From: Linum tenue
Taxonomy: Eukaryota; Streptophyta; Magnoliopsida; Malpighiales; Linaceae
DNA length: 64,000 bases
Direction of reading: 5' to 3'
NCBI GenBank assembly: GCA_946122785.1
Contig: CAMGYJ010000011.1
Span: 18,352,001 to 18,416,000, forward strand
Below the pieces are notes generated by a model, which ran no database searches, was not told the origin of the DNA, and saw only the letters and a list, made by a program, of their open reading frames with translations. This document shows positions 1 through 64,000 of this stretch, in pieces; position 1 is the stretch's first letter, and each line of letters starts with the position of its first letter. A program made the position numbers and the translations under genes.

Positions 1-460
1 TCATACATAAGATCAATCAGAATCATGATCAAACAAAATGGAGCAGTGAGACATGGGATTGATTTACTAACATGGATTCCTGGTAGCCATGACCATTGGA
101 TCAGAGGACAAGATATCATCCACATGATTTCCGGTCGACGCTCTTTCTCCCTCTCTCACTAGCTTCACTAAAACACTTTTGGAAGGGCAGGAAAGAAATC
201 CAAATGACTAGCAAATGGATGCTGGACTCTGCCGATCAAGCACCTTGTTTGCAATGGCCTCCGTCTATACCCCACTGTTATATACCAGGATAAATCTCTG
301 TCATTGTGAAACCAGCCAAAAAATTGTTTGCTGTTTCAGTTCTCTAGCTCTGCGGTTGCCATCATCACAAGACTTAATCTATGGAAGCTTGCAAATGCAA
401 ATGGGACGGGAATTATTCTTTAAAGGCAAATCAGGCACTTGATAGATAACAGAGAACTGG

Positions 461-3209
461 TCATTTAGGCTTAACAAGGTAGGATGCCCATGTATCATCT
501 GCTGGGCGTGGTGGCTGGATCCAGTGCCCTGGTATACGACTGCATTCAAGTTCCAGACGAGGATTAGAAGAGGATCATACAAAACCAAGATGCTTAAAAG
601 AAGTCTTATGACAATGAAAAGAGCTATGAGTAATGCAAATTGGAGTGCCAATATATTCCTTGTGCGTTTCAGACAACTAGCATTAGCACGCTCACCTTCC
701 TCCTGGCCTTATATATGCATCCCACACCCTTCTAACCTGCAAAGTAAAAATAAATCACATCAAAATTCAAAACTACATGTGGATGTGGATCCCCATGAAG
801 TGGTAGTCCCATTGTCTACTGACTACTCCCATATAATAGACAAATCATATCTAGAAATCAGCAGCCATATTCTAATGAGAAAATCTTTTTTGTTGAAAAG
901 AGACGGATGTACTGAGAATCACCTCAATGAGTGTCCCCATGTCATTACTGCTTCCATGATAATAATGATAGAATTCAATTGGTAAATTTTCCACCGTGTT
1001 AAATGCTCCGCCATAACTATGACTTTCAGGTGGTTTCTCTCCGGATGGACCACTTTCTGCAGCAGAGCCTATCTTTTCTTCTCCTTGGATTGTTTGGTCT
1101 GGGCTTCCTCTATCTTGATTAACATCACCTATTGCTTCCTTTGGGACAGACCCATTGCTCTGCATGCTTTTCCTTGATTCTAAAGCAGTTGCAATTGCAT
1201 CCTTCGCAGCATCTGTGTCAGCTGCAGCCTGCGCCAGACGCTCCTCTTCCTCAGCTGCAGCTTGGACCTTCTCCAGAAATTTGTCGTCCTCCTCAGGTAG
1301 AAAATGTCCTGCATAATCATTCAGTACAAACCTTAGTTCAAGACACTAAGATCACCAGAAGACTCCAGAACACTTTGATCTAATGATCAGCGATACTAGA
1401 AATGCATATTGACAAAATAAAGAATTTAAAATAGCTGGGGTAAATTTAGAGCAAAGAAATTAGCTACCAACAAAAATTATCATCGGTACCTTGTTTCTTT
1501 AATTTTTGGATCCTCAAGGAACGCAACTCTTGCAACTTCTCAACCATCAAGACCAGTTCAAGCTGAAATGTAGGGTATGCAGATGACATAAGTCTGAGAT
1601 ACAAATAAGGTTCATTTGGAAACAGGGTAAATAGAAGACACTAGAGCATCCACCGTGAATAAGACACTAGTCACTAAACTCATATCAGTAAACAAAGACG
1701 GTTTCGGTAGCAGCCTTCTCCTTCAATCATCCCATACATCTAAAATGAAGTCCAGCATGTTCCGGGATTCCTTTTCTAATAAAGGGGTACAACCAAGAGC
1801 TCAAACTCATAAAAGACCTTTCTTGTCATGCCATCTGAACATTAAGAGTCTTACCACTTCGAAATCGCGATTAACATAGAGTGAGAACAAAAACCGCAAC
1901 AAGTCGTGAATAGATTAAAACAATTGAAGTATCCACGAGGAGCATGCATGCATAGGAAGGGTTAGTTCTGGAGAGATTGGTAGTCTTGACTCTTGATTAT
2001 TAGAGAAAACTGACATCACCGTAGCATGTATGACCAATCTCACCTCAGATTCGAGTCTCTTTCGTTCTTCTTTAGCCTTAAGCTTTGCAATTGCATTCAT
2101 ACTTTCCACCTGCAACCAATCAGTCAAGGCAAAAGTTATTCAGCCATAAGCTTCTATTGAAAATCTTGGAAGGGTCAGTCTCCTATTTGTAGCACATAAA
2201 TAGCATCACCAAGAAACAACCAATAACATCAATCGAACTATTGGAAAATTTCATCGATAGGGTCATGTTACATATGCCACGATAGCTGTAATACGTTTCT
2301 AACTCTGACCTGACTTCTCAACAGCACAGTATACGAAACAAAAGAGAATCCAAAACATTTCTATTCCTTTTGAGTTCCCACTGCAAATCAAATATACAGG
2401 GGAAAATTCCTAAAAACTCTTAAAGAAATTAGTTATGGAATAAAATTCAGTTTACCTTGAGTTGTGCTGCCTCCTTAGCAATCTCCCTAGCCCTCCATTC
2501 ATCAGCTTCCCTGTCAGCTTGCTTAAACCGTTCATCCGCCTAAAATTTCCGCAACAATATTACCCATCAAACAGAAAAGAAAGGAGAGAAAATCCCTGAG
2601 ATAAGAACCCCACCTTCGCATGCATTTCTGCAGCAAGTTTTCGTTTTCTTTTTCTCCAACGTTTGTTCCTCTTGGACTTGAGCAACTTCTCAGATAGTCT
2701 AACTGCTGCTGATTTCTCCTCCCAGGGGGTTGTTTCGTCCACGATATAGCGAAACGGCTCCAGCTGGGCTCTTAGCCTCGACATTAAATCATTTGCTGCA
2801 CTGACAGAGACATTTTCTTGTGCTGCTAGATCAATTTTCCTGTCCTCTAGACACTTAGAGAGCTCACAAGTAAAAGGTTCAGCGGAAACCCTATCCCTGT
2901 CTTCCCCAGATCCTTTGATAGACTTCAGCTTTGCCAGCGCCTCTAGCTCTCTTTGCCTGATGCAAAACAGTAATTCGATTACGAATAATGTCGCAAGCAG
3001 CAAAGCTCTTCATTCTCAAGGGCGAACAATCAGTCAAATGTGTACATTGTTTCTGCAAGAACCAGAGTCTCTTGTAGCTCCCACCGCCGCTCGTGAACAT
3101 TCCTCTTCTCCCAAAATGCAATTGAATGCGGTGGATTGGGAGGCAACATCGGCGTCCAAGGAGAAGGTTGCCGAGTCGCTTGAGGCACGGAGAAAGGAAC
3201 AGGATTCAT
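461..3209 (-). CDS. U11/U12-59K: U11/U12 snRNP 59 kDa protein (PDCD7-like), eight exons
   Basis: A complete spliced gene can be read on the minus strand. Coding exons are 3209-3046, 2956-2614, 2539-2456, 2109-2044, 1562-1490, 1308-923, 736-696 and 539-461; all introns are GT-AG, phases agree, and the total of 1,236 nt gives 411 aa. The start ATG (3209) opens a proline-rich N-terminus (MNPVPFSVPQ). Residues about 130-169 hold a WEEKSAAVRLSEKLLKSKRN block followed by a basic RWRKRKRK stretch. A charged, probably coiled-coil, middle follows, then GHFLPEEDDKFLEKV near residue 244. The last two exons join to the family hallmark: VWDAYIRPGG, then SRIPGHWIQPP. PDCD7 (U11/U12-59K) is a component of the U11/U12 di-snRNP that recognises U12-type introns in the nucleus. 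Splice junctions were assigned by eye; no frame break is seen. The ORF running from exon 6 into intron 6 to a stop at 872 would lose the conserved C-terminus, so I prefer the spliced model. Confidence 0.88.
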
Positions 3210-3500
3210 TCTGATTCTTAAAGAGAAAAATCAAAGGTAAAGCACTGTGTAAGCGATTAAGAAACTATCGCCATAGCTGAATTCTGATGCAACTAAAAGC
3301 TTCCTATGCGGTAAACAGGAAACGGGGCAGAAAGTACAGTAGCCCCAACCTGGGAGTTGTAGCGCGAATCAGGAGGAGAAGGGGAAACTGGGATTTCCTC
3401 CGGCGATCATCGTCATGCACATCGACCGCAATCTTCTTCCAGGTAATTGCTTCAATTTCCGAATCGAGCTCCACATTAGTACAATGGCCCATATAGAGAA
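3210..3500 (-). promoter_or_regulatory. 5' UTR and proximal promoter of the U11/U12-59K gene
   Basis: This is the DNA immediately upstream of the ATG at 3209. On the minus strand a weak TATA-like CTATATGG lies at about 3488-3495. TGGGCC/TGGGCT (site II-type) motifs occur at about 3486-3491, 3500, 3536 and 3568. Such motifs are common in plant housekeeping promoters, which fits a spliceosome gene. The transcription start is not determined, and no coding function is supported for the short ORFs here. Confidence 0.4.
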
Positions 3501-3798
3501 GCCCAATTCTGGAAGCCAGTAACTAATGTGAGCCGTGGGCCATAGTCGACAATGGATTGGTGAAACGAAGCCCAATTCAGTCCGGGCCTGATGGAAACTG
3601 CAGAAGCATTCAACATAGGGGTGGAAGTTTGGTTTGTGGTTTGGTTAGAGAAGCCCAATTCTGGAAGCCAGTAACTAATGTGAGCCGTGGGCCATAGTCG
3701 ACAATGGATTGGTGAAACGAAGCCCAATTCAGTCCGGGCCTGATGGAAACTGCAGAAGCATTCAACATAGGGGTGGAAGTTTGGTTTGTGGTTTGGTT
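3495..3798. repeat. 152-bp perfect or near-perfect tandem duplication
   Basis: Positions 3495-3646 are repeated at 3647-3798 with a period of 152 bp. Both copies run from AGAAGCCCAATTCTGG through TAGGGGTGGAAGTTTGG and appear identical by eye. Each carries the TGGGCY-type motifs of the gene's 5' flank plus the first bases of the adjoining hAT-like element. The duplication is therefore younger than that insertion and extends into upstream promoter DNA of the U11/U12-59K gene. Confidence 0.9.
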
Positions 3799-4494
3799 TA
3801 ACCACAAACTGCACTTAACCACACGTAGTTTGGTTAACTACTAGCCACATTTTGTGGTTAGTGGTTTAATTGTGGTTGGCAAAATTTTGAATTTTGTGGT
3901 TAGTGGTTAACCGCTAATCACTGTGGTCAAACCATAAAAACCGCGCAAACCACAGTTTTTCATTTAAGTTTTAGTTTTATACGTATTAGTATGTAATATT
4001 TAATCTTATCATTTTTAAAAAAATATTAATAAGTATGGTAATACAATTAAGAGAACTTGTTTAGTAGGTAGAACTTTAACAAGTTATTTGTGATATTATT
4101 GAATTAGTTATAGAAGATTCTACTGATTATTGAATTATTGACGTCTTATTCATTAAGAATGATGTTAAATTGTTGTTAAAGGTGTATTATCCTTTAATAG
4201 TTACTTCTATGATTCTCATTTTTTTATTGTTTATGTCATCTTTGTATCTCTCTAAAAAGAATTCGATTAATAACAAACCTATAAAAAAAATATAGATAGA
4301 TTTATGAGTTTGGTAAATTATTTTTTGCTGTTAACCACAAATAACTCCACCGAACCACAGTGGTTAGTGGTTAAGATATTTAGTTTAACAATGGTGTTGT
4401 TTGTGGTTAGGATATTTAGAGATTTGTGATGGTGGTTAACCGCTAAATGTGGCGCGGTTAACCACAATTGTATCGACGTCCACCCATAATTGAA
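3763..4494. mobile_element. hAT-like nonautonomous element rich in GTGGTTAACCAC
   Basis: The ends are inverted copies: TTCAACATAGGGGTGGA on the left and, read on the minus strand, TTCAATTAGGGGTGGAC on the right. The interior has no ORF of note. Both subterminal parts are packed with GTGGTTAACC / GGTTAACCAC units that could pair over long stretches. TAGGGG-type ends are typical of plant hAT MITEs. The target-site duplication is obscured by the adjacent 152-bp duplication. A second partial copy lies at 6727-7068. Confidence 0.55.
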
Positions 4495-6295
4495 ACTCAA
4501 ATATCATTTTTTTAATATTGAATATTGCATATTAAATTGGAGTATTGAATATTTTGGAAGCGATATATAATTCTGAAATTAACATTAATTTTCAGCCTGG
4601 TTCACCAATAACCTTAGACCTTTTACTAATTTGACATGGATCCAATAATCATAAGATGATATTTAGTTCAAGATGGCTTCAGTTCAAAACTATTTTTTAT
4701 GTGTAATGAATTTGTACGGAAAATACATGTAAAGTGAAGATGAACCTGATTATGCATTTTGATTCTTTAGATAAATACAATGGTTTAAGGCTTTAAGCGA
4801 TGAACTAACTATACACTCACTAGATTGGTTCAACGAGTTCTGCTTTTTATCACTTATAATAATTAGTTTATTCACAAGCTATCAAGCTACTTTGCTCCGT
4901 CGATGAATAAGCGCCATCTATTCGCCAGGTTTTAGGTGCTCTGATTCACACAATCGATTGTGAATCGAGAAGAAGCATTTCGAATGCAAAATTGGAGAAG
5001 TAATTGGGATGTTTTTAGGTTTCTCTCGATTCCAAGTGGTGGAAAGAAAAAGGAAGAGATAAGAGGGTTTGTTGTGAGATACAAAGCTGAGCGAGAGAGA
5101 GATGGAAGAACAAAGTGGAAGGCAAAGAGAGAGTGAGAGGACATTTAAAAGATGAGAAAAATTAGGTAGTGTGAAATAATTGCCCTTCTGCTTTGATTAG
5201 TGGATATTTTTGGCCCTATTCTATTGAGTTTTTATTTTGTTTTAGAAAATGACGTTATTTGACATATATTTTCCATTTCAATTTAAAATACTAAATCAAT
5301 ATTATCATTTGGAAGATTTTCCTTAATATGATTATTGTAATTTCTGAGATTTAAGGGGTATTTGTTAATGTCAATACTTTAGTGATTTTTTATTTAAAGT
5401 TTGTATTGAAAGATCGTACGTACCGACGACTAGACCATAAAACTTCACATCATAGGCTAAATCGATAGGTGATATTAGCCATATGAAACGATTCAATCAC
5501 AGTTAAATTATGACTACAGTATAAAACACTCTAGTACCAACTTTTTCGATACGATTTTACAATCCTTTGGTTCAAACAATTCTCTTACGCTGATGAAAAC
5601 AAAAGTTTTAAGGCACATTTTGAAGTATCTATTGCAAAAAAGCATAAGTCAGTTAGCGATAATGAGAATATGCGATCTCATGCAACCCAAAAGACACTTC
5701 GCAACTTCTATCTTTTTAAAATAAATGTATGCTACTCATACTCTCGCTCATTCGTCAACTTAATGAGTAACATATATTTCAAGTAATATTATTTTCATAC
5801 GTGTTATTGAATTATCTCATGAAAAAAATATTTGCTGCATAAAAATTACTACATTATTGCTAGACATGTCTCCGATCTGAGAATAATTTGGGAAGTCCGT
5901 ACGCATACATTGTCCAACTAACTATTAGCGATAGCTTAGCATCATGTCCTATATATTTCAAATCAAACAACTTCAGATTCATTACCACCAGTGTGGTAAA
6001 AAAATGCTCTCTATTGGGAAAAACTTAAAGGACATAATAAACTCTATGATACATTTTCTTTCATCCTAAAGGTTGATTATGTATGTAATATGAGAAATAA
6101 CTCTAATATTCATTCAATAATTATATGTAATGCTTATATTATATTTTTTCTCTTTTCATGGAGGTCTAAAGTCTAAACATATTATGCATAGTTGGATCAC
6201 TTTCAAAAATGTTATGTGCATAACTAAGGTAGAAAACAATCATTTCATGCATTTCAAATCATCTATTATATCCATTATTATATATCATATTCCTT
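4495..6295. other. AT-rich intergenic DNA, no gene recognised
   Basis: No ORF with a recognisable domain was found. The segment about 5424-5590 (ATATGAAACGATTCAATCACAG and flanks) is related to about 40655-40840, so it is an old dispersed repeat fragment. The short minus-strand ORF at 4932-5144 has no family resemblance that I can support. Confidence 0.5.
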
Positions 6296-6303
6296 GACAA
6301 AAT

Positions 6304-6690
6304 TAGGGTTGGCTATTTGGTCCGGGCTATTTGGTTTTACCCAAAATCGGATCGTATAACCCGGACCGGGACCGACCTGGAACCGGATAGCAAACAATCC
6401 AATCACATCTTCAGGCTTAGATTTTAGGTAAAAAACCGTTTGGGACTAGATGGAAAACCTGATAAGAGAGCCCAACACCCAAAACTTAACCAACTCCTCA
6501 CCCTTTGAGGCTTCAGGCCACTCAAATCCCCACAACCTCAATCCAAAATCAAGACCGAATTGGGACCGGACCGGATCAAGACCGGACTGTAACCAATCCA
6601 ATCTTTGGTTCTTATATTATCGAAAAGACCGAACTGAGACCAGATCAATTTGGGCCAATTTAACCGGACCAGACCGTATAACCACCCCTA
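6304..6690. mobile_element. hAT-type MITE with 8-bp target duplication
   Basis: The element begins TAGGGTTGGC and ends ACCACCCCTA, imperfect inverted termini of hAT type. It is flanked by GACAAAAT (6296-6303) and GACAAATT (6691-6698), an 8-bp TSD with one mismatch. The interior is built of CCGGACC / GACCGG / GGACCG motifs on both strands, as in many plant hAT MITEs. The plus-strand ORF at 6450-6755 only reads through these repeats. Confidence 0.7.
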
Positions 6691-6726
6691 GACAAATTCT
6701 TCCGGCCAATGGGCCGGGTCCTGTGC

Positions 6727-7068
6727 TAGTAAGAATGATGTTGAATTATTGTTAAAGGTGTATTGTCCTTTAATAGTTCTATGATTCTCATTTTTTTTTA
6801 TCGTTTATGTCATCTTTGTATCTCTCTAAAAAAAATTCGATTTATAGCAAACTTATAAGAAAAAATTTAGATAGATTTATGAGTTCGGTAAATTATTTTT
6901 TACGGTTAACCACAAATAACCCCACCGAACCGCAGCGGTTAGTGGTTAACCACGAACCACAATGGTGTTTTTTATGGTTAGGATGTTTAGAGATTTGTGA
7001 TGGTGGTTAACCGCTAAATGTGGTGCGGTTAACCACAACTGCACCGACGTCCACCCCTAATTGAACCC
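6727..7068. repeat. Partial second copy of the GTGGTTAACC hAT-like element
   Basis: This stretch parallels about 4159-4494: it opens with AAGAATGATGTTGAATTATTG and closes with GACGTCCACCCCTAATTGAA. Only the right half of the family is present. The shared right end, including TAATTGAA, indicates that these bases belong to the element and not to a target duplication. Confidence 0.7.
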
Positions 7069-7721
7069 ACACAATAAAGGCGCACCTTTTCAAAGGGCAT
7101 TCAAGTTATGTCCGTGGATTCAAACCAATGTGTCTATGATGCTCAAGGATTAAAAAATGGAACGGTTCGATCAAGAAAACCTTCTATCGAAAGCAAAATT
7201 GGTATACGGTAATTAATGGATTATTTTTCATTTAAGAGGACACGTAAGAAGAATAATCTAATATCCATATTACATACCGTAACATCTCATAACAACTAGA
7301 GTTACCAGAATCATCGGGGTTGGATCCCATCCTTAAGCCCAAAATTTAAGGAGTTCCTTAAGGTTCTGCTGCCAATAAGGAGAGGAGAGAGATAGGAGGA
7401 AGGGAACTAACTAGAAGGGCAAATGAGGTAGTTTAATTAATTATTTAATATTGTTAATAATAATAATTGCCGGTGAAAAAATAGTAAATGCCCATTTCCC
7501 CTAAAAGCCACCAACCACTTTCCATTTCAAACACTCGCCTGTCTCTTCGTCCAAATAAGCGTGAAACAACGGGGATCGCTAATTGTAGCCCTAACTTTTT
7601 AATCGCCCTAAATTAAAATTAAATGTATATCCTTTTTTATTGTGAGAATATTTATTCTAACACAAAAATTTATCACTACCACCTCCGACCGGTCCTCCAC
7701 ACGTCGCCACCACTACCCAAC
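7069..7721. other. AT-rich spacer, no gene; possible end of an older TIR element
   Basis: No gene is seen. At about 7577-7630 the motif TAATCGCCCTAAATTAAAATT resembles the TIR at 14376, and an inverted ATTAGGGCGAT lies at about 14158. The Copia element at 7722-13643 may therefore sit inside an older TIR element of the 14376 family. The last bases, CCAAC at 7717-7721, are one copy of the Copia target duplication. Confidence 0.35.
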
Positions 7722-8048
7722 TGAAGATTGTATTGCAATTTGACAATTTTATTGAATGAAAAGAGAAAGAACTTATACTAGTTGATGCAAGCCACAGATC
7801 TCAGCTGCTGCCAACGTTCCATGACCCTGAAATCAAGCTGACATGATCTCCCAAACAACCTAGCAAGCTGAAAGTTCTCAACAACCTAACTAACACGAAC
7901 TGGACTCAATTGTACCAAAAACACAAATAAGGGACTAACTATGCAAAAATCCAAACGACGCAGTTTCGCTTTATTACACAGACTCATAAATTTAAACTTT
8001 TTCTTTGACGCTCTCTTCATCCTTGTGGAACCTTATTTCTTCTTAACA
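7722..8048 (-). repeat. 3' LTR of Copia A
   Basis: This aligns along its length with 13309-13643, ending TTCTTAACA on the plus strand. Its outer tip is altered: TGAAGATTG replaces the longer TGTTGAACACTATTG of the other LTR, so a few bases were lost there. Confidence 0.85.
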
Positions 8049-8108
8049 TTTCCTCCCCTGAACTGAACCCCTCAGCACCAACTTCAGTTCATCTTCCATT
8101 CCAGGTCT

Positions 8109-9734
8109 TCACTCAATCTCAGATAGCTCACGAACTCCCAGCTCCTCCCTTAGCCTGTGAAATGACTCTGCTGACAGAGCTTTGGTCATTATGTCAGCTG
8201 CTTGATCTCTTATGCCACACTGCTCCAATTCCACAATTCCATCTCGAACCAGATCCCTTAGAAAGTGAAACCTCATGTCAATATGCTTGCTCATGCCGTG
8301 GAGAACTGGATTCCTCGATAGCTTGATTGTAGAAGTATTATCACACATAATCAGAATAGCCTACTCAATACTTGATTCCCAACCAATGCTAGTCAAAATT
8401 CTTCTTAGCCATACTGCTTGAGCTGCACAGTAAGCAACAACAACAAATTCAGCTTCTGTGGTTGACAAGGTCACCACAGGTTTCTTTTTAGATGGCCACG
8501 AAACAGCTCCACCACCAAGAAAGAAGATGTACCCACTAGTACTCTTCCTATCATCAGAGTCTCTTGCATAATCACTGTCTGTGTAGCCAACCAGGTTGTC
8601 TTCTCCACCTTGCTTCTTGTACCAGATTCCATAGCTCAAAGTGCATTTCAGATAACGAAGAACTCTCTTTACTGCTAGTAGATGTTGTTTAGTGGGATCT
8701 TCCATGTACATGCTTAACATACATACAACAAACATTAATTCTGGCCTAGTAGCTGTGATGTACACCAGGCTTCCAATGAGCTGCTTGTACTCAGTTGCAT
8801 CCACCAAATCGCCATCTCCAGCCTTCGACAACTTAGCTCCAGGAACAATTAGGTTGTGAACGAAATTGCATCTGGCAAGATTGAATCTTTCTAGGACTTC
8901 CTTTGCATATTTATGTTGGCATAGAAATATGCATGTGTCCTTTTGAATCACTTCTACTCCCAGAAAGTATTTCATCCTCCCCAAATCTGTCATTTCAAAT
9001 TCTGCTTCAATAGTGTTTTTGAATTCAACAACCATCTCAGTACTAGTGCCAGTATATAACACATCATCCACATATATACTTACTAGCAACAGCCCCTTTC
9101 CAAACCTTTTGATAAACAAAGTTGCTTCATATGTACATTTCTCGAAACCAGTAGCAAGGAAATGAGCTTCTATTCAACTGTACCAAGCCCTTGGTGCTTG
9201 CTTTAAGCCATATAAGGCTTTCTTGAGCTTGTAGACTTTGGCTTCCTCCCCAGCAACCACAAATTCCTGTGGTTGCTCAACATAAACATCCTCACTGAGC
9301 TCACCATTCAGGAATGTGCTTTTGACATCTAGCTGCCAGACTGGAAGTCCATGATGAGCAGCAAATGCTGGAAGACACCTGATGGTATCCCACCTAGCCA
9401 GTGGTGCAAAAATTTCGTTGTAGTCTATACCAAACTTCTGAGCATACCCTTTAACCACCAATCGAGCTCTGTGTTTATCTAGATCTCCTGTTTCAAAAAG
9501 ATTAGTCAGCTCCCAGGTGTTATTTTTGTCAATGCACTTGATCTCATACTTTATTGCCTCATTCCATATGTCTTCTCTGACTTCCTCCTCAAAGGTTTGA
9601 GGGTCTTTAGTGGCTGCAATCATGGCTAGCCATTCTGGTTGTTCTACTGTCACACAACTGCAGTCATAGATAGTCAAGAGGCCTGATGGTTTTCTTGTTA
9701 TGGGACATAGTTCAGTACTTCTAGGCAGCCCCAA
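8109..9734 (-). pseudogene. Copia A reverse transcriptase and RNase H, with in-frame stops
   Basis: One reading frame encodes the RVT_2 domain, including QLDVKSTFLNGELSEDVYVE, KLKKALYGLKQAPRAW and the catalytic IYVDDVLYTG. It continues with RNase H motifs (GYTDSDYARD, then STTEAEF). TAG codons interrupt the frame at about 9174-9176 (just after PRAWYS) and 8361-8363 (after GWESSIE). The remainder, CDNTSTIKLS to a terminal LREELGVREL, ends at 8109. Because both interruptions leave the frame unchanged they are point mutations. In life this enzyme copied element RNA in cytoplasmic particles; here it is non-functional. Confidence 0.9.
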
Positions 9735-10339
9735 AACAACGGTTTGAATATCTTCATCATCATTACCAGTGAGATTGGTTGCATCTGTGTCCTAGGACTT
9801 GCAGGTTCCTCCTCAGCTTCACTTTCTGGAACTGCAGTAGTCAGAAATTGTGGACCCTCTTTCCTATCAGAATCTGCATATACATCATCACTTCCTTCCC
9901 ATATCAAACTTGTCAGGACAGGTTGGATGTCAGATTTCCACTTCCAACCCTTACTTTCACCAAAAACTACATCCCTACTCACCAGAATTTTCTATGTTTC
10001 TGGATTGTACAGTCTGTAGGCTTTTGATTCAGTTGAAATCCCTAGAAAATAGCACCGAACACTCTTGTCATCCAATTTCTTCCTGAGTTTGTCAGGTAGT
10101 GGGCATATGCCACACAACTAAACACTCTAAAGTGAGAAACTAATGGAGAAACACCCGTCCACAACTCCTGTGGTGTTTTTCATGAGTTTGCCACTATAGG
10201 ACTTCTGTTTAGGACATGAGTTGTCTAGTTCACAGATTCTGGCCAGAACCTTGCTTGTACTTGAGTGTCCTTCAACATGCATCTCACCATGTTCGTGGTG
10301 GTTCTGTTCTTCCTTTCTGCTACCCCATTCTGCTGGGAG

Positions 10340-11305
10340 TCAAGGGCTCAAGGCAGCTGTGAGTGGTCTTTTTATTCTAGTTTCAACACATAATGACTGG
10401 AACTCATTCAAAAGGATCTCTCCTCCCCTATCTGTTGTAAGACATAGAATAGATAGACTAGTTTCTTTTTCAACTTGGATTTTAAACTTCTTAAACCAGT
10501 CCAGTGATTCAAATTTTGCAGCCAAGAAGAACACCCATAATTTCCTATTGAAATCATCAATTATGGTGAAGTTATACCTATTTCCTCCTTTTGAAGATCG
10601 AGTGATAGGTCCACAAAGATCAGCATGGAGTAGTTGCAGCTTCTGAGTTGCCCTCCAGGGACTGTGCTTTGGAAAAACTTGTCTGGTCTGCTTGCCAATT
10701 TGGCAGGTCGGACAGAGTTCTAGCTTTCCCTTCAATTCAGGCAGGCCAGAGACAAATCCCTTATGTTGAACTTGCATCAAACCTTGAGGATTGAGGTGAC
10801 CAAACCTCCTGTGCCACAAATTGAGTGAGTTCTTTGGCACTTTCAGTTTGCAGACACTGCATCTCAGTCTTAGTCCTGCTAGACTCATCCTGGAGAACAA
10901 ACATTCTGTTTGTTTTCATAGTTGTCTCTAGCAGAAAACCCTTCTCTTCATGATAGATTATGCAAACATTTCTTTTAACCACAAACTCCAATCCCTTCTT
11001 CTGTAGTTGTCCCATACTCAACAAATTAGTAGCCAAACCAGGTACATAAAAGACATTGTGGATTACCAGACCTACCCCACCCAGTTGCAGTCTCACTTTT
11101 CCTGTACCAGGAACATCCAACCCGGTATCATTACCTAGTCTCACCTAGCTAGTGTGATTTGTTTCCAAAGTTTCAAACCACCTCCTGTCTCCAGACATGT
11201 GATTACTGCAACCATAGTCCAAAAACCAACAGCTATGTATTTCTTTTGCCTGAGGTTCTTCAAGGAGAGCCATCAGCAGTACATCATCATCAAACTCTTT
11301 GTGGG
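10340..11305 (-). pseudogene. Copia A protease and integrase remnants
   Basis: Reading leftward from 11305, host sequence resumes after the nested insertion with FLDYGCSNHMSG, the Copia protease active-site region; the usual D-S-G appears here as D-Y-G. This is followed by GLVIHNVFYVPGLATNLLS. At 10340-10900 come the pre-integrase zinc motif (LWHRRFGHLN, CPTCQIGKQ) and integrase core residues (HADLCGPI; CLTTDRGGE). Frame changes between 10761 and 10900 and before 10340 separate the pieces. Sequence continues toward the RT at 9734 without a long open frame. Confidence 0.8.
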
Positions 11306-11513
11306 TGTTATAAACGCGCTGCTACGGATCGAGAAATCGCCGGAATCGATAAAGCAAGAATACGAAAGCGAGAATCGAAAAACACAGACACACGATTTAC
11401 GTGGTTCACTAACACGATGTGTGTTAGCTACGTCCACGGGCGAGAGAGAGCCAATTTCACTATATCGAGGAGATTACAGATTACAGAGGAGTATGAGAAG
11501 TATTTATAGTACT
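11306..11513 (-). repeat. Truncated 3' LTR of the nested Copia derivative
   Basis: It matches 11905-12111 closely (shared ACGGATCG, GATTTACGTGGTTCACTAAC and ATTTATAGTACTTCT). The rest of the LTR is missing on the inner side, where gag sequence follows directly. Confidence 0.85.
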
Positions 11514-11851
11514 TCTTGCATCCTCAAGCTGAACAACCGTTGCTTGAGATGCAGCTTGTTGGTTAAGGACTTCGTCATATACAGACTCTCCAACTTTAAC
11601 CACAAGCCCGCGGCAGTCTTCTCAGTAGCGACTTCAATGATGACGTCATCAGACAACGATAGCATGATGGTCGAGTGGGCCTTCTCCTTCAAGGTATTCC
11701 ACTCATCGTCATCGACCGCTGCCTTCTTTCGTTTTGCAGACAGTGGCCCCCACAGCCCTTGCTGTTTTAATAAAGCCTGCATCTTGATCTGCCATATAGC
11801 GAAGCTGTTCTTCCCCGTGAACTTTTCGATCTTCATGTTCACCGACGTCAT
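11504..11851 (-). pseudogene. 5' fragment of a Tnt1-like Copia gag
   Basis: 115 codons starting MTSVNMKIEKFTGKNSFAIW and ending QRLFSLRMQEVL. The first residues through about 35 resemble the N-terminal domain of plant Tnt1/Retrofit gag, with LKLESLYMTKSLTNKL following as in the UBN2 domain. The frame ends exactly at the deletion junction with the left LTR. Confidence 0.85.
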
Positions 11852-11904
11852 TCTTCTGAATCGAAAAACCTAGTCTGATTTCCAGCCGCAGCTCTGGTAC
11901 CACT

Positions 11905-12251
11905 TGTCATAAACGCTCTGCTACGGATCGGGAAATCGCCAGAATCGATAAAGCAAGAATATGAAAGCGAGAATCGAAAAACATAGACACACGATTTACA
12001 TGGTTCACTAACACGATGTGTGTTAGCTACGTCCACGGGCGAGAGAGAGCCAATTTCACTATATGGAGGAGATTACAGATTACAGAGGAGTATGAGAAGT
12101 ATTTATAGTACTTCTCCATGTGGGTCTAAACCTAATCCAATCTTGCAAAGGAAACGGTTATAGACCAGGCCCAGAACCCGAACCCAAATAACAGCGAGAC
12201 CCCCAATTACCAGTCGTAGCGGCTGATAGTCCGATTCAAGTCACATCAACA
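11905..12251 (-). repeat. 5' LTR of the nested Copia derivative
   Basis: A 347-bp LTR, TGTCATAAAC to ACATCAACA on the plus strand. On the coding strand a TATA box (TATAAAT) lies near 12101-12108, upstream of the PBS at about 11893-11904. Confidence 0.8.
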
Positions 12252-12256
12252 ATGGG

Positions 12257-13116
12257 AATGGGAGTTGTTGTGAGAGGTGGAATAGTAAGCTTGTTGATTT
12301 GTGTACCAGTCAGGGGATTCATTTTGATAATGCCCCAACTTGTGACACTTGAAGCATTCAACAATAAATGCTCCCTATTCCAGCCTCTTCCTCCCCTTCC
12401 TCTTCCTCTACCTTGAAAGACTCCAGTCCTGCCTGCTCCCCTGCCACCTCTACCTCCATTTTTATAAGCCCTTCTCAAAGCCCGATCCTCCTCAACCAAA
12501 GGCTTCATGTGAAACTTTTGTTCATGAACCAATAAAGAACTCTGAAGAGCATCAAAAGAGAGGGTCTCTATGTCTCTGGACTCCTCTATGGAGCAAACAA
12601 CATAGTTAAACCTCTCAGTTAATGTCCTCAGAATTTTCTCCACTATCTTAACATCAGGCATCTCCTCTCCATAATTCCTCATATCATTTGCAATAACCAT
12701 AACTCTACTAAAGTAAGCAGAAAAGATTCACCCTCTTTCATCTCAAGAACTTCAAAAGTCCTTCTCAAAGCCTGCAACTGTGCATTCTGGACACGAGCAC
12801 TCCCTTGGTACTTTGTTTTCATAGCATCCCATAGTTGTTTTGAAGTAGCCTTGTTGGTGATGGTTTTCATGATAGACTTGTCAATGGAGCTGAACAGGTA
12901 GTTCTTAGCCTTGAGGTCCTTCAGCCAGAGATCTTCAAGAGTTTTGCTCTCCATAACAGACAGATGAGTTCCAACAGCAGGTTTTGTAATGCCATCACTG
13001 ACCACAGACCAATACTCTTTGGATCTAAGGAGATTCTCCATGAGAAGGCTCCAATTATCAAAGTCTCCATCAAACTTCGGCAGTCCCACTTGAGCAAATG
13101 CATCATTGTCACTCAT
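12257..13116 (-). pseudogene. Copia A gag (UBN2-type) with frameshift
   Basis: The likely start is MSDNDAFAQVGLPKFDGDFD at 13116, followed by the UBN2-type capsid region (WDAMKTKYQG, LQALRRTFEVLEMKEGE). A one-base shift near 12721, beside a short T run, moves the frame into MVIANDMRNYGEE, a GRGRGRGG-rich linker and a zinc knuckle. In the knuckle (CFKCHKLGHYQNES) the last cysteine of CX2CX4HX4C is serine. The 3' part is cut by the nested element at 12251. Gag would have formed the nucleocapsid. Confidence 0.82.
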
Positions 13117-13308
13117 TCTTGCAGCACACTTACAACTCTCAGAATACAACTATGACCCTCACCCTTGAAAGGATAAACTCACAAAGTAACTCTTGTGTTT
13201 CCCAAACCCAGAACCTATCAGCACACTTGATTTCACTCTTCAGTAATCACTTAGATCTTTTGCTTGAAAGCAACAATGCTTACAGCTTGCTAATGCTCTA
13301 ATACCAAA

Positions 13309-13643
13309 TGTTGAACACTATTGTATTGCAATCTGACAATTTTATTGAATGAAAAGAGAAATAACTTATACTAGTTGATGCAAGGCACATATCTCGGCTG
13401 CTACCAATGTTCCTTGACCCTGAAATCAAGCTGACACGATCCGCCAAACAACCTAGCAAGCTGAAAGTTCTCAACAACCTAACTAACACGAACTGGACTC
13501 AATTGTACCAAAAACACAAATAAGGGACTAACTATGCAAAACTCCAAACAATGCAGTTTCGCTTTATTACACAGACAGACAAATTTAAACTTGTTCTTTG
13601 GCGCTCTCTTCAATCCTTGTGGAACAAGGATTTCTTCTTAACA
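13309..13643 (-). repeat. 5' LTR of Copia A
   Basis: A 335-bp LTR, TGTTGAACAC to TTCTTAACA on the plus strand, so on the coding strand it runs TG to CA. It is followed internally by the PBS at about 13297-13308. Divergence from the left LTR is visible (scattered substitutions plus tip loss), so the insertion is not recent. Confidence 0.85.
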
Positions 13644-14375
13644 CCAACTCCAACCTTCGCCACCACTGCCCACCTACGACCGCTACCACCTCCACCCGTC
13701 GCCACCACTACCTGCGACCGCTAGCACCCTCCAAGACCACCATGTTAATCTACTTATCATTGTTTCTGGTCAATTAAAGCAATAAAAGAGTAAAATCTTC
13801 AATTGTTTTTTATATGGGTTTTCAAAGCTTCCCAACGAATCACTGATCTAATAACAGATCAGTTAGTCAAAGCGGACATGGAGAGTGGCGTCGGCCACCA
13901 GAAAATGAAGCCAACTGAGAAAGGAGGGTCGATCACCAGTAAGATGAACTTGAGTTGAACGTCGCCAGGCCCGGAGAGGAATCCGACAAAGACAAGACAG
14001 GTGGTCAGTAGAGGAGGTATGCCGCCGCTCTCGTTGGGAGGAGATGAAACACAATTAGGCATTGTAGGACTGCCGGCTGTGAGTTTGTTGATATTTGTTT
14101 AGTTTAGCAAGGTTAATTTAGTAATTTTATATTTTAAGTTAGAAAATAAAAGTGAAATTAGGGCGATGTTTAGCCATTCAGGAAACAAAAGGATATTGAC
14201 ATGATTGATAATAATCATGAACGTTATTAACAGAATTAGACTGCTGTATTAACATTGTTAAAATCCAATATGTTATTACCGGTCTTTTCCATGTTTTTAT
14301 GGAAAAATGTATGGTTTATTAGGGAGTAATTATGCAAGTAATTACATTAGGCATTTGTACTATTTTATGTTTTGA
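13644..14375. other. Spacer with CACC/CGCC-rich repeat, no gene
   Basis: At 13649-13735 there are imperfect repeats of GCCACCACTACC / GACCGCTA, continuing those left of the Copia insertion (7676-7716), so this was one continuous stretch before insertion. No coding domain is seen. Confidence 0.4.
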
Positions 14376-14957
14376 GAGGTACTAATTAACGCCCTAATTT
14401 TTTAAATTTATCGCCCTAATTTACACAAGTTAGACGTTTTTGCCCACAAAAAATTCCTAATCTCTAATCCCTAATTGTAGCCGTCGCCCTAACCCTAATT
14501 AGGTCTGCTCGTCGTCAGCCGCTCGAGGACGAAGAAGGAAAGACCTGAGCTCCCCCGTCGCCGCCGTTCGACTTGAATCGTCCTCGCCCGTCCTCGCCCG
14601 CCGCCATGCCTGCTCTGTGCGTCGGGCCATGCCTGCTTTGTGCACCGGCCGATTGACGTTGCCAATCGTCTCTGTTGCTGCCGAGCGATGGCGAGGAAGA
14701 AGAAGGAACCTCCCCGTCGGGTCAGGTCGCAGAATCAGTTGGGTCTGGTTGGAGAATGGGGGGAGGTCGAGTCTCATTGAACTCGGACTTGCAGTACAAA
14801 TAGGGCAACGACGGCGACAGGGAATTGGGCGACGGAATTCCACGGCGAACAGCGGGGCGGCTGATTTAGGGATTAGGGCGTACGTTTTGCGATTCAAGGG
14901 TAGATCGTCCATTTGATTAATTTAGGGCGATAAATTTAAAAATTTAGAGCGTTAAAT
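14376..14957. mobile_element. TIR element with GC-rich core (possible Pack-type MULE)
   Basis: About 42-bp inverted termini: left CTAATTAACGCCCTAATTTT with TTTAAATTTATCGCCC; right, read on the minus strand, CTATTTAACGCTCTAAATTT with TTTAAATTTATCGCCC. The AT-rich arms enclose a distinctly GC-rich interior (about 14500-14880) with long overlapping open frames on both strands but no domain that I recognise. Composition contrast suggests a captured genomic fragment. No clean TSD was identified. Confidence 0.5.
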
Positions 14958-17228
14958 AGGATTTCAGCTTTTTTTAGCCCAATCATCAATCTTTGTCTGT
15001 AACAACATTTTACTAAAGGTTTTTGCAATGTCGTTAATAAAAAATGGTTGGATTATTAATAAGTAATTTTAAACGGTATTACTAATGTTTGATGTTACTA
15101 ACGAAAGTTGTGGTTATCGTCAATTGGTGACCTTGGTAGTTATTAATACCTGTTGGTATTCGTGTGGACGCTTTTATTTAACCCGGTTGACAAGTGATAT
15201 ATTTTCATTGAAGAATGCAATGTTTCCGTTAACAATGGTAAAACAAAATGATGTGAAAAAATATTGATGACCATGAGTGTTATTAATCCAAATGGGTTTG
15301 TCATAATTGTTAATAAAACTGAGTGGGTTATTAACATCTTAAATTAATAATGATTATTCGAAGTCTTCCTAACATGAACACGAGTGGCTAATATACCTAA
15401 TAACGTTGACATTATCAAAAAAAGAAATTACAGTAATAACCAATTTTTTCGTAAGTAAAAAAAATTATTTTTGAAAATTAGTAATGATTTTCTGTTGTTA
15501 ATGATACGTCGCTTAAATGTTGATAAGATTACATTAGATTGTTAATTATGGGCCTAAAATTGTTAATAATTAAATCTATCATAATTGTTAACATTAATAA
15601 CAATTACATTACAACCTTGAAAGCATTACAATAGATTGTTAAAAATGGGTCTGAAACCGAAAGTGTTTTGGAAATGGTGATAAAATCTTTTTATATCGTT
15701 GATAATTCATAGCAAAAAGGTTGATAACGTTATCTTGGTTTGATAACAATGGACCAATAAACGTTGATGATTTAAATTTTGGACGTTGTTTCATAAGTAA
15801 CTAGCAATTATTTAGTAAAAAATTTGTTAACAATCTCTATGCACATCTTTAATAATATCTAGCATAAACGTTGCTAACTTTACATCAGAGCGTTTCACAA
15901 TGGATAAAAAGTTTATATTGTAAAATTGATGATAATTAGTCGAAAAATAAAAAATAATTTAATTTCTAGTATTTTTCCTTATATCTCTCAAACAAAAAAA
16001 AATGAAATTCCATTATAAGCACCCTAGTTTAGTTAAATTGTCTCGGCTGCGACGATGATGATGCTGGGACCTGGGAGAATAACAAGTCGGCCAATAATCT
16101 TTAAACTAAAAAATCCTAGCCTAATGGATCAATTAAACCCACCGGCTGTACATGAAAATTGGGAAAGAGTCAATTAAAAAATAATTAAAATACCATAATT
16201 ACCCTTAATAACTACTAACTATCTTATAACCACCCTAGATTAATCTAATGGCCAGGATTTGCTTAAGAAATTTCTTAAACTTTGAGGCTTAATGACTTGA
16301 ACTTATCCCCTAGGGCAGATAGTGTCTAGTAGTGATATGTGAAGTGTGAACACAATTATTTTGCTGGAGAAAATCTGTGAACGGAAATTGCGTAACTAAA
16401 GAGTAGAAAAAAGGCATGTTGACTAGCTATCGATAGTCCACGAATTTGCAGTCAAAAAGTCAAACCTCGCATTTCCAAAAGGAACAAATCATGGAAATGA
16501 ACAAAAATCAATCAAGGGCCGTTGTATTGTTTCTGCGCCATGAATATCACACTCAAAATAGACGATAGTTAAGCAAGGGAACCCACAGCCAGCCCGAAAT
16601 AATTGCTTTCACTTACTTTGATAGATAGCGAAGGGAAACAATGAACTTGGCCGGACAGCAAAAGCTGAGCAGCAGTGGAAAATCGATCTCAAGGGAATTT
16701 CCAAGTGTTTGATTTGATTTGATTTGGTTTGGTTTGACCTCCTCGATCGTTTGCATGTCTTCTCCAGCCAAGCCAAGCCAAGCCAGCAGCCGCTCCTCCT
16801 AATTTCTCTTCTCCTAATTATTATATGGCAGGTTGCGCTGTCCATTTTAATTCTTTTTCTTGGCATGTCATTTTATTTATTAAATGTAATAACCCGCGTA
16901 TTCACAACTCATTTGTTAACTAAGAGTCTAAGACCACACTTACTTCTTAATTTGAATATTTCAATTATTTTGGATAGATGCAAGGTGCCGACAGAAAATT
17001 CTTACCGGTTTAGTTTAGGGCAAGTTAAAGCCAATGAATCGTCCTGTTTGCTCGCCCAGCTCCCTCATGTCATTGCATGAACAGATCGGAGGCATGGAGC
17101 TTGCCTTTCTGAAATTTCTTTTACATTTTTCAAAAAAGGGAATCAAACCAAGAATCCCAGAGAAAGCATTCTTGTACTGTTTATTTCCCCACTCTCCTCA
17201 ACATGGTTTCATTCAGTTTAACCACTAA
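14958..17228. other. AT-rich spacer with dispersed GTTAATAA-type words, no gene
   Basis: From 15000 to 15900 the words TTGTTAATAA, GTTGATAA and TTATTAAC recur on both strands, giving a low-complexity look. Short ORFs at 15085, 16609 and 16724 have no supportable family. At 16715-16735 there is a short GATTTGATTTGATTTGGTTTGG run. Confidence 0.4.
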
Positions 17229-17237
17229 TAACTAATA

Positions 17238-17315
17238 GGGTATGCCTACTATGACATTCATGTCACGGTGACATGCAATTTTCGGTCGACCTATTCCTGA
17301 AGGCGGTCGACCGAA
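17238..17315 (+). repeat. Left TIR of the 12-kb MULE
   Basis: Starts GGGTATGCCTACTATGACAT, then CATGTCACGGTGACATG (a near-perfect palindrome), then TTTTCGGTCGACC. GGTCGACC occurs 46 bp and 67 bp from the tip, the same offsets as in the right TIR. Confidence 0.92.
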
Positions 17316-17640
17316 TTGACTAATTTGGGCAGCACGAGAAAGCATTGCAGTCGACCTCAACGACCACCTGGTCGACCGCACTTAGTTTAAGTTGTTATTT
17401 TTGGTCGACCAGAATAAAACCTCGGTCGGCCATTTCGTTGGCGTCAGAAACAACATGGTCGACCACCTAAGGTATATAGGTCGACCACTTGATGGCAGTC
17501 ATTAACAAAATGGTCGAACGGAGAAGGAAAGAGGTCGACCATATAGAAGATAAGTGTTCTATCAAAGTGTCCAATCATTTGACGTAAAATGAAGATCAAG
17601 TGTTGGTTTCGCGGTCGACCTAATCCGGTACGAGGTCGAC
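17284..17640. repeat. GGTCGACC motif cluster next to the left TIR
   Basis: Nine exact GGTCGACC palindromes by hand count, plus degenerate forms such as GGTCGGCC, GGTCGAAC and AGTCAACC. Spacing is irregular, roughly 20-60 bp. There is no ORF. Confidence 0.9.
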
Positions 17641-17937
17641 CGAATACAAGAAAGTCAACCTATGCCTCGTGTCTTTTTTGCTTATGTATGTCGATTTGTG
17701 TGGTTCTTTTGATCGTATAAATTATGTTTCAAACCATCATAAATAGTCATAAATAATGATAACAAGGACTCATCAATTCATAGCATAACAACTAAACAAA
17801 CTAACAAGAAATACAATAAAACAGAAATCATAATTGTTCACACATAAAAATAAAACTAAAAAAACAACAGAATAACAATCAACAATCGTTTGACCACTTA
17901 ACAATAAAAACACACAATCTAAAATCTCCGCTCCTAC

Positions 17938-19174
17938 TCATCTCCCCCCCTCTCCCTCATCCACATTTTCTTCATTGGTGGTGCTAGCATGATGGTGGTC
18001 GGATGTGGTGGGATGCATGTATCTTCCGCTGAAAGATCGCCACTCATCTCGCATCTCATTCACGATCACATGCATTGTGCTCATCTGGGCGGTCATTTTC
18101 CCCATGTAGTCGTACATGCCAGTCATCTGGGTGGACATCTGGCCCATATACTCGTACATGCCATCCATGCGCTCCCACACACGCTCTAAGGTGATCGGTG
18201 GAGTTGAACTCTGTGCCTCCGCCATTGGCTCGTCTCCTTCATCACCATCATCATCCTCATCATCATCATCATCACCACCACCATGAGCATTGTTTATTCT
18301 GACATACTCACCATTACGCAGCTCAAAGCCCATCTTTTTCAGAGATGAAACAGTATAGAAATCCTGCCTTGAGATTCTTAACCCCACCTCTTCACTTAAG
18401 TTCACATTAAAAATGCTCAAATAGCACAGTGAGGATCATCCCATAGGGAAGATTCCTGTTTGAACTCTCTGCAGCAGTAAGCATGTGGTTAAAGATCAAG
18501 TATGGCAAGTTCACCATCTCGTTTAATAGTAGGTTGGTGAGGAGCTCCATGTCGAAGTAGGTGACTGTCTCCCGATGTCCACCCTTTGGCAGAATGTTGT
18601 AGGAAAGCATGTGGTGAAGAACTCTGGCTTGAATTGTCAGGTGGTTACTCGTTGGCCTATTGCGACCCTGAGCATCTTCCTCTTCATCAAGACCACATAC
18701 CGTCTGGATTTGCTTGGCTCTCGTGAAATGCGTTTCATTCCAAGCACCGTAAGAATGGATTCTCTTCCCCTCGTTTGGAGCCTCTAGTACTTGCGCCAAC
18801 ACATTCTTGCTGATGCGCATCGCCACCCCATTCACATAGGATTTGAATGCGTGAATGGATCCATTTGCATTGCGCTCGTAGACGATGTTGTTGTAGAAGT
18901 ACTGTACCAGTTTTGGGTAGTATGGTACATTGAGAGATATCACCTTCAGCCACTCCTGCTCGATGAAGGGTCCCAGAAACCCGTAATTCTCGAAATGAGA
19001 ATACGCATCCGTCGTCAATGGCCTTCCCGGAGCCACCCTGCGGTTGTGCATTCTCTTCTCTTCATAGTTCTCACTTTGCTCCTTGGTCTGGAACAGATTG
19101 GGATTGAACTCTTCCCATTCCGAACTTGAGGCAGCATCTTTTTGTGCCTTTCTTTTCTTTTTGCCGCCAAACAT
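17938..19174 (-). pseudogene. PF20167-like 'putative plant transposon protein', frameshifted
   Basis: The start is MFGGKKKRKAQKD at 19174, directly after a CGCAG acceptor-like site that suggests a 5' UTR intron. A basic N-terminus is followed by WEEFNPNLFQTKEQSENYEE, FLGPFIEQEWLKVISLNVPY, VRISKN-like FKSYVNGVAMRISKNVLAQV and LLTNLLLNEMVNLPYLIFNH, the layout of the 'putative plant transposon protein' domain (from memory PF20167). At about 18410 a T5 run shifts the frame: one frame ends at 18407 and the other continues NVNLSEEVGLRISRQDFYTV. That second part holds an Asp-rich acidic tract and MYEYMGQMSTQMTGMYDYMG-type heptad repeats, probably a coiled coil, ending at 17938. Biochemical function is unknown; inside a MULE, an accessory or DNA-binding role is inference. 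Confidence 0.72.
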
Positions 19175-19509
19175 CCTGCGATCAAATAAGCAAGAATACA
19201 CGTTAGTCACATTTTTGAAATGAACAATACGTGGTCGACCACTCCATAAAGCGGTCGACCTCAGTTAATTTAAAACGAGAATGGGTCGACCTCAGAAGAA
19301 TCATAGGTCGACCTCAGTTAATTTAAAACGAGAATTGGTCGACCTTAGAAGAAGCATATGTCGACCTCAGTTAATTTAAAACGAGAATGGGTCGACATAA
19401 ACCCGTAACAATTCAAGTACAAAATTGCTTTCATAGGTCGACCTCAGAATAAGCATAGGTCGACCTCGGAAAATTTAAATCGATTGAAAACTAGATGTGA
19501 CTTTCAGCA

Positions 19510-19798
19510 GGAGTGCAGTTCAGGACATTAGACCACCTTGGAATGCACTCGAAGACACAAACGTCTGCTGCCTTCACCGAGTTCTCCTTTGCAACCCTAT
19601 GTCGGTCACCGACAAGCAAACAACAACAATATAACAAAGAAGATCCGGGACATGCGGGGCGATGGTCGACCTCTTCTATTGTTGTTGTTTGCTTGTCGGT
19701 GGCCGGCATAGGGTTTCAAAGGAGAACTCGGTGAAGGCAGCAGACGTTTGTGTCTTCGAGTGCATTACAAGGTGGCCTAATGTCCTGCACTGCACTCC
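19510..19798. repeat. Long inverted repeat: 122-bp arms, 45-bp loop
   Basis: The arm 19510-19631 and the reverse complement of 19677-19798 differ at only about eight positions. Shared blocks include CACTCGAAGACACAAACGTC and TGCTGCCTTCACCGAGTTCT. The loop holds one GGTCGACC. A transcript would fold into an extended hairpin. Short ORFs on both strands here are mirror images of each other and are not considered genes. Confidence 0.92.
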
Positions 19799-19859
19799 CC
19801 ATGAACATCTGGCTTTCAATCGATTTAAATGGCCCGAGGTCTACCTCAATAAGTTTAGC

Positions 19860-20703
19860 ACAAATAACTCGAATTTTTGCCTTCATCGGTCGACCTCAGA
19901 AGCATCATAGGTCAACCTCGGCAAATTTTAAACGAGTCTGAAATGGCCCAAATGCTTTCAATGTTGAATGCAAAACAGATCCGGTCGACCTCATAAATAG
20001 AAGAGGTCGACCAGAGTTAGTTTCGCACAAATAATTCATAAGAGAATGGCACAACTCGAACTTTTGCCTTCATAGGTCGACCTCAGAAGCATCATAGGTC
20101 GACCTCGGCTAAATTGAAACGAGTCCGAAATGGCCCAAATGCTTTTGCTATTGAGTGCAAAACAGATCCGGTCGACCTCATAAATAGAAGAGGTCGACCA
20201 GTGTTAGTTTCGCACAAATAATTCATAAGAGAATGGCACAACTCGAATTTTTGCCTTCATAGGTCGACCTCAGAAGCATCATAGGTCGACCTCGGCTAAA
20301 TTGAAACGAGTCTGAAATGGCCCAAATGCTTTCAATGTTGAATGCAAAACAGATCCGGTCGACCTCATAAATAGAAGAGGTCGACCAGAGTTAGTTTTGC
20401 ACAAATAATTCATAAGAGAATGACACAACTCGACCTTTTGCCTTCATAGGTCGACCTCAGAAGCATCATAGGTCGACCTCGGCTAAATTGAAACGAGTCC
20501 GAAATGGCCCAAATGCTTTTGCTATTGAGTGCAAAACAGATCCGGTCGACCTCATAAATAGAAGAGGTCGACCAGTGTTAGTTTCGCACAAATAATTCAT
20601 AAGAGAATGACACAACTCGAACTTTTGCCTTCATAGGTCGACCTCAGAAGCATCATAGGTCGACCTCGGCTAAATTGAAACGAGTCCGAAATGGCCCAAA
20701 TAC
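19860..20703. repeat. 187-bp tandem repeat, about 4.5 copies
   Basis: Anchors (the C of CATAGGTCGACCTCAGAAGC, or CATCGG in the first) occur at 19884, 20071, 20258, 20445 and 20632, an exact period of 187 bp. Each full unit contains four GGTCGACC motifs and the words AGTTTCGCACAAATAATTC and CGAAATGGCCCAAATGCTTT. Confidence 0.93.
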
Positions 20704-21318
20704 TAGTAGCAAAACATCACAGGTCGACCTCAATATCATCACAAGTTGACCTCAGTCTGTACAACAGGAATAAATCGATTGAAAGCCAGATGCGGTCGAC
20801 CACGAAAATGAAAAGGTCGACCGCATCTGACGAACAGAAGGGTAAATCCCTCTTTTGAAGCCATAGATCTAAATAAAAACCCAAATACTCATAGCAAAAC
20901 GTCACAGGTCGACCTCAATATCATCACAAGTCGACCTCAGTCTATACAACAAAAGAAAAAATTGATTGAAAGCCAGATGCGGTCGACCACGAATATGAAA
21001 AGGTTGACTGCATCTGGCAAACAGAAGGATAAATTCCTCTTTTCAAGCTATATAAAACAGAAATAAAATCGATTGAAAGCCAGTTGCGGTCGACCACGAT
21101 GATGAACAGGTCGACCGCATCTGACGAACAGAAGGGTAAATCCCTCTTTTCAAGCTATAGATCTAAATAATAAATCCATAAAATCGTAGCAAAACTTCAC
21201 AGGTCGACCTCAATATCATCATAGGTCGACCTCAGTCCATAAAACAAAAATAAAATTGATCGAAAGCCAGTTGCGGTCGACCACGATGATGAACAGGTCG
21301 ACCGCATCTGACGAACAG
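20704..21318. repeat. Second tandem family (about 185 bp) with cruciform-forming arms
   Basis: CACAGGTCGACCTCAATATC recurs at 20718, 20903 and 21198. Within each unit CAGATGCGGTCGACC and GGTCGACCGCATCTG form perfect or near-perfect 15-bp arms around a 13-bp loop (for example about 20790-20830). The unit near 21061-21180 is a partial copy, explaining the 295-bp step. Confidence 0.85.
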
Positions 21319-21758
21319 AAGGGAAAATCCCTCTTTTCAATCTTTAGATTTTTCGAAAACAATCTAATCTACCAAAGAAGAAGACAAAATCGAATCAAAT
21401 GAAAAAGAGGACTGAAAGCTATACCTTGTTCTTCTTCTAAGTGATGAGGATGAAATGGAATGGAGGTTCCTTTGAGTTTTTGGAAAATGGAGTTTTTGGA
21501 AATTGGAGAAGAAGATGAAGAAGGGAAGGGAGAGGAAGAATGAGTGGATGTGGTGGGATAGGGTTCTGATTGTGATGTAGAATGAGTGGGGGAGGGTTTC
21601 TTAAATAGAGGATTGGGGGAGGTTTGGGTGGATGTTGCTATTGTTTATTTCAACCAACAATCAATTAACTCATAAATTATTAAGATAATTCGAAGAAAAT
21701 ACAATGCAATCACAGTTATTAAAAAATAAATAAACTCCTAAAAAACAATAGAAGAAAT

Positions 21759-24700
21759 TTAAGATCCTTTTTTGGGACTTTGTTTCGGGCACTTAGGGCG
21801 AAAATGACCATATTTCCCACATTTCGAACACTTTCTTAAACTTTTGCCCGATGCAGTTCGTGCTGACTTGAATGTCCCCTTGGTCTTCCCAATCTTTGGA
21901 TCTTTCACACTTCGAAGGGGTGCTGGAGGGTTTGCCGGTGTGGTGTTGTCCGTTCTCTCCCTCGCGAACTCAATTGCCCATTGAGTAAGGTCGTCCAACG
22001 TCTTAGAGACATGATTAAAAGCAGATTCATTACCACACGCGATGTCACATAAACGCTTACACTTTAGAGCCAATCCTCCATGTCTTATCAGTCGACCAAC
22101 TTTCTCTCCCACATCACCTCCAACTCCAGGATGACGATTTAGTGTCTTCGCATTTTGGGTCCATCGAAGCTTGAACCACGACGAGGGTAGTGCGGTGTAT
22201 CCCTTATTTTTTTATTACTGTAAGCATGTGTCTGCATGGAAACCCCTTAGATTCAAATAATGCACACTCACATTTTAGATCTTGATTGGACGTATTAAAT
22301 GTTAACCGCCTTATCCGATCTGGGTTCATGTAGTTCTTCAGTATGAATGTCTTTGTCCCATCTGATTCATTTCTTTTCTCCGCTAATACATAAGAAGCTT
22401 CATTCTCTAGTTCAGACTTGAAGATAGCAAATGTACTATGAGTGTAGATACTTTCAGCTTGCATTTCCCAAGTGCGAAGGGCATGCTTGCAGACCAACCT
22501 CGTGTGCCTAGAAGTATAATCATCCTGCACCTCCGTGAAACGCATCCCCTCCAGTGCTTCATCAATGCCCTGAACAAAACGTTGCAAGCTGTATTGAGTT
22601 CCCACATACCCATTTATCCAATGGTTACATGACTCACAGTAATTTGTCAGCGTACAAATCCTGCAACCAGTGCAGTCAAAATCGCGCTTTAAAGCGTAAA
22701 ATCGTACGATTTTAAGTTTATAGGGAAGGAAAATGTTTCAAATCACTAATAAAATCGTTTTTCACTCAAAATCGGTCAAAAGCGTTGTAAAATCGTTGAA
22801 ATCGGATAAAATCGTGTTTTCAGACCGTTTTTATCCGATTCCAAGCCAAGGAGAAATCTGTCTCCACCAAACCAAAACGGCGTCGTTTTGAGCACTTCGG
22901 GCAAAAAAAAAGGGGAGAGGCGTGGATATCGGACTCGGGCCGAGGCTGCAATCCCTTGTCCGCCTTCTCCTCCTCCTCGACAAACACTCCACCAATCCCT
23001 AATCCGCCGTTTCCACTCTCCAACACTCCACTACGGCAGCACCCACCTCCTCGACGAACGTCCTTCTCGGCAAAGCACGCTCGCCGCCGCCGCGAGGCAG
23101 TCCTTCTCTGCAATCGCTACAAGTCCGCAACCATCGCTGCCACCTTCCAGCGAAGCTCAAGCTCGTCGCACTCGATAGTTCCCGTTGCTTGTCGCCGTTG
23201 CACTCTTCGTCGCCCGTCCCACTCTTCATCGCGCATCGCACTCCCCGGGGCCACAACCTAGCATGTTAGTTTTCGTCGCCCGTCACATTCCCTTGGCTGC
23301 TGACTTTTCTTCTTAGCTCACCCGCTCTCCGATGGCGGGCTGATATCTGTTCTCAGCTGACATAAATTTTATTTATGTTTCATTCCTCCCCATTAAATCA
23401 ACCAGTCGTTAGCTCATAGTATCCTCACATGAGTTTTGAATATGTTTTCGGAAAGTATATCACATAGGTTTGAGTTCATGGGTGTTTGGAGGGGATGTGA
23501 TCCCATGAGTTTCAGTAACGTTAAGGTTAAAGCTTCCTTCTATCTTTTATAACATTTGTGTGCTTTGATTTCGAGAAACTTGGATTATTAAAGTCCTATG
23601 TTATTATGTAAGCTTAAACCAGTTTGTGGGAATTTGGATTCTTAACTCGTTTGTGAGTTACGATTTATGTTTATGAAGTTATTTTGAAGATATTATGAGC
23701 TTGTATTAATTTAGATGTGAATTGCAAGTATTTATTCTTTTATATAAACTCTGTGCACTCGTATTTTACATAGTTTATTTCGTACTTAATAGATTCTGAA
23801 CTATTATATAGGATGCATAAAAAACTTACGCTTTTACGCTTTGATTCACCGCTTTTCGATTTTACCCCTTTTCCGCTTTTAGGTAGAATCGCGCTTTTGA
23901 CTGCATTGCCCGCAACCACTTATTTGCAGACAAACCATGCTGACTAATCAAATGCTCCCAACGCCTCTCAAACTCCTCAATCGATATACGTGCTTTCGCC
24001 AAGTAAGTGAATGCGCTAACGAACTCCTTATTATGAACGGCCGTTGTCGCATTTGTCTCAATATGCCAAATACACAGACGGTGAGGCACTCCGACCAGAA
24101 CAGTAGCAATGGCACCACGCATAGACTTGTCTCCGTCTGTGATCACTAAAGTTGGCATCTTAGAGTTCATACACTCCAGAAAAGTATTCAACAACCAAAC
24201 ATAGTTGGGGATTGTCTCGTTATCCAACTGGGCAAAACCATATATGATGTTACGGTGGTGGTGATTTACACCAACCATCATAACAAATGGTCGATTGTAC
24301 TTGTTGCGCTTGTAGCATGCATCGAACGCCAAGACATCCCAAAAAAAATGGTAATCTACTCTAGATGTGGAGTCCGACCAGAAGAGATTGCCTAATTCAC
24401 CTTCATCGTTGGTTGTGTACTTGAAGAAGCTGCCCGCATTAGAGGTATGTTTACTTTGCAAGTAACCCAATGTTCGGTTAACATCTCCTATTAGATCGTC
24501 GTCAACTGTTCGGGATTGCTGAACAGCATTGTCCAAATCCTTTGGAGTGTACCCCAGATTCTCATATCCTCCAACTTTATTCTTCATGAACTGAACAATG
24601 TTGCGTTGTTTTATTCCTGACTGTCGTATCCCTATCGCCAGAGCCTTGTCTCCTTCACTCACATTTCGATGAGACCGAAGGAATTGAGTTTCTTCTTCAT

Positions 24701-25217
24701 TGCAGCAACGATGTGAGTGCTTCCTCTCAAACTTAGAAACAACCCACATTTTCTTATTCCGATCAAAGCGTACAGTATACGATGCCTTGCAAGAATGTCT
24801 TGTCATCTTACGATGTTGTCGAGTCCGACCTTCTTTATCTATATGCATCTTCTCTCTAGTCCCCTCTCTCGAACATACCATTGTCCTCCCAATTGCTACT
24901 CCTCGACGACTCCTCCGAAGATCTCTACGCCGAACGCTAAATCCTTTCGCTTTAGCATAGGAATCGTAAAATTTCTCTGCATCTTCTAATGTTTGGAACT
25001 CCATGGAAGGAATTTGTTGTTCATATTCAGTAGCTTCTTCATCATCCATAAATTCTTCTTCAACACCCTCGGTTTCATTATCATCCCCAACCACTTCATC
25101 ATCCGTATTATCTGTATCATCTGAATTATCCATATCTCCTTCTCGAGCATCCTTAGGTTCCTCATCGAAGTTAACCTCATCATCATCTCTATCATCTCTT
25201 TCATCTCTGTTATCCAT
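21759..25217 (-). pseudogene. FAR1-domain MURA transposase, interrupted
   Basis: The start is MDNRDERDDRDD at 25217 after a TTGCAG acceptor-like site. An acidic N-terminus precedes a FAR1 DNA-binding domain (about residues 70-165: FYDSYAKAKGFSVRRRD, then RHSCKAS and HSHRC). The MULE transposase core follows: VLAFDACYKRN and VITDGDKSM supply the first two acidic residues, and RLCIWHI follows. At 22670-23909 an inserted element splits the gene. Past it come CNHWINGYVGTQYSLQRF and a SWIM zinc finger (CECALFESKGFPCRH). A shift in an A7 run near 22215-22221 precedes the C-terminal CSKCGKYGHFRPKC zinc knuckle, ending at 21759. The segment expected just after the insertion appears shortened and changes frame. 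In intact elements this enzyme binds TIRs and excises the DNA. Confidence 0.9.
22670..23909. mobile_element. 1.24-kb TIR element inserted in the MULE transposase
   Basis: Left end GTGCAGTCAAAATCGCGC; right end, on the minus strand, GCAATGCAGTCAAAAGCGCG. Flanking CTGCAACCA (22661-22669) and CCGCAACCA (23910-23918) look like a 9-bp TSD with one change (8 bp is possible), so it is Mutator- or hAT-like. The left subterminal region repeats AAAATCGT / AATCGGTC words; the middle (about 22880-23250) is GC-rich and of unknown origin. Transposase reading resumes on both sides, which confirms insertion. Confidence 0.8.
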
Positions 25218-25298
25218 CCTGCAACGATCGGAATACGAATTTAATGTCAAAAACATACACAATTAGCTCTCGTCAGGTCGATCTGAATGAACTGTACG

Positions 25299-26062
25299 GT
25301 CGACCTTATTACTAAATAACAAAGATGAGGTCGACCCAAATTTACTGACAGGTCGACCTAATCATATAATTACACAAATACGGTCGACCGGATGGTGGGG
25401 GTGGTCGACCTAATTAGGGAAAAATTTAACCACATACAACCATTAACAAGCACATACGAGACATACCTTAGCCAAGAGGTCAACCACTTATTGTTACGGT
25501 CTACCGGAATAAAAATAAACCGCCACCAACACCCGATCACAATAAGAGCGATGAGATTACAACTTCACTCCAACAAATTGCATAAATCGAAGTACGATTA
25601 AAGCCTTAAGACTCCCATCTATTTATAGATCATGTAGACGAATTCCTTATCCAATTGGTGAAAGATATATAAAATCATAATTCGACAAGGACAAGTACAC
25701 AAAATCCTAATTGTACAAGGGCATGAATCATTACGGTCGACCGCTTTGCACAAATGGTCGACCGTCTTGGGTAAATGTGAAACAGGTCGACCTCTTTACA
25801 CAAATGGTCGACCGTTGTTTATAAATGTGAAACAGGTCGACCTCTTTACTGAAATGGCCGACCATTGTTTATAAATGTGAAACAGGTCGACCTCTTGACA
25901 CGAATGGTTGACCGTATTTTATTAAGGCCAAACAGACGAGATTCCATCCTTATTCTACATGGTTTTTGACTTTGCTACGGTATCATAGGTCGACCTTAAG
26001 CGTCACGAGGTCGACCTATGCTCTGCCTTTGGGTATGCCCGCTTTGAGTATGTGGTCGACCA
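25299..26062. repeat. GGTCGACC cluster between transposase and Ulp1-like gene
   Basis: About 14 exact motifs by hand count, including a short array near 25736-25920 with repeated AAATGTGAAACAGGTCGACC units alternating with TGGTCGACCGT. Degenerate copies (GGCCGACC, GGTTGACC, GGTCTACC) show decay. This is noncoding and upstream of the transposase start. Confidence 0.88.
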
Positions 26063-26217
26063 CTTGTTCTAGATGATTGAAATCGTAAATTCAGTCACAT
26101 CCATAATTGTATAACAAATCTAATAAACGATAAACATTCAAAATCCAAAATGAAACGATATCGCAAATACAAATTCAATGTATTGTCCAAATAATGCAAC
26201 ATTGTAACTTAACGACT

Positions 26218-28344
26218 TCATTTCTTTGCTTTTTTGTTTGAACTTTGTCTATCTTTGCCTCGTTCCATGCATTCATCTACTACATGCTTGAAAAGATTTT
26301 CTCGTGCACGGTTTTCAAAATGTGTAGCCAGATACCATAGAATCTCCTTTCGATCCGGTAATTTGTGTTCTTCTCCTATCTGCATTATGCCATGTAAGAC
26401 TTTTTTTTTTCGTCGAATGCCATGTAAGACTTCGTTACAACTAAAAAAAGTGTAAATTAAACAAGTTATTTGTTTGACGATATACTCACCACTCTATCCA
26501 GATCCTTGAATCCATAGCGCATCCACTACATGACGTGCACACCACACTCAGTACTATTCCTTTGCCGTTGAACTCGTAGCTCATCAAAATTGAAATCTCC
26601 AAAATTTGGTACTACTACATTGCTCATGCGATCCGGTTTCAAAATATCATCCAAATTGGAAACTACACACAAATAACGAATATTTTAAGCTTCTAGCATA
26701 ATACGTAACGCTTAGTAGTCAGAAAATTATAGGAAACACTTACCAATTTCTTGCATAGTGCTGATTTACGCCTACGATTCGCCTCACTAGTTGAAGGTAG
26801 ACTGTCAAGCAAAAATGCAGTTTTTTGCTGGACATTGACGAGATACAGAAACCAATGACGTGCTTCATCGTCAAGAACTGGCATAAATATCTAGCAACGG
26901 AACACTCACTATATGTTATAAACAGCGAATACAAACAAATGCACTTTCGAAATTTAATGATATAGGGATATTGACTAGACTAACCTTCTGACATGCACTA
27001 ACATTCGGCATAAAGACCACGCCATCATTCATCAACTTGTTACGAATTTGTCTGGTCTTCATGTTAGCGTGTACCATTTTCTGCACCATGTTTTAATTGA
27101 GATGAATTGACATGGTACAATATAAATAACTAGGTTATGACAAATAATTTGACATTACGACTCTTACCGAAAACATATTTGGCAGATACCACACATTTGG
27201 CTCTTTCACATCATGTTTTTCAGACATTGTTAGTGCCCTTGCACACAAATCCACTATCTACCATCCAACAATCAAACACAAAATCATCGTAAATCGTAAC
27301 ATAAATAGTGCACAATTCATACGAAAGTTGTAGTAGTATAGTACTTACTGATGAGCAAACCCAGCTATTCTCGCTAATGACCGAACTCAAATAATATCGT
27401 TGCACGTTTTCAGAAAAAAAGTCCACAACGGTCAAACTGCAAAAATCAAAATAACAGAAATGTCAATTGTGATTTGCAACGTACAGGTCGACCTGTTCAC
27501 AGTCACGGTCGACCTTATTGGACAAACGGTCGACCTCACGTACTAAAAAATGTCTTACTTGTCCCAATTCGTGTCCCCGTCATTCTCTTTAGTAACAACA
27601 TAATACAAGTCTTCAACTGGATTTTGAAGATTTTTGGTGAATCCTTCTAGACCCTCCACTTTCATGACCTACAAATCATAGTTAAAATTAAAGTAACATA
27701 TGAACACAAACACACATTATAGATGAATATGTAACGTAAACTTACCCCGTGCTTTTAGAAAGGACTCTTAGATTCATCTTCATCGCTATCATCACTAAAT
27801 AATCTTTTTCTTACAAATTGATCCTTCTGTGGAGTGGTGTAGGAGTCACTTTCATATCATGGTCTCTTGTACTTAGGAGAGGAACCCTTGCTGCCATTCG
27901 TTGTTTCACTCTGTCAAACATATAAACAAAACAAATTAGCACTAATGATAGTAATACTAATATCTTCAATCACATATGAATATACTTGGATACCTTTAAA
28001 ATGTGCTCTTTCAATAAATCGTCTATGCTCTGGTAGCAATTTTCAGAGTCATCATGGTCTTCCTCCTCTTTACCAAAGTCAAATTTCTTTCCTTTACCAT
28101 TTCTTCCGCCATTCTCCATTCGTTATGCGCTTATATCTTTGATAGCACCTTCTAGCCTCTCAAACCCGTCATGCATCATCCCAGTCATATCTGTCAGTCG
28201 AACTGACAATTGCTCCACTCTATCACGCATGGACTTCTGAAAGTCATTGACTTGTGTTTGACACACCACCAGCTTCTCTTGTGTGGCTTTCAACAATTTC
28301 ATGATTTCACCCAAATCTTGATGCAGTTTCTCATCATGCGTCAT
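26218..28344 (-). pseudogene. Ulp1-like (C48) cysteine protease gene of the MULE
   Basis: The multi-exon remnant starts with a coiled-coil segment (MTHDEKLHQDLGEIMKLLK, 28344-28123), then TAA, then MENGGRNGKGKKFDFG in the same frame. Toward the 3' end, segments at about 27240-27000 read DLCARALTMSEKHDVKEPNV and NDGVVFMPNVS. The catalytic part follows: HWFLYL (His) and LLDSLPS (Asp) at about 26750-26890, bounded by TAG and GTAAGT splice sites, and QRNSTECGVHV (Gln and catalytic Cys) at about 26530-26575. A TAG codon follows that Cys by four residues. The C-terminus is a lysine-rich tail ending near 26218. The family cleaves SUMO or related conjugates; in MULEs its role is unknown. Exon borders are approximate. 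Confidence 0.82.
27485..27533. repeat. Three GGTCGACC motifs in an intron-like gap of the Ulp1-like gene
   Basis: Three exact copies within about 50 bp, between coding segments of the protease gene. Confidence 0.85.
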
Positions 28345-28419
28345 CGTCTAAACAATTTAAAGAAAAATTCAAATCATAATTCAACTACAGATTTCTACAA
28401 TTGACCAAAAAACAAAGAC

Positions 28420-29343
28420 GTGGTCGACCTGACAAAGTATTAGGTCGACCTGGAAGACAAATAGTGACTACCACAACCATTAAGGTCGACCTCTGTTATT
28501 CCTAGGTCGACCTATCCAGCAGGAAAATAACAATTAACAACAAAAAGTAAGTTCAAAATTAAACCGAAAAAGGATAGGTCGACCAGATATCTGGCGCGGT
28601 CTACCTTTTCAAGCACAACATAGTCATACAAACAATGCCAAAGTCGATATTCAGGTTGAATAACCAAAAAAACAGAAACGGTCGACCTTGAAACCAATTA
28701 GGTCGACCAATTGGGTTGATCTTCGTTACCTCGCAAGTACAGAAGTCCAAGTGTTGTGGCCTAAATTCAAATACGAAGAATTGTCTCGTCAGGTCGACCT
28801 GGTTGACGTCACGGTCGACCGAATGGAATTCTGCACCCAACAATATATCAGATTAGCCGGTGGAAATCACGCATTAGAAAAGAAGACGGCGAGTGCTACA
28901 TTAGGTCGAACGCACCTTAGACCTGGTCGACCACTTCCAACACGTACAACAGCAACCGCGAACGATCTTCTTCACAAAGGCTCTAAATCGGAAAAAAACC
29001 CTAATTCAGACTTGGAGGCGTTGAAGGGGACTTATATTCGTATTTATAGAGATTGAGGACGTGAATGGATCGACCCAATTCATTTCCTTGTCCAATTGTG
29101 GAACCTTTCTGGTGTTGGAATCCATATCCAATACGGATACGGTGTGAAGGCGGTCGACCTCTTCATAATGCGGTCGACTTGTTAGGTGCACAAGGGTCGG
29201 CCTATGAAATATTTGGGTCGACCTTTCATTCTGTTAGACCACCAAAGCGGTCGACCATATTATGTAAGAGGTCGACCGCGTCTCGGAACCCCACATACAT
29301 GAATTAGTCCGTTCGGTCGACCGCATGTTGGATTAGGTCGACC
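28420..29343. repeat. GGTCGACC cluster next to the right TIR
   Basis: About 16 exact copies by hand count plus degenerate ones (GGTCTACC, GGTCGGCC, GGTCGACT). The last two are in the right TIR. This is upstream of the Ulp1-like gene on the minus strand, where its promoter would be expected. Confidence 0.88.
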
Positions 29344-29389
29344 GAAAAGTCCATGTCACGGTGACATGCATGTCACCGTAGCAAAATCC
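29312..29389 (-). repeat. Right TIR of the 12-kb MULE
   Basis: On the minus strand it starts GGATTTTGCTACGGTGACAT, then CATGTCACCGTGACATG and TTTTCGGTCGACC. It aligns to the left TIR gap-free over about 77 bp, with mismatches concentrated in the first 25 bp and at about +58 to +63. Confidence 0.92.
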
Positions 29390-29509
29390 TAACTAATAAA
29401 GATTTGCTTTGTACAGCTCTATGCTCATCAAGTGAAAGAAAGAAGAAGATACACCAAAAGTTACTGTGAGAAAGAAAGTGTTTCACAACTAAAAATTCAC
29501 TTATGAAGT

Positions 29510-29699
29510 TGTCCAAGAGGAAACGACCAGGACCTAGATGTAGATGTTACTTAGTTCATAGGTGATGTTGTAAAATGTATTTACTTTAAGTACTGAATAG
29601 GTAATTAGGATTCTTTATATATATGATGTAATGTAAAGGATATGGTAACTTTTCATTTTCCAATTAATAAAATCTGCCTGTAGGGTTCTCTAAACGACA
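29510..29699 (+). repeat. 5' LTR of Copia B
   Basis: TGTCCAAGAGG to TAAACGACA, with a TATA-like TTTATATATATG near 29614-29625. It differs from the 3' LTR at only about nine positions in 190, so the element is fairly young. Confidence 0.88.
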
Positions 29700-29998
29700 T
29701 GGTATCAGACGACGAAATTCACCTTTCTTGTTTTCTTTGACTTTCCGTCATTTTCTTTTCCTTTCTCGAGGACTTCAGGAGAAGGGAATATCTCGTTAGT
29801 TTCTCTTTCCTCTGCTTCTCGATCGTTCTTCGATCGATTCGTTCCAGTCTCCGCTCACTCTGATTCTTTGATTCGTTCATTTTTTTGCAACAATCACCGA
29901 TTCGTTCATTTCTCAGCGATGATCATGAGTCTTGATTCCGTTTGTTCAGCATCTTTTCCAGTCGATTCGTCAGCCATTTCAGATCCAGATCAAGATCG

Positions 29999-31189
29999 AT
30001 GGCGTCTTTCTCCGCCGTTAATGCAACGTTTGGTCCACCGCCTTCTGGAGCTGCGTCTGGTGGTGTCCCTCCGGTCACTATGATCCCTAGCAGTATTCCT
30101 CCGGTTAGCGCGATGTTTGGTGGTTCTGCGTCCATCGGTGCTACACTGTCGCTGGCGCATGCGTTCTTTGTGGCCAACATCGATCTCTCTGCTCAGCAAC
30201 TTGTTACAGTGCTGCTTTCTGGCTCCAACTATCACAGCTGGGCGCAATCAATGCGCATGGTATTACATGCAAGAAACAAGCTCCCGTTAATCGATTCCCG
30301 TTCACCAGTCCCGTCGCCAGATGATCCTCTCTGGAGTGCTTGGGATCAGGCCAATGTTCTCGTGCTAGGATGGATTCAACGGTCTGTTGCTCCTGAGATT
30401 GCACAGAGTATTCTGTGGTTCAATACAGTTGTAGAAGCCTGGGAGGATCTTCGCGAACGTTTCAGTGAAGGAAATGAGATTCGTATCTCGGATCTCTATG
30501 ATGAAATCGCGGCTCTCAAGCAAGGTTCGTTGTCTATTAGCTCTTACTTTACCAAATTTCGTGTGTTGTGGGAAGAGTTTTTGGTTCTGCGACCTCTCCC
30601 TGTTTGCTCCTGCAATCCTAAGTGCAAGTGTGATGCTTCATCGATTCCGCGAGAATATATGCGTAGGGATAAGGTTATTCGTATTCTAAAGGGGCTGAAT
30701 GAGAGCTTTGGTCACATTAAGTCACAACTGTTGATGATGGATCCACTGCCTTCCATCAATAAGGTTTTTTCTAGCCTAGCTCAGCATGAACGGCAGTCTG
30801 TTAATCCGTCGTTACTCCCTACTGCCCTAGCTGCTCACACTCATGGAGCTTCAAAGGGACATCATTCTGGCCAAGGAGGTTCTTCCAAGGGTCAGACTTC
30901 TAATGCTTCAGGACAAGGTGGGGGTAAGAAGCGACCTTATTGTACTCACTGTGAAGGTTATGGGCATACGGTGGATCGATGCTATAAACTTCATGGGTAT
31001 CCACCAGTATACAAGCATCGCGGTGTTAATGCTGCTGTGACAGAGGTTGATCAACCTTATTCTACTGATGGAGTTGCTGGTAATGAACCTGCGGTGCTTA
31101 CTAGAGCCCAATATCACTCCTTACTCCGCAAGTGCAACATCTTTCTGCTACTCCTGCAGTCAATCTGGTCACGTCTACAAGACAGATGA
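29999..31189 (+). pseudogene. Copia B gag
   Basis: The start MASFSAVNATFG lies at 29999. The capsid region includes LLSGSNYHSWAQSMRMVLHA, WDQANVLVLGWIQ, AWEDLRERFSEGN and CSCNPKCKCD, typical of plant Copia gag with the N-terminal retrotransposon domain. After a Gly/Ser/Gln-rich linker comes a zinc knuckle CTHCEGYGHTVDRC. The frame drifts after LLRK near 31125, where the pol frame takes over; a one-base indel is the simplest cause. It is otherwise open over about 380 codons, so it is the best preserved gag in the window. Confidence 0.88.
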
Positions 31190-34100
31190 CACCTACACCA
31201 GCTGCTCCTGCTTCTATTCCATCAGCTGCTGCTCCTGCTACTCTTCCATCAGCTGACGATTCTGTCTATATCCCTCAACCACTTGGGGACAATGATATTA
31301 CCACAGAAGATACAGGTACTATCCTCTCATCTCCGAACTTAGCTTTGAATTCTATGGATTATATAGTGGATAGTGGTGCAACTGATCATGTTGTGTCTGT
31401 GTTACACTTATTTCAGACCTATAGAAAAATAAACAACATGTCAGTTTCATTACCAAATGGTGTTAAAGTTAGAGTTACCCACATAGGAACTATTCAAATC
31501 ACTCCTATGCTTACTTTACATGATGTATTATACATTCCAGCGTTTTCTTTCAATCTCATTTCAGTGTCTAAACTAGTAAAATCTTCAAATTGCATCTTAA
31601 AATTTACTGCCGATTCTTGCTTAATTCAGGATCTTTCGTCCCACGAAACGATTGGTACAGCTAAACAAGAATCTGGCCTCTATCATCTCAACATAGCATC
31701 ATTTGTATCTCAATCATCCTCCTGTAATGTTTGTTTCAATGCCACTTATGTTCCTTTTGATATATGTCATTACAGACTTGGTCACACTTCCATTCCACTC
31801 TCTCATATTTTAGATGATACAATCAGACCAGTTGTTTCTCATAATAAAACACCTTGTACTATCTGTCCTTTAGCTAAACAGAAGCGTCTTCCTTTTCCTT
31901 CGAGTACCTCTCATGCTTCTTTTCCTTTTGAGTTACTTCATATCGATATATGGGGACCATATCAGGTTCCCACTGTTGATGGTTTTAGATACTTTCTCAC
32001 TTGTGTTGATGATTTCTCAAGACACACTTGGATTTATCTAATGAAAACAAAAGGTGAAGCTAGGCAAATTCTTTTAGATCTTCTGGCTTTCGTTAATACT
32101 AAATTGTCTTCAAAAATCAAAATAATCCGAACTGATAATGGCCAAGAATTTAATGTTCCATCTTTCTAGAATACGTTTGGTATTATACATCAAACAACTT
32201 GCGTTGCTTCCTCTCAACAAAATGATCGTGTTGAGAGGAAACACCAACATATATTGGCTGTTGCTCGTGCTCTCATGTTTCAAGCTTCATTACCAATCTC
32301 TTTTTGGGGTTTTGCTATTTTACATTCTGTATTCTTGATTAACAGAATGCCATCTCCACTTTTACAAAATCTTTCTCCTTATGAATTGCTTTTCAAAACT
32401 AAACCTGCTTATAGTGAATTCAAGGTTTTTGGTTGCCTTGTTTTTGCTTCAACATTGCAACATAACATACCAAAATTTGCTCCTAGAGCCGACCCTTGTG
32501 TTTTCTTAGGTTTGCTCAACACTGTTAAAGGGTATAGAATTTATAATCTCGTTTCTCATAACATCTTTTATTCACGAGATACTGTATTCCATGAACATGT
32601 CTTTCCATTTGCTAATTCTAAGTCCACACCTGAGTTTGATTTTTGTTTTCCTTGTATTCAAGTTCAGGAAACAGTAGCTCATCATAGTTTAACTGATTCA
32701 TATTCTCGGCTTCAACCTCTTTCTTCTTTGCCTCAATCTGAGGAGCTTTTAGATTCCTCATTTCCTCCACCCGAGGAACCTCTAGATCTGGTTGATATCA
32801 TTCAAGCAGTTGAACCACCTCCTTATGCGAGGCCTTATCGTGTTAAGGTACGTCCTAAGAAGTTAAATGATTACATATGTGCTGTATAGTGTAATGATGT
32901 TACTTTTCCTTTATCTATGGTCATGACTTTTGATAATCTGAGTCCAGAATACAAGAAGTACATTCTGGCCAATTCTGCTATTCTAGAACCTCGATCATAC
33001 AAAGAAGCCATTAAGGATCCTAGATGGTCAGAAGCTTGTAATTCTGAGTTAGCTTCTTTGGACAAAACTAATACATGGACTATTGTGGAATTGCCTATTG
33101 GTAAGATTGCTATAGGAAATATGTGGGTTTTCAAAGTTAAGTTTCTTGTTAATGGTGACATAGAAAGGTTTAAATCTCGACTAGTAGCAAAGGGGTACAC
33201 TCAAACCCCTGGCCTAGACTATTTAGAAACCTTTGCACCAGTTGTCAAACACACAACTGTTCGACTTGTTTTGTCATTAGCTGCTATTAACAACTGACAC
33301 TTGCATCAGCTTGATGTTAATACAACATTTTTACATGGGGACCTTGATGAAGAGGTTTACATGAAAATCCCTCCAGGTCTGGTAGTGCCTCCTGGCTTTA
33401 AAAATCCAGTATGTCGTCTTAACAGGTCAATTGATGGTTTAAAACAAGCAAGTAGCCAATGGAATATTAAACTTTCAAAGTTTTTAATTTCAGCTGGTTA
33501 CAAACAGTCTAAAGCAGATTACTCTATGTTTGTTCGTAGTCATAATCAGTCTTTTACCATTGCACTTGTGCATGTTGATGATATAATCTTGGCTGGAAAT
33601 GATCTTAATGCCATTACTGATCTCAAACAGCAGCTACATCAGACATTTACAATCAAGGATCTTGGAGAATTGAAATTTTTTCTTGGTCTTGAGATTGTTA
33701 GGTCTGATAAGGGCATTCTGTTATATCAAAGGAAATTTGCATTAGATTTGTTAACAGATTATGGTTTTCTAAGTGCAGAACCTTGTGACTCTCCTTCTGT
33801 TCCAGGTACCAAACTTTATGCCACTTCTGGTAATCTTTTTTCTGACCCTTCTGTTTACAAACGGCTGGTAGAGAGACTTTTATATCTTTGTAATACACAT
33901 CCCGATCTTGCTTATTCAGTCCATCAGTTAAGTCAGTTTACACACAGCCCTACTGACCTGCATATGCAAGCTGCCGAACGTGTTCTACGTTATATCAAAG
34001 GCACTACAGGTCAGGGACTTTTCTTTTCTGTTGCATGTGAACTAAAATTGAAAGCATTTTGTGATAGTGACTGGGCTGGCTGCCCAGACACGCGCAGATC

Positions 34101-34617
34101 CACTACAGGGTTATGTGTATTATTGGAAAATTCCTTGATTAGTTGGCGTTCCAAGAAACATAAAACTGTTTCTCGCTCCTCAGCTGAAGCTGAATATAGA
34201 GCAATGGCAAGCTTAACTTGTGAATTGATGTGGCTTCGATATGTATTGAATGATTCACAGATTTCCTTATCTTCTCCTACTCCCATTTATTGTGATAGTA
34301 TGTCGGCTATTAAGCTTGCTGATAACCCAGTTAATCATGAAAGCATAGAGCATATAGAGATTGACTATCATGTCATTAGGGATAGAATTCTAGATGGTGT
34401 GATTAAAGTTCTTCATGTTTCTTCTGCGAATCAACTCACTGACATGTTTACAAAGTCGCTTCCAGTTCATATTTTTCAACAGTTGCAGGCCAAGCTGGGT
34501 CGTCTTGATATATACGCATCAGCTTGCAGGGGGAGTTGTCCAAGGAGGAAACGACGAGGACCTAGATGTAGATGTTACTTAGTTCATAGGCGATGTTGTA
34601 AAATGTATTTACTTTAA
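31132..34617 (+). pseudogene. Copia B pol (protease, integrase, RT, RNase H) with three in-frame stops
   Basis: One frame carries protease (YIVDSGATDHV, near 31360), pre-integrase zinc motif (HYRLGHTS, CTICPLAKQ), integrase (HIDIWGPY; IIRTDNGQEF), RT ([44 protein letters not shown]) and RNase H (AFCDSDWAGCPDTRRSTTG; SRSSAEAEYRAM). Stops fall at about 32167 (within the integrase core), 32887 and 33295-33297. The RT box reads HVDD where YVDD is usual, and the frame continues into the 3' LTR because the normal terminator is gone. No frameshift occurs after 31132. Confidence 0.92.
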
Positions 34618-34726
34618 GTACTGAATAGGTAATTAGGATTCTTTATATATATGATGTAATGTAAAGGATATGATAACTTTTCATTTTCCAATTAATACAA
34701 TCTGTCTGTAGGCTTCTCTAAGCGAC
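34537..34726 (+). repeat. 3' LTR of Copia B
   Basis: TGTCCAAGGAGG to TAAGCGACA. The pol reading frame has no stop before it and runs into this LTR to about 34617. Confidence 0.88.
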
Positions 34727-34731
34727 ATATG

Positions 34732-35178
34732 ATCAGGTTGTCCAATAGATCTAATTACAATGACTTAAATGATCTTATAAGTTATAAGACCAGTAGTTCA
34801 GCACTGGCAGATGATCTGGGTTGGGTCTTAAGTTGTTTGAGAGTTTTCGTCTATGTTAAATTTTGTCGAAACTTGTACATATATAAGTAACGTAATTCAA
34901 GTTTTTTCGAAAGGAACATTCGATAAAACTTAAACGGTACTAGAGAAGTGACCTGGCCACTGAATATTCTTGGTTTGCCAAATATAATAAGATATATGAA
35001 TGAAGGTTGGTAATTGTCCACTTACTGTTTTGCAACGAATAATCTTTTAGCCCATCAGGATTACGGACCTCTCTTCTTCAACCAGCAGCCTCCTCCCAAT
35101 TTTAAGGGAACCACGAAAAATAATTTCTCCTGGTTATTCCTCTTTTGTTTTTGTCTTCATGTCTTTCTATTAAATTAA
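34732..35178. other. Spacer, no gene seen
   Basis: AT-rich sequence with no supportable ORF between Copia B and the TTACGTAA element. Confidence 0.4.
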
Positions 35179-36178
35179 GGGATTTCCTACGATAACTTTA
35201 AATAAGATAACTTGAACTTTTTTACCTGTTATAGCAGGTTTCACAGGTCGCATTACGTAAAATACAATAGACATTATGTAATGGTTACATATGGTAATCT
35301 TACGTAACAGTTGTAAAAGATCATTACGGAAGTCTTACGTAATAGGACGCGTCTTTACGTAATGAGCATTAACCTCACATTACGTAAAATGCTAAGTCAT
35401 TACAGAAGCATTATGTAACGCTACTGATTTAACTGTTACGTAAGAAATAACTCTCGTTCCGTAACCTTTACGTAATGGTAGGTCTTTTTACGTAATAAGT
35501 ATTAACCTCACGTTACGTAAAGTGCTAAGTCATTACGGAAGCCTTACGTGACGCTTCCGATTTAACTGTTACGTACGTAAGAAATAACGATCGTTCCGTA
35601 ACTTTTACGTAATGAATGTGTATTTTACTTAACAGTTGGAAAATGTCATTACGGAAGCCTTACGTAATAGAAGGTCTCTTTATGTAATGAGTATTAACGT
35701 CGTGTTACGTAAAGTGCTAAGTCATTACGGAAGGTTTACGTAATGCTTCCAATTTCACTGTTACATAAGAAATAACTATCGTTTCGTAACCCTTACGTAA
35801 TGGATTTGTATTTTACCTAACAGTTGTAATAGATCATTACGAAAGCCTTACGAAAGGGAATGTCCTTTTACGTAATGAGTATTAATCTCATGTTACGTAA
35901 AGTGCTAAGTTATTACGGAAGCCTTACGTAATGCTTCTAATTCAATAAGAATTAAATAAGAAAAAACAATTACATGCGAAAAAGGAAAGAAAATGTTAAG
36001 AAAGGTAAGTGGCGTTGGTGGTTACCAGCAACCCCTGTTGTCATTAATTTTTTTTTATATTTTATATTTTTATTTTTTTTTAATTAATGGTTTAAAATAA
36101 GTTTGGTCGATTTTAACTGTTTAGATCTATACAAGTTACCTAACTTGAAATTATAACCAAGTTACTATAGGAGGTCCC
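35179..36178. mobile_element. Candidate nonautonomous TIR element carrying a TTACGTAA array
   Basis: From 35250 to 35945 the palindrome TTACGTAA and the half-word CATTACGGAAG recur every 10-50 bp. GTGCTAAGT-type anchors at 35391, 35524, 35716 and 35904 show units of about 133, 192 and 188 bp. The proposed ends GGGATTTCCTACGATAACTT and, on the minus strand, GGGACCTCCTATAGTAACTT are inverted relatives starting with G-runs as in MULE TIRs. No TSD was found and there is no ORF, so the exact borders are tentative. Confidence 0.5.
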
Positions 36179-36238
36179 ATATTTTTTATTTTTATTTTTT
36201 TAATCAATGGTTTAAAATAAGTTTGGTCGATTTTAACG
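36048..36238. repeat. Direct repeat of about 70 bp with 120-bp period
   Basis: AATGGTTTAAAATAAGTTTG and following GTCGATTTTAAC occur at about 36085 and again exactly 120 bp later at 36205. The proposed right end of the TTACGTAA element lies between the two copies, so this may be a local duplication made before or during insertion. Confidence 0.75.
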
Positions 36239-36241
36239 GTT

Positions 36242-37445
36242 TCAAAAACTGAAGTAGGGTCAAACACCTTTAAAAGTTCAGTTTTTGAAAAGTCGAAAAG
36301 CACTTTTGTATAACATAAAAGCAGAAACTCCGATTTGGAGTTTCTGCGAAAAGCTGTGTTAAAAATACAAGATTATCCGTACCATATTTTAATTTTATTT
36401 CAAAAAATATAACTTTATTTCATTTATATCATTTTAAAAATAAAATATAGTATAAAATAATATTATTTAATATAAAAGAAGTCTAACAAGATGCATTTTA
36501 ACTACATTTTATTGTTTAGAATTGTTATTCATAGTTTATATTATAAGTCCTTTTTAGTCATTTTACACAACCTTTCATTTTAAAAATCACTTTTAATAAA
36601 TTTTCAACTAAACACTGAACTGCTTTTTTTGAAAAACATCTTTAAAAGTTCAACCCAGAAGCTGCTTCTGCAAAATCTACAGCAATGCCAAACTGAGCCA
36701 TTATAATAGCTTCCTAATTCCAATAATTTATTAATATAATAATATCACAGGGATCAGGGCCGGCAAAGAGGGTGTGTTGGTCCGCCCTCCAGCACAGGGC
36801 CTCCGAATATTAGGGGCCTTCATTTAGATTCGTTAGTTACCGGTCGTATATTGTAGGTTGTATTTATAGTGTATGAATGATTGATTATGAGTATGATGAC
36901 GTGTTTAATAGATAATTTTAGCTATAATAACAGTTGAAAAGGATCTCATGGAGAATACGAAAATCAAAGAGATAAAAGATAATTTTAATTTAAACAATAT
37001 AGAAAGATATTACATTTTGAATAATGGTATTATAATCATTTTAGTTTTATTATATTCAAAAGTCAATTTGGACCACGTCTCGATTTTGAAATAGGGCCTC
37101 CACGATCTAGTAGACAACCCCGCACCCACCTCTCGATAAATTTAGACTATTTTCATATCTCCGTTAAATTTTTGCGCTATATCCATTTTCTCTTCCTTAT
37201 AGTTACTTTCCTCTCTACTAGGGCTGGGAATTTGGTCTTGGTTTCTTGGTCAAACTGGAAACGAGATTGTTTATTCCTTTTGTAATCATTTTCTAAACTT
37301 TAATATTTTTTTACAATGATTTAATAATTTTTAATTTTAATAAATTGATAGAGAAAAAAATTTAGAGCCACATTTTAAATTTTCGAACAGGGCCTCCAAA
37401 TATCATGAGACGACCATGCAGGGATGAGATAAGGGGACAACCTTT
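36242..37445. other. AT-rich spacer with MITE-like remnants, no gene
   Basis: Around 36310-36350 AGCAGAAACTCC and GGAGTTTCTGC form a short hairpin. CAGGGCCGGC at 36757 resembles a hAT terminus, with related GGGCCTCC words at 36798, 37094 and 37390. I could not assign ends or a TSD. Confidence 0.35.
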
Positions 37446-37822
37446 TCAAAGGTTGTCAAAATGTATGGTTGTCATGCCGCTGACATGCCATCCGGTTGAA
37501 CCTGGTTCAACCTGTGCCGGTCATGAAACCAGCATGACACCACCGGTACGATCGACTTACGCATTCTAAGTATAATGACATCATTTTAATGAATTTAGTT
37601 AATAAAAAAATAATTTATTATTCATTTTGTGAATTTAATAGTTAAAAGTTGATGATATTTGTTGGATTGTAACTAAATTGTCCACAAATATGTTTTATAT
37701 ATGATTAAATACATTGGATATTAATTATTTTCATATTTTTTCAAACCGGCATGAACCGACACAAACTGGTTATACCACCGGTGGTACCATTCCACTTGCT
37801 AAACCGGTTTGACAACCTTGTC
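37446..37822. mobile_element. MITE, copy 1 (AACCGGTTTGACAACC ends)
   Basis: Left AGGTTGTCAAAATG with ACCGGT-rich subterminal DNA; right AAACCGGTTTGACAACCT. The AT-rich centre (TTGTTGGATTGTAACTAAATTG and ATGTTTTATATATGATTAAA) closely matches 54925-55288. Confidence 0.65.
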
Positions 37823-37979
37823 AAAATGACAACCCACATCTTAACCTTCTATTTTCTTCTATTTTTTCCTATTTTCAAATTAATGGTACAGATTGGATTA
37901 AAGGTATTTTTGGACGGGAAAATTGACCACACTATATTACTATCGCTATTAATTTACCCAAAACCCAACATTAACTATC

Positions 37980-38372
37980 TTTCCTATCTCTCTCTCTCTC
38001 CATCACCACCTTCTTCTTCATCCTTCCATCTCTTCCCTCTCTCTTTGCCGCCACCACTGTTGTAGCCCAACCGCCGACCCGTCGTGCCCTCCTCCTCCCA
38101 CCGCCGTCGCAGCCCTCTTGTCTTCTGTCACGCCCTCCAACTCCCACCACCGTCGTAGCCCTCCCATCGCAACCATCGCGCCCTCCGCCTTCCACCACCG
38201 CCGCGCCATCACCCTCTCCCCGTCGCAGCCCTCCCGCCGCTCTCCGTCTCCCACCACCGTCGCATATTGGATTAAAGTGAGTTGTGGTAGTGTATCACTA
38301 CCATTGGTAACGTACCAGTGAGTAGTGGTAGCGTACCACTGGTAGCGTTACCAGTGAGTAGTTGTAGCGTAC
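37980..38372. repeat. CCACCACCGTCGCAGCCCTC-type minisatellite and GTGGTAGCGTACCACT repeats
   Basis: From 37990 to 38270 degenerate CACC / CCGCCGTCGCAGCCCTCC units give spurious ORFs on both strands. From 38283 to 38372 GTAGTGGTAGCGTACCACTG-type units, themselves palindromic, occur about three times. Confidence 0.6.
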
Positions 38373-41300
38373 CACGAGACGAAAATCAATCCCACTAGCG
38401 CACTGATGAAGTGAGTCTGATTGAAGGATTTCACCGAGAAAAAGTCTGCCGGTCGGAGAAAGTTTGGCGGTCGGAGCGGAGAGGTTGCTGAAAAAAGAAG
38501 AGTGAGAGATAGATAAAGTTATAAGTCTATTAATTGTAGGATTTAATTTTTTTGTAAAATGCATGTATTTAATATGGATTTTTAATTCCCAATGTGTAAT
38601 TAATATAAAATAATTAATTAATTCATTCATTTTTTTTCTTACTCAAAACGCTATTGATTGTGAATCTCACAATCCCCCTAGGGGAAGTGACCGTATCGCA
38701 TCCCTAATATCACATAAAGAAGAAGCTCATGTGGCTTACCCAATTAGGGTTATCCATAGACGGAATGTGATCATGTGAATTTTGCTCCGGACTATTCCAC
38801 ACATTTATTGTTCGCTTTGTAAGGTATGATGAGATTACACTCTGTTTGTTTTGTTAGAGGGGGAAAGAGTGAGGTTGCAAAATAGGGGTAAACACAATTT
38901 CCAACAGCTGATTTTTTTTTAAATATTTTTTAAATATATAATCATTTTTTCTCTTATGATTATTATTAACATAAACGTTGTTTAGGGGATGATCATATGA
39001 CTTCGAGAATAAGTTCGTCAAAATTTGCCTAATCAAATCGAAATTCCTTGATTATTATTAATGTACACGTTGTTAAGTGCAGGTATATTCCCCATCCCTC
39101 TACCACATAATTCCAGTCTGTGAATCACTAAAGTTTGCTTGGTCTTCTATGCTCGTCGAGTAAAAGAAGAAGGAAAAACAGCCACCCAAAAGAAAGAAAC
39201 ATAGTGGGAAACGTTAAGTGGGTAATTTTTAATTTTCACGTGTCATAATTTGAATTTTTCTAATGATTATATTCCTTGGAATATAAATTTTCATGTCTGA
39301 AAAAGTAGTGCAAATAAAAAAAACATTGTGAAAAGTTAATAATCTCGTATGGATACTAAATTTTAATATTATTTGATAATGCAAAGAATACTGACCCGTC
39401 TTTCAAAATTATAATATATTTTATCATTTGAATTGTTTCAAGCTAGATCACTTATATGGGACATATTATTGAACAAATTTTAATGCATATTTTTAAGTTT
39501 AGAAGAGTTTCAATAACATGTAAGAACTAGAATTCCATTAATTGGCAATTAATCACCATACATGAGAGACAAGAAAACATGAAAAGAAATGAACAAAAAG
39601 CCCCTGCCAATTGAAAACGCAAGTAGGGTATGGAACTAGGGAGGGTTCACTTCAGTTCAATCTCAATTTTCAATGGGGCGGTCCCCTCTACATTAGGCAA
39701 TATGCATCTCCCATTGATCGACACGTGTAAGCCATAATCATTTTCTAAAATTGTGATTTTCCTTTTTAGAAAATGTACCATAGATTCTGGTGAATATTCT
39801 CTCTGTAAATGGGGGATTGGTATCTATCTCCTTGTCTTTCCCCCCACCATGTCTTGTCCTCGAGAAAGAAAGGGGGGGAAAAAAAAAGAAGAATAATATA
39901 TTCACACTTTGGTTCCCTCCTTGGCCAGCCTCCCTCCTTTGCTTAGTTGATTCTCTTTGTTGCCACTAATATTATAATGTTATTATAATAACATTTGCTG
40001 AAAAGGCACTAGTAAAAGTGCCTGAATTATACTGTTTATGCACCAACAAAAAACACACGTAGGTTAGGTAGGAAATCAGAATCAGATGGATAAGCACGTA
40101 GATATCTTAGTGGTCGTAATTCATATACGAACCCATCAAAAAGAGCGACTTTTGTTTGTGCATATATATATATGTGTATGGTATTGGATCGGAACATATA
40201 TGCTTCTTTTAAATGCATGGCTCAAACCCATCCTTATCTTTAAGTTTGCTTACTTGTTCGGGTAAACCATACTTCCCTGGTGTAGGACAGTAGACATGGA
40301 AAACTACTCTCACTCTATCGAATTGGTTGCCCAACTTCGTGCACATGTATCCACTCTCATATAAAACGTCATATGTAGTACTAACAACTAAAGATGGTAA
40401 AACAATATTGGAGGTTGAATGTACAGATCTAAGAAAAAAAAGCTAACAATGGAGTATTTTGGGTATGGTTTTGCAAACACTGTTGATAAACAACACCAAA
40501 GCGTGATCCATGTGGTAAGTAAGAGGGATGGAACGATGTGCGCGATACTTTTTGGTTCGATTATCACAATCTATCAATTAAAAAGAAAATACTTGTGATG
40601 AAATATATATATATTGTTGAATCATTCGTTTTATGGAGATCTCAAGTATTTATCAATGTTTTAGAAACCGTATCATACCGATTGTTCGGACCGAGAATGT
40701 CGGGTACTGGACGCTAAACCGGTAGGCGGTTCTAGTGGTATATATGAAACGATTGAACCACAATTAAACTATAAATATTGTAGTACAAAATATCATACCC
40801 CTGACACTTTTTGCTATAACGGTCGACACAGTTTCACAATTCTTAATATTTTGGGTAATGATAGACAGTCGTGTTTCGTTGATTCTTGACCTATCCTGAC
40901 TGCAACATAACTCCTCATCTCCTATCCATTACCTAGAGAAGGTTATGTGATATTGTCGATGACATGGACTCTGCAAGGCGTGGGGTGATTGAATCTAAAT
41001 GATAGGCTCAGGCCTAAGTTTTCAATTTGTAGGTGCATATGTGGATAGCAGCAACCTGAAACACGACAAAAAGGGCCAAGTAGAAGGGAATTTTGTGTGT
41101 GAAACCATAAACAAACAACAACTTGTAACCACATGAATGGACTTATAATATTGCTAGCTACATATATGTCTTTTTTTTCATGATCGAGTTTAGGTCACCA
41201 TATATATATATATATTACAAGTATATGGCATTTCCTTTTCGGGAATATTGGACCATTGTAATGCTATAAGCATATCATAGTTGAGCACATTGCAATGTTC

Positions 41301-41554
41301 GGCATCACTGTTCAGCTTTGGGAAACAGTAACAAAAAGGTGAACGTTGTAATGGTAACGGAAGGAATCATGCACGGTACGAAATATAATTCTCAGAATCA
41401 TTCTAGTTAGTTGATAAAATTGGGAGATTTTGAATGATCATAAAGTTTTGCTTTTGAATTCTGAGGATAATCAATATTTTGCAATCAATACAGTGATTCA
41501 AGACCTCGACTAGGTTATATACACTCACAAAAAGGATAATGCTTTTGTACATTC
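38373..41554. other. AT-rich intergenic DNA, no gene recognised
   Basis: No ORF with a supportable family. There are microsatellites (TA)n at about 40165, 40608 and 41201. About 40655-40840 is related to about 5424-5590, an old dispersed repeat. Confidence 0.45.
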
Positions 41555-43505
41555 GTAAATGAGTTACACTTTGTTTGGCAATTAGGAGGGTGCAAGTTTA
41601 GGGGTAAATTGCTGGGGTGTAAGTGGAGAAATAAATTGTTGTTTGGATGAAAAAGTAGAGTGGTGCAAATTAGTAAAAAATAACTAAATTATATTATTCT
41701 AAAATAGATATATCAAATTATTAAAAAATTATCACAATTATTGACACATAAATAAATTTGAAATAAAAATAAATAACATTGATAAATATTAAAAATAATA
41801 TAATTTAGGAAAATAATATTAAAATATTAATTTTCAATTATTAATTAATTATAAATATTTATAAATAATATTGTTGGTTCCATAAAAATCATAATTGGTC
41901 GACCAACCCACTTGTTTGACCGAGTCAGCAGTTTTTTTGCCTTACAGGAGGCACAAGGCCAAAGAAAAAGAAAACAGGGGGGGCAGAGATCAGATGGGAG
42001 AGGTAGAAGGAGAGATCACAATGTTCTAGGAATAGTGAATCCTCGCTGATCATCCTGTAAGATGTTAAGGGCCTCTTGTGGCGGATCCTCCAATTCATAC
42101 ATGCTGTAGGGATAGACGAGACTGTGCTTCGAGAGCCAGCCCGCGACTCTATTCCCCTCGCGGTAAGTATGAACTAGGTTCACCACCCAATCAAGAGAAA
42201 TCTTCCTCCTGATGGCCGAAAGAAGAGCAGCATAAGGGTGTAGCGGATCTGTCCTGTTCTTCACCAGCTGAATAGCCAACTGAGAATCTAACTAAATGAT
42301 GATGGTCCTATAGCCTTTGTTCCAAACGAGCCTCAAGCCATGATAGATAGCCCAGAGTTCGGCCAGAGTAGCCGAACAAGACCCCAAGCTAGTAAAAAAA
42401 CCACCTAGCCAGCAGCTGTTGGAGTCACGAATTACTCCTCCAGCCCCGGCCAGGCCCTGGGACCCTCCTGCTGCCCCATCAACATTGACTTTCGTCCAAC
42501 CTGCAGGTGGCGGCTGCCAGCCGATGTCTGTCATTACCCGATTCGGCGCCGGGTTTCCCTTCCTACCAAGCGGTATCGGAGCATTCCAAGCCCGAATCCA
42601 AATATCTGCTTTAATCTTGATAGACTAAATAAGAGAGGGTGCCGACAGGGTCTTATTCATACCTTTGAAGACGTCTTCATTCCTGTTCTTCCACAAGCAC
42701 CAAAGGGCAATCCCAAAAAAGGCATCCCAGGGGTGTCCTGTAGCTGATGACTCCTTGCTGGTCAGGTTGCTGTGTAACCATTCCTCCCAAAGGGAGGCTG
42801 GAGAAACCGTGATGGGCCGCCGAGGGAACAACTCGATGCTAGAAGAATGCTGCAGGCGGACAGCTGCGAAAAATATGAGATAGGCTCTCGGTCTGGGTAG
42901 GGCATCTGTAACAAGAGTCCTCCTGAGTTAGCCTTCTGTGGGCTCTAAACTCGTTCGAGCTCACCTTTCCCTGCGCAAGCAACCAGATAAAACATCTAAC
43001 CCCACCAGCTCTGCTGAGTGCTGGCGGGAGCTGCTTGGAGGATCTGGTAAGCACTCTTCGTAGTAAAACGACCATCTGCTGTCGGGGTCCAGAACAAGTG
43101 GTCTTCCTCCGTAGCAAAGGGATCGACAGCGTGGGCTGTTATCCTGTGTTGAATCTCCTGCGGGAGCAGGGAGCCAAACTTCTTCACTTTCCAATTTCCA
43201 TCCTCGTCAACAAACTCGGACACCGGCAGCTGAAGGTCTTCTTCCGAGATCATCTCCGTCGCCATCTCGTGGAGAGGTCCCTACAATTCTTATAGCATAA
43301 TGATTATATGAATATTTTTTAGTCACAACAATTATAGAACATAATTATACATATAAAACATAACACAATATATATTAAGTTTATCTTTTATCCATCTTTC
43401 CACTTTTTCTCTCTCCATTTGCACTCCAAATTGGAGGGTTGATGAGAATAGTACACTTACCCCTTAATTACACCCCTACACTATTAATAATTATCCAAAT
43501 GAGAA
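41555..43505. mobile_element. MITE split by a LINE fragment
   Basis: Left: TGTTTGGCAATTAGGAGGGT, GGGGTAAATTGC and GGGGTGTAAG near 41570-41620. Right: CTTACCCCTTAATTACACCC and TAATAATTATCCAAATGAG near 43458-43505. These are inverted relatives, so one AT-rich TIR element (arms about 41555-41870 and 43300-43505) appears to be interrupted by about 1.4 kb of LINE-derived, GC-richer sequence. The exact junctions are uncertain. Confidence 0.5.
42016..43265 (-). pseudogene. 3' part of a plant L1-type LINE (zf-RVT and RNase H)
   Basis: From 43265 the minus strand reads a zf-RVT-type region (DHLFWTPTADGRFTTKSAYQ; KVSSNEFRAHRRLTQEDSCY; RCPTQTESLSHIFRSCP). Then WDAFFGIALWCLWKNRNEDV leads into a plant RVT_3 RNase H domain (WTKVNVDGAAGG; GAGGVIRD; LAELWAIYHGLRLVW; THREGN-like TYREGNRVAGWLSKH). 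Three different frames are used between 43265 and 42831, and TAG codons occur at 42625 and 42292. RT and the 5' part are missing, as expected for a truncated LINE insertion. A recently domesticated RNase H gene is possible but the breaks argue against it. Confidence 0.82.
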
Positions 43506-43650
43506 AAATGCATTGAAAAATGCATAATGTTAAACACATGGAATGGTAGCGTAGTATAAGATTACATATATACCTAAGATCAACTCGAAGAGAAATCTTA
43601 CTACCAGTAATTCCACCATGTGTACAAGTAATAAGAAGATAAAAAGGAAG

Positions 43651-44203
43651 TGTTTGTGTCTAGCTGGGTGTAGGAGGGAGACACGGTAGAGAGTGGGGTG
43701 CGAGTGTAAGGTGTGGGACTTGGACTACTTCTTCTTCGGTTCCCAGTGGGGAGTCGGGATATCGAACGAGGTATGATATTAGAGAGAAGAGGGAGGAGAG
43801 AGAAAGTTTAAGTTCTAGAGAGAGAGAGCAAAAACGATCTCCCACCCACCGGTATAAATGCTCTATTTATAGGCTAACACTTGGTGGGTGAGCTTTCGGG
43901 ATGACAAGACATTTGGAAAAGACATGAGTTTAGGGTATGATGAGGTCTATAATTAGGGTTGAGTAGCCTTGTCAGTTGTACGGCGTCGTTTCTCTAGCCT
44001 TGGACGTGGAGGGCATCCTCGCGGCTCCGCTCTTGTTGGAGATCGGCGTCAGCGGACTGGCCAGCGGTCGTGGTGGCGCGGTAACGCTCGCGCGTACCTT
44101 TTCCCTTCAGCGATCTACCCGCGCCTCTTGCTTCGATGATGCGCGCGTGTGACTGTGAGTGCGCGATTCGTTGCGGCGGGCGAGTACGAGCCATTCCCCA
44201 ACA
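43651..44203 (-). repeat. 3' LTR of the Tat Gypsy element
   Basis: 553 bp. It is very similar to the right LTR; visible differences are a shorter GA microsatellite, a few substitutions and GATGATGCGC versus GATGCGC near the inner end. This points to a fairly recent insertion. Confidence 0.93.
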
Positions 44204-44569
44204 ATTGCCCCCCAACAGGGGGTATTCTGTGAGTGCCCCCTGTTCGGTTTGCGCGGCTCAGGGTAGCTCGGACTAGGATCGCCGCTTCGTTCTCTCTGCG
44301 CGGTTGAGTTTGGACTTTTTTATGGGCGTCAATCCTGGCTTGACTCTTTCATTTTCGCGTGCCGATGGTGTATCCTGCCCCCTAAGGCGGGGCACGTGCG
44401 TAGCGGGAGTGCCGCCTTCAGAGGACAATCATTCTTCAATCGCCGTCCACGTGGCAGCGTTCTGTTCGTCCATTCAGGCGGTTACTTTTTGCTTTTGAAT
44501 TTTGAATTAATCGATGTGACCCTTACGCTTCCCGATACGGTTAGCGCCCTTCGTCTTCTTTCCCTTCTT

Positions 44570-44577
44570 TATAAATA
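44570..44577 (+). promoter_or_regulatory. TATA box of the antisense gene in the Gypsy element
   Basis: TATAAATA lies about 130 bp upstream of the ATG at 44708 on the plus strand and just inside the 3' LTR, leaving room for a TSS near 44600. It implies independent antisense transcription. Confidence 0.6.
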
Positions 44578-44707
44578 GCAGTGTTTGTTTTTGGCAGGAC
44601 ACTACCACTGCTCCTTCTCTGTTTGCGAGAATTTCTTTTCTCCGGATTCTTCTCCTTCGTTTGCGACCTCAGTTCTTCGTTGCTTTGTCCTTTCTCTCTC
44701 TTCATCC

Positions 44708-47086
44708 ATGGATGACTCCAACTCTGAGATCGAGGTCGTTTTCGGCGAAGAGGGTAATCTATTCCCCTTTTCTAATGTTTCCACCAATCCGTCACTGGAA
44801 TTGCGAGTTTCCGGTGATGAGGGTAGCGGCGGAGTTCCGTCGATGCCGTCGTATGATGTCGACGGCGGCGGTGATCTTCTCCATGGCTACACCGGCGGCG
44901 ACGAGGGCGGTGGGTCGAGTTCTGGGGGACGAGGGGTTTTGATCATACGTCGGGGGGTTTTCGATAGTGCTCAATCGTCATCGTGCGGGGCGGTGGAGAT
45001 CTCGGATACTGAAGCCGATCCGTTGCGTGAGGCAACCACTAGCGTGGTTCCGCGCGTATCGTAAGCCATGAGCCAGCTTGGCCCGCGCTACATCGGCGAA
45101 CAGTACACAGTGTTGGACTGGGCGGAGATGTTCGATCCTGATCCAGCTCCCAGCGATAGCTTGTTGCGCGGTCCCGACCATGTTTCCGTATACGGGCGGA
45201 GGGAGGTCGAAGAGATAGTTCGTGGTTTGGGGTTGCCCCCCACTTGGAAGTACGCGATGCCATCCACGCGGAGTCGCATTGGAAATTGCCCCCTTGGATG
45301 GTTCGGTATTTATACCGAGTACTGGCGGATGGGCTTTAAGATTCCGGTGGACCCCCTGTTGTGCGCTATGCTTCGGCGATTGAACTATTCGCTCGCACGC
45401 CTTTCGCCATCAGTTATTATGCACGCGTCGATGCTCCGCCTTGTATGCAAGCGGCGGGGCTTGACGCCCACTTATGGTCTTTTCCGCAAGTTTTATAAGA
45501 TGAAGGCACCAACCGCGAAGAGTAAGAGCGACTGCCTGTCGCTGAAGCGGCGCGAAAAAAGGCCGGACAAGTATGTGTATGGTTCGCCCAAGCTCGATAA
45601 GAACTGGTTCGAGTGTTTTTTTATGTGAAACCTACTCCCGGGGAGTGGGCGAGCGAGCATGTTGAGGAGCCCACAGTGTGGAAGAATGGGAGCGTGAAAG
45701 GATTCGAGTCTGATGTTGGTACTTATGACCAACTGGAGGATGAATATGAGGTCCTTCTTGAGGAGAAGATTGACGTTTATCACAAGAGAGTCCGCGCGAC
45801 GCGTTTGGCGGAATTGTTTAATGATGGTTAGTTCCTTCTTTTGTTCCTGTAATCTGTAATATTAATGGATTTCTTACGACTTTTTGTTGCAGGTGTCGAT
45901 TATTCAACCGTGACAAGCATGATGTCTGTGGATGATGTTGTGAAACCCCGCTCCGAGAAGAAGAGGAAGGAGGTGGACCGTCCTGTGGCGGCTGAAAGGG
46001 CGAGCAAGACTGTTCGCATTGTGGAACCAACGGGCGGGACTTCTCGCGCGGCAGAACAAACGCCACGACAGGTTGTGGATCGCTAGGGGCGGTTGGGCAA
46101 GCCGCCGCGTCCCGACAAGGTTGCCGCTAGTGACTCATCTGGGCAGCAAACGCTGACAGACATGCCAGGATTTGGGTCGTTAATGACCTCCCACTTTCGG
46201 GAAGTGCGGGTGCACTCCGGCGCCGCGTCGTCCCTTTCTGCTGCCCAGAGTGCTTTGAACACTCTAGGTCCCGTCCTGAACATTTCTCCGCGGATGGAGA
46301 AAACTGATCCGCTCCAACACCTCGCGCAGATTCATTTCGCGGTTAGTATTGTTCTATGCGTGTCTTGGATTCTGGTTGTGCATTTCTCTTTTTGTTAAAG
46401 GCATGTGGCAGTTGTTATTGTCGTAGGGCTTGTTGGCAACTTTTCGCGCGCAACATGAGCGGGCGAATGATACCACCACGCTAAAGGCGGAGGTGGACAA
46501 GAGCATCCAGCTCGAAGGGAAGTTGTCGGGTGCTGAGGGTCGAGCGGAGGACGCCACCAAGAAGGCGAATGAAGCCCTGGAGCGGCTTGGTGTCCTTCAA
46601 AGCCAGCTTTCCGAAGAAATTGCTGCCGCTAAGGTCAAGGCGCGACTGGAAGAGGTGGATGCCATCCGAGGGGAGGTGAAGAAGGATTATGAAGCCGAGG
46701 TGGAGCGCCTTAAGGCAGAGCATGAGCAGGCGCTGAAAGACCAGCGGGATGAGTTTCAGCGGGAGAAAGACGACCTTATTCGTCTTCATGAGGCTGCGAA
46801 GGCAACTATTGTTCGCGAGGCGCAGACGGAGGTGCTCCGGCAGTACCGAAGCAGCGCCGCCTTTAGTCGAGTTTTGGCGGATTGTATGACTAAGGCGGTG
46901 ATAGCTGTGCGGAAGAAAGTGCACGCTGAGAATCCCGGGATGCGCTGGAACACTGCCGCGATGGTCAATCATGTGAAAAAGTGGCTGAGTGAGAAGCGGT
47001 CGTTGGAATCAGACTCCGAGACGGAGGATGGGGAAGAAGTGGAGGGAGGTGATGGTGCTGGGGATGGCACTGGAATGTTGTCATAG
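44708..47086 (+). pseudogene. Antisense gene of Tat element ('putative gypsy type transposon' domain), spliced
   Basis: On the plus strand, opposite to gag-pol. The start is MDDSNSEIEVVFGEEGN at 44708, with a Gly/Ser-rich acidic N-terminus, TAA at about 45062, then in the same frame the domain known as 'putative gypsy type transposon' (from memory PF04195): LGWFGIYTEYWRMGFKIPV, PLLCAMLRRLNYSLARLSPS and LVCKRRGLTPTYGLFRKF. A T7 run at about 45615 shifts the frame into YVKPTPGEWASEHVEEP. A GT-AG intron (about 45831-45892) follows FNDG; TAG occurs at 46084; a second intron ends near 46425. The last exon is a long coiled coil (LKAEVDKSIQLEGKL through DQRDEFQREKDDL) with an acidic tail ending at 47086. 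Function is unknown. Confidence 0.82.
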
Positions 47087-47267
47087 ATTAGGCTATTTAT
47101 GCTCGCCGCTCTATGGTCGCGTTTGTTTGAACTCTTCTTTCTTTTTGTTTGCTCATGTCTCTTTTTTTTTTGGTGTGCGCGTGAACCTTTCAGAATATTT
47201 ATTTATATCTCTAAGTATATTACCTTCTATTGCCCTTGGTATGTTCTTGTGTTTCCGAACGATTTTG

Positions 47268-47745
47268 GTTATGCGCACGTAGTTCCCGACTAGCGCTAAT
47301 CGTGTTCTTTCGAGCTAAGCCATTGTGGTTCCGCGTGATTCGTGATCGCGCGTGGTGAAGCGTGCGTAGTTCTTGACTAGCGCTAATCGTGTTCTTTCGA
47401 ACTAAAACATTTTTCCGCGCGATTCGTGATCGCGTGTGATTAAGCGCGCGTAGTTCTTGACTAGCGCTAATCGTGTTCTTTCGAACTAAACCATTGTGTT
47501 TCCGCGTGATTCGTGATCGCGTGTGATTAAGCGCGCGTAGTTCTTGACTAGCGCTAATCGTGTTCTTTCGAACTAAAACATTTTTCCGTGTGATTCGTGC
47601 TCACGCGTGGTTAAGCGCGCGTAGTTCTTGACTAGCGCTAATCGTGTTCTTTTGAACTAAGACATTTTCCGCGCGATTCGTGATCGTGCGTGGTGAAGCG
47701 CACATAGTTTTTGACTAGCGCTAATCGTGTTCTTTCGAACTAAAC
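47268..47745. repeat. Minisatellite, six units of 83-87 bp
   Basis: GACTAGCGCTAATCGTGTTC recurs with its CTAG at 47290, 47377, 47461, 47548, 47632 and 47715. Steps of 87, 84, 87, 84 and 83 bp alternate between two unit types (CCATTGTG... and ACATTTTTCC...). Each has a GCGCGATTCGTGATCGCG-like palindrome. It lies between the 3' ends of the antisense gene and integrase, in untranslated DNA. Confidence 0.93.
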
Positions 47746-47811
47746 ATTGCATTTTTGTACAAGAACGTTGTTGCCTTTTCATTGTCATCTGCTCAGCGAG
47801 AAAGTGATACA

Positions 47812-50800
47812 TCAAGTAGGTCGACAATATTTCCTAAGGTTTTGCGCGTTCCACGTTCTTGGAATCTTTGTCCCGTCTAACTCGCTGATCTTGAACGTGT
47901 TAGCTCCCACTACTTCGCGGATTAGATATGGGCCTTCCCATGTTGCTGCAAGTTTTCCGTGCTTGGGGTTGGGACGGAAGTTCCGCCGCAGGACTTGGTC
48001 TCCCAGGACTAGCTTATGAGGCACCAGCTTTTCATTGTAGTATTTTGCAATCTGCTCTTTGGTCGCGGCTAGCTTGATAGCCGCTAACTCTCTTCGTTCT
48101 TGGGCCATTTCTAGGTCCAGCAGGCGCGCTTCATCGTTGCTTTCTTCATCATATGTTGTAATCCGATAGGTGGGCGCGGTTATTTCCATGGGAATGACCG
48201 CGTCTGTGCCGTATGTGAGCGCGAAAGGAGTCTCTCCCGTGGCTAATTTGAACGTGGTTCGGTGCGCCCACAAAACTGTATGTAATTCGTTTGCCCAGTT
48301 GCCTTTTACCTCGTCGAGGCGAGTTTGTAAGCCATGTAAGATTGCTTTGTTTGCTGACTCAGCCTGGCCGTTGGCTTGGGGGGTAGGCTACAGACGCGAA
48401 TCGCGCTATGGTTCCAACCTGATCACAGAAATCGATTACTTCCGCGCAGTCGAACTGTTTCCCTTGGTCGAATATTAGCGCGTTTGGTACACCAAAGCGC
48501 GCCAAGATGTTATGCTTCAGGAAACGTGTCACTTGTTGTGCCGTGATGGAGGACAGGGCTTCCGCCTCGATCCATTTGGTGAAGTAGTCGACGTCACGAT
48601 TATGTACCTGCGTTTTCATTTTCGGTGGGGAATGGGCCCAGGAGGTCAACACCCCATTGGGAAAAGGGCCATGGGCTTAAGTTGCCCTGCAACTCGGTTG
48701 AGGGTAGGTGGTGCTGGCGGGCGTTCACCTGGCACTTGTGGCATTGGTCCACGAATTTTTTCGTGTCCTTCTTTAATCTCGGCCAGTGGTAGCCATGTAA
48801 CAGGACGGTGCGCTCCATGCTGCACGCTCCTATGTGCATTGCGCACAAACCTTCGTGCAAGTCGCGCACAATGTTCTGCGCCTCCTCCCGGCCTACACAT
48901 TTTAGGTACACACCGGAGTAAGACCGGCGATAGAGATCACCGCCAATGAGGGGACTTTGGGCCGCCTTTTTCCCTTAGGGTCCATGCTTCTTTTGCGTTC
49001 TCTGGTACCACTCCCTCTTGCAAGTACCTTATTATTGGGGCTCTCCAATCCTCTTCCTGTGTTGTCTGCGTGACATTGACCTCAACGACGTGGTGGCTGT
49101 CCCCTTCTTCCTTTTGAACCGACACCAAACGCGTCGATTCGAAGTCAGTGGCAGTTGCCAGTTTGGAGAGTGCATCCGCGTGCATGCTTTCTTCTCGTGG
49201 TATCTGCACATACGTGATTGCAGCAAAGGTAGCCGCTTGTTTGTTGGCACGCTCAATGTACTGCGCGAGCGTGTCCTCCTTTGTGTCGAAGGTGCCGTTC
49301 AGTTGGTTCACTGTCAGCGCCGAGTCAGACAGCACCCTGATTGTTTATGCTCCCAAATCGCTCACGGCTGTCATGCCCGCCAAGATTGCCTCGTACTCGG
49401 CCGCGTTTTTCGTTTTCAGTTTTTGAAAGCGAATCACGATCTCATGCACAGCCCCCGTTGGAGTGCGCATGACTACGCCCGCTCCAGCCCCATGTTTGCT
49501 CGCCGCTCCATCGACGTACACTTCCCCAACTCCATTCGGGGTTGCTTCAAGAGTGACCCCTTCGGCGATGAAGTACGACAGTATTTGTGCCTTGATAGCG
49601 GGTCTTGGGGCGTATTGGATGTCATACTCCTATAATTCGACCGCCCATTTAACCATACGCCCGTACACTTCCAATGAACTCAGTATTCTTTTCAGCGGGA
49701 GGTTGGTTAAAACAGTGATCGAATGCGCTTGAAAATAATGGCGCAGCTTTTGTGACGCGCTTACCAATGCCAGTGCAGCTTTCTCAATTGGAGAGTACCT
49801 TGTCTCTGCGCTGATCAGCGTCCGAGATGTGTAGTACACTGGGCGCTCAGTCTTGTCGTCTCTTCTAGATATTAACACTGCTCTTACTGCTCTAGTTGAC
49901 ACAGCGAGGTATAAGAACAACTTTTCATTAAGTTTTGGGGCGGCCAATACAGGGGGGGGGGGGATACAAGGTATGTCTTGAGATCTTGAAATGCCGCTTC
50001 ACATTCTTGCGACCACGCGAATCGCGCGCCGCCTTTGAGCGTCTTGAAGAAGGGAGCGCATTTATCGACGGATCTTGGAATGAATCTTCCGAGCGCCGCT
50101 ATTTTGCCATTAAGGGATTGTATTTCTAGCGCGCTCCTCGGTGCCCGCAGTTGTTGGACAACCGTGATCTATTTTGGGTTGACCTCAATACCGCGCCTGG
50201 TGATCATAAATCCTAGGAATCTCCCTGCTTCGGCGCCAAACACACACTTGAGCGGGTTGAGGCGCAGGCTATGTTTCCGGAGAGCGTCGAACATTTCGCT
50301 CAGGTCTTCCAGATGGGAGTTCCCTCCTTTGGTTTTGACAATGAGGTCGTCTACTTACAGCTCGATGTTCCACCCAATCTGTTGTGAGAACACTGCGTCG
50401 ATCATCCTTTGATAAGTGGCGCCAGCGTTCTTTAATCCGAAGGGCATTCCCACAAAGCAGAAGTTCCCAAACGGCGTCATGAACGCGGTTTTCTCCTCGT
50501 CCTCGCGGGACATTGGAATTTGGTGGTAACCCGAGAACATGTCCAAGAAAGACAACATCTCGTGATCCGAAGTGGCGTCGATCAACTGGTCGATTCGGGG
50601 GAGAGGGTATGGATCCCCGGGGCACACCTTGTTGAGGGTTGTGTAGTCAACACACATTCGCCATGCCCCGGAGGATTTCTTTACTAGTAACACATTCCAT
50701 TTCGGGTATTTGACCTCTCAGATCAACCCTGCCGCGAGAAGTCTCGCGTCTTTCTCTTCTATCGCCTTCAACTTGTCTCCTGTGAAGCTTCGGCGGGTTT

Positions 50801-51129
50801 GCTGTTTTGGTTCCGCGCTACTTGGTACCGCGAGTCAATGCTGGGCGATCTGCCTCGGGACGCTCGACATGTCCTCAGTGCACCACGCCAACAATTCTTT
50901 GTATTCTTTGAGCAATGCTATCAATGGTTCGATCATGTCGTTGTGGACGTGAGTTGAGATGCGAACTTTTCTCGTGGGCTCCGTTAGGTCAAGCGCGACC
51001 TCGAAGTCGGAATCGACGGATTCAGGGCGCGGGTCTTCTGCCCTTGTATCGACAATGTTGGTACGACGTGTCTCCGCCTCCCCCTTCGGCGCGCCCCAAG
51101 GCAATCCGCACGCCTCATCGGTCCCTGCC
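47812..51129 (-). pseudogene. Tat Gypsy RT, two RNase H domains and integrase, multiply broken
   Basis: Leftward from 51129: linker with ISTHVHNDMIEPLIALLKEY, then RT (CVDYTTLNKVCPGDPYPLPR, FLDMFSGYHQIPM, FVGMPFGLKNAGATYQRM). At the catalytic box the Tyr codon of YVDD is TAA (about 50356), leaving VDDLIVK. First RNase H pieces (LAVSTRAVRAVLISRRDDK, YSPIEKAAL) follow a C12 run at about 49951-49962. A second RNase H begins VDGAASKHGAGAGVV and includes LSDSALTVNQLNG. The integrase has HIGACSMERT with CHKCQ (zinc finger), WGVDLLGPFP and, further left, AHRTTFKLATGETPFALTYG, ending near 47812. Several stops and shifts make it non-functional. Confidence 0.88.
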
Positions 51130-53040
51130 TTAGTGGGGAATTTTAGTTTCTGGTGGCACGTGGAGGGCAAGGCCATGGCCCATGAACTTGGCAAGGGACG
51201 ATCGCTCCCAGATGCAATTGTGGGGTGATTTGCAGTCGACGATTGTAAATTCGACCTGCTTAGAGACTCGCGGCTCTTGGTCTCCAATTACCACAGGAAG
51301 CGTTACCACGACTATTACCGCCACCCTTGTTCCCGAGAATCCCACCAAATTCCCTTGCGCTTGTTTGATCATGCGCGGGTCTATATCCATTTGGTCGAGG
51401 GTGCTCTTGAAGAGGATGTCTGCCGCGCTGCCTCCATCCACCAGCAGGCGATGGACCTTGCAGGCGGCCACCAGGGCCGTGATGGTGAGGGGATCTTCTG
51501 ACGGGACTCCTTGTGGAAATTCCACGTCATCGAAGCTGAGGTTGGACTTTGGTCGTGCCTCGGCAGTTGCACATTCCATTGCTCGGTCGCGCTTTGTTTT
51601 CTTTTTTGGGCGATCTCCTTCAACTGTCACAACCCCTATTTCTTTCCTTACTACGTACGAGCCGGTGGATTCGCCGTAGTCGTGTTGTGGGGGAGGCGGC
51701 GGGACTGCGCGTCGCTCCTCCGCTCCGCGGACGAAGTCGGATAGTAGTCCTCTTCTGCTGAGCGACTCAATCTCGAAGCTGAGGTGTATGCAGTCCTGCG
51801 TGTGATGACCCATCTCTCTATGGAAGTCGCAGTGTTTTTTGGGGTCACGCATGTGGCTCGGCGCCTTTGCTGGCGCTGGCCAATTGAGCTTATAACCCTT
51901 CTCGCGAAGGACGTGGAAGACATTCTTTACTGAGTCGTTGAGCGGTGTGAAGGCATGTGTTGGGCGCTTGTCGGGTGAGCGCCTTCTCATTGTTTACTCT
52001 GGGGGAGCGGGCAGACGGTTCACACCACTGTGTCTTTGCACCAATTGCTCAAGCGGTATTGGGAGTTGCTTCCGCGACTGGTCTTCCCTGATGGCTTTTG
52101 AGGGTTCGAACCGCCTGACAGACCCCGCCCCCAGGGTTTCTTCTTGGGTGATGGCCTTTTCTATTTTCACCTCTAGCTCTGTTGACAACGTTACTGGCCT
52201 TTTCGCCAGGGCCCGCTTGAGCTCCAAGTTGGTGATTGCCTCCATTAGGTGGTGGGCGGCGGTTTCAGGAGTGAGATCCCTAACCGCCATTGCTATCCTT
52301 GACCACCTGGCGTAGAATGCCCGCAGGCTTTCTCCGTCTTTTTGCCTGATGTCGATAAGGGCTTTGAGGTGTAGGGTTCTTCTTTTCTGAGAGGCGAATT
52401 TGGTAGTGAACAGGAGAATGAACTCTTCGAACGAGCGGATGATCCCATTCGGGAGCTTGTTGTACCAGTCGAGGCATATGCCGGCGAAGGTCGAGGGGAA
52501 GGTCCTGCATAGAGCCGCGCTGGAGTAGGTTTGTAGCTGCATCCGGAGGCAGAAGGTGCTGACGTGATCCTCCAGATCCGTCGTCCCATTGTATATCGGA
52601 AGGGCGGGTGGCATTCCGCTCATGTGTTCTGCCATGATTTCGGCGCTAAGTGGTTGGTGAAGAATTCTTTTCGGCTGAGGGCGGAATTGCGGAGACAAGT
52701 GTTGTTCCAGGAAGTTGAGATCCGCCCTTGTTTGAGTTTCCGCTTGCTGTGTTGCTAGCATTGGCGGTTCGGCTGGCGCTTGCTGCCGCGGCTCAGCTTG
52801 CGGCAGTTCTTCGGCTGGCGTTTGTTGTGGTGCGGCGCTTGCCGCTTGCATTGTTGACGCGTTTTCCTTGCTCATCATGAGCGTTATCATCTGGTTCATC
52901 TTGCTTTGCATGTCGGCTATAACCTCCCTCTGTTTTGCCATTTGCTGTCTCATCTCTTTGGCCGTCAGCTCTGGCTCTTCTTCTTCAATGAGCACCGCAT
53001 TGAGATTAGTAGACTCTTCGAACCTCCTTGAGTCCGTCAT
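51130..53040 (-). pseudogene. Tat Gypsy gag-protease
   Basis: Starts MTDSRRFEESTNLNAVL at 53040. A Gln/Glu/Pro-rich N-terminal part precedes the Retrotrans_gag domain (AGICLDWYNKLPNGIIRSFE, FASQKRRTLHLKALIDIRQ, ESLRAFYARW). TAA follows RLPAPPE at about 51994 in the same frame. Reading resumes into a zinc-binding segment (HCDFHREMGHHTQDCIHL) and a retropepsin with LLVDGGSAADILF (D-G-G in place of the usual D-S/T-G). Near 51180 a one-base change shifts the frame into KFPTKAGTDEACG, and the polyprotein continues leftward. Confidence 0.88.
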
Positions 53041-53132
53041 GGCTTTGATGGGCGTCGATTCTTCGAGGGGCGTTTGAAGTTTGTCCTGTCATAATATGTT
53101 TTCTTACTCGCTGCCCCAAGGTGGGCGCCAAT

Positions 53133-53692
53133 TGTTTGTGTCTAGTTGGGTGTAGGAGGGAGACACGGTAGAGAGTGGGGTGCGAGTGTAAGGTGTGGGA
53201 CTTGGACTTCTTCTTCTTCGGTTCCCAGTGGGGAGTCGGGATATCGAACGAGGTATGATATTAGAGAGAAGAGGGAGGAGAGAGAAAGTTTAAGTTATAG
53301 AGAGAGAGAGAGAGAGAGCAAAAACCGATCTCCCACCCACTGGTATAAATGCTCTATTTATAGGCTAACACTTGGTGGGTGGGCTTTTGGGATGACAAGA
53401 CATTTGGAAAAGACATGAGTTTAGGGTATGATGAGGTCTATAAGTAGGGTTGAGTAGCCTTGTCAGTTGTCCGACGTCATTTCTCTAGCCTTGGACGTGG
53501 AGGGCATCCTCGCGGCTCCGCTCTTGTTGGAGATCGGCGTCATCGGAATGGCCAGCGGTTGTGGTGGCACGGTAACGCTCGCGCGTACCTTTTCCCTTCA
53601 GTGATCTACCCGCGCCTCTTGCTCCGATGCGCGCGTGTGACTGTGAGTGCGCGGTTCGTTGCGGCGGGCGAGTACGAGTCATTCCCCCAACA
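53133..53692 (-). repeat. 5' LTR of the Tat Gypsy element
   Basis: 560 bp, with a longer (GA)n run near 53299-53318. Just inside, the minus strand reads TTGGCGCCCACCTTGGGGC, the probable primer-binding site. Confidence 0.93.
53354..53363 (-). promoter_or_regulatory. TATA box of the Gypsy 5' LTR
   Basis: The minus strand reads CCTATAAATAGAGC, a canonical plant TATA box, inside the 5' LTR and upstream of gag. The same sequence is present in the 3' LTR near 43862-43871. Confidence 0.65.
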
Positions 53693-53697
53693 GGAAG

Positions 53698-54739
53698 AGT
53701 TCCATATTTTCTAGTAAGGGACACGCCTTGTCTTCCTTGGCAGTTCTGGCGCGGGAATGAGAGTTGATGTCCTTGTCCCTCTCCAGCTCATTGTCATTTC
53801 TAGTGGTGATGCACAATATAATGTAGTTAGATATGGGGTTCGGCAATATAACCTTAACACCCATTCGTCCAACCTGTCCCAATTCACTTGTATTTATCGT
53901 AAAATTAAAATTTAAAGTTGGCTAATAATTGTATTTTGTGGAATCCGTCTATTTTGGGTTAGATGCAAGAGTTTTGGGAAACACAACTCTTAATATTTGA
54001 CCAAACTCATGTTACAACTATTTTCCTCTTTTTTCTTATCCAAAACATAGTTATGTCGTATAGAAGCATATTTGTAAGGGAATTAGGATATTTTACCATA
54101 TTTTCTCTCGCGTTCTTGCTAATCTAATGCACTTTCAACTAAAAAATTTAGATGTGCATTTAATACAGACTATAGTTCACGTTGTTCTTTTTTATTGTGT
54201 GTATACAATTTTAAAAGAATAACATCTTACGAATGCGTTAGCGTATAATGAAGTGATTCTTTATTCTATTTCGGTAAATATTTATGAAAAATATTAGAAA
54301 AATTTTGAAGCAAATTTCGCTTCATCAAAATCCATTCAACAACTTCTGTCCATTTTGATGTTTTTTTTTTGCTTTAATTAATTTGATTGTAAATTTTAAT
54401 TTTCGTATAATCTTTTTAGTATTGCATTGGGTTTTCACTTAATTGTACAGTCCCATTTGACCCAATCGAATCATAAACAAACAGTAGAGTTCTAATTTAT
54501 CTTTTAAATGAGTTCAGATTCAGTATTTTCAGAACCAAAATATAATGTGTCGGGAGATTAAAGCCAGTAAACTATAACTACCCGATTCCTGTACACCAAT
54601 TACTAGCTAGATGAAGGAAGGAAGGGCAGCAGCTAGCTGCAGGGAGGGGGCTGGAAAAGACCGACGAGCCAAATAATTGGTGTCCGTACAACATAATATT
54701 GGGGAGAATATTTGTAGGGTCGAGTGGTGGTTTGCTAGC

Positions 54740-54770
<31 letters not shown>

Positions 54771-54924
54771 ATATGTAGATATGTTGTTATCCATATCCAC
54801 AAACCAATCACAATTCGTCAATTTCAATTCTTCCCCAGTGGTACGTACGATACGAAAGCTGGAGGTGTCTGCGTCTGTCTGACACTAATTCAAAAACTGG
54901 ATATCTATGGTTATAACTTATAAC
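53698..54924. other. AT-rich spacer with a (TTGCTG)n microsatellite, no gene
   Basis: At about 54740-54768 TTGCTG units are repeated; on the minus strand these give poly-Gln in a short ORF (54578-54811) without a recognisable domain. Nothing else is supportable. Confidence 0.45.
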
Positions 54925-55288
54925 CATGGTCGTCGTGTTGTCCGGCTGAATATGATTTAATCGGTATCGGTAATGAAATCAACGTGAACACCAACTGGCA
55001 TGATCGACTTATTATTTCTAAGTAAAATGACATTATTTTAGTAAATTTAATTAATAAAAAATTAATTTGTTATTTGCTAAATCAATTTAAAAGTCAATGG
55101 ATATTTGTTGGATTGTAAGGAAATTGTCTCCATATATGTTTTATATATGATTAAATTCATTGGATGTAATGATTTTCACATATTTTGCTAAACCGGCATG
55201 AACCGACACAAACCAGTAGTACCACTGGTCGTACCATTTCACTTGTCAAACCGGCACAACGGCATAAACCGGTTTGACAACCTCACTA
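54925..55288. mobile_element. MITE, copy 2 of the 37446-37822 family
   Basis: Shares GGCATGAACCGACACAAACC, TTGTTGGATTGTAA and ATGTTTTATATATGATTAAA with copy 1, in the same order and orientation, and ends AAACCGGTTTGACAACCTC. Roughly four-fifths identical by eye; the left end is degraded. Confidence 0.62.
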
Positions 55289-56635
55289 TAACCACACTGT
55301 GTGAAATGCCATATATATGAACGCATATATCGTTCTTGTTAGTTGATTATTTAGGGCGTCAAATGTGTGTTGGGTGGCTTTTTCAGAATTATTAACAACT
55401 TTTGAATATGATTGATAACTTTTCAAAGGCCAAAGTCGAGACCTTTTGTTAGTGACGCCATTGCCATGGCCATAGCTGCACCCACCTCCACCACCACCAC
55501 GGTGACATCACTGACATGCAACACCCCAAACCCCCCCCAAAAAAAAAAAAAAAAAATTAGCCCGTTTCTGCATGGTTTTAGTTAGGATGCCAGAATTTAT
55601 TGAAGGTTGGAGGCATGAACACTGATGAGGGTTGCTGACCGAATTCAGTTCGGGGGAGAATTTGTTGGAACGAGTTTTGAATCCGAGTTGTTCACGAGCA
55701 GGTGTGTTGGGGCCTGAATTTTGAACAAAGTCCATGATGTTTTTATAGTTTCGACTGTGTCGTCGTTGTTATTTGTGTTGTATGGGTGATTTTATGGGTT
55801 TGGGTCATCGTGTATTTAATGTGATAAATACACATTTGACAACATGACATATACTTGATCGTTGTACGAGTAATTTTCAACAAAATTTTCTGCTGGTGAC
55901 GTTCATAGTTTTGTTTAATGATAGTGGAAGCTCGATCCTAATCCATAAGGAGCTGAAAAATCAAAGGAAGGTCCCTCGCAAATTAAAGTGAAGTTGTCTG
56001 TCTATATATACGTTACGTACGTGCTATATATTTAGCTTTTCATCACAATTGGCTCTGAGCAACTTTTGTGTGCTTAATTCTGGCAACCAACATTTAAAAA
56101 GACATGTATAAAATACAGTTTAGCTTGTTAGTTAGTGGCTTTAAAGACCAAAGTCTGTGGTTCCTTTTCTTATATATGTATAAATTATTTGTTTGAATTT
56201 CAGTTGTCCACAATCACAAAAAGCATATATATGAAATCAAAAAACAAAAAGCATATATATTAGCTTTTTTCGACTCCTTAACTACCAAGAAATCCACAAT
56301 GCCCCTCATATTTCTTTCAGCAAATTGGTTGCTCGATCTGCATAGGAATTATTTAATTTGTATTATTTTGGCTTCCACTGTTTTTTGGGTTTTTACCTAA
56401 TCTGGCTACTTACAATTGTCACGCCATGATTGGGTATTTAAAAATATATATATAGCTAGCCAAAAGGTAGTTGTTTGGTTTTGGGGTTTTATTAATCCAA
56501 ATTCATAGTTTGTTTCGTGCACTAATCCTCATCTTTTTTGTAAGAGGGTTGGGTTTTACGACGAGATGCTTCTTTTATCATTTCGCTTGTTAGTTGTTAT
56601 TTATGTTTGTTTGACCTTTCACTATTTGATGATCA
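55289..56635. other. AT-rich spacer, no gene
   Basis: Contains a C8-A17 homopolymer block near 55530-55556. No supportable ORF. The last five bases, GATCA, form one TRIM flank. Confidence 0.4.
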
Positions 56636-56929
56636 TGTTAGTAAACGGCATATGATTCACGATTGAACCTCTTCCAACAACTCGAGTTATTGGGATCAAC
56701 TGGTTTATGACATAATATCAGAGCCTTCTATGATCAAGAGGTCTTGTGTTCGATTCCCGGTGACCCCCATCTATTTCTGTTAAGCACACAGTATCTAGAC
56801 CTGTGCCTGTCCAAACTCCAAGCCTATCTGAATGGCTTGAGTTTAAAGGGGGTGTTAGAAAACGGTATATGATTCACGATTGAACCTCTCCCAACAACTC
56901 GAGTTATTAGGATCAACTGGTTTATGACA
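56636..56929 (+). mobile_element. TRIM (terminal-repeat retrotransposon in miniature), 294 bp
   Basis: Two 77-bp terminal direct repeats (56636-56712 and 56853-56929) run TGTTAG to TTTATGACA. The first is followed by TAATATCAGAGCC, two changes from the tRNA-Met PBS TGGTATCAGAGCC. The second is preceded by the polypurine tract AAAGGGGG. GATCA (56631-56635) and GATCG (56930-56934) fit a 5-bp TSD. No coding capacity, so it would need proteins from other elements. Confidence 0.88.
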
Positions 56930-57373
56930 GATCGGTGGAGGAGCCATGTTGATGTCATGAGAGGTAATAATTCCCTTTTAATTCTAAAAATCATGTAAAT
57001 TTTGTAATAAATCTGGGACACATAGTCGTTAGTGTCAATTGAGAAGCAAACTCAGAAATAGAACGAACAATAAACGTTGAGACTAGTTGACGGCACAAAG
57101 GCGTTAGGTTATCTTATTCCTCGGTGTTCCAAGATAACATACAAATAATCTCATAGGACTATATATAAGTTGCTGCCCTCTAAGCCCTACTCGCATAGTA
57201 TACAGAAATCATATATACAAATTGGTACCCCAATTTGTAACTTCTAACACCCTCCCTCAAATTGATGGTGCTGAGGCAACATCAATTTGTGAGCAAGAAA
57301 CCAGTGTGAGCAGAGGACATAGCCTTGGTAAACAAATTTGTGGTCTGGTCTTCCGAAGTAATGTAGGAGAGCT

Positions 57374-58705
57374 CTATGACACCTGCAGTGACCAACTGTC
57401 GGATGTAGTGAACATTAACCTCGATATGCTTCGTCCTATCATGCAGAACCGGATTAGTAGCAATCTGGATAGCACTCGTGTTATTTTCATAAAGACGGAT
57501 ATGAAGAGCTCACTGAACGCCAAAATCAGCCAACAACCGTTGTAGCCACACATCTCATAAGTGACCTCACTCATGGAGCGATATTCCGCTTCTGTAGACG
57601 ACTTGGACACTCGCTCTTGTTTTCTACAGTGCCAGGAAACAAATGAGTTGCCAATCTTCACACCAACCAGAAGTCGAACGCCGAGTATCCACACACCCAG
57701 CATAATCTGCATCTGCATATGCGACCATAATGGGCTCACCACCAGAAGGAAAGAATATGTCGACATCTGGGGTGCCCTTAAGGTAGCGCAAGATGCGCTG
57801 TACTGCAAGCTAGTGTGTCGTTCGCGGAGCTGCCATATACTGACTAACAACTTGTACAACATAAGCAATATCGGAACGAGTATTAGAGCATCTCCATTGG
57901 TGCAATTGTATTTGCAATTGCATTTGTGATTTTTTTTTTACACAACACTATTTTTGCAAGCCAACTCACTTGACTTTCATTGTACCTACATTTGTGCAAT
58001 TAACTTGCAATTACATATACAAATAAATTGCTCTTTATCACACCTATATTTGGGTATTTAAATAGCATTGAAAAAAAGAACAAACGCCCCACTACTAATC
58101 TACGTGGCATTGCAATTAGACTTTCATATTATGAAAGCTTGCATAATTGCAAAACTTTTCACATCAGTAAAATTGGAGTTGCAATTGCAAAACCACTAAC
58201 CACGTCATAATGCAATTGGGAAAGAATGGGCGATGGAGATGCTCTTAGTCCAATAAATGAGGCTGCCGACGATACTACGATATGTAGTACCATTGGGTAA
58301 CAGATCACCACCATCTAGGCGAAGTTTGAGGTTCTACTCCATTGGGGTACCGCTCGGCTCACACTCATCCATCTGGGCTTCCTCGAGAAGATCTGCAATG
58401 TACTTATGATGACTGACATGTAGCCCAGCTGTCGAGCGAGTAATCTCCAGTCCCAAAACGTAAGATAAGTCCCAAAGTTCTTTGAGATTGAAAGCCTGTC
58501 GCAAAGCTGTTGTTAAGAGCCTAATACCCTCTTCATCGTCACCACTGATGACCATGTCATCAACATAAAGTAGGAGAACTGTAATCCCATGCGCAGTAGA
58601 GCGAAAAAAGAGTGAAGGGTCATTATCACTATGAACAAACCCAACATTAAGAATCGTCGACTAAAAGTTATCAAACTACGCCTGAGTGCCTGCTTTAGGC
58701 CATAA
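57374..58705 (-). pseudogene. Copia C RT C-terminus and RNase H fragment
   Basis: From 58705 the minus strand shows SLYGLKQALR, then an intact YVDDMVISGDDEEG catalytic box, LSYVLGLEITRSTAGLHVSH and a RNase H part with ADADYAGCVDTRRSTSGW, NSFVSWHCRKQERVSKSSTE and AEYRSMSEVTYEM. Pieces are in different frames, and a 359-bp MITE (57886-58244) splits the region between RT and RNase H. It is a dead fragment. Confidence 0.82.
57886..58244. mobile_element. Tourist/PIF-Harbinger-type MITE inside Copia C
   Basis: TIRs GAGCATCTCCATTGGTGCAA and, at the right end, GGGCGATGGAGATGCTC, flanked by TTA on both sides (57883-57885 and 58245-58247). The 3-bp TTA duplication is typical of PIF/Harbinger elements. 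Subterminal GCAATTGCAA words recur. Copia sequence resumes exactly outside the TTA repeats. Confidence 0.85.
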
Positions 58706-58719
58706 AGAGAACGCCTCTA

Positions 58720-58866
58720 TATAGGGATGGAGCCTCCAAAGTCAACCTGGGTGTTTTTTTCCAGTTTGTATGGATTGTCGGTCTAGTTTGTCATTTTTGT
58801 CCACCATGTTTGTAATGTTTGTATGTCTAAAAAAACCCGGGTTGACTTTGAGACGGAGCCCTCTAG
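58720..58866. mobile_element. Small MITE (about 147 bp) with CAAAGTCAACC ends
   Basis: AGGGATGGAGCCTCCAAAGT...CAACCTGGG is mirrored by CCCGGGTTGACTTTGAGACG...GAGCCCTCT. A second left half follows at about 58866-58940, so two copies sit side by side or one end was duplicated. It truncates Copia C. Confidence 0.6.
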
Positions 58867-58940
58867 AGAGGGATGGAGCCTCCAAAGTCAACCCAGTTAT
58901 TTTTTCTTTTTTGTATGGTTTGTATTGTTTGTCGGTCTAG

Positions 58941-61585
58941 TTTGTATTGTTTGTACAGTTCATACGTCTATAATGTTTGTAAATCTGTTTGTAAGTTTTG
59001 TCGTTGTAGTTTCTATGTTTGTATGGTTTGTACTTATTGTAAGTCTGGTTTGTATACTTCGTAATTTTCCATAATACCCAAACTATCCCTGTAATTAATT
59101 AAATAACCCTTCCCACTTTTTAACCGTTAGATTGCTGTGTCCAGATCTAAAAGCTGGGAGAGATTTAACCAAGTGACGAAGCACCCTTAGTCATAGGATT
59201 CGCACTCCCAAACTAGCCTATTAGGCAGCCGCTGCAATTGAGGGTCGATACTTAGAGGGAAAGAATTCATTTCATTTTAATGGAACATCTCTTTTTCTTG
59301 AAAGTTTTCAATGGGACGTTTTATATTATTTGGTTTATTTAACTCGATCACTTTGCATTGTACTGTCGGCATCAGCTTTTTTTAAGCGGCATCATCCATT
59401 TCATTTCAACTGGGTTTTTTGTTATTATTTTAATTTCCTCCTCAGGGTTCCATTTTTATTGTAAATTAATGGAATTTAGGATCGAGTTTGTGACTTCCTT
59501 GATTAATTATGTTACGCGGAAATAAAGCCTCCATCATTATCAATTAGACCATTGTGGCCTGGTGCCTGCACGTCTGACGTGCATGCATTACTATCCTATC
59601 CAAACGTATTACAAAAAACTATATATTTATATAAATTAAATAGTTAGCTATACCCAACTCAAATATCAAAAGTAATAATTATGACTATGAATCGTCGCTG
59701 ATAAATAATAGCGACATCACTTAAAGTAAAGTGTACTCCAGAACGGTGTGGATCATTGCCATATGGTAACTCACCGGCCAGACCCATATTATTTGACTGT
59801 TAATACAAAATTTACATTATTGTGTTGAGTCCTATATGTTTCGTTTCTGTGCATTTTATTTCAATTCGAATTCAAACACGTGGGTCACATTCAAAAAGAT
59901 TTGGCTTTGTCCTGTAGCCTGCACAACAAGATCCAATACCAATAGGCCAAAATCATATGCATTGTTGTTATCCACAGCTCAGTAATTACACGTATATAAA
60001 TCTAGCTACTCAGATTAGCTTCCAATATTGGGTATTTAGCTTCCCGTATTATTGTAAAATGAAAATATATTATAAAATATATTCTTGTTAGTAATTGAGA
60101 AATCTCAAACGGTTGAGTTGGATCAATCAACTCCCTCTTTCACCATTTTTTTATAAGATATTTAGGGGTCGTTTGGAAGTTGTGATTTCAAATGGTGTAT
60201 TGATCTAATTCATGTATTTGTGAGATTAAGTCGTTTTTTTGGTTTATGTAGAACTATAATACATGCATTTACTTTTTGGAGGCCCACCACAATCACTCAA
60301 TATTGAGGGATTTACATGTCGCACTAGTTTTGATTACTGATAATATATGTTAGATTTAGTTTCTGAGGGTAAAAATACCAAAATAAAAGAAAAGGAGAGT
60401 GCAAGTGGTTTATAAAACTTATAATCACTTTAATTTGATAATTAAGTGATTAATGGGTTATTGTATATACAATTTAATGATAAATATTTTAATTAATAAT
60501 TAATTTTGGATAATTAATTAATTTTGATTTTTACGAAACCAAACAAGGTAACCCTTCAGAAGGAAACGGTAGTTTCACAATAAAAAGTTTGTGGCTGCTA
60601 GAATTCCTTTCCAACGTCTCCTTCACTTCTTCTTCTATACGAGATACGAAAATGTTATAATTGAAGGGAAGAATTAAATGTTTGGGTGGTGGAATGCGAC
60701 GGAACTCCCCCAAAAGAACTTTACACAAACATCTTTGACTGCCAGAGGAGAGGAGAGGAAATTTTTTTGGATAGCAAAGCCGCGCACTGTCTGACAGAGA
60801 AAGAAGAAAAGGAAAGCTGCACTCGATCTATGCAAAGGGATACTGCGCGTCGTACGTACTACGTGTACAAATTCAGACCATTTATAGCATTGTTAACTTT
60901 GTACACATATGGATAGGATCTCGCCTGCTTAGATTTCCTGCAGTAATAATAATTCTGCCACTCAGGTGGTGACTGAACACAACACACAATATTTCTCAAT
61001 CATCTTGGAGCCCATCAATGTACAAGATATCCACACACAAAAAAAATCCTGAATCGAAGTACATATTATTGGATCTTTCTTTTGGGCGAGGGGATCTCGG
61101 GCGTTCGAATGCTCTGATTGCATCCGGATGTTGATAATAAATCATTACGATATATTGTGAGTTCATACATAATTCAGGCTTAGAGTATAGTTCTCATTTG
61201 GAACGTGCGAAATCAAATTTATGATTAAGTATAATAATAGTGTGAGTAGCGTCTAATGAAGTTTGCTAGATAGTGCAAGGACAAATAATTGGCATACGCG
61301 TGAAACGTTTATTTCATTGGCCATAGAGAAAGAAGGATTGAGGGTTGTAATTAGGCTTTTTTTTTACGAATTTGTAGTAGTTAAGGACCTGTGGTTACCT
61401 AATTTTGTTAAGATATAAATACGAGGACATGGTAAATTAGAGTCACGCGGGTTTAACACTATAACACTATACGAATTCCCGCTTTCTTACTGCTTTTGCT
61501 TAAATCAACAATCACTCGACTTAGTTAGCTAGATAAAGATATTCATGGAGTAGGCAGTAGATCTAGACCCCGGGTTGACATTAGA
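58941..61585. other. AT-rich intergenic DNA, no gene recognised
   Basis: 58941-59060 is low-complexity TTTGTATGGTTTGTA-type sequence. Beyond it no ORF has a supportable family; ORFs at 60531-60916 on either strand are short and without motifs. Confidence 0.45.
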
Positions 61586-63285
61586 GCTTGCCTGTTACTG
61601 CATTCCGGACTGCGATTACACTTGGTGGCAGTTTGGTGTTGCGTTTTAGCGTGTCATAGGCTCAACACATTTCAATCATGCCACCCTTGGGGACATATCA
61701 TATAGGCACGAAACACGGAATCATACTGGCTTTTAGACATCAACACATGTACAACTTCCACAGCAACCTAGACAACCACCACAGAAGACATTCGAGTGCA
61801 GCAAAATCGGGTAAAGGGGCTCGGAATCTCCCTTCTGTTCATCAACCAACATAGACTTGAATCAACCACTTACTCAAGACAGTCACCTCATGCACAAAAC
61901 TCAAGATATAAGAATTGAGATCGAGCAATCTAGGTCCTCACCGGGGTAAAGAGTATAGATAATATGAGAAAAAGAATCGCTCACTCTCGACCAGTGGGGT
62001 CAGAACAATTTGATGCGAAAAATGCGGAGGTCTTAGACACAGGTTCAGATGACTGGCTAGGGTCTTGGACATGAGGAAAAGGCCTTTTAGGTGGAAGTAT
62101 TCATAGCACAGGGTTCCACAATTCCAAACCCAACACAATCACAGTCAATCAAACCAATTACTTTCTTTCTGCCATTCTGCATTACTCACATTCTTTAGAG
62201 CACAAGAGCGAAAGAGGTCACATAAATCTTAGTATTTCCAAGCCACACTGCTAAGAAACACTACTTAATGGGCACTATTCAGATTTTGGGGTGGCTCTCT
62301 TTTGCTTTCATTCATTTTTTCCTTTTTTCATTTCTTGAGAGAACCACCACCTATGCACATTTTTCAAACACATGCCCAACTTTTTAAGAACTACCTCCAA
62401 CCATCACTTTATATTTAGCAAAAAACAGCAGAGAACATGTAAAAACCATCTGTGGAACCTTCTAATAGATGCAAAAGGGGTGATTTTCCATTGTAGACCG
62501 AAAGAAAGGATAACACGGGTCAAAGGGCTGACTAGGGGGTATGATACATCAGGACAGTCAATTTGGTCGTGGGCTAATCCTATGCCTCCATCATCTTAGC
62601 TAATGACAACGTGAATGCTACACATCATGGAAGAGGGAACTATCGCACAAGAAAGAAACGAGCAGGCTCAAATCTCACATGGCTACCTATATGCTCTATC
62701 TCTCATTCTGATTCCCTGAGCTAGATGCATAAAAGACTGTCAAGAACAAGTGATCAATCCAAGTCACAGTGGTAAGCAAAAGTTGAAAAAACGGAACCCC
62801 TACAAAATTCTACTGCACGTCTCAGTCATCATCATAGGTTATCCTAGTTACAATCAAGTTGTCATGCATTAATTCAAAAGCCATTCGATTCACCAATAAA
62901 ATCACAAGTGCCAATATGATCATGGAAACCTTAGTACTTGGAGCCCTCAAATCTCGAGATTTGGACAGCGGACTAGGCTCCAAGCACACATATACGTTCC
63001 AATGAATACAAAGAACCCCCCCCCACACACAACACTTAATGCGACAGTGTCCTCAATGGAGCAGAGAAAAGGGGAACGATGTTACCGTGAAATGAGAGCA
63101 GGAACGGGGACCAGAAGTGGACAGTCAGCAGGGCTAGCATCAACAAAACACACTGGGTGATAGAAACCACAGTTCCAAGTGAACAAACCGAAAAAACAAA
63201 CGAAAGAAAAACAAACCTTGGTGGGGTTGCCTCCCCACAAGCGCTTCTTTACCGTCTTTTAGTTGGACGCCAGTAGGGTGGATGC
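61586..63285 (-). other. Probable 3' noncoding region of an Athila-type element
   Basis: No ORF is supported. At about 63215-63245 the minus strand reads AAGCGCTTGTGGGGAGGCAA followed by CCCCACCAAGG, a phrase characteristic of the region right after pol in Athila elements. Element borders and LTR were not found. Confidence 0.4.
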
Positions 63286-63636
63286 TCAGAGGGGTGAAGG
63301 AACAGGTGCCTTCAAGAGCGGATCCACATCGCTCTTGAGGTACAATTTCAGGTGGTGGCCATGCACTCGACGAGTGTGACCACCAGCACTCGTCAACTCA
63401 ACCTGGACATCCGGTAGGAAGCAAGCGAGTGAATACTCAGATGGCCAAGGCGGTCGAGGCTCAGGAGGCGGGACCAGCTCATAGTGGTCTCCGGCTTTCT
63501 TTTGAGCAGGCTTGGCTACCTGCAGCTTCGGCCGCCACTCCTCCTTAATCTTTTCTTTTGGTAACGGAGTGGACGGGAGTGGCGGCGAAAATATGGGAGG
63601 GGGATCCTGCAAAATGGGAAGCACAAAAGGATACAC
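63286..63636 (-). pseudogene. Athila-type pol C-terminus
   Basis: A minus-strand frame of 116 codons, Pro-rich, whose end (VQVELTSAGGHTRRVHGHHL, then KLYLKSDVDP) resembles the C-terminal tail of Athila integrase (NGHRLKPYL in relatives). It lies directly downstream of the protease, with RT, RNase H and integrase core missing, so a large internal deletion is inferred. Confidence 0.55.
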
Positions 63637-64000
63637 TACAGACTCGTGCTCCGGTGAGAAACAGCATGCAGAGGCGATGAAACAGGGAGAGTATTAGCAA
63701 TGGAAAATGTTATTCGCTCCTCGCCATCCCTCAAGACTAAGATCCCATCATGTACATCTATGAGAGCCTTGGCGGTGGCCAAGAAAGGCCTTCCCAGTAT
63801 AAGGGGCACTTCTGTGTCCTCATTGATGTCCAAGACAACAAAATCCACAGGATAAAAGAATCTGCCAACCTTAACCAGAAGGTCTTCCACTATGCCCTAG
63901 GATGAACTATAGATCGGTCAGCTAATTGAAGACTCATCCTGGTTGCATTGGGTTCACCTAGGCCTAGTTTCTTGAACAATTTATATGGCATAACATTGTG
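63637..64000 (-). pseudogene. Athila-type retropepsin fragment, frameshifted, runs off the edge
   Basis: From the right edge the minus strand reads MPYKLFKKLGLGEPNATRMS, LQLADRSIVHP, then after a frame change near 63898 (a shortened G run) EDLLVKVGRFFYPVDFVVLD, EVPLILGRPFLATAKALIDV and GILVLRDGEERITFSI. This is the Athila/Gypsy protease block (ILGRPFLAT is highly characteristic). The remainder lies beyond the window. Confidence 0.82.

What the first reader, a model, noticed from the sequence alone, without database searches (positions are those of the whole stretch)
17284..29343. About 78 copies of the palindrome GGTCGACC restricted to noncoding DNA of one MULE
A hand count gives 78 exact GGTCGACC in 12.15 kb, where chance gives well below one, plus many one-base variants. 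They occupy four intergenic blocks and an intron-like gap and avoid the coding exons. I noticed only one copy elsewhere in the window (41897). The centre is CpG (TCGA), so the sites are methylation-sensitive targets. VANDAL MULEs of Arabidopsis carry dispersed short motifs bound by VANC anti-silencing proteins; this array could be an independent equivalent read by the transposase or the PF20167-like protein.
Basis: partly seen in the sequence, partly recalled or inferred. Interest (0 to 1): 0.86.

Follow-up and report, generated by a model that had tools for sequence, protein, structure and literature searches.

The report
Paired CpG-palindrome code in wild-flax MULEs
A jumping-gene family in a wild flax relative carries dozens of copies of one 8-letter palindrome, nearly always in pairs two DNA turns apart and outside its coding parts, while a sister family uses a different palindrome, which suggests a private DNA address code read by each family's own proteins.

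Summary
In detail: 78 exact GGTCGACC lie at 17284-29343, none in the transposase or PF20167 coding segments, and one more lies at 41897; dinucleotide shuffles average 0.09. They sit in a complete MULE (17238-29389, perfect 9-bp TSD, TIRs) with a FAR1/MULE/SWIM transposase, a PF20167 gene and a Ulp1-like gene.

74 of 78 sites are in pairs 20-23 bp apart; 47 pairs fall into 27 spacer groups. The host genome (692 Mb, probably Linum tenue) holds 8,392 exact N13 pairs against 0 for the reversed pattern. All 30 transposase loci fetched carry 34-48 motifs, 0 in the coding span. Among them motif bases differ at 0.5%, spacers at 8.3%. Short relatives keep pairs near their ends. A sister family (transposase about 42% identical) has no GGTCGACC at 3 of 3 loci but 22-29 copies of another CpG-centred palindrome, TTACGTAA, phased at 11/20/25 bp.

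So the motif changes with the family, as Arabidopsis VANDAL/VANC targets do. I read it as a self-recognition array bound by an element protein, most likely the FAR1-domain transposase, for end recognition plus regulation or anti-silencing. Binding and any methylation effect are untested.

The parts
17238..29389 (.). Whole MULE, 12,152 bp; its genes are on the minus strand
   Evidence: Identical 9-bp flanks TAACTAATA at 17229-17237 and 29390-29398; TIRs
17238..17325 (+). Left TIR with GTCACGGTGAC at 17262 and a motif pair at 17284/17305
   Evidence: I2, 90 nt, 81% complementary, arms from 17236; 0 of 16 motif columns differ between the two ends, 34 of 104 others do
29302..29389 (-). Right TIR with GTCACGGTGAC at 29355 and a motif pair at 29315/29336
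17284..17641 (.). Motif block 1 (left TIR and 3' side of the PF20167 gene), 9 exact sites
19233..21303 (.). Motif block 2 (between the start of the PF20167 gene and the end of the transposase gene), 36 exact sites; includes the 187-bp x4.5 array at 19866-20701
25298..26061 (.). Motif block 3 (just upstream of the transposase gene), 14 exact sites
27486..27535 (.). Motif block 4: three sites at 21-bp steps in an intron-like gap of the Ulp1-like gene
28422..29343 (.). Motif block 5 (upstream of the Ulp1-like gene to the right TIR), 16 exact sites
21759..25217 (-). Transposase gene (FAR1, MULE, SWIM, weak zinc knuckle); interrupted and frame-broken in this copy
   Evidence: Pfam FAR1 4.2e-17, MULE 3e-23, SWIM 2e-7; zf-CCHC 0.0013, below its cut-off; homologue P0010 matches in three pieces
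17938..19174 (-). PF20167 (Transposase_32) gene; frame-broken in this copy
   Evidence: Pfam 7.5e-22; P0001 matches in two frames; helix 329-385 of P0001 in a very low-confidence model
26221..28344 (-). Third gene with Ulp1/C48 protease pieces; stop codons inside in this copy
   Evidence: Peptidase_C48 4e-5 at 26732-26890; frames, places; exon limits not determined
35179..36178 (.). Short relative of the sister family with 17 exact TTACGTAA at 35253-35926
   Evidence: termini read by eye against the C5 element; flanking 9-mers do not match

Best explanation
The pairs are binding sites for a protein that the element itself makes. The symmetric 8-bp site is read by a dimer, and two sites 21 bp (two helical turns) apart lie on one DNA face and hold a tetramer or two cooperating dimers. 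One pair in each TIR helps to mark the ends for transposition; the arrays around every gene form a self-recognition platform that keeps or restores transcription of the element, most simply by occupying CpG-centred sites and countering silencing, as VANC does for VANDAL. Best candidate reader: the FAR1-domain transposase; second: the PF20167 protein. Shown by sequence: the pairing, the noncoding restriction, conservation across copies, pairs in TIRs and in short relatives, and replacement by another palindrome in a sister family.
Against: No binding, expression or methylation data. In a control with frequent words, 35% of 398 words (of 795 eligible; 120 of 435 pairs) were as conserved as the motif, so the conservation claim rests on the contrast with spacers and flanks and on the locus tests (P 0.0019 for 11 loci, 0.019 for 5). 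The 30 copies are close relatives and not independent; spacers in arrays may be misaligned. The full sister element has its array at one end only, so end recognition does not generalise. The AFT2 match is rank 49, tied with unrelated rows (Foldseek E 0.042). The sister family is represented by three loci. All three genes of the window copy are broken.
Confidence: 0.5

Rival explanations
1. Transposition sites only: the pairs are transposase-binding sites that build the transpososome, and the internal arrays are extra or decoy sites from duplicated end-like DNA, with no role in gene control or anti-silencing.
For: A pair in each TIR; short relatives carry their sites near the ends only; the mosquito MULE Muta1 has subterminal tandem repeats inside its TIRs, kept in variable number in its non-autonomous copies (PMC5225508, passages).
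Against: Arrays flank every gene and sit in a gene gap, up to several kb from the ends, and are conserved in noncoding segments away from the ends; in the full sister element the array is at the transposase-promoter end, with one exact site near the other end.
Confidence: 0.27
2. Host reader: the palindromes copy binding sites of host transcription factors (TTACGTAA resembles NAC/bZIP sites and GGTC/GACC resembles W-box halves; both recalled, not tested), giving the elements host-driven promoters.
For: Arrays lie upstream of gene starts; the resemblance is recalled only.
Against: Strict spacing, 21 bp in one family and 11/20/25 in the other; no mixing in the 6 loci compared; a pair inside the TIRs; sites also on the 3' side and in a gene gap.
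Confidence: 0.15
3. By-product: a satellite-like expansion of one seed sequence with no function.
For: Tandem units of 187, 294 and 50 bp raise the count; 64 spacer pairs are alike against 1.6 in shuffles.
Against: 22 of 47 pairs have spacers below 70% identity to any other; motif columns change about 16 times less than spacers; the sister family shows the same contrast with another palindrome.
Confidence: 0.05

Closest known systems
VANDAL21/VANDAL6 MULEs and VANC proteins of Arabidopsis (PMC5735166, PMC10398659; passages seen)
   Same: MULEs with a short motif concentrated in noncoding regions (terminal, intergenic, intron), partly as tandem repeats; related families carry different motifs; extra genes beside the transposase.
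   Different: Here a FAR1-type transposase, the motif inside TIRs, a symmetric CpG-centred palindrome in two-turn pairs, PF20167 and Ulp1-like genes, no DUF1985/DUF287 match. The VANC motifs quoted (YAGTATTAY; AGTTGTCC/AGTTGTAC) hold no CpG. No binding or hypomethylation shown here.
Jittery group of MULEs (group 36 of PMC6446971; table passages seen)
   Same: FAR1 at the N-terminus, SWIM or zinc knuckle at the C-terminus, TIR length within the listed range.
   Different: Three genes instead of the one listed; motif arrays; 9-bp instead of the listed 8-bp TSD; placement in a tree not tested.
Muta1 of Aedes aegypti (PMC5225508; passages seen)
   Same: MULE ends with a terminal palindromic motif and subterminal repeats that non-autonomous copies keep in variable number.
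   Different: 12-bp repeats with 3-4 bp spacers within the TIRs; one gene; no dispersed arrays in the passages seen.
Maize En/Spm (CACTA) TNPA sites (recalled; one search found no paper on it)
   Same: An element protein binds repeated short sites near both ends and affects methylation and transcription (recalled).
   Different: Another superfamily; sites confined to the subterminal regions (recalled).

Membership tests
MULE superfamily | Target-site duplication, mostly 9 bp | tested here: met
   TAACTAATA on both sides
MULE superfamily | MULE transposase domain | tested here: met
Jittery group (group 36) | FAR1 N-terminal, SWIM or CCHC C-terminal, TIR 39-292 bp or none | tested here: met
   (zinc knuckle below cut-off) against the table
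Jittery group (group 36) | One ORF | tested here: not met
   Three genes
Jittery group (group 36) | Position in the MULE transposase tree | not tested
   No tree was built
VANDAL | VANC gene with DUF1985 and DUF287 | tested here: not met
   No such match at E up to 10 in P0001, P0003, P0006 or in the six window pieces of the third gene; other extra genes were not excluded
VANDAL | Transposase of the VANDAL group, for which no FAR1 is listed | tested here: not met
   FAR1 domain present; named relatives are mostly FAR1-RELATED SEQUENCE proteins; no tree built
VANC-type anti-silencing (works like) | Short motif in noncoding element DNA that differs between related families | tested here: met
VANC-type anti-silencing (works like) | An element protein binds the motif and removes DNA methylation | not testable with these tools
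   Needs DAP-seq or EMSA and bisulfite data

The most novel reading that the evidence does not exclude
FAR1-type MULEs evolved, independently of VANDAL/VANC, a methylation-sensitive self-recognition code: CpG-centred 8-bp palindromes in helically phased arrays read by the transposase's own FAR1 (WRKY-GCM1-like) domain, used both to mark ends and to keep the element unsilenced, each lineage with its own palindrome and spacing rule (GGTCGACC at 21 bp; TTACGTAA at 11/20/25 bp).
Probability: 0.35. Interest if true: 0.86.

Novelty: new variant of a known kind. Interest (0 to 1): 0.75.

Why it matters
The VANC system in the passages read is an Arabidopsis VANDAL system. A second case in another MULE group, with at least 62 scored transposase copies, dozens of sites per copy and a sister family with a different palindrome, would let one ask directly how a transposon protein and its target motif change together, whether a CpG in the site makes binding sense methylation, and which domain sets specificity. 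The two-turn pair gives a clear binding prediction.

Tried and rejected
Considered and rejected: (1) GGTTAACC (7 copies at 3905-7027) as decayed GGTCGACC: it lies in a separate repeat with GTGGTTAACCAC-like DNA. (2) An empty site through the neighbouring copia LTR: the joined flanks match the second LTR only from 29507 on, so none was found. (3) Structure of the PF20167 protein: 12 sequences, pLDDT 34, not usable; searches found relatives named only as Linum trigynum (9, 14). (4) Conservation by frequent control words did not set the motif apart (35% of 398 words as conserved). (5) PDB sequence search of the transposase: one weak irrelevant hit. (6) A paper search for GGTCGACC gave 584 papers; the 20 listed are unrelated by title. 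(7) Two other paper searches aimed at Ulp1-bearing MULEs and TNPA gave one paper each, not on this subject by title and abstract.

Not obtained: genome counts of single GGTCGACC, of spacing N15, and of the PF20167 protein, because the genome search stayed busy. N13 is therefore the only spacing counted genome-wide, and whether PF20167 genes accompany every copy is unknown; of the copies compared, the window and C2 copies have one.
Full report
What is there. The window holds 79 exact GGTCGACC, 78 of them at 17284-29343 and one at 41897. Shuffles that keep dinucleotides give a mean of 0.088 and a maximum of 2 in 1000. The 78 lie in one MULE, whose ends are set by a perfect 9-bp duplication, TAACTAATA, at 17229-17237 and 29390-29398 and by TIRs 81% alike. 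The element is 17238-29389.

Genes. On the minus strand are a transposase with FAR1, MULE and SWIM domains and a weak zinc knuckle, a PF20167 gene, and a third gene with a Ulp1/C48 piece (4e-5). The window copy is broken: the transposase homologue P0010 matches in three pieces with a gap of about 1.2 kb, the PF20167 homologue P0001 matches in two frames, and the third gene has stops. None of the 78 sites is in the five transposase and PF20167 segments tested; three sites lie between coding-like pieces of the third gene, whose exon limits I did not determine.

The unit is a pair. Of 98 sites (exact or one mismatch) 89 lie in pairs 20-23 bp apart; of the 78 exact ones, 74. Pairs with one exact site and up to two mismatches in all number 47: 27 at 21 bp, 18 at 22, 2 at 20. 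Their spacers fall into 27 groups at 70% identity; 22 groups have one member. Of the 27 representatives 21 are at 21 bp, 5 at 22 and 1 at 20. Local duplication (units of 187, 294 and 50 bp) therefore explains part of the count but not the pattern.

Host and copies. The window is G000:C11:18352001-18416000 of an assembly of 692 Mb. Its contig C9 has 69,330,625 bases, the length listed for the contig of P0012, named Linum tenue, so the host is probably L. tenue (inferred). The exact pair with N13 occurs 8,392 times, its reversed control 0. The listed places are the first ones only, all on C2, and form 9 clusters; all 9 carry the family's TIR core beside the motifs: one full copy, one fragment and seven short relatives. 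Five of the seven short ones have identical 9-bp flanks and are 446-1,088 bp long (L006, L009, L011, L012, L014); for L010 and L013 no second end was identified. In those five the sites sit within about 155 bp of the ends and the middle has none.

The transposase search scored 62 matches of 3,806 candidates, 94-97% identical, 49 of 62 without a stop; the family is large and recently expanded (inferred). For 30 of the 62 the DNA with 1.5 kb on each side was held: all 30 have 34-48 exact motifs, together 1,273 in 90 kb of flanks and 0 in 65 kb of coding span; the next palindrome has 41. All 30 lack TTACGTAA.

Conservation. Between the window copy and the C2 copy, in four noncoding segments that leave out block 2, 10 of 400 motif columns differ against 170 of 2,202 others. 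Over all 435 pairs of the 30 copies, in 700 bp on each side of the coding span, motif columns of pairs differ at 310 of 59,787, spacers at 4,286 of 51,761 and 8-bp outer flanks at 3,083 of 54,112. Per locus, with L016 as reference, motif sites are more conserved than other 8-bp windows (P 0.0019 for 11 loci on one side, 0.019 for 5 on the other). Against this, 35% of 398 frequent control words are as conserved as the motif; such words are chosen for being present in most copies, which favours conserved places, but the result tempers the claim. The coding span differs at 0.85% in the pairs of equal length. The copies are related and array spacers may be misaligned, so these counts are not independent tests.

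A sister family changes the motif. The search with P0011 gave 63 matches: three of the P0011 clade (97, 72 and 72% identical) and 60 at 41-42%. All three of the clade have arrays of another CpG-centred palindrome upstream of the transposase: TTACGTAA 29, 29 and 22, and GGTCGACC 0 in every stretch fetched. Three of the 60, taken because they were not in the list, carry GGTCGACC 44, 41 and 10 and no TTACGTAA. The sister arrays follow a repeating spacing such as 24-20-11-21-25-11-20-25-20-11, which sums to 188 bp, the tandem period found, against 187 bp in the first family. In 6 of 6 comparisons of four sister arrays the motif columns (up to one mismatch) differ less (1.6-9.4%) than the rest (5.3-27.8%). 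One of the four is in the window, in a short element at 35179-36178. The full sister element on C5 spans about 8571486-8582209, by its termini; its array is at the transposase-promoter end, with one exact site near the other end. Beside the C9 sister transposase lie a plant-mobile-domain-like piece (1.7e-4, below cut-off) and a C48 piece (2.4e-6), with no PF20167 match in the five pieces scanned; three C5 pieces gave none of these.

Known systems. VANC21 binds YAGTATTAY in noncoding parts of VANDAL21 and removes methylation; VANC6 has other motifs; the motifs sit in tandem repeats (PMC5735166 and PMC10398659, passages). The present case resembles it in layout and in family-specific motif change, but does not meet the VANDAL features tested. 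Mosquito Muta1 has repeats inside its TIRs that non-autonomous copies keep in variable number (PMC5225508). Ten paper searches listed nothing that by title or abstract describes this array; I saw listings and the passages named, in an open-licence library only.

Verdict. The reading as an independent VANC-like system is plausible and passed its main sequence test; binding and anti-silencing are untested.

Noticed in passing
35179-36178: Short MULE-like element with 17 exact TTACGTAA in a phased array, a relative of the sister family.
   Followed up: yes
19866-20701; L047:2180-2798; L048:2739-3209; L049:2489-2913: Arrays of both families repeat at 187-188 bp although their motifs differ; near the plant nucleosome repeat length (recalled). 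Unexplained.
   Followed up: partly
about 22650-23870: About 1.2 kb absent from the C2 copy interrupts the transposase gene of the window copy; origin not determined.
   Followed up: partly
19457-19846: Long inverted repeat (132-nt arms, 92%) with one motif in the loop, largely unmatched in the C2 copy; its RNA could form a hairpin.
   Followed up: no
17262 and 29355: A second palindrome-like block, GTCACGGTGAC, lies outside the motif pair in both TIRs and nowhere else in the window.
   Followed up: partly
about 3780-7060: Repeat with GGTTAACC in GTGGTTAACCAC-like DNA, perhaps hAT-like; two GGTTAACC pairs are also 22 bp apart.
   Followed up: partly
29507-34736: Copia retrotransposon just right of the MULE; LTR pieces 95% identical.
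   Followed up: partly
47266-47748: 84-bp tandem repeats with six TAGCGCTA palindromes, in a gypsy-like region.
   Followed up: no
41897: Single unpaired GGTCGACC outside the element.
   Followed up: no
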